This document shows positions 1 through 64,000 of a stretch of DNA of 64,000 bases, one piece after another. A model generated the notes under the pieces. It ran no database searches, had not been told where the DNA came from, and saw nothing but the letters and a program-made list of their open reading frames with translations. Numbering within the stretch: the first letter of the stretch is position 1; the number at the start of each line of letters is the position of its first letter. Origin of the DNA: Struthio camelus. Lineage: Eukaryota > Chordata > Aves > Struthioniformes > Struthionidae. A program made the translations under genes and the position numbers. Where the stretch lies: contig NC_090982.1 in assembly GCF_040807025.1 (NCBI RefSeq), positions 87,793,463 to 87,857,462 of the forward strand, written 5' to 3'.

Positions 1-436
1 AGATAAAGGCTTGCTAATTCAGAACTGATATTCTTCGTGGGTGTTTTAAGCTCTTGTCTTTCAGAGCACCTGGGACAACGCCAAAAATAAATGGAATTCT
101 AAATATGTAATGTTTCACTGCTCTGGTACAGTATCAATTCAATTTCCATGCTGTCCTTGACTTCAGTGTATTTAAAATAGCTCAGCATCTAGGGGAATAC
201 AAGACAGTGTCCAACTATAGTAGCTATAATAATAACAACATAAATTAAGAAGGATCTGATCTGCAGATTCCCTAGAGTGCAATCTAATTCATGTCTATGA
301 TAGCTGTGTTCACATAAAAGTTACCTGGTATTCCCATGCAAATACAATCAAGTACATACAAAGTAGACCTGAAGTTATTTGCGTTTTTCAGGGATTGGAG
401 GTAGTTGTATATTTAACTTCTAAAACTCCCACTATA

Positions 437-459
437 CCTCCCTCCCTCCCTCCCTCCCC
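437..459. repeat. (CCTC)n simple repeat
   Basis: A short run of the tetranucleotide CCTC, read directly from the sequence, inside the STARD6 intron. Confidence 0.9.
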
Positions 460-849
460 AAATTTCTGTGTTGATATACTACCAAAGAAACATCCTAGTT
501 TGTTACAAGCCAGAAGAGTGTTTTTTTAATTTGTGTTAACTACACTAACTCAGAGGGGTGTTTTCTCTGGATTTTGGTGTGATTTTGTCTCATCCTACGC
601 TTAATGGAGACTTCTGATGTTTTCTATCCACTGAATTACTGACGTGCTCAAGGTTATTTATTTTATAATAAATACTTCACTCCTAAAAGGAGGGACACAA
701 TTCATACCTACTCCACATCAGCTAGCACATTTAGAAATGAAAAGTTTTTACCAAACCAGAATGTACTTCATACTGACATCCTAGAGACTAAATTTTCTCT
801 GTACCAGTAGAGGTCTTTTTAATGACCACAACTCAGGCAGAAAGAGATT

Positions 850-868
850 AAAAAAAAAAAAAAAAAAA
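850..868. repeat. poly-A tract
   Basis: Nineteen consecutive A residues lie about 25 bases from the splice donor of the STARD6 exon at 894-1020. Confidence 0.95.
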
Positions 869-893
869 TCTTTGAATGAAATTATTGTATTAC

Positions 894-1020
894 CTGGTCA
901 ATCTTTTCCAACAGCTTGTAAGATTGTAATGCTTTGTCCCACTTGTTTCGATATTCAGGAAGATACATAAAAGGAATAATTTTACTAGGGACTTCCTTAA
1001 TTATCCCTTCTCCTCGGTAT
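894..1020 (-). CDS. STARD6: STARD6 third coding exon
   Basis: A 127-nt exon between the acceptor ATCTAG and the donor GTAATA. It encodes Y-R-G-E-G-I-I, then M-Y-L-P-E-Y-R-N-K-W-D-K-A-L-Q, then L-L-E-K-I-D-Q, which is the central START-domain beta-strand region. It ends in phase 0; the next exon is outside the window. Confidence 0.93.
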
Positions 1021-3753
1021 CTAGATTTTATAAAAAACAAAACCAAATTATTAGTTCGTATTTGTGAACTGGAAAAAGAAGTTATATAATAATAAAGATC
1101 TAGCAGTTGGGTATGCCAGGCTATAATGAGGTAAAGCACTTGCTGGATTGATTAAACTTCAAATAATAATAAAAATACTTATTCTGCAACTCTTTTTTGA
1201 GAGAATTACAATCTTGGCACCATTCATTTTAAATTAATTATCGTGAATTATTAGATAGGAACCTGTTAGTTCAAATACACGTAGCAATGTTCATCCATTA
1301 ATTCATCTTTTTCCAAATGACTACTTCCAAAATCCATTTTGATGGACAGTGAGAAGATTTCTAAACTAGTCTATTCTAGCATTTCTCAAACTTTTGTCCA
1401 TAATCCTCTGGGGAGTTCAAGGGAAAGTTCAAAGAGGGGAAAAATGGGCCACTAATAAGGAAACAGGAAGCTCCTGCAATGCTAGCAACTGCTCACTAAT
1501 ACTGATAGTTCTCACACCTAGTTTCTGGAGAAACTGTGAATCATTGCAGTAAGCACTTACAGGGCAGCAATTATAACCAAAGGTGAAAGATGCTGCATGA
1601 ACATAGATGAGCTCTGAAAGAGACTATGCTTACAAAAAGTTTTCATGAAACCAGCTGTACATTCCCTGATGATGTATGAACGTAAATCAAGAGCAGCGAA
1701 GAAAACTAGATTTAAAACCCAGTGCAGCAGCCTTGCAAAATTATGGGTCTGCTTCTCCACGCTGCAGCAGCTTTTGTCACCACTTAACTGCCTTGGTGGA
1801 GTAAGTGCAGTGTGGGTGTACATGCCTACTCCAGAAACTCGACTCTCCAGTACCTACAACAGGTAGAGATGGTGATGGAAAACACGTTAATGTCTACTGA
1901 AAAACAGGGAACGTAAGCTGTGGCAGAGCCAGTTAAAATCAGCATGTTACTATTTGGATACACCCTTCATTTCCACAGCTGCCATGAACTTATCATGTTT
2001 ACCAATCTCGTGAGTAGCTCTTGCCTCCATCCTGTAATATCTTCTCTCCTAAACTCAGTAGGAGTCGTTAATCAGAAGGGTTTCCTCTATGCAAGGCTTC
2101 TGAAAAATACAATTGCTAGAATAAAAGGGCACTTCACCTGATTGAAGCCAGGATTTGCATTCTTTTTCACTACCAAATCATATATTGACTTATTTTAGCA
2201 AGTAAAGCAAACCATTAATACTCCTGTTAATGAAAAAGGAAACTGCCATCTGTGATATGTGGTTAATAAATATCCAGTGTCAAACTGGAAATTGGAACAG
2301 CTCTAATTCTGTTCCCAGAAGCAGCTGATATTACTTCATAAAAGATAAGCTGTATCAGTCCCTAGCATATCTCATTATAATGCTATAGTATAATTCTTCA
2401 GTAATACTAGTGACACAGCATTGACTTCTGTAGCGAATACCTTTGTTGTTGACACCTTCAGAAAAGTAATTGAGCAAGATTTTTGGATTCACAATATCAC
2501 TAGTCAGGAATATATCATATTCAGAAGAAAAAAGATTCAGATGCAAATTTTCTCTACTGTATATCTGTCTAGATCAATATTTCACTTAACTCAATATGCA
2601 TTAAGCATTTAAAAGAGAAGAGAAGCTCAGGACATGTCATAAGTGCCTATTTTCCTCCCCTTTCACATGCTTCTCTTCAGGGTGATTTTTTTCCCCTGGT
2701 CACTAAGGGATCAGCTGAGGGCCACAGCCAGCACAAACGAGAAGCAGGACTGCAGAGCCAGGAGAGGGGGTAAGGAAGAAGAGTGCAGCAATGTGAAGAG
2801 CAACACCAACTCTTATCAGTGACAGCAAGCTGCGAGAAGCAGCCTAGTCTGCCTCACCTAACTCCACCCTTTGGGCCAAATCCAGCTGCTTAACAAAAGT
2901 AGCACAGAATTCATAGCTCAAGAAAAGGAAAGATAGATAGAGCTGCTGCTCCAGAGGCTGCATGGGCCTCTCCTCCCTGATAAAATGTATTCTGTTTCAG
3001 ATGCTAGAAAGAAGAAGGGCAGAAAAAGGACAGAGAAGGGAGAGTGAGAGAGTATGTTTACATTTGTGAATATCAGTCAATTCACAAAGATAAAGAGGTG
3101 AAAAGGGAAGCTGAAATGTAAGGGTATGAACAGAATTTTCCTGCCAGGAAGAGCTAGCAACTTCAGGCCGAAACAGTGATTCCATATTTACTTATTCCAT
3201 TATAACAACTGTTACTCAACATTTAATTTTCATAGCACATTTGAAAACCAATTGGGAAATCCATCTCTTCGCTATTCCAGGACTGTGACTGACACTGTGC
3301 AACTATAGCACAACATCTTTTCTAGAGCCAACAAATTTTAGCTTAACAGTTTTCAGAAGGATAGATTATGATTAGTTTTTCTATTCGAATCTTGAGTGTC
3401 ACTCTTAAAAACTGAAGTGTATATTCATTACAATGAGAAGCAAAATATAAATACTTACATGTTTCCTGAATACTCTTTTGAAGGCTTTGAAGCAACTGTA
3501 ATATTTTTCTCAAGAGAGAAGAGGAAAATAGTAAGTCAGGAGTTGATAAAAAGCATTCAACTAACTTTTAAAGCAAAAAGAAATTGTAAACACTTTTTTA
3601 CAACACAACAGATTTAATAAAAACAACATCATGAACAATATTAACTAGTATTTTCTTACTGAAACTTTTATCACTCTCCATCCTGAAGTATCTTGGTTGT
3701 ATGATAGAATTTTTGTAGAAACTTCATCCGTAATTTTCTTATAGTCCATTTAT
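894..3753 (-). CDS. STARD6: STARD6, StAR-related lipid transfer protein 6 (5' part, three coding exons)
   Basis: STARD6 is a small START-domain protein thought to bind and move sterol-like lipids in the cytosol, with mainly testis expression in mammals. Three minus-strand exons join in frame: 3753-3660 (contains the ATG at 3749), 3508-3459 and 1020-894, giving 89 codons. The reading starts M-D-Y-K-K-I-T, then contains N-Q-D-T-S-G-W-R-V-I-K, I-T-V-A-S-K, Y-R-G-E-G-I-I and W-D-K-A-L-Q. This follows the N-terminal third of human STARD6 as I recall it almost residue for residue, including the exon junctions. Junctions are phase 0, phase 2 and phase 0, all GT-AG. The first exon has an acceptor (TTTACAG) four bases before the ATG, so a noncoding first exon must lie upstream, probably in the CpG island near 4.1-4.6 kb. 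The gene diverges from C18orf54, as in human. The C-terminal two thirds of the START domain are off the left edge. Confidence 0.92.
3459..3508 (-). CDS. STARD6: STARD6 second coding exon
   Basis: A 50-nt exon preceded by a pyrimidine-rich acceptor ending in TTGAG and followed by the donor GTAAG. It encodes K-N-I-T-V-A-S-K, then S-G-N, and leaves two bases (AT) that join A of the next exon to make Ile. The short length and phase fit only this gene model. Confidence 0.92.
3660..3753 (-). CDS. STARD6: STARD6 first coding exon
   Basis: The exon starts after the acceptor CAG at 3756-3754 and has four bases of 5' UTR, then the ATG at 3749-3747 and 30 codons. It ends at 3660 before the donor GTAAG, phase 0. 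It encodes the N-terminal helix segment of the START domain, with the family-typical D-T-S-G-W-R-V motif. Confidence 0.93.
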
Positions 3754-4109
3754 CTGTAAAGATTTAAGAGCAATTTATTGGCATATTGATAAAAGCACTT
3801 CTCAACGAGCAAAAAGCATAGGGCTCATCCTCCCACAGGCTTTAACGAACCTTTACTGAGTATTTCTATCGAATCAACTACTTCTTATCCGTCATATACT
3901 GTTTCAGAAAAAGAGAGTCCTTATTTAAACAAAACCATAAGCGGTTTCCATGCATATTTTGCCCTGAGAAGTAGCTATTGGAGCAGGTCTTAAGACTGAA
4001 CAGCCTCTCATGTGACGCGCTCCTCACTCCACACTAAATCCAACGTTACCGCACGTTAAAACTACCTCCCCTGACACAGTTTACCACCCGAGGCCCCGAT
4101 GCTGCAAAG
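3754..4109. other. STARD6 5' intron sequence
   Basis: A stretch between the first STARD6 coding exon and the CpG island. It is AT-rich and I see no coding or repeat signal. It should be the intron separating the coding exons from a noncoding first exon. Confidence 0.5.
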
Positions 4110-4596
4110 GTTTGCTGAGGGCGAGCAGATCTGCGGCCAACTCGCATCACCTGAAACGGCGGCGCGGCTCACGAGCAGCCGGACAGAGGCTTCCCCCCAC
4201 CCCATCACCTTTATGGGCGCTGCAGTGTGCAAGCTGCTGGGCAAGGCCTGGCTCAGGCAGACCGCGCAGGCCGGGCGGCCGCCCGGACCCTCGCCAGCGC
4301 CGACACGGCCCTGCCGGCCGCTTCTCACCTCTCCGCCCTCTCCTCCCGACGCGCGCGGTATCTGCCTGGCAGCCCTCGGTCATAAGAAGTTTTTATGGCG
4401 GTTCTAAGGTCAATAACGTCGTCGAGCACTTCTGGACTCGTCTCTTGCGCACGCAGTTGGCTTCAGACCGCGCAGCGGACGCCGCGACCCCGCCGCCGCC
4501 CCCGCGCTGCTTCGCACCCACCTCAGAGCAGCGGGGGCGGCGGGTAACGACGCGACCCTCCCCTCCCCTCCCCCCTACCCCCGGCCGCCCCCGCGA

Positions 4597-4616
4597 GGCA
4601 CGCCGGGAGCTGTAGT
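4597..4616 (-). promoter_or_regulatory. ZNF143/THAP11-type (SBS) motif, minus orientation
   Basis: On the minus strand this reads ACTACAGCTCCC followed by GGCGTGCC. This is close to the ACTACAATTCCCAGCATGC class of sites bound by ZNF143 and THAP11/Ronin in CpG-island promoters. It points toward STARD6. Confidence 0.75.
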
Positions 4617-4657
4617 CCCGGTGTGCGGCGCGGCGCGGCGCAGCCCTCCCCGCTCCC

Positions 4658-4673
4658 ACTACAACTCCCACAA
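4658..4673 (+). promoter_or_regulatory. ZNF143/THAP11-type motif, plus orientation
   Basis: It reads ACTACAACTCCCACAA on the plus strand, a good match to the core of the same motif. It lies about 40 bp from, and in the opposite orientation to, the site at 4597-4616, pointing toward C18orf54. Confidence 0.7.
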
Positions 4674-4701
4674 GGCCGCGCGGCCGCCGCTGCGCCCGCG
4701 C

Positions 4702-4714
4702 GCCGCCATTTTGG
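4702..4714 (-). promoter_or_regulatory. YY1-type motif
   Basis: GCCGCCATTTTGG is the reverse complement of the AAAATGGCGGC YY1 consensus, which often sits just downstream of CpG-island transcription starts. Confidence 0.6.
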
Positions 4715-4899
4715 AGAGCGGCGCGCTGCTTTCAAACGATTGCACGGCAAGTCCGAGCGGGCTGAAGCCGGGGCGGTGGCGGCGGTTCCCGGCGGTTCGG
4801 AGCCGGGCGGAACGGTGCACCTTTCATGGGGCTGTGCTCTTTTGGCTGCTTCCCTCCCATCCGTACCCCCCCGCCCCCGCTCCCTGCTTGTTGTGAGGG

Positions 4900-4909
4900 A
4901 AATGGCGGC
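4900..4909 (+). promoter_or_regulatory. YY1-type motif
   Basis: AAATGGCGGC matches the YY1 core in the plus orientation, inside the CpG island on the C18orf54 side. Confidence 0.5.
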
Positions 4910-5075
4910 GGGGGGCCTGTGGGGCGCCTGCCGTGGCCGGGCCTCCGCGGGCCTCTGTGGCCACTAACCGCCGCCCTGTGCCCCTGGAGCCCGAAGCCCA
5001 GCCCGGCTCCTCGGCTTTTCGGGGGGGGGGGCCCTCCTCGGCCTTAGGCGCAGCGGGGAGGGGGCCGCGGCTGCG

Positions 5076-6127
5076 GAGGTTTCGAGGTGTCCGGGAAGTT
5101 ACGCCATAGCTTGTTACCAAAACCTGCGTTGATTGAGAGTGTTTGCCCTCGTTCCTTTGTGGTGTCCTTTGCCCTTTGTGCAGCTGATTCATATAAATCC
5201 TTATGCTGTCTTTGCACAGTGCTGCTCATGTGTGTGTAATGCTACTGTAATAAAACTACTAATCTACTTCCTTGTTGTATCATCTCTCTCTTAACACCTT
5301 GGTGGATTATTTCCAGGAAGGGGATTTTACCTACTGGAAGGAAATGGACTACCCAGTGTCTTCCAGTGGCCTTGAGAACCCTGACTGCAGCATTTGGAAC
5401 TAGCCTGCGCTTACAACTCTTCAGTTTACAATTCACGGGGTTACAAAGCCAACTCGCGTTGGCTTGACTGTTGATTGCACAGATAAAGCAACTTTAAATG
5501 CTGCTATGGGTCACACTCCATGTAAGCCATCCATGCATCCTGTCGGATTCTTTGATACGTATTCCCATTCTGGTTATATAAAATATCTGCCAGAATAATG
5601 GCTTCCTACTCTGTTATACTCAACTGGCAATTTTTTTTCTTTTAGTAGTGTCTATGCTTTTTTTGCTTACTTCTATTTTTGTGCATGAGCACTAGCCTTT
5701 TGTGCTGGTTCTGAAATCAAAGGTTATGATATTCCAGCCTATTTTTGCTGAATTGTATATCTGGCAACAAATGTCAGCGATTCCTATTGTGAAATGCCAT
5801 TCTTGCAAAAACAGGGTAATGAGGTTCCTCTAGCACTGGCAAGGAGCTAGATTTTTCTTGCTCTTTTGTTACATTTTTTGCCGCTATTACAGTGTCAATA
5901 TGGAAGAGCCTCCCGAGTGTTATCTTTGTTTTCTGCCTTTTACTTTTCCAGCGAAACACACGTAAGTGACTAACTTAATTGAAATGCAGCAAGCTGAGAA
6001 GCTAAATAGTAATTTTTAGGAAAATAATAAATCTTGCGTAAAAATAAAAGTCACAGGTGCTTTACAGTTAATGAGAAGGAAATTCAGTGACACTGAACAT
6101 ATACACTTTTGTTTCTTTTCAATTTAG
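5076..6127 (+). other. C18orf54 5' intron / UTR region
   Basis: This lies between the CpG island and the acceptor (CAATTTAG, ending at 6127) of the first coding exon of C18orf54. Base composition drops quickly to AT-rich. I see no coding signal; it should hold the intron after a noncoding first exon. Confidence 0.6.
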
Positions 6128-6457
6128 ACTGCTTAAAAGGATGAGTGGAGATTCTAATAGAGATCTGGATAAAAACTATGGCAAGCTCCATAAAAAAATT
6201 CAGTGTCAGCTCTCCTGACTCAACAGTATCTTCTCTCCTAGCAAGCTATGGCACTGACAGCAATAATCCGTGCTCAAACAATGTGATTTGCTACAAGGAC
6301 AAGCTTTACAGCTCTGCATCTGAGGCTCTGGAGGCATATATTGAAGATTTTGATTTAAGCCTCATGTCTCCAGAAATAAGCACTGGAAAAATCTGCATAA
6401 GTCAAAGCACTCCCAAACATACTGAGTTTTCCAAGTACCATGCCAAAGGAAGATATG
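6128..6457 (+). CDS. C18orf54: C18orf54 first coding exon
   Basis: The acceptor AG is at 6126-6127 after a T-rich tract, the main ATG at 6178 and the donor GTACGT at 6458. It encodes residues 1-93 plus one base. The frame reads on for about 50 codons into the intron without a stop, which would give a short intron-retention isoform ending near 6615. Confidence 0.9.
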
Positions 6458-9400
6458 GTACGTCTTCTACAAATATATCTTTTAATAAGGTTTGGTGTTT
6501 GCTGTTTGTCTTCTTGTCGTCGTCGATGGTATTGCAATTCCTTGCCTCGTATCAGCTGAATTTTAGTGAAGGAATGTTTCCTGCACAACTGCTTGCAAGA
6601 ATATATGTGGCATAGTAAATGATGTTTAGTCATGGCTAGCGATATTTGTCATTCTCTGATTCTTTTTTGTAAGTAGTGGATTGGTGAAAGTTACAAAAAG
6701 TTACAGGAAGTGGCAGCGTTCATGACCACACTCATATATGCCATGATAAATTCCAGAGTATGGAACAGAGAATGTGTTTTCTATATGTGAATGTATGCTA
6801 AAAACAATATAAATCATGAATTAAGCTTGAGTCTTGACAAAAATCCCAGTTCACTTGCCAGACCAAGTAACACCGGAATCTAAGTAATGGAAGGAGTTCC
6901 CATAAATCCTACTTCAGGAATTAGAACAAAATTTGCCCCTTATTTATTGTTTTATATTTATGTACTCTTGGATCCGAAGTCTAAACTAATTGGGCCTAAG
7001 AACAAACTTATATGGGTTTGAATTGCTTTTACAATTATTAATTGGCTTGGATTAATGGATCTTTAATTAACTATATAAGCTTATATAAGAAAATCAAGGG
7101 TAGATAACTGTGCCTGAGCTAATTTATGCTGCAAATGCTTTGTCCATTACATCCAAAATAGCAATGCCCTAAGCACAGGCAAACTTTATACCTGAAAAAG
7201 GACATTTACCAAAGTTGCGTTGACAGGGACAGTTTTGGTAGCATACTTGTATTATTCAGGGTTTTTTTTCTCTTCTCCCTAGCCTATAATCTTCTTCTAG
7301 CTTCACACCTTTCCCTTCTTCCTTTCATCGACATAGCTATCCAAAGAATGATTTTGTAACATCAGTTTGACGATAATCCAAACAAAAATAGATATTCTGG
7401 TTATTACTGAGAAACTGTTATGTAGAAGATGTCATCTCTTCACACGTGACACTGAAGCTTCTCTGTTACTGTTTTTTCCTGAAGTCTCATTAGCTTTATT
7501 CCTGTGTTAGCTAGCTGCATGTATATTTTGTATATTATAGAAGCCTGTTGTATACAAATTTATCTTTGTGATGAGAAAGTGAGAAAAAAATAACTTCCAG
7601 CTAATAGCTAAGGAAAACCTATTTTTATGAATCAAAGTGTATTCGGTAAAAATAAGGATTTGTTGCTGTACTTCTTCCCTTAAAAACATCCAAGTCTAAT
7701 CTTATATAGCATGTAAGTTTCTGCAGGATCACAAAATGAGTCTATAGGCCCATTAGCTCACTAATTGCCTTGCAAGCTATTGCTTTTAGTTGTCTTTTTC
7801 TATAGTAAATTCACTGTGTTTACATATGTAGAAAGTTGTCTCTAACATTACTATGTGGAGGGAGTATCACTACTAAGACTGAAAAGTTAGGGACATATTT
7901 GCAAAATACACAGTTCCACATGTGCAACTAAAAATAGATTGTAGGATGCTAGGGTTTTTTTTTCTCCATAATGGTTTTCACCATAACCCAGCGGTACTGA
8001 CACTATCAAAGTTCTTGTGAGGAGTTGTCATACGACTGTAGAACTCCATGTGTATGTGTTGTCCAACATAAATCATACTGATACATGATTACATTTGCTA
8101 GAAATTTGCTTCTTTGATATTCATCCTTAGAATGTTAGCTAAGTTGCCAGACCAAGGGCAGTTATAAAATTACAAATGAAATTGATAAAGTTGTTTAATT
8201 AACCTTAAAAAAGTTATTTATCTTGTAATAGTAATTTGATATGCATTAAAGACAAAGTAATCAGTTGTACAAATCACCTTTGTATCTAAAAGCAAGGTTT
8301 CAGAAAAATGACTGGTGTTCCACTTCAGGAAAAGCACTTTTTTATTCATGATATATCAAAGAAGTTTCTTATCTCGGGAAGTTGGTTTCCTACCTGCAAA
8401 TAGACAATTCAGATTTTCCAAATGTGTGTGTGATTATAAGAAGAAAATGTAGGAATGCTCTGGGGGGGTAGGTAGCTTGAAGATACTTGGGTTCTTGATT
8501 TTTAACATGACATTTATAAGTATAACTGCATCAGGATCAAATAAAGAAAAAGACATTGAACACTTAAGATTAAGATGAAGTACAAATACAGTACAAATAG
8601 AAGATATTAAAAGCTTTAAATTTTTGAGTACTGTGAAAGGAGGGGTAAGCTTCAGCAGATAAGTTTTTCTCATGATTCTAATTAGAAAAGGAACCACTCT
8701 TGCAAGAACTGGGATTCAGTACCCCTAGGTAAATAATGCAGTCAGACTTTAAATTGTTGCTTCACTTTTGATCTTACAAATGTATTGTTTTGGTATGCTT
8801 GAAGTTTAGCAGTTCATGTAAAATGTCTTTGTTTTTCAGTATTGGAGGACTTTAATCATCGTGCAGGATTAGGTTCTACTGCTTCATCCTGTAGAAGGAG
8901 GACTGAGTGTGACCCAGACTTGATTAGCCTCACAACAGATGACCTATTGGCTTTTCCAGCAGATGGATCTCAGCCCTTTGTCCAGCGCCCTCCTTTTAAA
9001 ACAAGGCATCAAAATAGTGAGTGCAGCAGGCGGTCGCTTAAAAAGTCTACTTTCTACCCTTACCAAACCTCATCACTTGATATTGAGAAGGATTTCTGTC
9101 TCCAAGAGAATGACAAATCTCTTGCTAATCAGAAGTTACACAAGAGCTTCTGCAAAAAGAAGCACAGCATATGTACGTCTCATAGTTACGGTTCTGTCTC
9201 TTGTAAAGGAAATCCAAGAGCCTTGTCTTTTGAAGAGAACTCTAATGCTTTTCCTGTTAAGAATTATCCAAGATGGCTTACTAGTGGGAAGCCTGACTTA
9301 AGCGTGTCAGGGATAAGTAGTATTCCAAATTTTGACTACCCAATCTGGCTTAACAGTCATAACCTTTTTTCTGATTCAGCTAATGAAGGTGATGGTCAAA

Positions 9401-12400
9401 CTTTTAATATGCGACATGAAACTTCCTCTTCACAAACTTCCGAGATCCTGAAAAGGAGACACTCCATGGATAAAGACAATTCTAATTTTTTTTTTGAACA
9501 CAATGATTGCCTGGATCTAATAGGTGATAACGAAATAGCAGAAAGTTGCAACTATGACAGTCCGGATTCATGCTTCCAATTTGGTAACTCCTTTTCAAGA
9601 CACACCAAAGAGCCATTTAGAGGTAACTTTATTTCACAAAATTTGTTTTTGAATTTTTTAGGATGTGTATAAATAAATTAAAGAAGTGTTCATTTTTTAA
9701 ATCGCAACACGAGCTATGTTAGTTGAACTGCACCGGATAGTAGATTTATTTACTCCCATCTTTGACAAATGATTAAAAGCGCTAACCAGTATTTGACCAA
9801 GTTAAACAGCTGCTATACTTCAGATTTTCATATATAAATTAATATTTAAGCATTCCTGTATCGCAAAGAATATTTGTTACAGTGTTATATTTAGCACCTT
9901 ACTGCCCGATAATAACAATAATTCCAAATATTTTAATAGAATTTCAAGCACTGAAGTAAATTATGTGAAGTGTAGACTTGAAAGAGAGAGATTCCTAAAC
10001 ACGATGTAAATGAATCTGCCAAATTGTTAAGAAGTATAATTTATCATGCAGTCTTTTCTCCTATTCTACACAGCAGGAAAAATTTGTAACCCGTAAATTT
10101 GGGTTATCTAATGCCCTCAATTTATATAAAGACTTTGTGTGAGACTCTCTCACGTAGCTGCTCTGTGTAGCAGGCGATTGCTTTTCAGCAGCGGGCGATT
10201 CTGCCATGTGGAAACACTGCCTTGTCTTTGTGTCGTGAAATATCGGTTAGATTTGCGTTAATATCGGCAATTAACAACTCTTAAGTATTAATTACCTTCA
10301 CTTCTCTCTAGTTCTCCTCATTTAAAAATAAAAACATCTTTTCTTTGTTATGCAAACCATAACAATTGATCTCTCCCCTTTTCCCAGAAGTTATATATAA
10401 AAACTAAGTTAAACTATTATTTATGTTATGAATTCAAAGTTACAAAAAGCCTGATTTGCGAATATCTGTAAGCCCCTTACCTAGTGTGTAAGGGGCATGA
10501 GGAGCTGGTTTCAATATGTGGTTACGTCCTTTCTTTCACCCAGAAATTTTTATCAACTATGAATAGGATAGATATAAAAATAGATGAGAATGTGTCTGTC
10601 ATTTTGAGTGCTTGTCTCAACCTATTTTTAAAGGTGAATTTTGTATGTGGTTATATGTATGATATGCATGTAGATGTTTGCATGATTTCTCTCCCAGGTA
10701 TCTGTAAAAGCTCATATTAGAAAAACCTATATAAAATACCAGGAAAATTGACCAATAGATTTGCAGTATTGATAGGCAACATTTCACTCTGTTTTGTGAA
10801 ATAGTCTTAATTGTATTTTGTACAGCATGAAAGCACTAGAAAAAAATAAATAATTTTGAATGCTGTATGTGATATTTGTATTAAATAAGTTAGGAAAAGA
10901 AATGCTTGACTACTTTAGACACCCTTCTGTCAAGAACCTTTCAGATCCCACTTGGTACAGATGATTTACATGCCATACTGTCGTACTGAGATAAGCAAAG
11001 GGGCTGTATTGTGGCTACCGTATCTGTAAAATATGTGCAGTGCTTTGTAACTCATCTGTAGTAATTTTCTTTGAGCAGTCCGTACAATTGAAAGTAGTGT
11101 GGAAATAATGCCAGCTTGAAGGGGGTCAGATGCATCGTATCTTTATTTTTTAGAAGATCGGCTTGAGCTACTTACCTTGAAGACTGAGAAATCTCTGGAG
11201 ACTTCAACTGAAGATTTGTCAAATTCTCTGAAAAATGATGACAGTCCTTCTACAACAGATATCCTAGAAGCAGAAAGATCATGGGAAAATATTCCAGTTG
11301 CTTTGTAAGTCAGCTTAGATTTTAAAATATTTTTTTCTTTTTTTTCACGTAGTTACTTTTGTATATGTAGACTGTAAGTAACAGAGCTGTGGTATATACA
11401 TAAAAGGTTTATATTTAGATTTTTGTGAAGTACAAAACTTTTGCTATTTCAAGGTCAGGAGATTCATGCACTACTTTCCCCTTTTCACCATCTCGAGAAG
11501 AGTACTGTCCGTATTACTTACTGTTGCCTTTTAATAATGTTTCTTGTATGCTGTATCGTTAACATACAAAGATATTACTTCAAGAAGAAAATATTTAAGG
11601 GAACTTAAATTGTTAGCTTTAACATTTTATGGGTTTCCTGGCTAATAGTTGTGGGAAGTGTGCTTTAAAAAAGCAGTATGGCCTTGAGAAATTTTGGAGT
11701 GCTCCGGGGAGTGAAATTTCTATTGTTCAGGAAGTGGAAGGTATATGCTAGAAATCAATACTAGAAGTTTCTACAGCTTTAGTCGTTTTTAAGATGAAAG
11801 AAGCCATTTGTGGTTATTTGCATTGTCTATCTGCCAGTTTCCCTTTACCCAGAGGATTTTGAACCATTGGTTAATTTTGCTAATATTTAACAGATGAGTA
11901 AAAATGTCAAAATACAACATTCTTGCAGGATGTTTTTGTTTGTTTGACAATAGAAGAGGTACTATTAATGCTTCTCCTGAGAGAGAGGATGACAATCTAA
12001 CCCCCTGCTAGCCACCAGAATATTCACCTAGGAGAGCACCTTTGGAAATCAGGCTTCATTAATTTCTGATTCCATGAAACTACTTGTTTTTGAGACTGTA
12101 GAAGGATTAAAGGTCAGCAAGGATAAGGAAACTGTTTTTCTTTGGATGTTGAATACTAATGCAGGAGTAGCAGGTGTAAGAAAAACATCCATGTGTACTA
12201 CATTATGGCTAGGTTTTAAAGAAGCTCCAAAGCGTTAAATACGTCCTTATATCACCTTTTTTGTTCAGTTGCTTTGTTATGGCTACCAAGGTTTTGATTA
12301 TACTGGCAAAACTGGGAAAAACAGTTATGTGGTTCTATTGCAAGCACCAAAGTGCTGACAGGACTACTCAGTGCCGCGCAGTGTTGCGTTGAGGCAGTAT

Positions 12401-15400
12401 ATCTGGTTCCATTGTAATGACTATATCCTAAAACAACTCTTACAATTTATAAACCTGTTCCCCATTGCATCCGTAACGTGTCTTTAGCAAATCACCAGTG
12501 CCTGTACGCTGTGAGGATGAGGAGAATACTCTACCATTCCCTAAGGCAAATATAGTTCATGAGTTCTTCGAAGACTGTATAAATGACAAAAACAAGGTCA
12601 GTAAAACTGAGTATTTGTTTTTGAGAGTGCCCAAAACACATCAGACCAGTAAATAATAAAAGGGAGAACGCCTGTAAATTGGTTGTCATTCTTGCTGAAA
12701 TGTATAAAACAGAAAGTCAAACTGCACTAATTTAGTCATATTTCAGCGTGCTGAATTCTTTCAATTATTCAACCCTATAATCTAATTCTAAAATTATGAA
12801 TAAAAACCATCCAACTAGAAAATGCTTTGCTTAGTAGTGGTTTTACTCTTACACTCTATATTTTGTTTAAATAATAATTGTCTTGCCTCAAGTAAAGGAA
12901 GAAAGGCTTTTGTCATTAAATGTATTAAATGCTACTAAGTCCATAGCCTTATTGATGTCATGTAGATTATGCGTCAAGTTCAAGAGGTAAGTTATGTAAT
13001 TTATTTCTTATTATTCCTGCTTTTGCCTTGGAACTGGATCATAGATTCAATTTACTGTCTTTAGATTATTCATTATTTCTAATCCCATTCTTTAATATTA
13101 ATCACTTTCCTGGTACTTTTGATATTATTCACTTTTTCATTTTAATTATATGAACCCTTTCTATTTTTCTTATCCTGTTTTGAGACAGGGAGACAAACAC
13201 TGAACCCAGTATTCTAGTTGAAAGGCATACTATTAATTTGGTGCGTTTCCTTTATTTTCTGCCCTATTGTACTTGAATCTCAACTGCTCTAATACTCTGT
13301 TTTCCCATCCTGTAGAAGGCATAGTATTCTTTTAGCTTTTCTGCTATTGCACATACTTCTGTTTCCCTAAGGAGTTAATTGACGCAGAACCTAACAATAT
13401 GAATGAGACAAAATATTCTGTCTGATGAACGTTGCTTTACTGTATTTCATCCTTCATCTTTCCCATTCTTTTGGTTCTGCTATATCACTAGACATTTCTA
13501 AATATATGCAAGTATTTATGGATTATCCACGAGTTTTGTCACCTTGAATTCATTTGCTGTTTTTGATTATTCAATTAATAGTTATTATATAGTTGCTAAT
13601 TATATGACTAAAACCTATGTGTATTATCATTAACGAAAGTTACTTGCTCTGTCAGTTACAAAATGTTAAAACATGTTCTACCAGTGTTCTCATAGCCTTA
13701 CAAGGAATTGACACTGTCGGTCTTACTATTCTTGAATTATTTTACATAAACCAGGGCTGAGGGTTTTCTGTAATTCTTCAGATTTTCCTAAAAACATATG
13801 TATTCACAGTGACTTCACTGACCATACAGTGGCATAAATTAAGACAATCTAGTGTAGCATAGCAGCATGCATGTGCAATTTGTAAAGAGACCTTTAAAAA
13901 AAAGGTAGCAGAAAACCCTCATAGAAATTAGCCTTTAAATTGTTTCAGGGAAATCTCAGAGGCATTTTTCTTTGTGTGACAACTGTCAGTGCACTGCAAA
14001 ATGAGCAAAATCTTTGGGTTTTGATCTAGGAAAATACCTTTTCTGGAGGTAATCATCATGGACCAACTGAAACTTTAAAGCTAATGTTGTTTAACCTTCA
14101 AGCAGTTCATGAAAGTTTAAACCAGAATAAAATTACTGAAGAAAAGGAAGAGTTTGAAAAAGTAAGTGGTCAGTTTCCTTATATTGTTTCTCGTCAATAC
14201 TGATGTACCGTTTACCTTTCTGATAAATATTTTTAGTCTTTTTATGGGCTAGGATTCCAGTCAGCTTACAAAGAATACTGCGACAGGATTGAACTCAGTT
14301 TGAATCAGGGACATACGCTCAAGATTGCCATGCCCTAAACCTAATACATCCGTTTTGTTGTTGTTGTTGTTGTTGTTGCCGTTGTAAATGGGAGGCTCTG
14401 TGCTATGTTATGCTATAATCTGTCCCATTTCCCCTTGGCATTTTATGGCAGGTCAGTAACATTGGTAGATGGCCTCAGCTGTGCTGCAGCAAGTAGTATT
14501 TGTAATCCAGAAGATGGCGACATTACAAGCAATTCAGTCAGATGCTAGAAGACTGAATTGCAGTCTTCTGGATGAGTTGTCTTCTGATAATATCCCAACC
14601 CATCCTAGGTTTTAAGGGACATGTAGCAATTTTTAGAAAAAAAAGACATTCTCAGATGCATTATCCTTGCCTACTTCAGAATCAATGAGTTTGTATTTTG
14701 TGGTCCTTTAGTTTCAAAATGATTTCATTGACTTTATTATCTCTTTAAAAGTTTTTTGTAATGTTGCTTACAATGTGTTCCTAAATCATATGTACTTTGT
14801 AAAGCTTATACTAGGTAGTGAATGAAATGATCCACGTATATGGATCAAGTGGGCTGGAGGAATGGGCCAACAGAAACCTCATGAAATCCAACAAAAGCAA
14901 ATGTAAGATCTTGCACCTGGGAGGAAAAAGCCCCTTGCAGTACAGACTGAGGACTGCCTGTCTAGGGAGCAGCTCTGTTGAAAAGTCCTTAGTAGTGTTA
15001 GTAGCTTCAAGCTGAACATGGAGCCAGCAGCGCACCCTGGCAGCAAAGGCCAGCAGCATCCTGGGCTGTATGAATACGAGTGCAGCCAGTACAGCAAAAG
15101 AAGTGATTGTCCCTCTGTATCCCCCAGCGCCCATTAGCCACGTCTAGGATATTGCATCAAGTTTTGGGACCCCCGCTTCAGGAGAGACATCAATAAAGTG
15201 GTGGAGGGCCACCAAGATGGTCAGGGGCTGCAGCACTTGCCTTGCAATGGGAAGCTGAGGGAACTGGGCTTGTTCAGCCAAGAAAAGAAAAGGTTTTGGG
15301 GGGAGCTAATAACAGCCTTCCAGTACCTGTGAGGAGCGTATCAAGAAGACGGAGCCAAGCTCCTCACAGTGGTGCATGGTAGAAGAATGAAAGACAACAG

Positions 15401-17100
15401 GCATAAATTGAAACAAGAGGTTCAGACCGGACATGGGCTGACAATTTTTTCCCTATGAGGACCGTCAGGCAGAGGAATAGAGTTGCTGAGCAGTCTCCAT
15501 CCTTGGAGGTTTTCAAGACCTGATTGGATAAAGCCCTGAGCAACCTGATGTGACCGCAGAGCAGCCTCTGCTCAGAGCAGGAGACTCGAGCGGAGACCCA
15601 AACTGAATTACTTTATGATTGTAGAATATAGAGTTGTTCACAATCCAATGAAAAGTGCTATAAGAATTCCATGCTTACTATCATATTCAGTTAGCTTTCT
15701 TTTCCTCAATTAGCTTTTTTTTTTTTTCAAGCTTTCTGAAAAAGCAGATGCTGAATTAGAAGTGTGTGACAGTGAGATGATCCCTCTTACTAATTCTCTT
15801 CAGAAGTAAGTGACCGTTGGTGTTCTGACTTTCCACTCAGTTTCAGAAAGTTGTGCCTGGAGAAAGAAGGATAAATTAGCTGAGAGAGTGGTCATGTGAT
15901 TTGAAAACTTTGTTGAATAAACCAGTAAGGAATAACTAAAAACATGGGAGTTCACAGAGCAGAAAAATATGTAATGAATCATTGCAGAGATTAACTCTGT
16001 TAATAAACCTTTGTATCTTCTGTATTGAAATAAAATCTGCACACCACAATAAATTGAGTATTGCTACACATAGCTGGACTTGAAAATAATCAAACTTGGA
16101 GAAGCTTGTAACATGGGACAAAATATTTTTTTACCTTTTTTTTTTACTGCTTCGAGAACAATAACTGATAGAAAACATAGTCCCTATATGAAATCAGCAG
16201 AGTCCTAGTGAACAATTGTAAGTGAATAAAGAAATAATAATTTTAAGAAGATGCCAAATGGAAAACAGATGTTGATTATATAGCATATTTACTTCAACAG
16301 ATCTCAACTAGATCTCTAGTTCTAGACTGCAATATTAAAAAGAAGTTTTTTGAATTTTAAAAAATAAACTTTTAGTATTGATAAGCTGTTTTCTGACATA
16401 TTTTGCAGCATTTAAAATGCTGTGTGAAATAACGCATTGCTGTAATAATTTTAACAGAAACTGCATGTTTGTGTGAGCACCTGCATTTGAGAAAACATAT
16501 TTGAAATTTCAGTTTTGAAAAGGTTTTTTTGTTTTAATCTTAGTGTATTTTATAATCTCTAAGATAGAATGAACGCAACAGTTAGACTTGGAGATGAGAA
16601 CTGTATCTAACACCATTCAAACTGTTAAACTGTTACTAAGAAATCAACATTTTCTTAATGTAAATAATTATGTGTACAGTGTTATGAAAGTATTTTTCCT
16701 AATCTAGGGCTTTACACCATTTGTCTCGTCTTAAAAGTCTTGTTGAAGATAACAGTAACAAGCAAGAGCAAGCTGATGATCACCAAGAAGATAAACAAGA
16801 AGAAAGCAAGAGTAATCCGTGCAGCTGATATCTAGAAATCTTTCAATACTGTGTAATTGAAATAATGTGATGTCCTGTCCTTTAGTCAGAATGTTTTTTG
16901 GAAGCTGTACCAGCGCATGTTCTCAGAAAGTGTTGCTCAGTATTTCTATACATATTCATTATTTGCATGCATTACTTCAAAACTTAATTATTCGTGGTTC
17001 CAGTAGGGTCTAACAACATATGACGAGAGAGATCTTTTTAAAGAATGTTTAATTAATGTGAACGCTTTCGTGGAAGAAGCTTTGTCTTTATAAGAATAAA
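6128..17100 (+). CDS. C18orf54: C18orf54 / LAS2 homologue, complete coding region in seven exons
   Basis: C18orf54 (lung adenoma susceptibility 2, LAS2) is a vertebrate protein of unknown biochemical role, described as possibly secreted in some isoforms; I see no clear domain here. Seven coding exons join in frame without a stop: 6178-6457, 8840-9622, 11154-11304, 12488-12596, 14030-14161, 15732-15805 and 16708-16828, giving 549 residues. All introns are GT-AG with phases 1, 1, 2, 0, 0 and 2. Blocks that match the human protein as I recall it include L-L-A-S near residue 20, [17 protein letters not shown] and P-A-D-G-S (residues 123-137), R-S-W-E-N-I-P (396-402), S-P-V-P-V (407-411), L-F-N-L-Q-A-V (461-467) and A-L-H-H-L-S-R-L at the end. 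The protein is rich in Ser, Asn and Asp, so probably largely disordered. The start at 6178 has A at -3 and G at +4. A polyadenylation signal follows at 17095. The upstream neighbour is STARD6, in divergent orientation. Confidence 0.92.
6141..6218 (+). promoter_or_regulatory. upstream ORF overlapping the C18orf54 start
   Basis: An ATG at 6141 (A at -3) opens a 25-codon frame that ends at TGA 6216-6218. It runs past the main ATG at 6178 in a different frame. If the exon begins at 6128 as the acceptor suggests, every spliced transcript contains it. Confidence 0.6.
8840..9622 (+). CDS. C18orf54: C18orf54 large central exon
   Basis: A 783-nt exon between the acceptor TTTTTCAG and the donor GTAACT. 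It encodes residues 94-355 in part, including S-L-T-T-D-D-L-L (123-130), P-A-D-G-S (133-137) and L-D-I-E-K-D. It contains a run of T residues around 9485-9495 coding for consecutive Phe. This is the least conserved and longest part of the protein. Confidence 0.92.
11154..11304 (+). CDS. C18orf54: C18orf54 coding exon 3
   Basis: A 151-nt exon with acceptor ATTTTTTAG and donor GTAAGT. It carries L-E-L-L-T-L-K and the strongly conserved A-E-R-S-W-E-N-I-P block. It begins in phase 1 and ends in phase 2. Confidence 0.93.
12488..12596 (+). CDS. C18orf54: C18orf54 coding exon 4
   Basis: A 109-nt exon after TCTTTAG with donor GTCAGT. The first base completes a Phe codon, followed by K-S-P-V-P-V as in the human protein, then an acidic stretch with H-E-F-F-E-D-C. 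Confidence 0.9.
14030..14161 (+). CDS. C18orf54: C18orf54 coding exon 5
   Basis: A 132-nt, 44-codon exon, phase 0 on both sides, donor GTAAGT. It encodes S-G-G-N-H-H-G-P and [13 protein letters not shown], a conserved segment that is probably helical. Confidence 0.92.
14354..14378. repeat. (TTG)n microsatellite
   Basis: About eight TTG/GTT units in an intron of C18orf54. Confidence 0.9.
14505..14573. repeat. nested and alternative inverted repeats
   Basis: An outer perfect 10-bp pair (14505-14514 with 14564-14573) encloses a perfect 11-bp pair (14529-14539 with 14551-14561). A third 9-bp pair (14547-14555 with 14561-14569) competes for the same bases. The element lies in an intron of C18orf54. 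Confidence 0.75.
14811..15605 (+). mobile_element. CR1 LINE, 3' part, sense to C18orf54
   Basis: The sequence shows the typical CR1 3' order: a decayed end of ORF2 (cctcatgaaatccaacaaaag, then a ttgcacctggg-type segment), then aactgggcttgttcagcc, then a ttggaggttttcaagacctgat-like tail. Reading frames are broken by several stops, so it is a dead copy. It lies in the intron between coding exons 5 and 6. The exact 5' limit is uncertain. Confidence 0.85.
15732..15805 (+). CDS. C18orf54: C18orf54 coding exon 6
   Basis: A 74-nt exon preceded by a long T tract and CAAG, with donor GTAAGT. It encodes [11 protein letters not shown] and I-P-L-T-N-S-L-Q, leaving two bases (AA) to complete Lys in the last exon. 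Confidence 0.92.
16708..16828 (+). CDS. C18orf54: C18orf54 last coding exon
   Basis: The acceptor TCTAG ends at 16707. It encodes [14 protein letters not shown] and a charged, Gln/Glu/Lys-rich tail ending N-P-C-S, with stop TGA at 16826-16828. Confidence 0.92.
17095..17100 (+). other. polyadenylation signal of C18orf54
   Basis: An AATAAA hexamer 267 bases after the stop codon, followed by AT-rich sequence and TG-containing downstream sequence. Confidence 0.7.
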
Positions 17101-20100
17101 AACTCCAAATATTAAATTACTTGGTCAGTTTTAGTCACCGCTTAACTGCCCAGATCATGAGAAATGGGGAGCTGATTATCATGTGTAAAGTTAAACAGGA
17201 AGTTAGCAGTTATTATGCAAGATGTTCAGTGCTCTTCTTTCTAACAGGGCTTGAGTTGGTGTAATTGTGTGCTCCTTGTTCTGCCAACTACACACTTGTC
17301 AAATATATTGTATCCAAAAGCGTCTGAAGTCTTTTTCATTGCCCCCCTTTCGCATCCTAGTGAGGCCTGGTTCTTTGGGTGGAGGAGGTACTCATTTGGA
17401 AGCATCCTATTCAGGAGCAAAGAACAAGTTACAGCTGAACTGATCTTCCAGTGGATTGCTACTGTTCGTGGCAAGTCCTAATCTCCCTTCTGTTTTCCTT
17501 GGCCTTGTTCTTGGCTTTGGAGCTCCCCAAATCTTTCACTGGGCCTAAACAGGTAGAAGAGTATTTTTAGCTGCGTAGCTGAATAGAATCAGCTCACCAA
17601 AGCCACCAGTAAGCACTGGAACTTGTGCAGGAGAGAGGGGAATAGGACTTAGCCCTTCTTGGAAGTAGCAAATTGAAAGAGAAGGAGAAAAGCTGTAAGT
17701 GGTAGAGTTGTGGCTTGAAATGTATTGACAGAACGTTTTGAAAGAAGCCTTTTGTACCTCTTCTCTGGCTTACGTCTAGCATTTTATGTTCTCAGTAAAC
17801 AAAATCTGCATGGCAAAATGCTTTTCTAGTAAAATATTTATTTTTAATCTGGCTATATACAGGTATACATGAGAAAAGATGTAACTGAGCGTGTGCTGGT
17901 TTTGATGAATGAAAATCAAACCGAAAGAAAAAGTGGAAGGAAGATTAGCTGTGCATTCCTCCCACCTTCCTGTTAAGAATTAGTAAGTAGAGACCAGTAG
18001 TAATAATGACTGTTCTGTGACTACTGTCTCAGGATCATGAGTTCTACAAATTTATGTATTTCAGACACACAGATTTCATCAGTCTGTTTCCAAAACAGTG
18101 AGAGCTACATCTGAAATCAAGAGTACAGAAAATGAAATTACTCTTCTAGAGCACTTTTTTGCAGAAACTTTTATAAAGCATCACACTGCTGGGACAAGAA
18201 TAGACAAACCAACTGATACTGCTGTGTAACTGTTAACTGCATAACCGTTGTCTGTATTAAAAGAGAGGTCATTTTAGGGAAGGAACTCAAAGGCGGAAGG
18301 AAAGATAACAATTTTTTTCGTGACATCATGCATATCTCAGCATAGATCACAGTGAATTTGCTGTACTTTTGCGCTAGCCTGAATGCTGTGTGTATGCGGT
18401 TACGCACGGCATGTGTATGCTGCGTAGCTTGAGCTAAGACACTGCAGACTGTCAGCGCAGCTTACTAGTGTGGCACTGCCTGAGCTATCAGCTCTGCTGT
18501 TTCTGAGCTGGAGCAGGCTTGTGCCTATCCAGCTCACAGTAAAAACATACATTTATTCATGCAAATGTGCAGATGCTCCTTGGGGGGCTGGTAGCACAGG
18601 AGAGGTGTGCTCAAAGCAAGACTTGATGCCCTGAGAGTACTTAGATGTTTTAACACACAGAGTCTCCTTGTATCCTGCTTGCAGGGTTATATAGGACAAG
18701 ATACACGAGACATCCCCGACTTTTCCCTTGATGTTGAGGCAGAGCTCTAGTTTGCTGTTTGAAAAACCTTTTTCCATTAATTCCCCTTTGGAGAGTCTTC
18801 ACACCTGGCCATTGCTGTGCAGTGCCTCGTTTTCTGGGCATTTTAGTAGCCCAAGAGTCATTTATTCTCTCTCCTGTGCCTCTAGATACCTCTTTTTTAT
18901 CTGTTTCTATTTAGTGACACAGCTTTCAGTCCCTAATTCAGTTGACTTTCGTGGGGTGTTTCAGCAGAACTTTTTCTCAGTTTTTATGGCAGACAGACCT
19001 AAGTAACAACACCAAAGAACTGCTGCTAAGTTGACATTGTTGAATGCTAGTATTTATTAGCTTTGGATTGGTAAGGTATGAAAGGCCTCGGTTATGGACA
19101 GGACGCATAGTGTGAGGTAGGATAGTGCACAAGATAAAAGTACCTTAAGTATGTGTAACTAAGCATCAAACAAGTGACGCTTGCTAGTTATAAATTATAG
19201 AAATACAAAAAAAAAAAATAGAATAAAATAAAATATAATACTAATAAAGCAGCACTAGTCAGTAAGTAGAGACAACTTGTTTCACATATAAAGTTATTTT
19301 AACACGCTACCAAGATTTTTATGGCTATTAAACAGTATTTTAAAGAACAATTTGATCCTTTACATATCAAAATAAAAAAGTAACTTTCTGAATGTGTACA
19401 CTAAGTGCTTCTTGCAATTCTAGCTAGAATTTGGTTTGCTTAGAAGTTAGAATAAAGAAGCTGCCACTCAGGAAAAAAAAGTGAGTATGTAAATAAAGTG
19501 CTGAACAGAGGTAATAGGCATTTTCAAGATGATGCCACTGATGTTCTTAGTGTTGAGGCTATGTCAGAGGACAGGAATTTTATTGAACTATAATCTTCTG
19601 TGGTGACAGTGGGGGAAAAAAATGACAGGCAGAAAGATAAAGACAAGGATTTGGAGGAAATACTAAATAAAGGATCTGGGCTAGTTTAAAGGAAGGTCAT
19701 TGTTTCTCAGCAAGTTGCCAGAACTATTTGTTGAGGATATACATGAATATTTGTGATTGTGTGTATTTGCATATACAGGAAATGTTTTACGAGGAGAGCA
19801 CTTCCTGAATTACAGTGTATATATATATCAGTAAATCTGACCTGAGAGATGTAAAGGCTTTGATGAAGAAAGCATCTTGCAGTTAGATCTTGTGAAGATC
19901 CTACCTGTGGTAAGAAAATGACTTGGCATAGTGGGACATGGTGGGAGGAGAATAGACAGGATTTTTGTCTGTTTTAGGGATTTTTGCCCTTCAAATGCTT
20001 AATGGGAGAGTCCACTGTAATACTAGTTTTGAAATGGAATGACTGTACTCTGCAGTAATCTTTTCCACTGTAACAGTCCATCTGCAAATCTTTCTGCATC

Positions 20101-21999
20101 AGCGTATTCACACTGATACAAAAGAGGGCTGATATGGACAAACTGGCAGTTTCAGACTCCAAATAAGATGAAAGCTGGCTGTGCTTGCAGTACAGATTAA
20201 TGTGGTTAGAGTTCATAGCCCTTTTAATCTGAAAAACTACAAACCCTATGGTCACTCATTATCAACCTGAGAATTTTTTTCCTATGTAACTATGTAACTC
20301 TGGCAGTGTCAGAGAAGCTTTATTATCCAAAAGATGCTTGTGGAGTCTCAGATATGTGTAACTATCTGGAGTGTGAAACTATTGAAAATCATGATGGATA
20401 TTTTCTTTCTTGTTCATCATGGATTCTATGTTAGTTTTTTACCATAATTTTCCATTACTGTGCGTTACCCAAAATATTTGGCCGACATGATCGTTGGAAG
20501 GTCTCACACCGTGGAAGGGGAAATGGGAAATTTCACAGGGAAATGAGAAAAACTTGTCATTGATTCTAATTGACCTGATGCTGCCAATGTGAATGGCTGA
20601 GATTTTCAAAGCGCTACCAGAACGGAACAGAGAAGACTGCTGAGGAGAGAAGAGCTCTATCTCATGGGGAAAAAAATATATAGATATTTTTTAATTTAGG
20701 CTTACCAACTTAGGAGAGGAAGTCTTTAAACTAGGATTTGTGAGAACTGATGACAAAAGAATGTGAGTGAGTTTTAACAGTGGAAGGTAGTCAGAGGCAC
20801 AGTAGCTGTGGAGATGGGGATTTTTATAAAAAGCCTGAAGCAGTACAAAAATTCAGGATAGTGAATGTGTCTGCTTAACATTTAAGATGTCTGTATACTA
20901 ATGCAGGATGTATGAAAACTAAATGGAAGAATGTACAAGTTTCCATATAAAGTTGTGTTTTATGCAACATAAATATTAACTCGGTGGGATATTTAATTTG
21001 TTAATGAATTAATACAGAAAAAAGTAGCGGTGGTTCTCGAACAACAGTAGAGGGAAAGAGAAGATTTCGCTATAAATGTTTATCTCTGTTGAGATAATCT
21101 CTACTGAAGTCTAGAATATAGGGGTAGATGACCTATTGAAAGTGTCTTGATCATAGTAAAGGGGGAAAAAAAACTGAGTGGTGTTATGCTGAGAACCTAT
21201 CATTAAAGATCACCGAACCAAGAAGATAAGACAGACATAACTTTTTTGTGAACAACTAACAATCATTTGACTCGATGAGATATTATTTAACCAAATATTT
21301 GTCAGAAGAAGGGTAAATAGACCACAGAGTATCCAGGCTATTTTTAGAATGTGATGATGCCAGTTTTTGTTGCAGAAGGCGAAGATAAATACAAGAATTT
21401 TCTTACAGAAATTTCCTAATTTTTAAAATCGAAAAGAGGAAGAATAGGGAAAAGAGCACCTTAAAGAAATTAAGAGATCTGATTTGCAAAATCCAGTGAG
21501 AAACAGTCTAAGGAAAAAAGGCGCTCAGGAGTTTGGCAGTTCCTAAAATATGTATGTGATAAGATATATTTACAGGCTATACTGATATGGAACAAGGAAA
21601 AGAAATAAGTTTGGCTTGCACCCTTGAAAATTCTCCAAGAAGGAAAAATAAAGGAAATAGCTGGAATTGCTCCTAAACGTGAGTCACCATGGACTTTTGT
21701 GCTTTTCGGAAAGTCCAAAGCACAAAAGTGAGACACAAGTAGGAAGAGCTGTCAAAGATAATACAGTAACTCAGAAGTTCCTTATTGCTTACAGTACTAA
21801 GTAACTATTTACTATATGTACATAAGTAACATAGCTGTAAGTAAGCCCTTATAGCTATAAGGAAGGACGAAGGAAAATCTTGGTCCATTACTCCTCTCCA
21901 GAGAGTAATAAATGATGTCAATAAAGGCATACCATTTATTTAAAACGTCAACTGCAATCAAACAGCTAACAACATCATTGAGAAGGGTGGTAGATAAAG
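17101..21999. other. intergenic, no gene recognised
   Basis: AT-rich sequence between C18orf54 and the CR1 fragments. It has an A-rich tract near 19208-19240 and a short hairpin at 21691-21729. The small open frames show no splice-site support or family resemblance. Confidence 0.55.
21691..21729. repeat. perfect 13-bp inverted repeat
   Basis: ACTTTTGTGCTTT at 21693-21705 is the exact reverse complement of 21717-21729, separated by an 11-base loop. A second, shorter pairing (21691-21697 with 21710-21716) overlaps it. Confidence 0.8.
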
Positions 22000-23080
22000 C
22001 TCAGATTACGACAGCGAAAACATGATTGAGAGGTCTTGCACAAGTTACCTGTGTTCAGCGGATCATGCCTACCGGAATTAACACTGAGCTTTTGGAGACC
22101 TGGCTGAAGCTCTCTTAAAGTTGTTAGCAGTAATGTTTAAGAATTTATTGTAGTTGCACAGGAGTCCAGAAGGCTACAAAAGTACAAATGCAGTGCCCGT
22201 TTTTAACAAAAAGTCAACTAAATGATGCCAAAGATTTATAGGCCAATAAGCTTAACTTCACTTTCCTAAAAATTCAGAAGTACATAATGAAACCTGGAAG
22301 ATATGGAAATAAGAAAAAAGAAAGCCCACAGATTGTAATGAACACTGTGTATCAAACCAATCTAGTTTCCTTTTTATGACAGGGTAACAGACTATGAGGA
22401 CAGGGGAGAAGAAGTGTCATGTATCTTGACTTTAGCAAAGCTTTTGACGCTCTTTGTGTGCCTCCAAACAAGGAATCGTAGTCTAAATTAAAATACATAA
22501 GTAAGCATGATTGGAAAGCCATACTTTGAGAACAGTTAACACTGAAGCCTATTGCTATTCATTATTTTCATTAATTTGATGGTTTTAGAGAAGGTCCAGA
22601 GGAGAGTGAGTGAGATGATCGAGGTGATCAAAGAGCTGCATAGCAGGGAGAGACTAAAAAGGCTGGAACTCTTCAGCTTGGAGAGGAGAACATGTGTTTG
22701 ATGTTGCTCGAAGCCCACAGTGCAGAAGCTAGGGAGGACTTAATGAACCTGACAAGAGGTTTGTTTAGGATGGAGAAAGGAATGTTCTTTTTTTTAACCA
22801 GGAAGCAGTAAATTTCTGAGGTTAGGGGAATCAGCAGGTTCAGAAAGGACTTGGAAAAAGTTGGGGCCTTTTTTTATGGAATGAAATCTAAAGGGCTATT
22901 CCCTTTAGCACCCCTCATCCAACAGTTATGTGTGTTTGTAAAGTATGAAAAGAGTAGCTTGGAAGTAGTAGCCAGCCTATGCTGTCCCGCTTAATATCCT
23001 TTTGGAGAAAAATTACTGGGCTGGTTGTATTGTTGGTCTGACCTAGTAGGGCATTTTTCTATGTAATTAGTTCCACTGTG
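22000..23080 (+). mobile_element. old CR1 LINE fragment with reverse transcriptase remnant
   Basis: It contains the decayed phrase 'ataggccaataagctt' and, at about 22425-22450, a remnant coding for L-D-F-S-K-A-F-D-A, a reverse-transcriptase motif of CR1-type LINEs. Then follow the 3' segment near 22600-22690 (aaaaggctggaactcttcag, like CR1 3' regions) and the characteristic end 'ctgggctgg...ggtctgacctagtagggcattttt' near 23020-23060. It is broken by stops and deletions. Confidence 0.8.
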
Positions 23081-23089
23081 GGACAGACA

Positions 23090-23335
23090 AAATGTAATAG
23101 AGTTTAGTTGCCGCAAGAGTGATTTAGGCTTGTGAAAACGTTTTTAACAATAATAATTTGTAAGTGGTGAAATAGGTTGCCAAATAAGTTGTGGAATCTC
23201 AATGTTTTTTGTGGTGTGTAAAAGCACATTACACAACATCCAGAAGGAATAATTTAAATATGTTTGGACCCTTAGTATAGGTGAAGAGACTAGATGACCT
23301 CTGAGGATTCCTTTCTGCCTTTTTAAAAAGTATTT
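23090..23335 (+). mobile_element. second old CR1/L3-type 3' fragment
   Basis: It shows the diverged but recognisable order aataggttgccaaataag, then gtggaatctc, then gactagatgacctctgagg. This is the 3'-end signature of CR1/L3 elements. It lies directly after the CR1 copy ending near 23080 and is probably a separate insertion. Confidence 0.65.
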
Positions 23336-25583
23336 AATGGTTCAGCCTCTATCTCATTGCCATGTTGTGTCTTAGGGTTCGTGAATAACGTTAAAGCTGA
23401 ATGTGGAAATTGTCGGGCCTTGCCCTTGTAGTTCAGTGAAGAAGAGGTTTTTTTATTGCAACACGTTGCCATACTAAGTTTCACTACTGTTACTACACAA
23501 AAGATGATGAGTCATTTCCCTATGCTCTGTCTGTAACATAACTGAGAACATATTGGAATTAACATTCTTTCGGATCACTGTTTTTCTTGTCTTTTGTGGG
23601 CTAATCTTTTTCAGCTTCACTAAATGGATAACCAGGCATTTGAAATGCACGGAGAGAGCATACCAAGTTCTTCAAAAACAACAGAATGGCCAAAGAAAGA
23701 GGTACGAGTCAATTTCAGTTATGATGCTATCAAAATATTATTAATAGAGAGTCAGTTAGAAGATTAAACCCTTGCTTAGTAAATATGATACAATCAGTTA
23801 CTATTAGGAAGGTCCTACAAGAAAATAAAAGCTCTACAGGGTTGCTATTGCTATGGTCCTGAAATGGAGTGTCCTAGCTCCACGTGCGCTCACTAGGATC
23901 TGGACTGTGAGGTATGATTCTCCAGCCCCATTTTAGTTAATAGCAAAACTCCTATAACTACTGAATAGTTATCTCTGGAGGATTCCCCATTGATTTTAAT
24001 GGGAACTGCTACTTAAAAGCTGATCTCATGGTAATGCTTAACGTCTCTACTTAGTTATGTATTTGTGTGCTGCTTCCTTAAAAAAATTTTTTTGCCTTTG
24101 AGAAAAGTCATTCTCTATAATTTTCCCATTAAACTTTTGCTTCTTGGGGTTTGAATTAACTCCATACAATGAGGGCTGGTATATCACTCATAAGCTGTTA
24201 CATTTGATTGCAGTCAGCAGTGATGCTTCCAGGCTGTAAATACACCTAGGCTAGGGATTCCTTCACAGCATAACTTGTTCCACACATTGCATTGAGGTAG
24301 AATGTTCTATATTAGTTATTATTATGTAATATGTACAGCAGTCTTTCTATTTTTAAGAATAATTATTGAATTGGTGCCACTGCTGTGAAAATGCTGTAAA
24401 TTAAAGGTCATCCGAGTCTGAAAAGTGGGAATTTTGTATGCATTTGGGTCTGAAGCCTTGTTCTCTGGAACTGATGAGACTCTGTGTGGTTTGAGTGCTA
24501 CTGTTATGATATTTAATTGAGCACAAGCTTTAGAAAAGGAATAATTTAAACTGTTAAAAGGATTATTACAGAATAGAATAGGGTGATATTTGGACCACTT
24601 TTCTGCTGGCAAGGGAAATTTATTTGTAGAAGAGATTTTGTCAAATAGATTCATGAAAGAAGGTCATTTTGTTAAAATTGGTAGGTAATTTTCAATTTTT
24701 TCCTTTCTGATTGTAGAGCTTAAGAAATGAGTATACATAGCTTGATTTTCAGGCACTCGTCATCTGAAAATCAGGCTTTTAAAGAAAGATCAAGCTGTGC
24801 ACCTAGAATCGCGAGAGTTTTAAAATGTGGGCCATAGAATGCGGTTTTTATTCATCTGAAGCTGCAATTTGTAAGAAAAAAGATTAAGGGACAGGAAACT
24901 GAAAATCCTCACCAAAATGTTGCTTTGTAGTGCCAGAACACTGTCTACAATTGCAGGGTAGATTAAGAGCATTTTTAGTGCCTTGGCCATCTACAAAGAA
25001 CTTCTGTCCTTATGTATGCCAAGGTGCTTCTCCCCTTCATCCTTCTCCAGAGGCCTGAATGTCCTCAGAGGAAAATTAGAGTAAAGAAATGATGCATAGA
25101 GCAGTTTAATACAGGTGAGATTTCCTCTTCCTGCCCCATCTTCTCCTCACCAGGGAGCTGGGCCACTGAGAGCCTTCTGTGAGATGTGAGGTAAAGCAGA
25201 CAGCATTTTCCTCCTCACCCCACAGGGAGACATTTACCGTGGGTTGATGCGGCAGGTCTTTGGAGTTTTGAGATACAGATTAGAAACAGTAATGAAAAAA
25301 CGTTAAGTGTTTGGAAGACCAGAGGATGAGGAAGATGTGCTTTTACTTGGCGGAATAATGAAGGGACAGCAACCATCTGATGTGATTCGATAACATACTT
25401 TGTAAACAGTTTCCCTATGCTGAGCCCAGTAAGTTGGCTCAGAGTGTGTGTTCCTTTCTGAAAGGCTTACTGTTTTCATTACAAAGGAACTGCTATGGTT
25501 TGTCCTGTTTGTTATAGCTGTTACTGATTTTTTTTTTTTTTCTAAAAAAGATATTTCAGGAAAGAAAGAGCTACTGCTCCCTA
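23336..25583. other. intergenic, upstream of the bicupin gene
   Basis: AT-rich sequence that should contain the promoter and any noncoding exon of the bicupin gene, but I cannot place either. There is no CpG island and no clear TATA box. A T run (25528-25541) before possible acceptors at 25550 or 25559 suggests that the first coding exon is preceded by an intron. Confidence 0.5.
24739..24777. repeat. 14-bp inverted repeat with one mismatch
   Basis: AGCTTGATTTTCAG at 24739-24752 pairs with 24764-24777 with one mismatch and an 11-base loop, about 800 bp upstream of the bicupin start. Confidence 0.75.
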
Positions 25584-25664
25584 ATGAAAATATTTCTAGT
25601 TTGTCTGTTGGCCTGTGTTATCACCACCACAATAGGAGTGCTGGCCCTGTCTTTCATCTATGCA
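25584..25664 (+). other. predicted signal peptide of the bicupin
   Basis: Residues 1-27: one Lys at position 2, then an uninterrupted hydrophobic stretch (I-F-L-V-C-L-L-A-C-V-I), a Thr-rich bend, a second hydrophobic part (G-V-L-A-L-S-F) and I-Y-A before E28. Signal peptide is preferred; an uncleaved type II anchor is the alternative. Confidence 0.7.
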
Positions 25665-25784
25665 GAAAACACTGGCTTTCTAAAACAGACAGATGTTAAA
25701 AACTCGGACACAACCCCCCCGAAAGCAGATGAAAAAGGAGTGGATATCAAATTCCGGTTCCTGAATCAGCTGGGAAAATCCAAG
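25584..25784 (+). CDS. bicupin exon 1 (signal sequence and linker)
   Basis: It runs from the ATG at 25584 to the donor GTAAAT at 25785: 67 codons, phase 0. It encodes the hydrophobic N-terminus and a polar linker with D-T-T-P-P. The ATG has a weak context (C at -3). The frame stays open upstream through the T tract, so an additional upstream start cannot be excluded. Confidence 0.85.
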
Positions 25785-28700
25785 GTAAATTGTTCTTTTT
25801 GTGCAATGATATTCTAGCATTATATATAGAAATATAATGAATTCATCTCACCTACCTTTAATTATTTAAGCACTAGGTGTCCAGTTTAAGCCTGTCATCC
25901 AGGCTTCTTTTATAATCAATGAAGAGAGATACAAATCTCCAGACCGCAGTTCATTCCATTTCATAACAGATGTTGGAGGTGATACAGGACCACGGAGATT
26001 CCTCTGAGATAGCTAAACAGTTGCTCCAACAAATTCAGCTTGCAAGATAAGGCAACCATTTTATGCGTGATTCTGAAATTACAGGGTAGGAAATTCTGAG
26101 AAACATAAACAGAAAGCTCAAATCTAAATATAAGCTCAGTAACCCACTAACATTTTCCTTCTTATGACTGAATTCAAACAAACGCTTATTTTGCAAGAAG
26201 AAATTAACTCCATGGTCTTTTTTTCAGTGAGCTAAAGTGAATTAACTCACAATGTAATGAACCCTACCAATTACATTGTTTCTGTTCAGTTGTATTTTCA
26301 TACTTAGAGAAATGTATCCTTTGAACAAACTCTAAAGACATATTCCATCTTACAAATTTATCTTTACATAGAAAATGTTTTCTGATTAATTCTTATTGCA
26401 GCTTTTCAGCGAAAAAAGAGAAAAGGATAGATTAGATAGTAGAACGCTTCAACTAATTACAACTCTTATACTACTTTTAGATGTTAGATTTAAGTATGTA
26501 ATACTCGTGAAACAAAGGTGTTTTTTAAGAGGAGAGCATCCCTTTTAATATGCTATTCCTGAGCGCAAGGTGATTTTTTCAAGTATAAAACATATTCTAG
26601 AGACAGTACAAATATTGGGGAAGGAACAGCTTCAGATACAAATAATTTGCCACTGTTTCTAGAGCCTTAATTCAGGAAAATGTCTTACTCAGGAAATTTT
26701 CTAAATGTTTTGAATCCAAAAATATAAGCATAAATATAACTGATTGCCTAAATCGGACTCCAGAATGACGTAAAAAGAGGAGCAGATAATTCCATCCTTA
26801 ATACCGCTATTTAGCTCTCATTTGTAGAAACAATACCATTACATCATAACAGGAGACAGTAATTGTGAAATGTGACTAAAATACATGCAGAGAGAATTGT
26901 CACTGTGAAAAACAACGGGTCCCTTCAGTATTGCCCAGACTATGCATCTTCCAAAGTATTTTTGGATTGTTTGGTCACCGCTGTCCACAATTAATAAAAT
27001 TCTCTTCTGTCACTAACTTTACAGGTACATCGTTTCCCAGGTGGTGATATTCAGTGGGCAAGATTCAGGAATGATGTAAATGAATATCAAAGCGTTCAAG
27101 AAATGGAATTTGGAAAAAGTATCAATAACTTTCGCTCTAAAATGACTTTTGGAACCTTACGAATCAAGAGCGAAGGGCTTCGAGTTCCCCACTGGCATTT
27201 TAATGCTAATGAACATGGCTACCTGTTAAAGGTATTATCTGGTTATTTCAGCTCTCCCAATTGGATTTGCTGTTTAAAGCATCATGTATATATAGAAAAT
27301 GTAAATATGTAAACAAAAATGTGTATATACATTATATACAAAAGTTAACTAGTGATAAAAGTAGAATTATCATTGATTCATGTATGACATGAGTTTCGTC
27401 ACTTCAGATAACATTCTTGAACTGAGGTGCTTAAAACAGTCTATTTAATGTTGTTACTTGCAGAAGTGCCAAGCACTTGTAGCTTCCAATAAAGTGTAAC
27501 AACTGAAGTCAGTGGAGATATGGATGCCTGCAACATGTAGAATTTTATCTATTTATCCAAGAGCTTACAATGATTTAGGTAGTTAATATTGTAGAATCAT
27601 CACAGAATCATAGATTTGAAGGACTGTTAAGGTTATTAAGAAAGCCTCTGCCTTCATCCTGTATATTGGTGCAGGATGAGAAATACCTAAGCATTTCTGA
27701 GAGCGCATTGAATCTGTTTTTAAAACCTTCCATGAAGGACCTATTACAAGGTCCGAAAATAGTTGTCTCCAGTGCTTTATAACACAAACCATTGGAAAGT
27801 TTGTGCTGCTGTACAACTCACGTTGTTGTTTATTGCAAAATATCTCCTTGTTTATCTCCAGTGGCTGTGGAGACCCTCTGATCATCTTTGTTTCTTACAA
27901 CAACTGTTTATATGTGGAAGACTATTTTGTTCCCATGTAATCTTCTCTTTTCTAGACCAAATATCCCTCCCCTTTTTTCCCAAAAAACTCTCCTTTGAAA
28001 ATGTTTGTCCAATCTCACCTTAGAGACAATTTTCAATTCTTTAAAAATAAATAAAGAAAATAAAAAAGATAAATACAAACTCACAGTGAGGAAAAATTTG
28101 AGCTGGCATGTTAATCTGAAAAAAAAGATCTTTCTGTGTAAGCGCAGGTACTTAGATATATCTTGATTTTTGATTGTATTTCTAAGAATACTTATTCATA
28201 TTTTTATTAGAGTATAGCTGAACAGCTCCAACTGGATGGGGGGACATCCCTGGAGTGAGGCATTCCATAGACACCTAGCCCTCTCTCCAACTATTTTTGG
28301 TTAAAGATGGCTTCTTTATGGCTATTGACAGCCTCTTTAATAAGAAGTGGCTTAAATATGAGTAGTGTGTATTTGTCACACGTTCTCTAAACCTTCTCAA
28401 ATTTCGTCAGTCAAAATACTACTCTGGATTCAGTTTCACAAAGGCTTGTTAGAGAGAGAACACTGGTATTGGTTTTCCCCTAACAGCCTTCAGATTCCTT
28501 GCATTACTGATTTGTCATACACAGGTTACAGTAAATAAAGTCTCTGAGGAAACTTTCATTGCTATCGCTATGTTACAGGGTACTGCCTGGATTGGAGTAA
28601 TTGATGCAGATGACAGCGTGGTTACCACATACAATGTCACAGCTGGCCAAGTGATCTTCTTCCCTAGAAACACTTTGCATTGGATAAAGAATGTAGGAAA

Positions 28701-31700
28701 AGAAGAGTGTATGTTCTTGCTGTTTTTTACAACACATGAAGAACTTAAGACCTTGGATGTAGATGATGCATTTTTCTCTACCCCAGAAGATATAGCAGCG
28801 AGAGCATTAAAGGTCTGTACAGTAGGATAGCTAGCCTCTATCTAGTCTTCTTGACATTACTATGTCAGGTCCAAGCTCTCTGTATCTTTTCTAGGGAGGT
28901 TCCCTAGCTCAGCTGCTCTCTTCAGTCCTACCAGCGTGGAAGGATGTGCAAGTGTCCCTTGTGCAACACTGTGCCACCTTGTGTGTTCTTTTACAAACAC
29001 AGAGGAATAAATGACACAGTTTTCTCCAAGAAACTTTTTCTCCTCCCTTTTCACGCTTGTCCCAAACTCATGGAGGAGTCTCCACACTTCCAAGGACAGA
29101 AGGGAAAATAACAAAGCGAAGTCCAAAGTACCTTCCCGGTAGCCTCTTAGTAAATTTTGTGCTATCAAGAGGCCTCATGGGAAACCATAGATAAGGCCAT
29201 CTTCTTGCTGAAATGTCTCTCATTTGCACCGACCAGTTGCCAAGGTCCTTTGACCAAGAATATGGCCACAGAGCTTCTGCTCAGTCTGAGCTGTCCTAAC
29301 TGAGAAGCAAGAGTAGAGCAAAGGAGCAAAATGAAGTATTCATAGGGGTAGGCAGTTAAAAAGATGAGGTATGTCCCCAGGGCAGGATTTGTCTATCACC
29401 ATGTATTAAGGTGGGATACTTGATGAAGTACAGTTTTGATTCCCCGGTTTGCTTTGTATATCTGTCAACTTAATATGTACTATGTGTCCTGCAGCCACAG
29501 GGTGGAGTTAACTTTATCAGAACATTCAAGAAACAAACAGAAGATCAAGCCATTAACCTCCCACCAAACTTAAAAGAGCTCGTACAGAATGCCAGCTATG
29601 TGCAATCTCCAGATAGCCTTGTATGGCGGTACTTCTACGACCTCAAAGGTATACATCTAAGCACTTTGTATGTAACAGGTTTTGGTGTTTACAGAGAGGA
29701 AGATCTGTAATTGGTTCACTGAAACATGCAATAAAAAGTATATAGAAGAGTGAAAAGAATTTAAGGAAGTAAAAAGAAGAAGAATGGAAATCTGTACAGA
29801 CTGGACCTGCTGATTAACAGGGAGCCCCGAAAAAAACATGACAGATGACAGAATTTAATTCTAAGTACCACCGTAAAAAACAAATACAGGTCCAGAGCTC
29901 CACATACAGCTGATGGAAGTTAGAAGAAATAGATATGTGACAGAAATCTTTACACTTGGGTCAACATGTTCTTTGACCTAATCCTCTTTAACAGACAGCT
30001 AAGAAGTGGCCAGACTCTATGAAAGCCTCTTTATCTGGCCAGGACCTATATGCTTTCAGCAAGGAAGGCACAGCCCATGGGTGGACTTATTAGCTGTATT
30101 CTGCTTGAAGATCTAGCTATGCCAAGACAGTGCTTCAAGAGACAAATAGGCCAGGTTTGCAGCTTGTTTGCATTGGTGGTGCCTTGCAAACTATTGGAAC
30201 ACACCATTAGTGCCATAAAGGTTAACATGAGTGAATATGCTGAAACTTAGTGTGTTCTCTAAGTGTATTGTGACTGATAGTAATCATGTTTGTGACAGGA
30301 GAAAATGCTGTGTAAAGGCAGATATCTGCTCATGCAAGAGATAAGTAATTTAAATTCAGGAAAAAATTCTAATATGTGATTTTTGTTATGGTGATCTGTC
30401 TGTGCAAACATACAGTAAACTGGATTAATTGTTCCTAGTGTGCATAGCATCTAGTGCACAAAGGAATAGTAAGCTAAGTGAGCTTCCCTTTGGGATCCAG
30501 AGTCTCATAAGATTTGCAGCCTGAAGTTTAGTACACAGTGATGATCTGAGGCTGGCCAATACACTAACAAGCAATGTTAACCAAACGTTGTTGAAAATGC
30601 TCATTTGTATGTCTCTCTGTTTTTTAGGGTCAGCAGAATACCCTTTTCCGGGAGGAATCTTCCAGTGGGCTCGCTACCGCATAAATGGAACTGGACTGAA
30701 CAAGACAGAGAAAATTTTTAGTGAGTCACTGAATAAGGTATGTGCTTTCGGTTGGATACTGTAGCTATTTTAACATAAGGCATAGTATGCAATGTGTGGG
30801 GGTTTGTTACTGCTTTGTTGTGTTTCAGGGATATAACAAACTTGAGGGACTTTCTGAACATTTTTGTTTTGCTTTTCAGCATGAAAATACCCTTACCTTA
30901 GCAACTCTCAGAATATTCAGCAATGGACTGGGGCAGCCTCATTTCCACTTCAATGCTAATGAGATGGGTTACGTCATTAGTGGCTGTGGAAAGGTAATTT
31001 GTTACATCAGTGAGGGATAACTCACTGGAGTTTTGACTGTATAACAGTTACAGAGTTAATAACGGATTCCCATCCCTGATTATTAATAATATTACAAAAC
31101 TTTCAAGGTCTACTCAGTCCTTCTTCATACAAAATTTTTCTTTCCATTACATTTGTGGAAGTTTATCTAATCAAAATGGAGTTATAAAAAGAGCAGAATG
31201 GGCCTTAGCAAGCTGTTCAGCAAAAAATGCCCATGATAGGAATTCCCTCTCTCCTGGATACTGGGAGTATGAAATAAAAAACAGAAGAAATTATGATTTA
31301 GTGCCTCTAAGGAACAAATAAAAACTTAGTGAGAATTAAGAATTAGAATATGATATTTTATTATGTGTCTTTCACTCAGTGCAAATTTGAAATGAAAAGG
31401 TAGCTGAGATGGGATGATGGAACTTCATAATGCAAGGAGTTACCATGTTCTTACTTAGGAATTTGCCTTGGACCCCTATAACCTTTCGGGATCTCTGTGA
31501 AAATAATGACTCTGCACTAGCTGATTTCAGTGCAATGTTGGGACTGTCGCTGAGTATTTATCCAATAATAGCACACTGACTATTGCTATTGAATATTGCT
31601 ATTTAACTTGCTATAGGTTGGGGTTATTGCATCTGATGTCACAGCCAACTTCAACATTGACATTGGAGATGTCATATTTTTCCCTGTTGGAAGCCAACAT

Positions 31701-32530
31701 TATATCAAGAGCGTATGTGATGAGGATTTATTTTTGATTCTAGCCTACAGTACAGGCAACCAGGTGAGAATCCGTATGGACGGGGAGTAAAAAATGTTCA
31801 ACTGTGCACAAGCCTATGCTTTTTTTATGGATGTAAGCCTTATACTTTGGTGCACACCTCTCAAAAGAAATTCTAAGACTATCTGAAGTGCACTGACAGT
31901 GAAAATTCTCTTCTGGGGTGCATGTCGACGAGTAACACCTACTAAAACTGTACTTGCGAACAGGAGGTGGGGAAGACAAGGGAAAGGTCTGTGGTAGGGA
32001 ACGGTGTGCTTCTGCGTGTGTGCTTGTAGGTATTTGTGTGGAAGAGGGAGAGGGATGGAACTCAGATCATGCTTGTGCGTGATGTGCTATTGGTGTTTAA
32101 GAGACAGAGCTTGTCAGTGGGTGGACTGGACAGGCCATGGCTCCTCACAAGCCCAGGGACCGCAAAAGGGGAGAGGTCTTCACAAGCCTCGAACAGGTCT
32201 ACATGCTAGCAGCCAGAGCAAGGATATATTAAGCTGAGACTGTATGTACCTGGTGATATGTACCTGGCTTATAATGAGTTACTTATATATTTTTATATTC
32301 ATTCATATTCATGTTGTATTTGATATGCACTTCAATATTCCATATTATTAATCTTGTAAAAAAAAAAAAACCAAGTCATTGTGATTATTCTTAGAATATT
32401 GTGTTTTTCTTTATAGCTGGAAACTCTTCGTATGAATGACTACTTCCATGCAACAGCAGATCATATCCTTGCTCAGCTTTTTTTCAAGGAACAGAATGAG
32501 TTTAAAAAGATCCTACAGCCTTCTAAATAA
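25584..32530 (+). CDS. secreted bicupin, oxalate-decarboxylase-like fold, eight exons
   Basis: No gene name is recognised. Eight exons join in frame (25584-25784, 27025-27231, 28579-28812, 29495-29648, 30628-30737, 30880-30993, 31617-31763, 32417-32530) to give 426 residues. Residues 1-27 form a hydrophobic signal sequence with likely cleavage after I-Y-A. Two cupin domains follow, each opened by F-P-G-G-x-x-Q-W-A-R (71 and 272). Domain 1 has H123-W-H125, E130 and H170; domain 2 has H323-F-H325, E330 and H368. These are the four metal ligands of both cupin motifs, in the spacing of bacterial and fungal oxalate decarboxylases (Mn) and related bicupins. Plant seed-storage bicupins have usually lost them. 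Four N-glycosylation sequons (N155, N246, N285, N290) support a lumenal or extracellular location. The loop equivalent to the catalytic lid of bacterial OxdC seems shorter; E190/E191 are the only nearby acids, so activity and substrate are open. Splice sites are all GT-AG and there is no frame break. It follows C18orf54 in the same direction. Confidence 0.9.
27025..27231 (+). CDS. bicupin exon 2 (cupin 1, motif 1)
   Basis: The acceptor is TTTACAG and the donor GTATTA; 69 codons, phase 0. It contains F-P-G-G-D-I-Q-W-A-R and G-L-R-V-P-H-W-H-F-N-A-N-E, which is cupin motif 1 with ligands H123, H125 and E130. Confidence 0.92.
27595..28022 (-). mobile_element. old CR1-type 3' fragment, reverse orientation
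   Basis: In the plus direction it begins 'cacagaatcatagatttgaaggac', the reverse complement of a common CR1 3' end, and continues with decayed sequence such as 'gttcccatgtaatcttctcttttctagaccaaatatccc'. It lies in the second intron of the bicupin gene, antisense to it. Confidence 0.7.
28579..28812 (+). CDS. bicupin exon 3 (cupin 1, motif 2 and C-terminal helix)
   Basis: The acceptor is GTTACAG and the donor GTCTGT; 78 codons. It encodes T-A-W-I-G-V-I-D, then G-Q-V-I-F-F-P-R-N-T-L-H170 (cupin motif 2), then F-S-T-P-E-D-I-A-A-R-A-L. The last resembles the T-P-x-x-V-I-A helix that ends each cupin half in OxdC. Confidence 0.92.
29495..29648 (+). CDS. bicupin exon 4 (inter-domain linker)
   Basis: The acceptor is CCTGCAG and the donor GTATAC; 51 codons plus one base. 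It encodes P-Q-G-G-V-N-F-I-R and an interdomain segment with N-A-S-Y (sequon N246). It ends in the only phase-1 junction of the gene. Confidence 0.9.
30628..30737 (+). CDS. bicupin exon 5 (start of cupin 2)
   Basis: The acceptor is TTTTTTAG and the donor GTATGT. It encodes Y-P-F-P-G-G-I-F-Q-W-A-R-Y-R, the second copy of the domain-opening motif, and sequons N285 (N-G-T) and N290 (N-K-T). Confidence 0.92.
30880..30993 (+). CDS. bicupin exon 6 (cupin 2, motif 1)
   Basis: The acceptor is CTTTTCAG and the donor GTAATT; 38 codons. It contains G-Q-P-H-F-H-F-N-A-N-E, with ligands H323, H325 and E330 exactly 200 residues after those of domain 1. Confidence 0.93.
31617..31763 (+). CDS. bicupin exon 7 (cupin 2, motif 2)
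   Basis: The acceptor is GCTATAG and the donor GTGAGA; 49 codons. It encodes V-G-V-I-A-S-D and G-D-V-I-F-F-P-V-G-S-Q-H368, the complete second cupin motif of domain 2. Confidence 0.93.
32417..32530 (+). CDS. bicupin exon 8 (C-terminal helices and stop)
   Basis: The acceptor is CTTTATAG; 37 codons and TAA at 32528-32530. It encodes L-E-T-L-R-M-N-D-Y-F and a helix H-I-L-A-Q-L-F-F-K-E, the counterpart of the helix that closes domain 1. Confidence 0.92.
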   Translation: METLRMNDYFHATADHILAQLFFKEQNEFKKILQPSK

Positions 32531-33440
32531 CTGGGCAAATAACCTATCTTAGCGTTTAATCACTCCAAGTATTTTTCAAAATTGCCACATTTCTAGCAGT
32601 ACTTCTTGGTACCTTTCCTGCTATTTATCCAGAGATGTTCAGAAAACAGAAGAATTTCGGGTCATTACTTTTTATAAAAAGGTTTTTCTATTTGTATTTT
32701 TAACTTGTTTTATTTATAGTGCAATGTAATTTTATTGTATATAAAAGTAACTTCTACCACTGCAATTGCCTTTTGCTCTGTATATTATCCATTATCCCAC
32801 TTTATCTCTTCCTTCACAGTACTGAAGTTTACATTGGTTTTCTGTATTGTTGACAGCACTCTATCTAGTGGTGTATATGCATAAATACAGCGTGTTTACA
32901 TCACTCCGTCTCTCGCCTGAAGCCAGGTGTTGTTATAAGCACTGCATCTAATTTGGGTTGCAGGAATGAGCTCTTCATACATTCATGTTGTATTCACTTT
33001 CCCTCCCCAAACTGCAACCCCTTCAGTGAGGCACTGTATAAGAATTTAAGACAAGTAGCTTCTTATTATGATTTTGCCACTAAACTGCCATCTGATTTTG
33101 AGCAAAATATTTGAGGCCGGATTCATAACAGAATGTAGACTCAGTAGCAGCTACGCTGTGTGCTGCGTGCCGATGCTCCCTCTGCAAAAGATGGGGAGCG
33201 TTTGGCCCCAAAGAATTGGGCTAGAAAGAAGCAAAGATAATTTGACAGACTGACATCTATGCCATTTTTTTGTGACCTTCAAGTTCCATTTCACTAGGTA
33301 ATTATACCCAAGAGAATGGCTACAGCAGGGAGGCACAGAGATATTTTTCCATTTTCCGTGGATTAAGGCGTTTTTTCAGGGAAATGATCTCTGTCTCGGG
33401 AAAAACCTACTCGGGTCACATGGTTTAATTAAATCAGGGT
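32531..33440 (+). other. bicupin 3' UTR and flank
   Basis: AT-rich sequence after the stop codon with no canonical AATAAA nearby; the closest variant is TATAAA at 32740-32745. The 3' end of the transcript is therefore not fixed. Confidence 0.4.
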
Positions 33441-36400
33441 CAAAGTGGTTTACTGATTTATTATCAACACAGAAGAAACCAGGATTCAGTGAAATATGCA
33501 GTCGGGATCAATTTCAGCAGTACCACAGATAAACCACAATCCTAGCCACTTACAAAATGTTTGTGAACACCTACAAACTTCTGAACACTCCTCTGTAACT
33601 AATCCCAGGAAGTTTTATTCATGCGCATCCACAGACGCAGTTGCTGTACACCCTCTGTCTGTCCTGGGCAGTGTGGGTCACAAGCAGCCCCCCTCCTGGG
33701 ACAGGGGGTTCCCCTGTGTACACACACCACCAGTTGTAGGTCCTACAGCTTTGTGTGTACCCACACAAACACCCTTTCAGACAGTTTTGGGTATTCCCCT
33801 TGCAGACAGTGTTACACTCCCGTTCCTGTCCCATCACCTGGGGTTGTCCAGGCCACTTTGCCAAGAGGAAGGGCTGCGCGGGCCCCCCCACAAACCTCTT
33901 TCCCAGTTACAATGCAAAGGGGACATCTCTGTATCCCAGCTGAGTGTGTTGACAGTATAATAAGCTCTGCCTCCTCCTTGCCAAAATTTTGTGAAACCCA
34001 ACTGAGGGTTTATTCCCTGGACTGGACCACGCGGACAAGAGAGGAGAGGGAACGCCCAAACTATGGATCCTGATGGGGTAAAGCACAGAGCTGTTCACTG
34101 CCTTCAAGAAAAGATGGTTGCATGCATACCCAGGAGTAGAAATTTCGGCATCATGTAATTAACCTACCGCTCAGTGGTGGTTTTAACAATCGAGGGTTTT
34201 GAAGGGAAAAAGCAATAGTTAAATGTCTGAAATGGAAGTTAGACATAAACATCCCGTTACAGGCCTAACCCAGAATTCAGCTGCAATTTCTAGGCCTAGA
34301 AACTACAGAATTGGACCTAGAAGTCAGGGGTCCCGCAAGCAGCAGTTCTCCTGTGCCACATCCCTGCCAGTCACCACAGCCTGGCCAAGCCCTGACACCA
34401 GCCCCGGAGGGCAGTGTACCAGGGCTGGACTTCACTCCGCAAGCACCATGTTTTGTACCACAGCCCCTGCCAGGAGGGGAGGTCCTGGCTGGTGATTAGA
34501 GCATTAAGTGCTTCAAGGTGTTAGCAAGGTAATAGGCTCTGTTCATCAGGAAAATTTTATTCAGGTGCTGGTAATTGGCCCAGGGCTCTGATTTGAAACA
34601 GTTCACCCTAAAAAGGAGGGATTTGAGCCTGGGTGCTTGTTTCTTAGCTGAGACCCTTCTCAGGAGATCCAGCTGTACTCCCCAGGCAGAGGGGCTGCTC
34701 TTCCAGGTAGGAGAGAAAATGCAGCTTATTAAGGAACAGTGATGTGTTTTTGTTGTATGGTTTTGTTCTACTGTTGTTCTTTCCTTGTGTGGAGAATAAC
34801 AGATTGAAAAGAAGAAAAGGGTCTCTTCCTGTAGTAGCTGTGGTGTTTGTTGTCTTCTGTCCACCTGTGTGCTATGGTCCCAAGGCAGCATGTTTAGAGA
34901 CCCCTTACAGGTACTCACCAGCTCATCTTGGTGCTTGTTTCAGTCCATGCTCCCAGTTGGGTGCTCCTAGGGCCTGGTTTGACCTGTGGGTTGCTATAGG
35001 AGAAGCTTGTCTTGGCCTTCTGCTGTGCCTTGTTTTTACCTGCTGCTTTTTAATACATTTTTTTATTTGACTTTAAGCCGCTCTTTAAAACACACTTTCA
35101 GAGATTTGGGCTCTCTACTCATTTGGATGCTGTTATTGCTGGTGTAGAGCAGGACTGTGACTACCAGTAAGAGACAGCAATTATGTTACTTTTGAAAAAG
35201 CTATAAATGTTGAAAGCCCTTATCTTCTAATTTGGCTTTGCAAGCTGATCTTTATGAATCTGCAAATACTGAGAAGTGTGAAATCGGTGTGTGTGCGCTA
35301 CAGAAGCCAACTGGTGGAAATGTTTATGTAGAACCCTATCAACTTATTTAACCCTGTTAATGGCCTCGCTAAGACTTGCAAGCAGTGGCGTTCAGGGGTC
35401 AGCACTTCTGTGGGTATGTTTCTGGAGCCCTGTGGGAAATTTGGCCCTATCAGTCTATTCTCACTGGGCTATAAAAGTCATGCTCTGTCTCTTCTGCTTT
35501 ACAGCAGCCAGGCTCAGGGTGCTGCTCTCTGGAGAAGCTCCTGGAGCGACTGTGCAGGGAAACACATTGCTGTCGTTTATCATGCCATAATGAAATGATC
35601 ATTGCCTTGTGCGCTCAAATCAGTTGGTTTAATAGCCTGTGAAACGCATTTTCCGGAAGTGATTACTACCCAGTCAGCTGCTGTAACCATACCCTTGTGT
35701 TTTGTAAGCAGGCTGGCATTTATGAAGGGTGGGTGTTTTGTTTGTTTAGGCTTTTTTTAACTAAACAATTAGCATGTTCTTAGACTTATTTTTGATTTTG
35801 GTTAAAGTTTTGGTCTATTAATTGCAGACCAGTTTTCCAGTTCAGTGAAGTGCTTGTCACTTAACTGTAAGCAGGTGTACTGGTGGGTTAACTTTGTCTG
35901 TTTTATAGATGTGCTGATTTTAATGCTTCTTTGATGCCCATGAGTAACGATGACCCAGCTGTTCTTCCAATAGGTTCTTTAGCTGCCTTTGATCGTTATT
36001 CAGTGTACTGGTCCCTACCAGAACAGGGATGTTTGTGTGTAAGAGTCACTCTTTGACTGGAGTTAAGGCCCAAAGTAAAAGCTTTTTTCTGTGTGACTCC
36101 AGTCAACCATTTGATGGCTGCAATTAGTCTTTGTGTTGTCATTGATTGGGATTTAATATCCAGTTGTGTTTCTTGTCCTGCCTCTTGGAATCGGAACCCA
36201 AACAAATGGCCAGATGGCCTGTGTCGGGTCTCTGTTTTTGTGTAAGTTGCCCAAATCGGTGAATGTTCATTAACTTTGAGCCAAGAGCCTTACCTAAAGA
36301 CCTGACAAAGACAACAAAAAAGGATCTGGAGGCTTTCTACTTCAGCCCTGCATCGAGAGCTTGAAGCTGCTGCCTGCACAATATTCGAAATGCCAAGTGC

Positions 36401-39400
36401 AAGGTGGGCTGCGACTTCCTGCGAGGAAGCAGCGCAGTGAGCTGTGGAGGTACGTGCACGCTGTTACGGGGGAGCTCTGTCGGACACAACATACCACCCT
36501 TGCTGTGTCCTGTACTGTGTTGACCAGCTGTCTGCACTATAATTTTGGGGTATTATTCCAGGTCATTAATATCACTGTTCTGCAAATGCAGTTTGCCCAA
36601 TAAAACTGATATATTCAATGAGTGGTGAAATATGCTGTCCTCTTTTGTTTTCCCTTGATTATAAATTAATTAGAGGATGGACCAAAGCAGTTTTAATCTT
36701 TCCTAATGCTGCCAGTCTGGGATGACAGACTAAGATGTAGTGTGGTCTTGTTGCTACATGTGAGAGACTCATCTCAAGACTCTCTTAATCCTCAACCCTC
36801 TATTTCCTTGGAGGAACTATCAGTCAGGTATTGTGCAAAAAGCTTTTCCAGCCATGGTGATGACAAGCTCTTTTAGCTGATGTGGAAGAGATGGACTCGA
36901 AACGCATCTAACCATCTGTGGTGAGTTTGGTCAAAGCAGATCAGACCAAACTTCTCAGCTCTGCTCCACGAGGATGGAAAGGTTGAGTGCTGTTGGAGTC
37001 ACTGCTGTTCACAAGACTGTTTCTAATACAGATAGCTTCTCACATTGATTCAGTTCTGCTTTCCTGTTTCTTTTATCTCTAAAACCATCATTTTTATGTT
37101 CTTAATAAGGTGACACGGAAAGGCCTTGTGGTTGTGTGTGGTGTAAGGTGTTTTTTCTTCTGTGTGTGTATTCTTGCTCAGCTGGCAGAACCATCCATTT
37201 TAATTCTAATTCCAGCTAATAAAAATATAGTATTATCTAACTCCTGTTTGAGACTTGGGATCTCAAGCTAACTATGTGCAATGCACATCCATCCTAAATG
37301 TCCCTGACTATGCAAGTTCAAAATGTAGGGAAAACTCTCAATTGACATGTGAATGGAAACTTGAACTGTCACTTTCTCCAAATACAACTATACTGAGGAA
37401 GTGTGACTCACTTGAACCTGGAGGTGTTATTCAACGCAACGATAAGCCCATCCCTGGGGGTTCTCTTGGAAATAACTGGGGTAAAACAGAACAAGCCTTA
37501 GTTAAGAATAAAGCTGTGTTGCCCCTTGTGAGAAATATGAATTATGGCAGATAATACGCCTATATAGCTTCCAAGTGAAGAAATATTAAATGGAAGAGAC
37601 CTCAGCATGTTTGGGTAATTATAATCAGAAGCAGTAATAAAATGGGTGGGATGCTATCAAAGTATTAATTAATGAAATGTCCCATGGGGTATATTCACAG
37701 TGGATGATTTCTTCGGGGGTTTGTACCACACGTTCAAAAGAAATGTGCAGTGTTTCCCAGCGGGTGAATTTCAGCTTCGCGTTGGGGAAGCGAGGTGATA
37801 TCAGAAAAGCTAAAAGACACTTTATATGGCTTTTAGGCCAAATTATGGGGGGAGCCAGGGCTCAACAGAGGCTCCTGCAGATCCTGCTGCTGGCCGCACC
37901 TGAGCGCGTTAATGCGAGTGCATGCAAACGCACCCCGCTGGTGTCACCCGGGGCTGCACAGGCGCCTCGGCTCGCAGGGAAGGACTCGCGTGGGCGCTTG
38001 GCTCCTGCTCGAACGTGTCCCCGAGCCGAGACCTGCAGGACTGTTTCTCAGCCGTGAGAAACTGCAGAGCTTAACCAGGAAGAACTTAGCGTTTAATGAA
38101 TAGGAGGCTCAAACCCAGCTTTGCCTTTTTTTGTTGGCTGAAGAGGGATTCTTCTCGCCCCCTGCCTATCATCTCCTCGCCGCCCCGACGCAATATGTGC
38201 TGCTACCTCGGGGCAGGGCTGCGGGTTGGAAAGCAAAGAGAACCAGGGCGTCTTTGTGTTCCCAGAGGGTGGTTTTTTTGTTTTGTTGAGGCTTTATTAG
38301 CAGAGAAAGTGGAAATTCCCTCTAAGAGTGAAAGGCAGTAAACTTCAGCGGTTTGTTGGTCCTTCAGCCTGGAGTTCATCCAGAGGACGCCGAGGGCGTT
38401 TCAGAAAGGCGTTTTATGAGGCCGGGCTGCTTCACTGCCGAGGTTTTGAACAGGATAATTTGCAGAGTTGCTGGGTCCCTTGTGCGTTTGGAGACGTTTG
38501 CACGGCTGTTGTGTCCCGAGTGACGGCCTAACCACCGAAAAGACGTGGGAATGAATGAATCCATGCTGGATGTCCTGGCTTCTGCGGCAGCGAGCCTGTG
38601 CAGCTCAGCAGAGCCGTGAGCGCCGACTGGCAAAGGGCGAACGACAACCGGAGGGAAGTTCTGGGGGTGACGCTGGCTGAAGACGTTCCTGGTGCCTCGC
38701 TTAGGTTAGCAGAACATACTGCTCGCTCCTGACGGCGCAGCAGGAGGCCAGGTTGGCCCTGGTGGGACCCGGGGGCTGCTCCCACCACCTCCCCCAGCCC
38801 TGCAAAGGGATCGGTAGGTTCAGTGTGTCCAAGCAAAGCAGCTGAAGAGCAAAACGGGCAAAAGCACCTTTTTTGCAGGTCTGATTGAGGTGGTGAGTCC
38901 AACAGACGAGTACCGCTCGGCCTGTCGTTGGCTGCGTGAAGGGAGATGGAAAAGGCCCTCCGAAGAGAATTGGAACCACCGAGTTAATCCAAAATTTTTA
39001 AGAATGAGTGGAAAGCGAAGCACTGAAAGTGCCTCAGATGTCATTCTTGAGCAATTTTATTGCTCACCAGAGCAAACGCAGAGAGCTTTGAACTGCTTCC
39101 TTGTCCGTCCGGGGCATGTGCAACCTGCTCCGGAAAGGTCATCCCGGGGACAGCGGGTTCCTAGCAAGAGCACTTCACGAGCAGCACCATCCCACCGTGA
39201 TGCAGGACAGTTTCCTGAATGCTTCAGCTGTTGAGGGGAAATTCCCTCTCTTTAGTTGAAACCTTTCTTCCTTCCTTCCTCTGAAAGTGTGTGTAGGGAG
39301 TTGGGGGTCTTGTTGTGCTTCTTGCTCTCTGGCCTGAACTTTGCTTGTGCAAAGCCTCCTGCTCGGCTCTGGAGGTCGTTGGCAGCCCATGTAAGCATGT

Positions 39401-42400
39401 TGTGCAGGATTGAGTCCGTTTAGCGGAATGCCCAAGTTTGATGGGGAAAAGGCCAAATCCGGCACTGCTGTAATGAGGCGCTAATCTGGCTGGATCCGAG
39501 GAAGCGGCATTGAGTGCGGCGTTGGTGCTCTGAGCCCTGGGGGTGCGTCCCGCTGCCAGTGGCCAGCTCCAGCTAATCTCACCCCATCCACGAGGACAGG
39601 AGCGTTTCACTCTTCCCTATTCTGGTACAATGCATCAGGGCCATTGAATCATGCACTTCTAAATTTCTTCTATTTTGTTTATACTTATGTATTTTTTTAA
39701 AAATAAAAGGCAGTAAATGCTCAAAGAATAACTAGATACAGAACTTTTGTGCTATACACAATGCATTTACTGCAAGTCAAGTCTCCAGGTTTTTTTAATG
39801 TACTAAACTGTATTTAACGGCAAAAATGCATAGTACAGCTAAAACCCCAAGTGCCCTTTTTGCAGGGCCAGAGCCCCCACTCTGCCCTGACATTTCCTTG
39901 ACCTGAGCAGGGATGTACCTGTGCCGCGGGTGCTGCCGTACGGGGTGGCCAGGCTTGTGGCCTGTGGTTCCCCTCTCATTGAGAGGCTCCCTTGGGCAGG
40001 GTGCCTAATGGGGCATTAAGCCAGCTTTTATAGCATAATAATACTTTTGAAAGCAGTTGCCATTTAAAAAAAAAAAACCACACACACACACTTTAAGCAT
40101 TCAATAAAACACTCTATGGCTTTTTTTCTGCCTCCTCCTGCTCAGAGGCATGCACTTGAGCTTGAAGTTGCTTACACTTTTCTAGGCCTGGCCCTGTGTA
40201 TTATGCATGGTGCTTAAATAAAACCACATACGTTTTACAACCTGGCGAGCGTGGTTTCCTTGTACAGAATATTTGCATGGCGTTGCAGACAAAGAAGGAT
40301 TAGCGCAGATTACGGCCCAGAATTGCAGACGTGGCCCAGCTACACGGGTCTCGTGTCTCACCGTCCTGCTCGCCGGGAGCGTTTTACCAGTCATGCGAGA
40401 ACCCCGAAACTTTCACAGGCGTTACTCCTTCAGACCAGCTAAGGGACTGAGTGGTGAGCTGCAGCTGCTTTAGTGGGAGAAGAAATTCAGGAAGTGCCTC
40501 TTGACCAGGGGCAGCCCTTCCCCGGGGCATGGCGGGGTCTGCTCCCACCGGGAGCCCCTAAACCTCCCTCATGGCAATGGGGACAAGCACGGGCAGCAGG
40601 ACGCAACGGAGGCAAATAGTAACAATTCATTGCCATGTGTATTTAAAAAAAAAAAGAAATCTATTGAAACTTGGGCTTTACTAATTCTTAAGCAAGTTTT
40701 GGAGATCTCGTGCTTTTGTGTGTGTACCCAGCAGCCCTCAGCACTGCTTGTACCCACTGTTCCCAGGCTTGCAGAGAAGGGTGCTCGGCACCTCAGACTG
40801 AGCACAAAGGGAGTAACAAGGTTCCTTTGAAGGAAATGCACTTTTTTCCCACTATTTTCCAATGATTAACAAATAAATAGTGTCATCGTGTTCATATTAC
40901 CTTGCTAATGAATAACCTATACAGTCCTTCTTGCTGTACAGTGCTGTTCTGCTGATCTTGCATCGTGTTATATGCCTCTACACGCACATCTACCGCAGCA
41001 TTTTCTGTTGAGATCTCCACCAGCTTAAAAAGCTTCAAGCCTGTTGACAATTCAGGTAGGATCTCAAGGGGACTTGATGCAGGATTATTTATTAAACTTG
41101 CTTAGAAAAATCTCAGTCCTGCACCTTTTTTCTCATGTGAACGAGTCATTATGGCACAGGTGAGCTTTATGGAGCCCAGGAGACAAAAGGCAATTTCCTG
41201 GGCTTTGTTGTGTGTTCTGATTGCAATCACGTTTGAAATGTCTAGATATTTTATCTTTATCTAACAATGCAAATATAAGCAAACGGAAAATCTAACCCAC
41301 GCCTAAATCCCAAATAGCCCTCACAGGATTAAGTATTACTGGTTTGATTATATCCTTTGAAGGAAAGCCAATATTTGCTACTTTTGAGTTAGTTCTTGAT
41401 GACTGCACTGCTGGAAGCAGTTGGCTTAGTTTTTACATTCTGATCTTACTAACCGTAAGGGTTGCAAATCTCTTCAGGACCCAAAGTTACCCACTGTGTC
41501 AGGAGGGACCTTCTTAACACCCTCTCAAAGGTATAGGCCAGGGCAGGTAGGTCCTTGGTGGATTAGCTAGTTTGGACAAACAGGAAGAGTTCAGGATACA
41601 TGAAGACAGTACATTGCTCATCCCCAAATTTGGAAGTAATGGGGATCTAGTAGGGAGAATAACGGGCGTTTCTGCACTGAGAGCAGTTGGTGGTTTCTAG
41701 GGACCAACATCCATCCCTCTGGGTTACTTCTATAGGGCCAGTGTTGACATATTGAGAAGAGGTTTACGCAGCTGGTGGCCGCAGAGGGACTTCCTGCAGC
41801 GGGCAGGGGGGAGCGGTGCGAGCCGACTTCAGGGAGCCCTCGTCCCACCTCATGGCATGGAGAGAGCTGCACCCTGGTGAGCACCTACTTAGGCCTGAGA
41901 CTGGTGGGTGGCGCGTTGGTCGAAGTCAGCAGCTGGTCCAGGAGCACCCAGGTAACTCCCACCTGGTCTGACCCTCTGGGGAAAAGGAGAAATTCGAGTG
42001 GCTCCGGGTTTCTGCCAAGTGTTGCTTCCTCGCAGCACTTGCAAACAGGAGCCGGGGTGGGCTGCCATGTCCTGCACCTGGACAGACAGATGGACAGTTC
42101 CTGCAAGCCAGTGTGCACGCGCTCGCGCTCCACTCTCAATGGAGGATAAACGGTGTGAACGTTTTCATGTTGAAGGGGAGATGTCCTTCTCTCCTTAAAT
42201 GCTGCAATAAAAAACAGGCTGGGCAGCACCCGCTCTTTGCGCAGCAATGTTTGCAGTCTTTTTGGACTCATGTGGAAGCAAACATAACTAAGCATAGACT
42301 TGCACAGGAGCCAAAATGTGGTTTTAGTTTGGGAGTTACCATGGATTTCCCTGCTTTCATGGCAGCAACCCTGCACCTGCCATGGAGCTGTTGCACCGTG

Positions 42401-45400
42401 GACAGGTTTGTGATGCTAGTGGCGCTTGACAGGCCCAGGAAAGGGTGTCTTTTTTCTTTAACTAACAAATGAAGTGTGCATTTATTCCTTTTTGCTTAGT
42501 TGCTATTGTTGATTGCTTTCACTTCTAAAAGCTGCCCAAAGGCGAGGTTTGGGTGGTAGACACAGTCGCTGGGTGACACCTAGAGGAAAGCTGGAGTTAT
42601 CACCCCTTCCAGGAGGCACTGGGCAGTTACAAAGAGCTGACTGCTTTTCAAGCTTGCCTATGTCAAAGGAGATTGGCCAGCTCCTGCCTGAAACTCTGCA
42701 GCTCCCGGAGCCGATCCTCCACTGCAGCGGAGGGCCGACAGGGTCCGGGCTATCAGATCAGAAAGTGGAAGCTACCCAACTGGCGAAGGCTGCAGGCCCC
42801 AAGAGGAAGGCTCCTGCTCCACCAGAAAATTCACCACTTGTTACTCATAATGAAGATGGCTGGATGAATTCCCACATCTGGCTGCTCCAGGCTCCTATGT
42901 GACTACTCCAGTGCAAACAGGATCCCTCGCTCCTGTCACTGTGTGTGAAACCTGCCCTAACTTCCCTACAGATGTCCCCTGTGCTGGCATCTCCAGCTGC
43001 AGGAGCAGTCTCTACTGATGTCTCACAGGTGTCTTGTCTACGTAGAGGTGGTTAATTCTGCAGCAGGAACCGTTCAAAGGAGTTTCTGGGATGGCCACAT
43101 CCTCCACCCAGGAAGGGCTTCCCAAAGCGCACAGACTGGGAGAGCGCATGGAGAGACCTAAGCAAAGCAGGAGATGTCACGGGGAATCATGAGGACCATT
43201 CAGAATCCCCCCTGGAGAGCTCTGGTGACAATTAGTCAAATGCTTTGCTGTGCTGGTGGCCAGGAGCTCAGTCAGTGACCCGGTCCACACTCTGGGACCA
43301 GCCCTCATCTCAGGGCTGCAGAGACATGCTGGAGAGCTCCAGGGCCACCTGGGCAAGTCGTGACTTCAGTGCCCTGGGTGCCCCATGGGACCTAGCTGCA
43401 CCGCAGCTGCAGCGAGGGCACCAAGGGGACCTTCTCCCTGAGAGCCTCCTGGTGAGGCCAATCCCACCACACAGCCACAGCCTGGCTCTTGGAGTTAAGA
43501 AGTTCCTAACCCCACTGCTGTGTCCTGAAAACGGCTGCATGTCTGCCGGCCCTCGTGCCATCTGCCTCTCACCCACAACTGTTGTATTTCTTTTGGAGGA
43601 CTTTCTTGCTGTGTCTCACAAGCCATAAGCATCCCGTTTTGCAAGCCACCTTGCCACCTGACTTCTGGTTCAATCAGCAATTTTGCTTTTAGCGGCTTCA
43701 GAAAGGGGGTTTACACCCGCCCCTGCACCCCTCATGCTTCCCACCTCCCCAGCGGCACAGTCGATGCCTCCTGATGGTGGCGGTGGCATGCCCACAGGCG
43801 GTCTGCTTTTATGAAAAGCATAATTTCATAGCAGGCTGGTTGCTTAAGGGCTTTAGGTCCTAACCAGTAAGCGAACTGGATGGAGCTGGGGGTCTCCCGA
43901 ATCTTTGAAAAGCAGCATGATGTCGTCTTGGCTCCCATGAGCTCATCCAGGCACCTGTCCTGTCCTGGTGCCATGTCCCGTCTTTCACTTCTGTCCTCTT
44001 CTCTTGCTTTGACCCCTCATTATTTACTTATATGTTTTGTACTTTTTCTGTCTCTGTGTGCTGTTGACGGCCTCTGTTTGCTGCCGGGAGCAAGCGATAT
44101 CTGCCCAGGGCACCAGGCCTCGGGAGCCTGCGCGCTGCCAAAGAGGGAGGTCAGCTCGCCCCTAATGTGGAAAAAGAGGGGCTCCCCCAAAACAGCTCTG
44201 TCAGGAGGGAGGCGGTGACATGACATCCCACAGCAAGGGCCTGTGTATGTCCTACCAAGAAACTCGTTGGCCCATCAGAGAGGCACAGAAAAAATCCACA
44301 GCATGGTTATGGGAGAGAGGCAACCGTAACCCCCTGGAGACCCCCGTGAAGCTCTTGGTCCTGGCAGACGTTGCCTGGGATGGAGCTCCAGGACCTGTTG
44401 GTGCCAGCGTGGAGCCGCAGCTGCCCGTGCTTGGACGCAGAGGAGCAGGGAGCTCACGCTGACTCGCTCCTTGCCAGGAAGCAGAGCGGTTGAGGCCGCC
44501 GGGGTAAGTGTCTGAGCGACGCGTTCGGATCAGGCAGCCAAAGCACACTCCCTATGGGATTTGAGCTGTTGGTGGAGACGTCTGGGGACTTGGTTCTTGA
44601 GAAGAAGGTAATTTAGGATAGAAAATGAGAAACTTCAGTTGAAAATTGAGCATTTCCCTTTAGAAATGCCAGCTCTGTATCTTAGGGATGTCGCTTTGTT
44701 TCGTGCGTTACCTCTTCCACGCTTCCATGGGGCTGAACCCGGGGAAGAGCCAAGCAAGGGCCTGGAGGTGCCTGCAGGGGCCCCAGGAGATAATCTTTGG
44801 CTCAGATGTTTAACAGAAGAGGTTACAATAGCAAGCCAAAGCAGATGCTCTTTTGCAGATACGATTTGCAACCAGATAATGGTTTAAGAGCTTCTTGACG
44901 GCCCTTTGTGAAGGGCCTCCAAAGACCTATGTTTTGGTTTGCATAGAGTCCCTACTGTCACTGCCTGTAATTTAGGTACCTGATGGGAAAGATGAATTTT
45001 AACTAGAGAGCAGTATATACCAGAAGCTTTTGCAATCCCCCTTTGCAGCTAGGATTCGAACGTTACAAACCTAGCCCATCCGTATTGCTTGCTGAAGCTG
45101 TATTTTACTGCCACTTGTTGATCAGATTATTCTGCAAGTGACTGATAGCACCAGGATCCTCTTTTAGGAACAACTCTGAGCTGTTGTAGTTTGTCAAGGT
45201 ACTCACGGGAGCGGGGCAGGGTAGTCTCAGTGCAAAAAGCGTGAGTCGTGCCTCTGCCGCTGGGGGCCAGTGCTCACCACGTGCCAGGGGGCCTTTCTCC
45301 TCCCTGGCATAGGGGCTGGATGGGGTCATAAGCAAGCAAGCTGCAGTATGAAATGGAATATTTTTCATTCCTACTGAGTGGCTGTTTGCAGCCAGGGACC

Positions 45401-48400
45401 TCTCCTTTTGTATTTTAAGTGGGTTTAGCAACGGTCATCAGCCAAGGCAGCATCACGTGTTAGGACGCTACAAATGACCGTAATGCTCACTAGCAAAACA
45501 GGACTAGTGCATTTTATTTGTTTTGCTTGATAATTGTGTATTTTAAATGGAAGGTCACCTCCAAATCAAAGGCTGATTAAAAGAGGAGCAGTATTGAGAA
45601 ATGCAAGAGTCCCATCCCGCCGGCCGGGGGCTGGCACAGGCTCTATGCAAAAAACCCAGGCTGCCTTTTAGCAGGGAACACTGTGGTGCTTTCATTTAGT
45701 TGGGCTTGACTACTGATGGCCTAGTTTAGTTTTACCTTCTGGTTTTCTATCCTTCCCTTTCTGCACCGTCGAGACACTGGTTCCCATCTCCTCTCTCAGC
45801 CCTTCAGCTCTGCCCCCTACTTGAGCTCACTTCCCTCTCTCCTATGTGCATACGGTGTCGCGTTGGTTTCCCCCCACGTTTGGGGCAGTCTCACACTACG
45901 TATGTGCCACGTACTGTTACTCTCCTTCTCCAGGTCCCTAAAAAAGAGAAGTATTTCTTCCCATACAGGCAACAACTGATCGCTTCAACAGCACCCTAAG
46001 TCCTTCTAATGAATCCCAGGGGGTCACAAATTTGGCTTTCACGCCCCAATTCTGTGTTGCATCTGGCTCCCATGAAAGATACAGCTCAAGTGCTCTTTAT
46101 TTAAAAGATAGAGCTGTTTGCACCCACACAAAGTGCTCGTTGCAAGCAGCAACAGATTCTTGCAATCAGGTTAAAAACCCAGGCCCAGGACATTCTCCAT
46201 GAAGCATTCACTTTTTGAGAAGTACTGGTCCTACCAGCTGAATACCGCCCTACAATAATGGAGTGCAGAAACCTTTCCAAAACCTTGGCATGGTGACAAA
46301 TCACTTGATTTGACTATTTGTAAAGGTGCCCCCCCACATGCATTAATTTTTCCTTTTTTTCTTCCTGCCTTCGTGGCTTTTTGCTTGATGCGGAAGGTGA
46401 CTAAGCTCCTTGGAGGTGACTGAGCATACAGCAGCATTGCTCAGCACAGTTTGACTATATCAGGAAGTAGAGATTCATTCACCAAGATTTTGTGGTCTCA
46501 GCAGTCACCACCCACCTAGCAGCTCAGTGATGCGTCTATGAAGTGCCAGAAACACCTTCACGACTGCACGAGGTATTACATGAACAGAACCTATGCATCA
46601 TGTTTAAATGCCTCTCGTACGGGAAGCACATCCGTAATCCAGGCGCTCCTGTGGATCTGAGATCCTTTGCAGGTTTTCCTTGGGCAGTTTCTCAGTGACT
46701 TCGGTGGGAAATAGGGAAAGCAGATTTTAGCTTAGCATTTCAAAAAACCTGACTTCCTGAAATCTTCTCCAGTTAAGAATACAGTGATGCCCAGCTGGGC
46801 CATGTGCTGCAGTAAATAAAAGCCAGCAAGCCTGCACTCTTTCTCCAATCTCTCAGCAAGTTTCTGCTTGAACTGCTTCACTACATTTACAACCCCACAC
46901 CCCAAAACAGAGATGGACAACACAAAGAACAAGGATTTGAAGCAATATGCCATTGAACAGTAACTATAACAAAAAAATACAGGAAACCCAAGTCCTTATG
47001 TACAGCTGAGAGGCCACAGTAACCTCTCAAGGAAAAGAAAAACCTCTTCTCGAGCTTCTTGCACTCATTGGAGCAGTGGTTCATTACCTGGAGGATCTGG
47101 GGACCATAGGGCATTCTCCTCAGCAGGACGTCTCTGCTCTACACCCCTCGGCGAGAGGATTTCCACAGGCTCCTCACTTGCTGCCTTCAGGAGATGACGC
47201 ACACCTCGGCTGGTCGGTTGTGGACTGCCCTTTTGGGGAATCTCCCCCTGTTTCAGCGGGGCTAACTTGCCCGACAGCTTTGTTCCTTGACTGATGTTGA
47301 TGTGTTTGATTATAATTTAGATATTTTAACTATGTTTTACATCTGCATTACTACATAGCACCGAAGTGCCTGGTAGAAGTCCTTGCATAGGAAGATGACC
47401 ATGCCAATAAAATAGCCAGTAGGTATAACAGCCCCTCTGGGCAAGGAGGAAAACCCCTCACACCTGCGGAATTATATCTGTCATGAAGCAAATTAAGGTC
47501 TCATTTTGGTGTTAGTGCATGGGAAAAATGGGGCAAGAGCTGCTTTTCTACCCTACCCCTGTGCCTCAGGCAGGGGAGCCAGGAGGTTGGAGGAGCTGCT
47601 CTGGGTGCAGCAACCAGCCAAGCTCTCCAGGCCCCTGTTGGAGACCTCCACAGCTCCTCCGTCTTCGTGGTGGAGTGCATGGAGACAGGCAGCCCCCAAA
47701 ATGCCATTGCCTTGTCTGTGAAAGGCTTTGGATGCTCTCAGTAGCAGGTTGGCCAGAGGACTTTAAAGAGAAAACACTTTCATGCCTTATGCAGAACTTT
47801 GCTTAGTGCAGCTGCTGCTGTGGTGTGCCTTTGGGAAGCCCTTGGAGGCCCTGTGAGGGACGCTGCTAACTGCCCTGGTGATCCGTCAAGGCATAAATGA
47901 AAGCAGCATTTCTGTGTGAAACCACCTTTGGTTTTCTTTTTCCTTGATTTCAGTGAGATCCTTAAAATGCAGCAAGCTTAAATGAGCTGAAGTCTTTGAC
48001 TCAGGTACATGTGAGATAAACCCGTTGTTCCACAAAATAGTATCACGGAGCAAAATGCTGGCACAGAACAATACTTTCCCCTGAAAAAAGGGAGCAGGAA
48101 AATGCTGAGCAGGTGACACAGTGGAAGAGTGCAGGGCCAGCTCTGTCCTGGTTTCAATTATAACGGCCGCTGTTATTCCTGTCACAGCAGAAGTATTTCT
48201 ATATAACATGCCATCCAGTGGTAAATCATCAGGACTCTCCAGCATTGCTCACAATATGTAGGCAGAGCCTTTCCAGAGCTGTCGTCCTCTCCAGGATCCC
48301 GGTGATTCGCAGCACGCTGAGCGCAGCCGACACTGCGCCAGTCCCGCAGCCCTGCACCGCCTGCGGCCCCCTTGCCCCCCCCCCAGAGCCATTTTCTGTA
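33441..48400. other. long intergenic region, no gene recognised
   Basis: The base composition changes here to clearly higher G+C than in the first 33 kb, which leaves many chance open frames (for example 41885-42376 on the minus strand and 43245-43628 on the plus strand). None shows a recognisable domain, signal sequence or matching splice structure. A short poly-A/CA tract lies at 40066-40091. I found no recognisable CR1 in this part. Confidence 0.5.
40066..40091. repeat. poly-A followed by (CA)n
   Basis: Twelve A residues then a short CA run. Confidence 0.85.
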
Positions 48401-48410
48401 TGCACAGAGA

Positions 48411-48467
48411 ATGCAAATGTTCATGCATATGTCAGTTTACTGTTGACATATGCATATGTCATATGAC
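48411..48467. promoter_or_regulatory. octamer/POU-like motif cluster with palindromes
   Basis: A perfect octamer ATGCAAAT (48411-48418) is followed by ATGCATAT (48423-48430), a perfect 16-bp palindrome GACATATGCATATGTC (48445-48460) and an overlapping 10-bp palindrome GTCATATGAC (48458-48467). The sites fit POU-domain or homeodomain dimers and CATATG E-boxes. Function is inferred only. Confidence 0.45.
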
Positions 48468-48949
48468 TGTTAAAGTACCTGCAGGATATAAAGCTAAACC
48501 TACTGTTACTTCCTGTATACATATAGATTCGTGATTCTTTTTAGATATGTCATTGCAGGGTAAAACAGACTTCTCACAAATGGAGATCTGTAAAGCTGGG
48601 TAGTACCTTGTACTACACCAGCAAATATAAGGGGGAAAGGACAGAGAAACTTCCCAGGACGCAGCCACGCTTCAGGTCTAAAGCAGAACAGCAGCTACAA
48701 GCTGTGCAGGGGCTGGGGCTGAAGGAGCCCGTAAATGGCATGGGTGAGCTGCTAACAGCATGGGTACACTCTTGGTGAAGACACCTCAGTGCCTGTGGGC
48801 TGCAGAGCAGCAAGTGTGATGCCAATTTGCAAAGAAGGTTTCGGGGGGTGTAGAACAGAAAAGCTTGGGAAACACAGCAGGTCAAATGTCCGCAAGAACC
48901 AAAGAGCTGATGAGCACCTTGGAAGGATGCTCAGGCCATCAAAAGCAGG

Positions 48950-49260
48950 AGAACAGTGAGGGAGTCAGTGGGGCCACTTGCTAACGAAGGTATAAAAGGG
49001 GTGCCCAGGGTGATCATGACAGCGAAGCTCAGTGAATTCGTTGCATTGGCCTTCATTGCAGGAGCTGGTAGGGCAATTCCCACACCAAACCCGTTCTCTG
49101 TAGCTGGCAGAGCAGAAGACCTGGGTCAATTCATGTAAAGAACCAGGAAATCTTAGGCCAAGGAGACAGGTTTGGTGTCTGGCAGGTGACTCTAGGAATG
49201 GATGGCATTCCCCCGAGTCTTGGGTTTTCCTGTGTGAACATGGAGGTTACTGCCTTGTCC
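48950..49260 (+). mobile_element. CR1 LINE ORF2 fragment
   Basis: It keeps the order gggagtcagtgggg, then gcgaagctcagtgaattcgt, then gcattggccttcattgc, then ggatggcattcccccgag. This corresponds to the CR1 ORF2 stretch just before the reverse-transcriptase core. Reading frames are decayed. Confidence 0.75.
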
Positions 49261-49419
49261 AGCAGTTCTCCATGAGCGATATCTGCTGTGCCAGGGGCTG
49301 ATGGCTGTCATCAGGAAAGGTGCCGAGAACAAAACTGAAAGGACCTCTTGCCCTGCTGTCCATCCCCGGAGTGCCGGTGTCTTGAGCCTGCAGTTCTGAC
49401 ACAGCTCCAGAAAGACCCA

Positions 49420-49710
49420 GTGGAGTCAGACGAGCAGAAGCCGCCTGGCAGGAGAGACCAAGAAGGCTGGGACTGTGGAGGGGGGAAACATGTCTGATGT
49501 TTGCAAAGTCATCAAACTAAAAGCAGGGAGGACTTATTGATCCCAGTAGGAGATCTGTTTAAGATAGAGAAAAGACAGGTTTTCTTATCCATCAAAGAGT
49601 AAACTTCTGCGAGTTACTGGCACAGGAGGTTGTAGGGTCAGGTTATGGCACAGGTTCAAAAAGAGATTAGACAAACTCACCAACACCAAATAAACCCTGA
49701 AGGAGGGAGG
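49420..49710 (+). mobile_element. CR1 LINE 3' fragment
   Basis: It runs from 'agaccaagaaggctgggact' to 'caggttcaaaaagagattag' plus 'acaaactcac', which is the CR1/L3 3' region. It lies after the ORF2 fragment with the reverse-transcriptase core missing between them. Confidence 0.7.
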
Positions 49711-49859
49711 CAGACACGTCCCCTCTGAGATCCTCAATCTAGCGGCTATCACTGCGCAGAAGCGTGAGGGGCTCGTGCTCTCCCTGAATAACGGCTCGCG
49801 AATAACTATGGTCAGAGATGGAATAGGGTGGGAGGGACCCGTGGTCTGGCCCAGCTTCC

Positions 49860-49930
49860 TGTCTTATCTGGGGAGCTAAAGGCCTGTAAGCCTGATGCCT
49901 GTGCTGGGTAAAGTAGTAGAAAATGAAATG
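49860..49930 (+). mobile_element. CR1 LINE ORF2 fragment (out of order)
   Basis: 'aaaggcctgtaagcctgatg' and 'gtgctgggtaaagtagtaga' match a CR1 ORF2 segment that should precede the 3' fragment at 49420-49710. Its position after it points to a second insertion or a rearrangement. Confidence 0.6.
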
Positions 49931-49935
49931 ATAAC

Positions 49936-49955
49936 TTTTTTTTTTTTTTTTTTTT
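49936..49955. repeat. poly-T tract
   Basis: Twenty consecutive T residues directly after a CR1 fragment. Confidence 0.95.
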
Positions 49956-52900
49956 GGCAGAAGGAAGTCTTCTGTTAAAACCTTTTGGAAATCTCTATGG
50001 GGATCAGAAGCAGGTGGATGAAGGGGAGTTAGCCAACATCCCAAGAAGGACCTGCAGAGTCCATCACAGTCTTCCATCCACGGCGTGTAAGTTGACTAAG
50101 CGCCTCTGACGTGAAAGTGGTAACGGGTAAAAGGACAGGAAACGGAGGGTGGGAGTAAATGGCCAGTTCTCACAGTGGTAGGTGGTCACCACAAAACCAC
50201 ATCCTGCTCAGGAAGTGTGCTGAGCTGAAAAAGTTCATCGTTGAGAAAGTGCGAAGGAGAGAGAAGTCAAGGAGCTGGGTGGACTCTCTGGCTGGCCCAG
50301 TGCGGCTTTTCTTGCGTTCCTATGGGGGGAACAGTTCTCCTAAACGTGAATTTAAGGAGTTAGCCAGCTAGGCAAGGCGAGAGAAAAGGACAGGGAATAC
50401 TGAAAGGGAGGAAGAAGATGCTCCCAAGGTACTTCGCACATGTAGAATAAAAGTGATGGGGAGGAAAAGGAAACAAAGCTATTGCTCTTAGAGCAATAAA
50501 GGCTTGGAGGTCACATACAGGAAAGACATGATGTGCCTAATAAAACTCCCAGGTAACTATCCAGCTAGCAGGAAAGCTGCAGCTTTGACAGGAAGTCCTT
50601 TTCTATGAACCACGATGTTGTCACGCATGGCATTGCTAAGCCTGGTTATGGAACTGGGATGCAAGGGAGGACTTTACTGGAAACAGAGCAAACGATGTTT
50701 TCTCAAGAGAAAATGGACTACGTGAGTAGAAAAGGAACGTCTTCTGTTTGCTAAAGCCTGGAGTAACAGAGAAATGGAAACAGAAACCTAAGAGTGGTTT
50801 CTAAACTACTTGGCATTATCTTTTTGAAAACAAGAGAGCAAAGAAAAGAACTCAAGGAGTGAATTTTTTTTTCTCACCTACAACTGGCCTGTGAGTAAGA
50901 GAGAAATCACAGGTTTGATTGATTATGCTTCCATAACTTACTATTTCTTAATTTTTTCAAGTCCAAATGCTAACTATACGTATACCTGTAAGAGCAAAAT
51001 ATTGGTGGGTAACAATCAGAGCAGAGTAATTTATTGCCATTAAAAACTGGGGCTCTAGAGGGTAAGAGCTGAAGAGACTTTGCTGGAGAGTGACGTATTA
51101 TAATGACTCGGATGGATTAATTCAGTCTATTTCTAGTGCCTTGGTGCGTGATGAATTAGTTGTGACCTCTGAGGAACGAGTTTTGGATATGGCATCCATG
51201 TGTCAGCACCAGCATCCGTTCCTTGTACCACAGAGTGCAAAAAATCCCAGTGGAAGGGGAGCGAGAAAGCGGGCAGCTGCGTTGCACCGTGGTCACTTGT
51301 GCAATGACACTGGAGGTTAGGAAGATAGTACAAGAAATCTCAATTTATATTGAAGTCAGCTCCTCCTTTGCACTGGAAAAGGCAGGAATCTTGCAGAGAA
51401 GTGGAGCGCGAGCACATCAGCAGGGAGTAGCTCGAGCTCGCTCCAGCATGACGTATTAAGGTTGCACAAGAAATTTGTATTTTTGCATTTCCTGACATTT
51501 GACTGCTTGACGGGAAACTCGACTAATGAGGGTTTACCTGCGGGTTTTGTGTGCGCACGTAAGAAGCAGGCAACGCTGTCTTCTAGATTTCGGGCAAGCT
51601 TTGGTCTTCCTGGGTTAAATTCTGACTGAGAAAAAATTGTATTGACATGGGCAATTTTGAAAGTCTGGAACTCTGTTCCACGTTGGATCAAAAAGGAAAT
51701 ATTGAAATAGTAGTTTTCTTTCCAGAAACCCACTATTTTCCTGGTCGTTCTCATTTTTATAAGTATTAGATTTGAGGGTTTTTTTTTTTTTTCCACTGTC
51801 ATTGCTTAAAAAACAACCAGAAACTGCCGCTGCGGGAGGCTGTGAAACTCTCCAGGCAGCGACGAATTGGGCTGCCCTCATCTCTGACGTAGCTCACCCA
51901 AATTTCAGGCAGATCTCTGAACGCATGAGTTGAATGTAAAACTCTGTTTAAGCAGAATCGTGGCCACGAGCCGGGCAGAGGCGTCTGCAGAGCGGCTTGG
52001 CCCAGGATGTGGGTGAGAGCCCGCGGGCCGGGGAGGTGCAGCGAGTCCTCCTGAGCTGCCCCGACACAGCCCTGAGGGAGCTGGGTAAAGACTGAAGTAT
52101 CTGCATTTCCAGGTTAGTGTTTTGATCACGAAACCCTAGAAAAGGTGATTTGAAAAAATAACGTTAACGTGGCGTTTCCCTCCCTTCTGGCGAGAGACTC
52201 GTTTGCAGCTGCTTTTGAGTTATTTTCAGGTGTTTAAAACGTTGCTTGGACAAAACGCTCTTCGGAGCACAGGCCACCTGTCGCGTCTTAGGTCATGACG
52301 CATCCCACAGGTTTGCTTCCGCTTTCTAAAGAGATTGCAGATATATTTTTAACAGGAGAACAATAAATGAAAGCAACCGTGTATTCTCGGATGCAAGTAC
52401 CCAAAGGCCGAGGTCCGGACGCCATAAATGAGGTCCTTGATGTTTTGAGTTTTTTCCCATCTGTGGGGAGCGAGGTGGAGCCGAGCACGGTGACACCAGG
52501 GACCCCAGCACCAGCCAGGGCTTTGCACCAGTCGTGCACCTCCAGGAGCCTTCGGTGCCGTCAGCTTGCAGCACAGCCCTCCGGAAAAGAAGCAGGCGCA
52601 AAGGGGAGCGAGCCTCGGTGCCATCCGCCTTTCTAAAAAAACACAAAAAAAAGCATCCTCGTGAGAAGTGGAAAGACCTCAAACAAAAACTTTGTCAGTC
52701 AGGGTCCAATAAAACCCCTTTGCGGGGCTGCAGCAGGAGAAGCAAACCTTTCCCAACGCTGCCTGGGCTCCGGTTCCTGCGGCCGGGGCGGCTCTCGGAG
52801 GAGGTGTTTCTTTTCCTCTATCGATAAGAATCATTTGATTTGCTCCCAGAAAAATTCAAGGCATATTACGACGCCGCACTTTGTAATTGTGTACTTGAAG

Positions 52901-53650
52901 GAAATCCCACTCCAGTATTTAAAAGTGGCCTATCTCAAAAGCCAGCAACTTGTTTTTTTTTTTTTTTTAAGGACTAAAACTCATGGTCAAGCAGCAAATT
53001 CTCAGCAGAATCAAAATAGTAATCTCATTCCCTGGTTTGCGACACACTCATCATGATTTCACTGGGGCAAGGTCTAAATAATAGTATTTTTTTGCATGAA
53101 GGAAGACAAAGCTAGATGTTCTCTGGGAAACTGTTAGTACTTACCCATTTGTCTTGACGGGACATTAGCCAATGAGTTAGATAGTAGTAACAAGAGTATG
53201 AGAGTGTGTGTGTATGTGTGTATATATACATATTTGTATCTTTAAGCCACATTTCAGTGGAGGGATGTATTGGGATATACGGACTTGAGACTCAGCAACT
53301 CTTTACTAGGTCTTCTCTTCAGCTAATAAAATAGCCAGGACCCTTCGGAGACAATACAAGGAGAGATCCCATCTTCTGCACTGTCTGCACCTCAAACCGT
53401 GTCTGCAAAACCGGAGGAGAAGTGTCCTGACCTGGATCCGGGTTTCATTGGTATCTTAATCCCTGTCCCTGTTACCTGGTAAGGATAAGCAGCCGGATTG
53501 TATCCGGGGAGGGGTGCTTGGTTGAAAACGAAGTTTATGGTGCCTCCTGCTAGGCTGAAGGCCAACGCGTTGCTGCCCGGTGCACGGCGTACGCTTGGGC
53601 GTTTCGCTAAAAGTAAATAGGAAGAGGAACTGCGTTAAGTTTTGTTCCCA
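49956..53650. other. intergenic, no gene recognised
   Basis: Single-copy-looking sequence with T runs at 51779-51792 and 52953-52968 and a TG/TA-rich tract at 53213-53232. No exon with convincing splice sites and family similarity was found. Confidence 0.5.
53213..53232. repeat. (TG)n/(TA)n tract
   Basis: A short alternating TG and TA microsatellite. Confidence 0.8.
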
Positions 53651-53659
53651 ACTGGAGGT

Positions 53660-54480
53660 CGGGAGGAGAGAAAGGACGGGGGGAAGGTTTGTGGTGGGGG
53701 GCCGGGGGACAGCCGGGGCTGTCCGCGTTGCAGGGGGGCCGTGCCGGGCTTGGGGCCGGCGCCGCAGGAGCTCTGCAAACGGAGCCAAGCGTCTCGCCCC
53801 GGCTCTTCGTTTGCAAATTATTCCTGCGCGCTGCAGCAGAAACCGGCGTTCGCGGGCGCCGAGCAGCTCCCGGGGCTTTTGCTCCACCTTCCCCGAGGTG
53901 CAGTAACGGAGCGGCTCACGCCGCGTGGCGGCAGTTTTTGCAGGCTGTACTGTGCTGCTTTATTTAGCCAGCTCTGCGTTTGCCTTTTCGGGGATCTGGC
54001 TTGCACCTATGAAATGTAACGAGTATGTCGGCTCTCGAACGAGGTCCCCCTAGTTGACGAAACTACTTTCTAAAGGCAATTTTTGATATTAGCTAATAGT
54101 TCTGCCAGTCACAAGTGCTACAAATTAAGTCTCAAAAGCTCTCCGTTCCCCTTTTTCATCAGGGCTCACGACGGTATCCAAAAGCAAGTCATTCGCCCTG
54201 ACCGTAACTAATCTCCTTTCTGCCTCGTCTACCCAACCTTACGCACCCTGCGACCGTGCAAGCTGGCCCTGGTGGGGCTCCTCGGCGAAGCTAACGGCGG
54301 ACGCAACCCGCCGCACGGCGGGCGTATGTACGGGAGAAACGTTAGAAACCGCTTGGTTTCCTCTTCGTTGCGCTCTTTACAGACCGACCCGTTCAGGTCG
54401 TGGGGGTGAACTCGTGGCGAGCGTTGGCCACCCGCCGGTAAGCGCTGGGCATCGCTTGGTCTGGCCCGACGCAAGGTGCT
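53660..54480. promoter_or_regulatory. CpG-rich block, possible distal promoter
   Basis: Two CpG-dense stretches (about 53660-53960 and 54230-54480) with GGGGGCCGGGGG-like runs. They resemble a CpG-island promoter, but no coding exon is recognisable beside them. In human the next conserved gene in this direction is RAB27B, which has noncoding 5' exons far upstream; this link is inference only. Confidence 0.4.
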
Positions 54481-55439
54481 AGCGCAGCCTCCCGGGCTGG
54501 ATCTCTTTACCTACCGCCGAGAAAATACTAGTGAACAGATGCAAGTATTTTGGCACTTGGGAGAAATGGCATGTTTAGGATAATTGTGTTTTCGTAGGGT
54601 AGGTGAGCAAGCTGGCGAACTTCTTTTCCCATAGATCATTAAAGCGCTTTTTGGTAGGAGAGCAAAAGGAACCGGACATTGCAGAATCTCCCAGTGAAAT
54701 TAATGCAGAGGGTTTAAAAATTTTGCCCGTGAGTGCGTTGCTCAGCTGCAGGCGGTAGCAGCATCGGGATTTTATCAGCAGAGCCGGTTATCGCGAAAGG
54801 GCGGATGGAGCCGTTTTGGGCAGCGTAACCTCTCGGTGCGGGAGGCTAAAGGTGCGCGTACGTCTGGAGGTCGTGCGTGCCTGGAGGCTTCCTTCGGCTG
54901 GATGTACCAGCATCCAGTTATGAGCTTTCATTTCAGAGCTCTGCTTCATGCAATTGCATCCCGCAATGCTTTTTGTTCCTGCAAATTCACTTCTCCAGCA
55001 CCTTTGGTGGCTTTCGAGAAACTTTTTAAGCACGGCGCCCACGCCGAGGTTCACCTCGCCGCTCGGAGCGGGGAAGGCGCTGCCGTGTCCGAGAGCAGGA
55101 GTCAGTTTTGAAATGGACCTTTGAGATAAGGTCACTTTTTCTGCTTTCTGTTTTTGCTTCCTTTTGCAGTCCCATCTGTAGCACTAGCTGGCTCGGTGCT
55201 TCCGATTCGGTCCAGGTGCCCTGGGCCGTCGCTGCAGAGCTCGCCCAGCGTGCTGCTGCGCGCAACCAGAACTTGGTGCTTTTGCAGCGTTCACGTTTTC
55301 TGTGCCGGCTTCTTACGCAGAGGCTGAGAAGATCACGCCCAGGAATGGTGGCTGCCTCACGTAACCGGTGCACGTGGCCATGCCAAGCGAACCGTGCCCC
55401 TAGGGAGCGGCGTGCGTCCCGAGGCGAGAGTGCCGGCGG

Positions 55440-55770
55440 AGCTGGTGGGATGCTCGTGGACGGGCATGTGGAGGGGCTCCTGGGTGGCTCCTGGATGGGT
55501 TCATAGATGGGCTCCTGGATAGCTACTGGATGGGCCCATGGATGGCTCCTGGACAGGCTCATGGATGTGTCTGTGGACAGGTTTGTCGATGGGTTCGTGG
55601 AGGGGTTCATGGACGGGCTCCTGGGTGGCTCCTGGCGGGCTTGGGGATGGCTCCAGGATAGGCTCGTGGATGCGTTTGTGGACAGGCTTGTCGATAGCCT
55701 CATGGAGGGGTTCATGGGCAGGCTTTTGGGTGGCTTATGGGATGGGCTTGTGCAGGCCCTCATGAAACTC
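55440..55770. repeat. minisatellite with 105-bp higher-order period
   Basis: Degenerate units of the type GGCTCCTGGATGG / GGGTTCATGGACGG are repeated many times. A higher-order unit recurs after 105 bp: ATGGATGTGTCTGTGG at 55561 against GTGGATGCGTTTGTGG at 55666. Because 105 is a multiple of three, long open frames run through it on both strands (a 271-codon frame on the minus strand and frames of 75-132 codons on the plus strand). I do not call these genes. Confidence 0.85.
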
Positions 55771-56371
55771 CACCACTGTGGGGGGAGGGACACTAGGAAA
55801 AAAAAAAGCGCAAAAACATGCGTTTTGGGGAGCGCATTCATTTCAGCAGTTGAAAATTAGAGTCTGTGTCCTTCATTGTCATGAGGATGTCTCTGTTTTC
55901 AAATGCTTTTGGTGCACAGCCAGAGGCAGCTCTTGGCTATGTTAGCGGAGGTTGTTATGAAGAGTGACACAATACTGTGACGTTATTCCCTTGCTTTAAC
56001 CTCATTTACAATGGGTTAATTCCCATATTCTTCAGCTCTGTGCCGACTCCCCTCCCCAGCTCACTCTCCGTCCTTTTTATAGACGTGCACCTAGCTTTAA
56101 AGTGTGTTTTTAGAGCTGTTTATTAAGACGAACGAGCGTTTTAGCTCTGCGCAGTCGAGATTTCTGCAGAGTTCAGTGCTCTGCCCCTCACGTTGCTATT
56201 TGATCAGCAATATTTGTAATATTCTTTCATTCATCCACGTTGCACTGATTATTGGGTGACCGAATATTGCTTCACTCTGCTGCCTACTTTTTTCCATCTT
56301 GCTAACCGAAACAACTTGCACCTGGTTCTGCTCAGGAACTATTGGAGTAAATATGGGGAAAAAAATGCAGA

Positions 56372-56385
56372 CCCCCCCCCCCCCC
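56372..56385. repeat. poly-C tract
   Basis: Fourteen consecutive C residues. Confidence 0.95.
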
Positions 56386-57073
56386 GAGTAAGCTTCAGGT
56401 AAACCTCTGTCTATTAGGCTGCAGCAAACTGGAGGTGATGAAGCAGCAGGTGATGATGATGCTGTATTTTGCATCTGGCTGCACACGTCAGCAGACCGTC
56501 TTCGGCGTCGTGCTAATTACGCTCAGAAAACTTGTCAGCGAGGTTACGTCCCGAGGAGTCCTGGCCCGCTCCAACAGCGGGAGCTGGTCCAACAAAAGCG
56601 CTCTGAAGCCGAGGGAGGACTAGGAGAGCGAGGGGAACGGTGCGCGGTTTCGCGGAAACGCTGCGAGGCGCGGGAGGCTCAAGGCCCTTGAGTTGGCGCA
56701 TGAGAAGGAGAAGCGTGGAAGCCGTTTCAGGGGGAAGGAAGTGCAAACTGTGGAAATATTCCTCGAGCTAGCGGAGAAAAGCTGAACCGGGAGCAACAGC
56801 CAGAAACGACAGGCGGGCAAGTGAGAAAGGAGCTATCGCTATTTATTGCAGGAGGGCGGCTGGGAAACCTTTTGGAAAAACTGTCAAGGTCCTTAACACC
56901 TTTGGAAGGCGTTGGGTGGAAAGGATCGTCCTAAAAACTCTCCTTTCGTCAGGCAGAAGTTTGCACCGAGCGACAGGCTACCAGGGCGAAACGCTGCTAG
57001 CTGGGTGGCAGAGGTGATCGGGTTAGTAAACTCAGCAGGGTTTTTTTTCTGTCTTTTAAATCTGTCAATCTCC

Positions 57074-57103
57074 TTTTTTCTTTCTTTCTTTCTTTTTTTT
57101 TTT
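57074..57103. repeat. (CTTT)n tract
   Basis: CTTT units followed by a T run. Confidence 0.85.
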
Positions 57104-57699
57104 GCTTTGAGCAACAAGGCTCAGAAACATAAACTTTGATTCCTATTTCTACAAAGACTCCTTTACATCTGACGATAAGATAAGGTCAGAAAGGAGAAAA
57201 AAGGGATCCTGGATGCACTGATCATCAAGTGCTCAGTCTGTAGAGCAGTCAATAAATATTACTTTAAAGTCCCTTGAATTGAATTCTGCATTTTTCTCAA
57301 GGGAAAAAAAAGAAATGCCAGGGAGTTGATAGCAATCTTGTTTGAGAAGAGCAACCTGTGTTGGTCCTAGTACCCAGAAATACCGGCAGGGAGCCAGGCC
57401 CAGGCAGGAGGCTTGGACCAACGCAGTCAACAGGCTACATGTTGTTGCAGGGCCTTTGCACTAAATCCTTTAGTATTTCACCTCTGAGTTCAGTGGCAGC
57501 CAACTGCTCTTTAAATTCCTTCTGCGTTTCATGGCAGGAAAGGAAAACGCCTGGGCTGCGCTCGGCCCCGTGTTTATAGATGTTCCCTTAGAAAGGTCTG
57601 TGTGAGACCAACCTCGGAAAGCCAGAGACAATAAAGCTCAGATGAGAGAATACTCCCATTATTTTACTCCGAGTCCTCGCAGTGGTCATTGTCCCTTGC

Positions 57700-58120
57700 T
57701 GTCGGTGGTGACAAGTAGCAGTTATCCACCTCCTTCATTTTGAGCATGCGCCCTAATGGGTGGGGGCATTTTCCCACGCAAATGGACTTATCCGCAGCAG
57801 CAAGCGCCCGCCGAAGGGAATATTAGGCAACCCATAAGATTTCGCAGAGTAACTTCTGCCTTGTGAGATTAGACTTGATGTTACCCTGTCATTGATTCCC
57901 CCCCCCCCCCCCAGATATTCCTCTAACGCCTAGAAAACAGCAAAGGTAGGCTAAAAAAATTCTGTGGGATGCATTGCACTGAGATATCTAATTAGTCCTC
58001 GTAATTCTGCAGGTAAGGGGGAAATAATTATGCTCCTTTGATGTCTTGCATTGAAAAGAGGGGGAGGAAATTGGAGAGGAAAGCCAAAAGTCCATGAGAG
58101 AGAGAGAAGTGGCTGTGAAA
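57700..58120. other. AT-rich single-copy stretch, candidate conserved noncoding element
   Basis: It contains homeodomain-type cores (TAATTAG near 57989) and irregular non-repetitive sequence with no coding frame, interrupted by a poly-C tract at 57898-57912. It is called from texture only, without comparison. Confidence 0.25.
57898..57912. repeat. poly-C tract
   Basis: Fifteen consecutive C residues. Confidence 0.95.
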
Positions 58121-58744
58121 GCAGGATTTAACAAGTTCTTCCAGTTAGATATGCCTCACTACTTCGCCATATCCCGTGCTCCCTCAAACGCATTTCAACA
58201 CAAAAAATCTCCTCCCTCGCTACATGACCCTCTCATCTAATACAAGCGGCAATTACAACCTGCAGAGCCGTCAGGGAGCCTCATCCTACGGCATCATCTT
58301 TCAGCTGAAGGAATCATGCTCTTGGACAAATTCCTGCATGTAGTTATTTAATGAACTTTTATAGGCCAGACCTGCCCTTGAAAGCAGCCAAGAAGTCTCT
58401 CTGCCACTTGTTCCAACTTGTCAGCCCCCAAAAAAGTCACACAACAAGTATTCCTATGGGATAACAAGAGTTGTCACATCATTCATATATTTTATTTTTA
58501 TCTGGAATTGCATTTGCTGTGCTGAGTCTCCTCATGCAAAAGTCAGGCCCTGTGATCTTAAAATGTTCTTCAGCTCTTTCAAAAGTGCTCAAGAGGTTTA
58601 GAGCAGATTTGAGCTCTAAAGAAATAATAGTAGACCTAAAAAGGAAAGCCTAGAAGTGCCAGTAGCTACAAAAGTATTTGTTGCTTCTTCTATTGCTGGT
58701 TTTGTCACGGGTGTGTTGATAGGCAATAACCTTTTCCAATTTGT

Positions 58745-58945
58745 GACATTGCATCACAGAAGGGTTGAGGTTGGCAGGGACCTCTGGAGATCATCTAGTC
58801 CAACCCCCCTGCTCCAGCAGGGTCACCTAGAACACGTTACCCAGGATCGTGTCCAGATGGCTTTTGAATTTCTCCAGAGAAGGAGACTCCACAACCTCTC
58901 TGGGCAACCTGTTCCAGTGCTCTGTCACCCTCACAGTGAGGGTGA
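58745..58945 (-). mobile_element. CR1 LINE 3' end, reverse orientation
   Basis: The plus strand reads 'gaggttggcagggacctctg', then 'agatcatctagtccaacccc', and ends with 'ctctgggcaacctgttccag' plus 'tgctctgtcaccctcaca'. This is the textbook reverse complement of an avian CR1 3' end, little diverged, so it is one of the younger copies in the window. Confidence 0.93.
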
Positions 58946-61900
58946 CTTCATGTGCTCTTTTATTTAGGACCTACAGCTTCAAGGTTTTGGGCTATATGGT
59001 TTGAGACCTGCCAGTAGGAATCTGCTTCTCTTAAGAACAGCCGATTCTGAGACCAGCAAACCCAAAAAGTGCCCTGGTGAGAGGTGTTTTTTGTGCAACG
59101 TCCTAGGCAACAAAAAAGGACAAATCAGTCATTTCCGGATGTTTTTTATTCTTTCTCTTCTGCCCCTTCCAGTCATCTCCTTATTGTGTTGCTGCTCATG
59201 AAACGTTTTTTCTGTATGCCCTTTCTCTTCTCTGCTGCCTGATGCGGTCTAGCGCCATTATCTTTTGGCATCTGCTTGCCCATTACAACCTCGCCATCAT
59301 GCTTGGTTCTCCTCCTAATCTCGACTTTTCCTTCTCTGACCTCAAGGATGTTGATTCCCTCTTTCCACGCCATCATCTCTCCCTACCTCCACCAATGTCT
59401 AATTTTTTTTTAAGGTGAACAAAAGGCACAAAAACATTATGATGCAGCTCTTCCTATGCGACTCCCGCTACGCTCCCTGAGGTCCTCAGCCCAGTGCAAG
59501 TGGCACGATGATGTGAGGGTAGCAGTTGTCTGTATTTTCTCACTTTCTGCCGAGGATGAAAAATGCCTTGTTATCCAGGCTGAAAACTCCAAAGGACGGA
59601 GGAAGCAGCTGGGAACCCAACACAGAATAGGGGCATAGAGGTGGGCTCCTGCATGGCTTTCCTTGAGCACCTTGGAGCCCGGCCAAGGAAGCAGAACCAG
59701 CCCTGGAGGGATGGCAGCAGCGCTCCTCCCTGCCCGAGGTCTGGAGAAAAGGTTTGGAGTGGGGAGATAAGAGGCAGTTTGGGGGTAATAGAGGCATAAT
59801 AAGCGCAATAAAAATCCCAGACAGATGTGATTAGCTGGTTATTCTCGATCCTGGCCCACGGGCTGGAGCACAAGAAATCAATAAGAGGCGGCTGCAACCG
59901 CAGCGCAGGTGGTGTCGAGAGGAAGGCATGCGAGCACACAGGGGAAAAATGGGAGAGGAGAAAAATGCGGATCGATATTAAAATGAAGGCTAAACAGACT
60001 GTGAAGGAAGACAAAATCAATTATTCATTTATATTTGAAGAGAAGGTTAAATGAGACCATGAGAGCTCTTAGCCCGCAAAGTGCATTTTGCACTGTTCAA
60101 TGAAACTTTTCATCAGAATTTACAAGCGAGATCAAGCCAAGTGGTGATGGAAACAGAAATAAGTTTTCAGGAGTCAGAACAAAAGGAAAATGACCTAAAA
60201 TGACTCCCGGCTCTGGGAGCGGGAGGGGCGGCCGGCAGTGCAGTGACGTCCCCAGTCCCTAGCCAGGGGACGTGGCTGCAGCTCACTCTCATGACGTACG
60301 TATCCCTCTCGAGCAGCGATGAGCTCGTGGCATCCCCCAAATACCCAGTTGTTTATTCTCTGTTCGTCAGGAGGGTCTGAATCAGCTCATATACCCGTCG
60401 CATCCTCTCCTCCCTTTCCTTACTGAAGTTCACCATGTGATAGGACATGGTGTGCATAACCTCCTGATGTTTTCAATTTTCTGATTGCGTTTCCCTGCCG
60501 CCACCACCATGCTGGTAATTAAATGGTCACGCTTAAACATCACTGACAAATTTTTAAGTGATCAGATTTTTTCTGTCCTAACTCCTTGTGTGAATCTGAA
60601 TATCGAGGTGGAGAGATGAAAAATGCCTGCCGTGCCCGATCATCTACCTCATTCCTCCGGCGGTGTGGGTTCATTCGCTACTACTGTATGTCTTGCTAAC
60701 ACATTAACTAATCTAATTTTATATGTTTCTTGCTTCTGTAGCAGCTAAAAAGTATAAGTCCTGAGTAAATCTTCTCTATACAATAGCTCTGCACAAGCTG
60801 TAGACCATATTTGCAGTGATAGGAAGCAAAATAAGGATTCTCCAGGGAAATAATGTCTTTATGGCTGTTTTCAAAGAACCACAAGGTACTTCTGAAAATA
60901 CGCGCTGCGCAGTGGGGTAGAATAGCTCAGCTAGCGTTAAATGAGCAAGAGCAGGTGTCAAGGGCCTGGTCAGTGCCAGGGCCGAGCTCCGGCCGTGCCC
61001 ATACTGGGGGCTGTTCAGGTGCCTTTGCACTGCGACGCAGCATGGTCGGGCCAGGCAGAGGGGTGCTGGAGAGGATTTTGAGAGCCCCCTGAGCCCATCA
61101 CCAGGCACGGGGGAGGGACCTTGGACCACTGCACCACCCAAGCTCTTCTCAGAAACTTCCAAGGTGCCCAAGCCTGTCTAGGTATCCTGTCCCAGTGCTT
61201 CCCGACATGGAAGCTATTTCCCCCTCCAAAACCCCCCAAATCTGCACTTCTCCTATCCTTAGATGAAGCTAACTTGTTACCTATATGCTACCCGCTGCTA
61301 TGCACCGGCATGGTCCTGGCTTAGGTCGATAGCCAGACGTGCTCGTTCGATGCTCCTCTTGCATTCGAGAGTTGAGACTATGCGAGTATTTACAGTTTCC
61401 CCAGATCTTTCCGTTCTCCTACGTAAAATAAAATTAGTTAAAACAATGGCAAATTCCTGAATGCATTTCTTATTCAAAACACTTTGGTGAGTCATATCTG
61501 CACACCCCCTCGGGCAGGTTATGCTTTACTCATAAAAAGCTTTTGAAGTTTGTTGATATTTTAAATACAAACCAAACAAGCAGTGACAAGCTGCTGCTCT
61601 GCTAAAATCAGTTCATTTGGGAATTTGATCCCCTGCTCTTCCGTTCCAGTTGCCTGACTGGGCCCAGAGAAGACCATCTGTGGTTTCTAGCTAGGACAGG
61701 GTTGTAATACAACAATAAATACTGAAGCCCAGAGCGCATGGACTCCTTTTCCTCCCTGGTATATAGGAGTAACTCTTACATTCAGGTTTCTGCATGTGCC
61801 AGCTAGTTGCTCGTTCTCCGGAGCCGTGCTGGACCTGGGTTTGGAGCCGGGGTTCAGGCCGGCTTCCTGCCCGCTCTCTCCTGTAGCGTGGCGTCTCCAT

Positions 61901-62339
61901 ATACGCTTTAGTTTGACTTTCTGTGATAATCTTTGGCGACGTGATGTGCAGTAGCAGTTTTAAATGCCCTTGTCAACGTTTCTGTGTGTTTTAATTGACT
62001 CAGGAGATGTAGGACATAGAATAAATGGCAGGTTTTAAATAATTAAGGTGCTGCTAATCCTCAAGAAATGTCAGAAAGTCCCTAAGAGATACCGCATGAG
62101 AGCCTCTTTCTTGTGAATCGGCTAATTAAAGAGCTCCTTTTCACTGAAAATAAATAACCGTATGAGGCTGTCATCTACAGCACGCTTAGCCTGAGGAAGG
62201 AATGGCTGCTTAGGAGATTAACAATGTAGTATTTTGGTTTTAGAGGTAGAGGTGTTTAGACATAAATCATAAGACTATTTTTCAGTAGTGTAAATAATTA
62301 GCAGTAGAGCCAGTAATCGGAAGAGCAGCGTGTTGGACT
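58946..62339. other. intergenic, no gene recognised
   Basis: Mixed-composition sequence with no supported exon. The stretch 61980-62290 is AT-rich and non-repetitive with several TAATTA-type cores (for example GGCTAATTAAAG near 62120), again a candidate noncoding element. Confidence 0.4.
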
Positions 62340-64000
62340 CGAGATGGCAGCGAGAAGGTCTCGGAAGCTCCTGGCAGGCGGCAGGTGAGTGGCAGACCGA
62401 GAAAGAGGGCTTGCGGCTGCCTCTTCGGGCCGTGGCCGAGGAGCCGTGGAGCCAGCGCTCGCCCCTCTGCTTGGGCCTAGGCGAGCCGTGCCTCTGCGTC
62501 CCCCCGACCTCGCCGCGGGTCTTCACCCCCAGCGCAGGGACGGGCTGTGAGAGACGTCCGCTCGTACGAGCGAGAGGCTCGCCAGATCTCGCGGGGGAGC
62601 CCAGCCAGGTCTGGGCTGCGTTGCGGGACTCGGTGGGGATGTCCAGGAGGCGCACAGAGCTCGCTGCAAGCAGGTCTCACATACCCGTGTCTTACCCGTC
62701 ACCGTGCCTGCTCCTTTGCGCGTTTTTCAGAAGCTGCCTGCGTTCATTGATAATGCCAGGAAAACCTTGCTGGGTTTTGAATGTTAGTTTCTGACAGTCA
62801 TGACTATAAACATGAGCTGAAAAATGGGGGGTGAGGGGATAGGAGCTAACAAATGGATAATTTTAGAGACTGCAGAATTTGGGCTTTAAGGTATTTCGCT
62901 AGATAAAAAGTGAGGGGTTGAGGAAAAACAGATTCCCTTTGAGATTAGCGCTTTTCATCGAGAGAAGCAACAGACATTGCGGACAACGATCCAACGGCTT
63001 TGCAGTCTTGGAGCCTGCGGAAGAGGAGAGAGGCCAAGAAGCAGCGGGTTGCGTCTTTCCCTGAAGGTATCTTGGGGGAACCTCGACGGCGCCAGCTGAG
63101 CTGACCAGGAACGCAGGGCCAGAAGAGCCAGCGCGGGTCCAAAGGCGGAGCGATGCCCTGCCGATACTCCTGCGGCAGGAAGCGGCATCTCCAGAAGCAG
63201 GGCTGAACGAAAGCCAAACTCTTCCGCCTAAGCCTTTTGCTGAGGAAAATCCCCCAAATCGTGCTTGCCTGGAAGCTGCACTACAGCAAAGTGGAAAGCA
63301 CTGGAAGAAAACACAGCAGCAGAGACATCCCAAGGCGAAAGGCTGGCAAAGCTGGGTACGGGGAGAGCGCTGAGAGCGATGCCGAGGGCAAAGAGAGCCA
63401 AAAGTGGCCCAAAGCCAGCGAAAGCGGCACTTGATTGCGGTGAATCCACCCAGCCGGTGAAAAACACCCAAAGGGCCCTACAACCCTATGGAGGGCACAG
63501 GGAGCCGGTGAAAACTAGGCAAAATCAGAAGAGAAATGGGAAGGTGTTTTCCGAGGCCGAGCCTCGCGCCCGGGGCCGCGGACGAGGAAGCTGCTCTCCG
63601 GCTCCATCCGTTCAGCTCCCTCACGAAACCGTTCCCGGGGATATTTTTGAATGCTTTCATCTGACAAGCACATGGTTATTTTAGGGTGCGCTTACGTCAG
63701 CGACGTCCCTTTTCTATAAAGAAAAGAGTGCAAATGCTGTTTTTGTGTCAGTTCCCACTGTCTAAGCGCAAGTGGCGGCATCGTAACCGGAATCCAGCTG
63801 CTCCATCCCTTGACGTTTTGCTTGCGCTTAAAATTATCTTTGAAGTCTTCCCCTCACCCCGCACGCGTGTGCTTTTAGGGGAAGAAATATACAGTGCAGG
63901 AGGGTGGGCCCGGTCTAGCGGATCCTGGGGGCAATTCATCCGGAAAGCGAGAGCCAAGCAGGCCAGTTCCTTGGCCATAGACAGGGAGCAAGAGCAAGCG
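62340..64000. other. G+C-rich right edge, no gene recognised
   Basis: CpG-rich patches at about 62340-62680 and 63540-63620. Long open frames here (for example 62899-63471 on the minus strand) look like G+C by-products: no domain or splice support was found. Confidence 0.4.

Follow-up and report, generated by a model that had tools for sequence, protein, structure and literature searches.

The ostrich window, a 64,000-nucleotide stretch of DNA, contains a real and intact gene with nine coding exons. Its 463-residue product carries two cupin domains (D1 and D2), and by sequence comparison it is the orthologue of a gene that is known across jawed vertebrates and hardly studied. We suggest, with a probability of about 0.42, that this vertebrate bicupin is a metalloenzyme of the cell surface or of a luminal compartment, with its active site in D1 and oxalate or another small acid as its substrate. 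The interest would lie in a gene that has retained, in sharks through to birds and in a good number of mammals, a site similar to that of bacterial oxalate decarboxylase (OxdC), with a function predicted from sequence.

The preliminary description of this locus had placed eight exons between 25584 and 32530. These are in frame, bounded by GT donors and AG acceptors, and translate into 426 residues and a stop codon. The public ostrich protein P0002 matches all 426 residues exactly, so the gene is not a product of chance. The eight exons are not the complete gene, as had been claimed: a ninth coding exon upstream was overlooked, and the first of the eight really starts at 25551 (Table 1). The ATG at 25584 is internal, and the methionine taken as M1 is residue 38 of the longer protein. 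The nine-exon product is identical, letter for letter, to P0002, which RefSeq calls "oxalate decarboxylase OxdC-like [Struthio camelus]". The expectation of an intact, real gene was thus borne out, but the protein was already in the databases under a name and is not new there. An in-frame alternative acceptor for coding exon 2 is seen in the sequence at 25560. A scan for AATAAA and a repeat scan of 20000-36000 added nothing.

Table 1. Coordinates, within the window, of the bicupin gene, its N-terminal features and an upstream neighbour
Feature	Position	Strand	Content
Coding exon 1, residues 1-26	23624..23701	+	cytosolic tail (putative) MDNQAFEMHG...; donor gtacga; peptide found at 23624
Coding exon 2, residues 27-104	25551..25784	+	remainder of tail, predicted transmembrane helix, stalk
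Predicted transmembrane helix, residues 37-65	25581..25667	+	PF15675, 43.4 bits (cut-off 25); helix in model
CLLAC motif, residues 44-48	25602-25616	+	inside predicted transmembrane helix
Coding exon 3, residues 105-173	27025..27231	+	start of D1; Arg157 (27181-27183), His160, His162, Glu167
Coding exon 4, residues 174-251	28579..28812	+	end of D1; His207 (28678-28680), Glu228 at lid position (28741-28743), Thr231
Coding exon 5, residue 252 to first base of codon 303	29495..29648	+	linker joining the domains
Coding exon 6, to residue 339	30628..30737	+	start of D2
Coding exon 7, residues 340-377	30880..30993	+	D2 His360, His362, Glu367; Gly357 (codon GGG, 30931-30933)
Coding exon 8, residues 378-426	31617..31763	+	D2 His405 (31698-31700); Gln426 at lid position
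Coding exon 9, residues 427-463 and stop TAA	32417..32530	+	from translation
Open frame matching LAS2 (lung adenoma susceptibility protein 2)	11120..11305	+	PF15792, 35.7 bits (cut-off 27)

A protein search with the ostrich product returned 189 relatives, and the named ones among the best 120 were all vertebrates, from shark to mammals. The view that the gene is confined to birds, with no other vertebrate member and no mammalian counterpart, is already refuted by this sequence comparison; the shark-to-mammal orthologues also rule out that birds acquired it recently from a bacterium. Identity to P0002, the ostrich gene itself, was 61-84% in the 39 others compared. The orthologues share its architecture and differ at position 357, where birds have Gly and non-birds Arg. 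They are labelled 'oxalate decarboxylase OxdC-like', 'cupin superfamily member 1' or 'dynactin-associated protein', all of which are database predictions, and two bird entries (P0010 and P0106) are contigs of spliced length. The Apodemus row carries the name Gm36255, which would be that of the mouse gene. No functional paper on the vertebrate bicupin was found among the literature matches listed; one figure legend, on expression in sheep caecal epithelium, names 'CUPIN, cupin superfamily member 1' (PMC10100782). A search of the protein database for non-vertebrate relatives, using a profile of D1 and the linker, gave 72 matches under a length limit that excludes the majority of full-length vertebrate proteins, and the named ones were all vertebrate. 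Matches depend on 5-residue words in common, so the search could miss remote relatives in invertebrates or fungi.

The protein had been described as secreted. Since the ATG chosen for it lies directly before the predicted CLLAC transmembrane helix, the N-terminus looks like a cytosolic tail rather than a signal peptide. The segment scores above the cut-off of PF15675, the family of CLLAC-motif proteins, and is helical in the structural model, making a type II membrane protein likelier. In humans, dynAP has been described as a type II protein of the Golgi and plasma membranes (PMC4540312 and PMC8329785), and its C-terminal part is reported to lie outside the cell (PMC8329785). From the segment shared with dynAP, we infer a similar placement for the C-terminal part of the bicupin. 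Two dynactin-associated proteins (DYNAP, C18orf26), from bat (P0207) and wallaby (P0208), carry nearly the same CLLAC transmembrane stretch but have no cupin, and the C-terminal region of the human protein is Ser/Thr-rich (PMC4540312 and PMC8329785). The name dynactin-associated protein on bird genes looks carried over, judging from these sequences.

Pfam Cupin_1 (PF00190) matches two stretches of the protein (E 9.6e-34, 116.6 bits against a gathering cut-off of 22). All eight metal ligands reported earlier are confirmed: H123, H125, E130 and H170, and H323, H325, E330 and H368, which in the 463-residue numbering are His160, His162, Glu167 and His207 of D1 and His360, His362, Glu367 and His405 of D2. 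Conservation was counted in 182 aligned rows, the denominators being the rows with letters at the positions concerned. The four ligands are intact in 123/128 rows for D1 and 155/158 for D2. Arg157, Glu228 and Thr231, at the positions of OxdC Arg92, Glu162 and Thr165, occur together in 117/126 rows. Glu228 aligns to OxdC Glu162 (PMC11433825) once the TPED and TPKE stretches are matched, the positions being hand-counted; the elephant shark has Gln at 228. Arg157 and Glu228 take these positions by alignment; because the lid of the model (230-236) has pLDDT below 50, the placement of Glu228 near the metal is a prediction.

In the second site, the position of OxdC Glu333 is Leu in 156 of 161 rows (Leu419 in ostrich), and that of Arg270 is Gly357 in ostrich. 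Position 357 is Gly in 52/53 bird rows with a letter there, whereas 99/100 named non-bird rows have Arg and 100/100 have Arg or Lys. In a fungal bicupin oxalate oxidase, neither site took up Mn once the C-terminal Arg had been replaced by Lys, and a Glu introduced into the lid gave no decarboxylase activity (PMC3585803). With Gly in place of this Arg, metal loading may be poor in the bird protein; by the same results, a lid Glu alone proves little.

Among solved structures, OxdC is the top relative of the vertebrate bicupin. Both have two cupin domains, each with its four metal ligands, and by alignment they share the D1 positions of Arg92, Glu162, Thr165 and Trp96. They differ in sequence (about 20% identity), in the predicted membrane anchor, and at the Glu333, Trp132, Trp274 and, in birds, Arg270 positions. 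The oxalate bicupin family TIGR03404 has a curated cut-off of 254.2 bits; ostrich, elephant shark and coelacanth fall below it (101.8, 141.8 and 113.2 bits), and the bacterial controls L001, L002 and L004 scored 365.5, 549.8 and 545 bits. The three His and one Glu expected in each domain are present, but in ostrich the C-terminal Arg270 and Glu333 are not.

A close bacterial donor is not supported by the scans and alignments made. In a first genome scan none of 10 pattern matches was confirmed; a second, which also used a bacterial row, yielded 19 loci. A shark query against plasmids showed 24-27% identity among the matches listed (15 of 64 records), and 21 bacterial proteins aligned at 23-28% over long alignments; L020 and L022 reached 33% over fewer than 100 residues. 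Four bacterial bicupins, from Phyllobacterium (L003), Chelatococcus (L006), Mycobacterium (L008) and Chlamydiales (L009), share an R-x-PHWH motif with the vertebrate protein and score 98.4-107.6 bits with the profile, where the three OxdC-type proteins reach 68.3-95.4. They are about 24-26% identical to it and form their own domain pair in the tree, and neither the N-terminal tail nor the helix is present in L003. The 21 aligned proteins leave out L005, a duplicate of L003, and L007, for which a wrong frame had been taken.

The domain tree comprised 115 columns and 7 of 23 bacterial loci (L001-L004, L006, L008 and L009), and was limited to vertebrate and bacterial domains, without those of fungi, plants or invertebrates; L010-L023, in which a single domain fitted the motif, were not used. 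Vertebrate D1 and D2 form one clade (support 98/95, with a long-branch warning). Both contain a PGGxxQWARxR stretch. A topology with all D1 domains as one clade, as expected from shared domain ancestry with OxdC, was rejected (p-AU 0.0023; the warning stands), also with one bacterial group left out (p-AU 0.0037 with the OxdC-type only, and 0.0126). Since grouping by position with the bacterial bicupins is rejected, and D1 and D2 are 42-46% identical, the vertebrate two-domain form probably evolved through its own duplication, independent of the one behind bacterial OxdC. Concerted evolution of D1 and D2 within a lineage could mimic this tree result. One result against our reading comes from the profile search, which pairs vertebrate D1 with OxdC D2 and vertebrate D2 with OxdC D1.

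Based on these observations, we propose a protein anchored by a single CLLAC helix: a short tail would face the cytosol, and the stalk and bicupin (residues 66-463) would lie outside the cell or in a lumen. The bicupin would owe its two domains to that separate duplication. D1 would be catalytic, with a divalent metal, most likely Mn(II), on its four ligands. Arg157 would anchor a small carboxylate, as Arg92 does in OxdC, and Glu228, on a mobile loop, would act as proton donor like Glu162. Oxalate or a comparable small acid would be decarboxylated or, with lower probability, oxidised. A metal in D2 may serve a structural role or electron transfer; almost every row is without an OxdC-type proton donor in this domain, and birds are without the Arg as well.

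A cupin metalloenzyme of another chemistry (a dioxygenase, isomerase or lyase, using Fe, Ni, Zn or Cu and acting on a sugar acid, keto acid or other metabolite) is an alternative of some weight, though we consider it unlikely. OxdC Trp274 is one half of a Trp pair proposed for electron transfer, and its position is Phe361 in the vertebrate protein; that of Trp132 is Ile199. These changes fit another chemistry, as do the scores below the oxalate bicupin cut-off and the tree, which puts the top-scoring bacterial relatives L003 and L009 among the R-x-PHWH proteins rather than beside OxdC. Models of 3-hydroxyanthranilate dioxygenase and mandelonitrile lyase match 13 and 28 of 40 members weakly, far under the cut-offs in rows with scores shown. 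The joint conservation of the Arg92, Glu162 and Thr165 positions, and OxdC as the top solved relative, speak instead for an OxdC-like reaction. Less probable still is a non-catalytic protein that binds a metal or ligand at the cell surface. Its precedent is the seed storage globulins (11S/7S), which have the bicupin fold in common with the vertebrate protein and keep it without enzyme activity. The ligands of both sites are, however, kept from shark to birds, along with second-shell residues for which simple binding offers no obvious need.

Far less credible is the original picture of a secreted, bird-only relative of bacterial OxdC: the cupin ligands and fold agree with it, but the CLLAC transmembrane domain with its upstream exon, the vertebrate-wide orthologues and the domain tree do not. 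Decay of the ostrich gene is the least probable of all. It could be read from shortened or broken models in other lineages (musk deer P0158, grey whale P0181 and pangolin P0184), yet the nine ostrich exons are all intact, with no stop and every ligand present. The broken models themselves may reflect decay or faulty gene models.

A more specific version of the metalloenzyme reading is doubtful, and we offer it as speculation: a membrane-anchored vertebrate degrader of oxalate or a close small acid, formed by separate duplication, altered at the second site in birds and with no intact copy in monkeys, apes and humans. In anthropoids, humans included, only the cupin-less relative DYNAP would then be known. 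To our knowledge, humans are usually stated to have no oxalate-degrading enzyme of their own; if this version is true, that would be a loss and not an ancestral lack. The separate domain duplication and the bird Arg-to-Gly change could serve as natural experiments on the role of the second site.

RAB27B, the expected downstream neighbour of the bicupin gene, was sought by a six-frame scan; two short Rab motifs gave nothing convincing, and such short motifs could miss the gene. Among 18 open-frame queries to Pfam (16 distinct stretches), no neighbour other than LAS2 reached its cut-off. The LAS2 (C18orf54) frame is an upstream neighbour on the same strand, and provides context outside the bicupin gene.

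The preliminary description assigned a bicupin of 426 residues to eight exons in the window. Translation of the window confirms that these exons splice in frame and that all eight proposed metal ligands lie at the positions claimed. A protein database search returned an ostrich entry, 'oxalate decarboxylase OxdC-like [Struthio camelus]' (P0002), with 463 residues, 100% identical to the 426. The eight exons, however, are not the complete gene. The extra N-terminus of P0002 is found in the window, giving nine coding exons that together span 8.9 kb, and their translation equals P0002 letter for letter. Given the upstream exon and the earlier start of exon 2, the start codon chosen previously is internal. 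Nor is the gene new to birds: it is genuine, intact and unexpectedly widespread in vertebrates, known so far as a database prediction. What is novel is the nature of the protein: a bicupin that is putatively membrane-anchored, apparently evolved separately, resembles OxdC at its first site and is altered at its second site in birds.

In two relatives, goose P0010 and the bird-like P0106, the full-length open frame sits on a contig no longer than 1,943 and 2,030 bases, respectively; the tag 'lgn' presumably denotes Logan read assemblies. Such contigs could not accommodate a gene with coding exons spread as far as in ostrich, and so look spliced; the alternative is a processed copy. None of the matches listed from the open-access literature dealt with the function of any vertebrate bicupin. 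For sheep, the legend of Fig. 5 in a report on caecal epithelium expression under undernutrition names 'CUPIN, cupin superfamily member 1' (PMC10100782).

The search with the ostrich protein yielded 189 related proteins. Among the best 120, the named rows come from birds, alligator, turtles, lizards, snakes, frogs, newts, caecilians, coelacanth, elephant shark and manta ray, and, among mammals, from platypus, marsupials and many placentals, the lemur Eulemur being the only primate; the other eight of these 120 rows have mammals (seven) or birds (one) as their nearest named relatives. No monkey or ape appears among the named matches listed from three relative searches, the main one comprising the best 120 of 189, in a database that may omit human proteins. 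Compared with the ostrich protein, the remaining 39 full-length members of our 40-row alignment show 61-84% identity. All eight ligands are kept in chicken P0165, and the models from musk deer, grey whale and pangolin are shortened or broken. The sole teleost row among the matches listed is tarpon P0171 (Megalops cyprinoides), named 'nectarin-1-like'. It is a second-domain piece in which Thr replaces the metal-binding Glu, a possible sign that the gene has changed or is decaying in teleosts.

Pfam identifies two Cupin_1 stretches and, at residues 1-26 of the 426-residue form, a CLLAC-motif domain (PF15675, 43.4 bits versus a cut-off of 25). An AlphaFold2 model built on the 40-row alignment (mean pLDDT 71.2, pTM 0.69) places a helix at residues 37-65 ahead of the strands that make up two cupin domains. 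We take human dynactin-associated protein (DYNAP) to be a member of the same CLLAC family. It is described as a type II membrane protein of the Golgi and plasma membrane (PMC8329785, PMC4540312) with its C-terminus outside (PMC8329785). By analogy with this topology, the bicupin part would face the lumen or the cell exterior. Searching with a profile built from the first 124 residues returned 28 matches in the protein database. Bat P0207 and wallaby P0208, both named dynactin-associated protein, have the segment around the CLLAC helix in common with the bicupin, and inspection revealed no cupin sequence in either. DYNAP and the bicupin thus share a predicted transmembrane segment, whichever of them arose first.

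Site conservation was counted over 182 aligned rows (P0002 and P0004-P0184; P0001 and P0003, odd long models, were excluded), with clades assigned by hand from row names. Where all four ligand positions carry letters, the set is intact in 123 of 128 rows for domain 1 and in 155 of 158 for domain 2. In Bacillus oxalate decarboxylase (OxdC), the available descriptions implicate Arg92 and Arg270 in substrate binding, propose Glu162 on a flexible lid or Glu333 as proton donor, and assign long-range electron transfer to the Trp96/Trp274 pair (PMC3585803, PMC11433825). At the positions that match OxdC, domain 1 of the vertebrate proteins has Arg157, Glu228 and Thr231 together in 117 of 126 rows; Trp161 is present in all 144 of 144. 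The pairing of Glu228 with Glu162 was obtained by counting residues from the TPED/TPKE stretch of the alignments, and the model is unsure around the lid (pLDDT <50 at residues 230-236). Elsewhere the vertebrate proteins differ from OxdC: Ile stands at the Trp132 position in 114 of 141 rows, and domain 2 has mostly Phe at the Trp274 position (154/161) and Leu at the Glu333 position (156/161).

The Arg270 position, residue 357, separates birds from other vertebrates. Of 53 lettered bird rows (three gapped), 52 have Gly there; the other, P0136, whose domain 2 is disrupted, has Thr. Named non-birds have Arg in 99 and Lys in one of 100 lettered rows (10 gapped), and the eight remaining rows have Arg in seven and Gly in P0106. 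Since ostrich, tinamou P0145, goose P0010, owl P0004 and chicken P0165 all carry Gly, the replacement is probably older than the split of living birds. Because domain 1 retains Arg157, Glu228 and Thr231 while positions in domain 2 have changed, domain 1 appears to be where the protein does its chemistry, and domain 2 to have a structural or electron-transfer role. Mutants reported for a fungal bicupin oxalate oxidase count against this assignment in birds: replacing Arg by Lys in the C-terminal site left neither site able to take up Mn, and placing a Glu in the lid did not confer decarboxylase activity (PMC3585803).

In ostrich the two domains share 42% identity over 111 residues; the corresponding values are 42-46% in seven vertebrates and 28-39% in seven bacterial bicupins. 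In a 28-domain tree, which carries the warning that long branches meet, all vertebrate domains form one clade (98/95), OxdC-type domains a second (91/88) and bacterial bicupins of the R-x-PHWH type a third (88/85). Constraining all first domains together is 28.4 log units worse (p-AU 0.0023); with the bacteria limited to OxdC-type or R-x-PHWH-type proteins, p-AU is 0.0037 and 0.0126, respectively. Because domains group by lineage and the grouping of first domains is rejected, the tree, taken at face value, suggests that bicupins arose more than once and that the vertebrate protein is not orthologous to OxdC. A profile search pairs vertebrate and OxdC domains crosswise, which would follow if no single OxdC domain were the orthologue of either vertebrate domain. 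Against the oxalate bicupin family model (TIGR03404, cut-off 254.2), ostrich (101.8), elephant shark (141.8) and coelacanth (113.2) all score below threshold; of four bacterial controls, three pass and L003 falls short (140.6). L003, L006, L008 and L009 form a small bacterial group with the R-x-PHWH motif in both domains.

Upstream of the bicupin gene lies a match to lung adenoma susceptibility protein 2 (LAS2), in keeping with three carnivore bicupins (P0041, P0047, P0051) bearing that name. Human DYNAP adjoins C18orf54/LAS2.

Features located in the window
Feature	Position	Strand	Remark
G+C-rich stretch (57%)	4001-6000		may be promoter of LAS2 gene
Open frame	6145-6612	+	may be LAS2 exon; no Pfam match queried singly
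Open frame	8803-9669	+	may be LAS2 exon; no Pfam match queried singly
LAS2 match	11120-11305	+	PF15792, 35.7 bits vs cut-off 27
Frame	14815-15012	+	by eye, presumably CR1 LINE reverse transcriptase remnant
Frame	22546-22808	+	by eye, presumably CR1 LINE reverse transcriptase remnant
Exon 1	23624-23701	+	N-terminal residues of P0002
Exon 2, true start	25551	+	earlier than first described
Open frame, 276 codons	55029-55856	-	no Pfam match
Degenerate tandem repeat	55469-55735		periods about 12, 35 or 105 bases; inside the 276-codon frame

Comparison of open frames with Pfam identified no gene in 34000-64000. Its G+C content (44-55%) exceeds that of the left half (34-42%, except at 4-6 kb).
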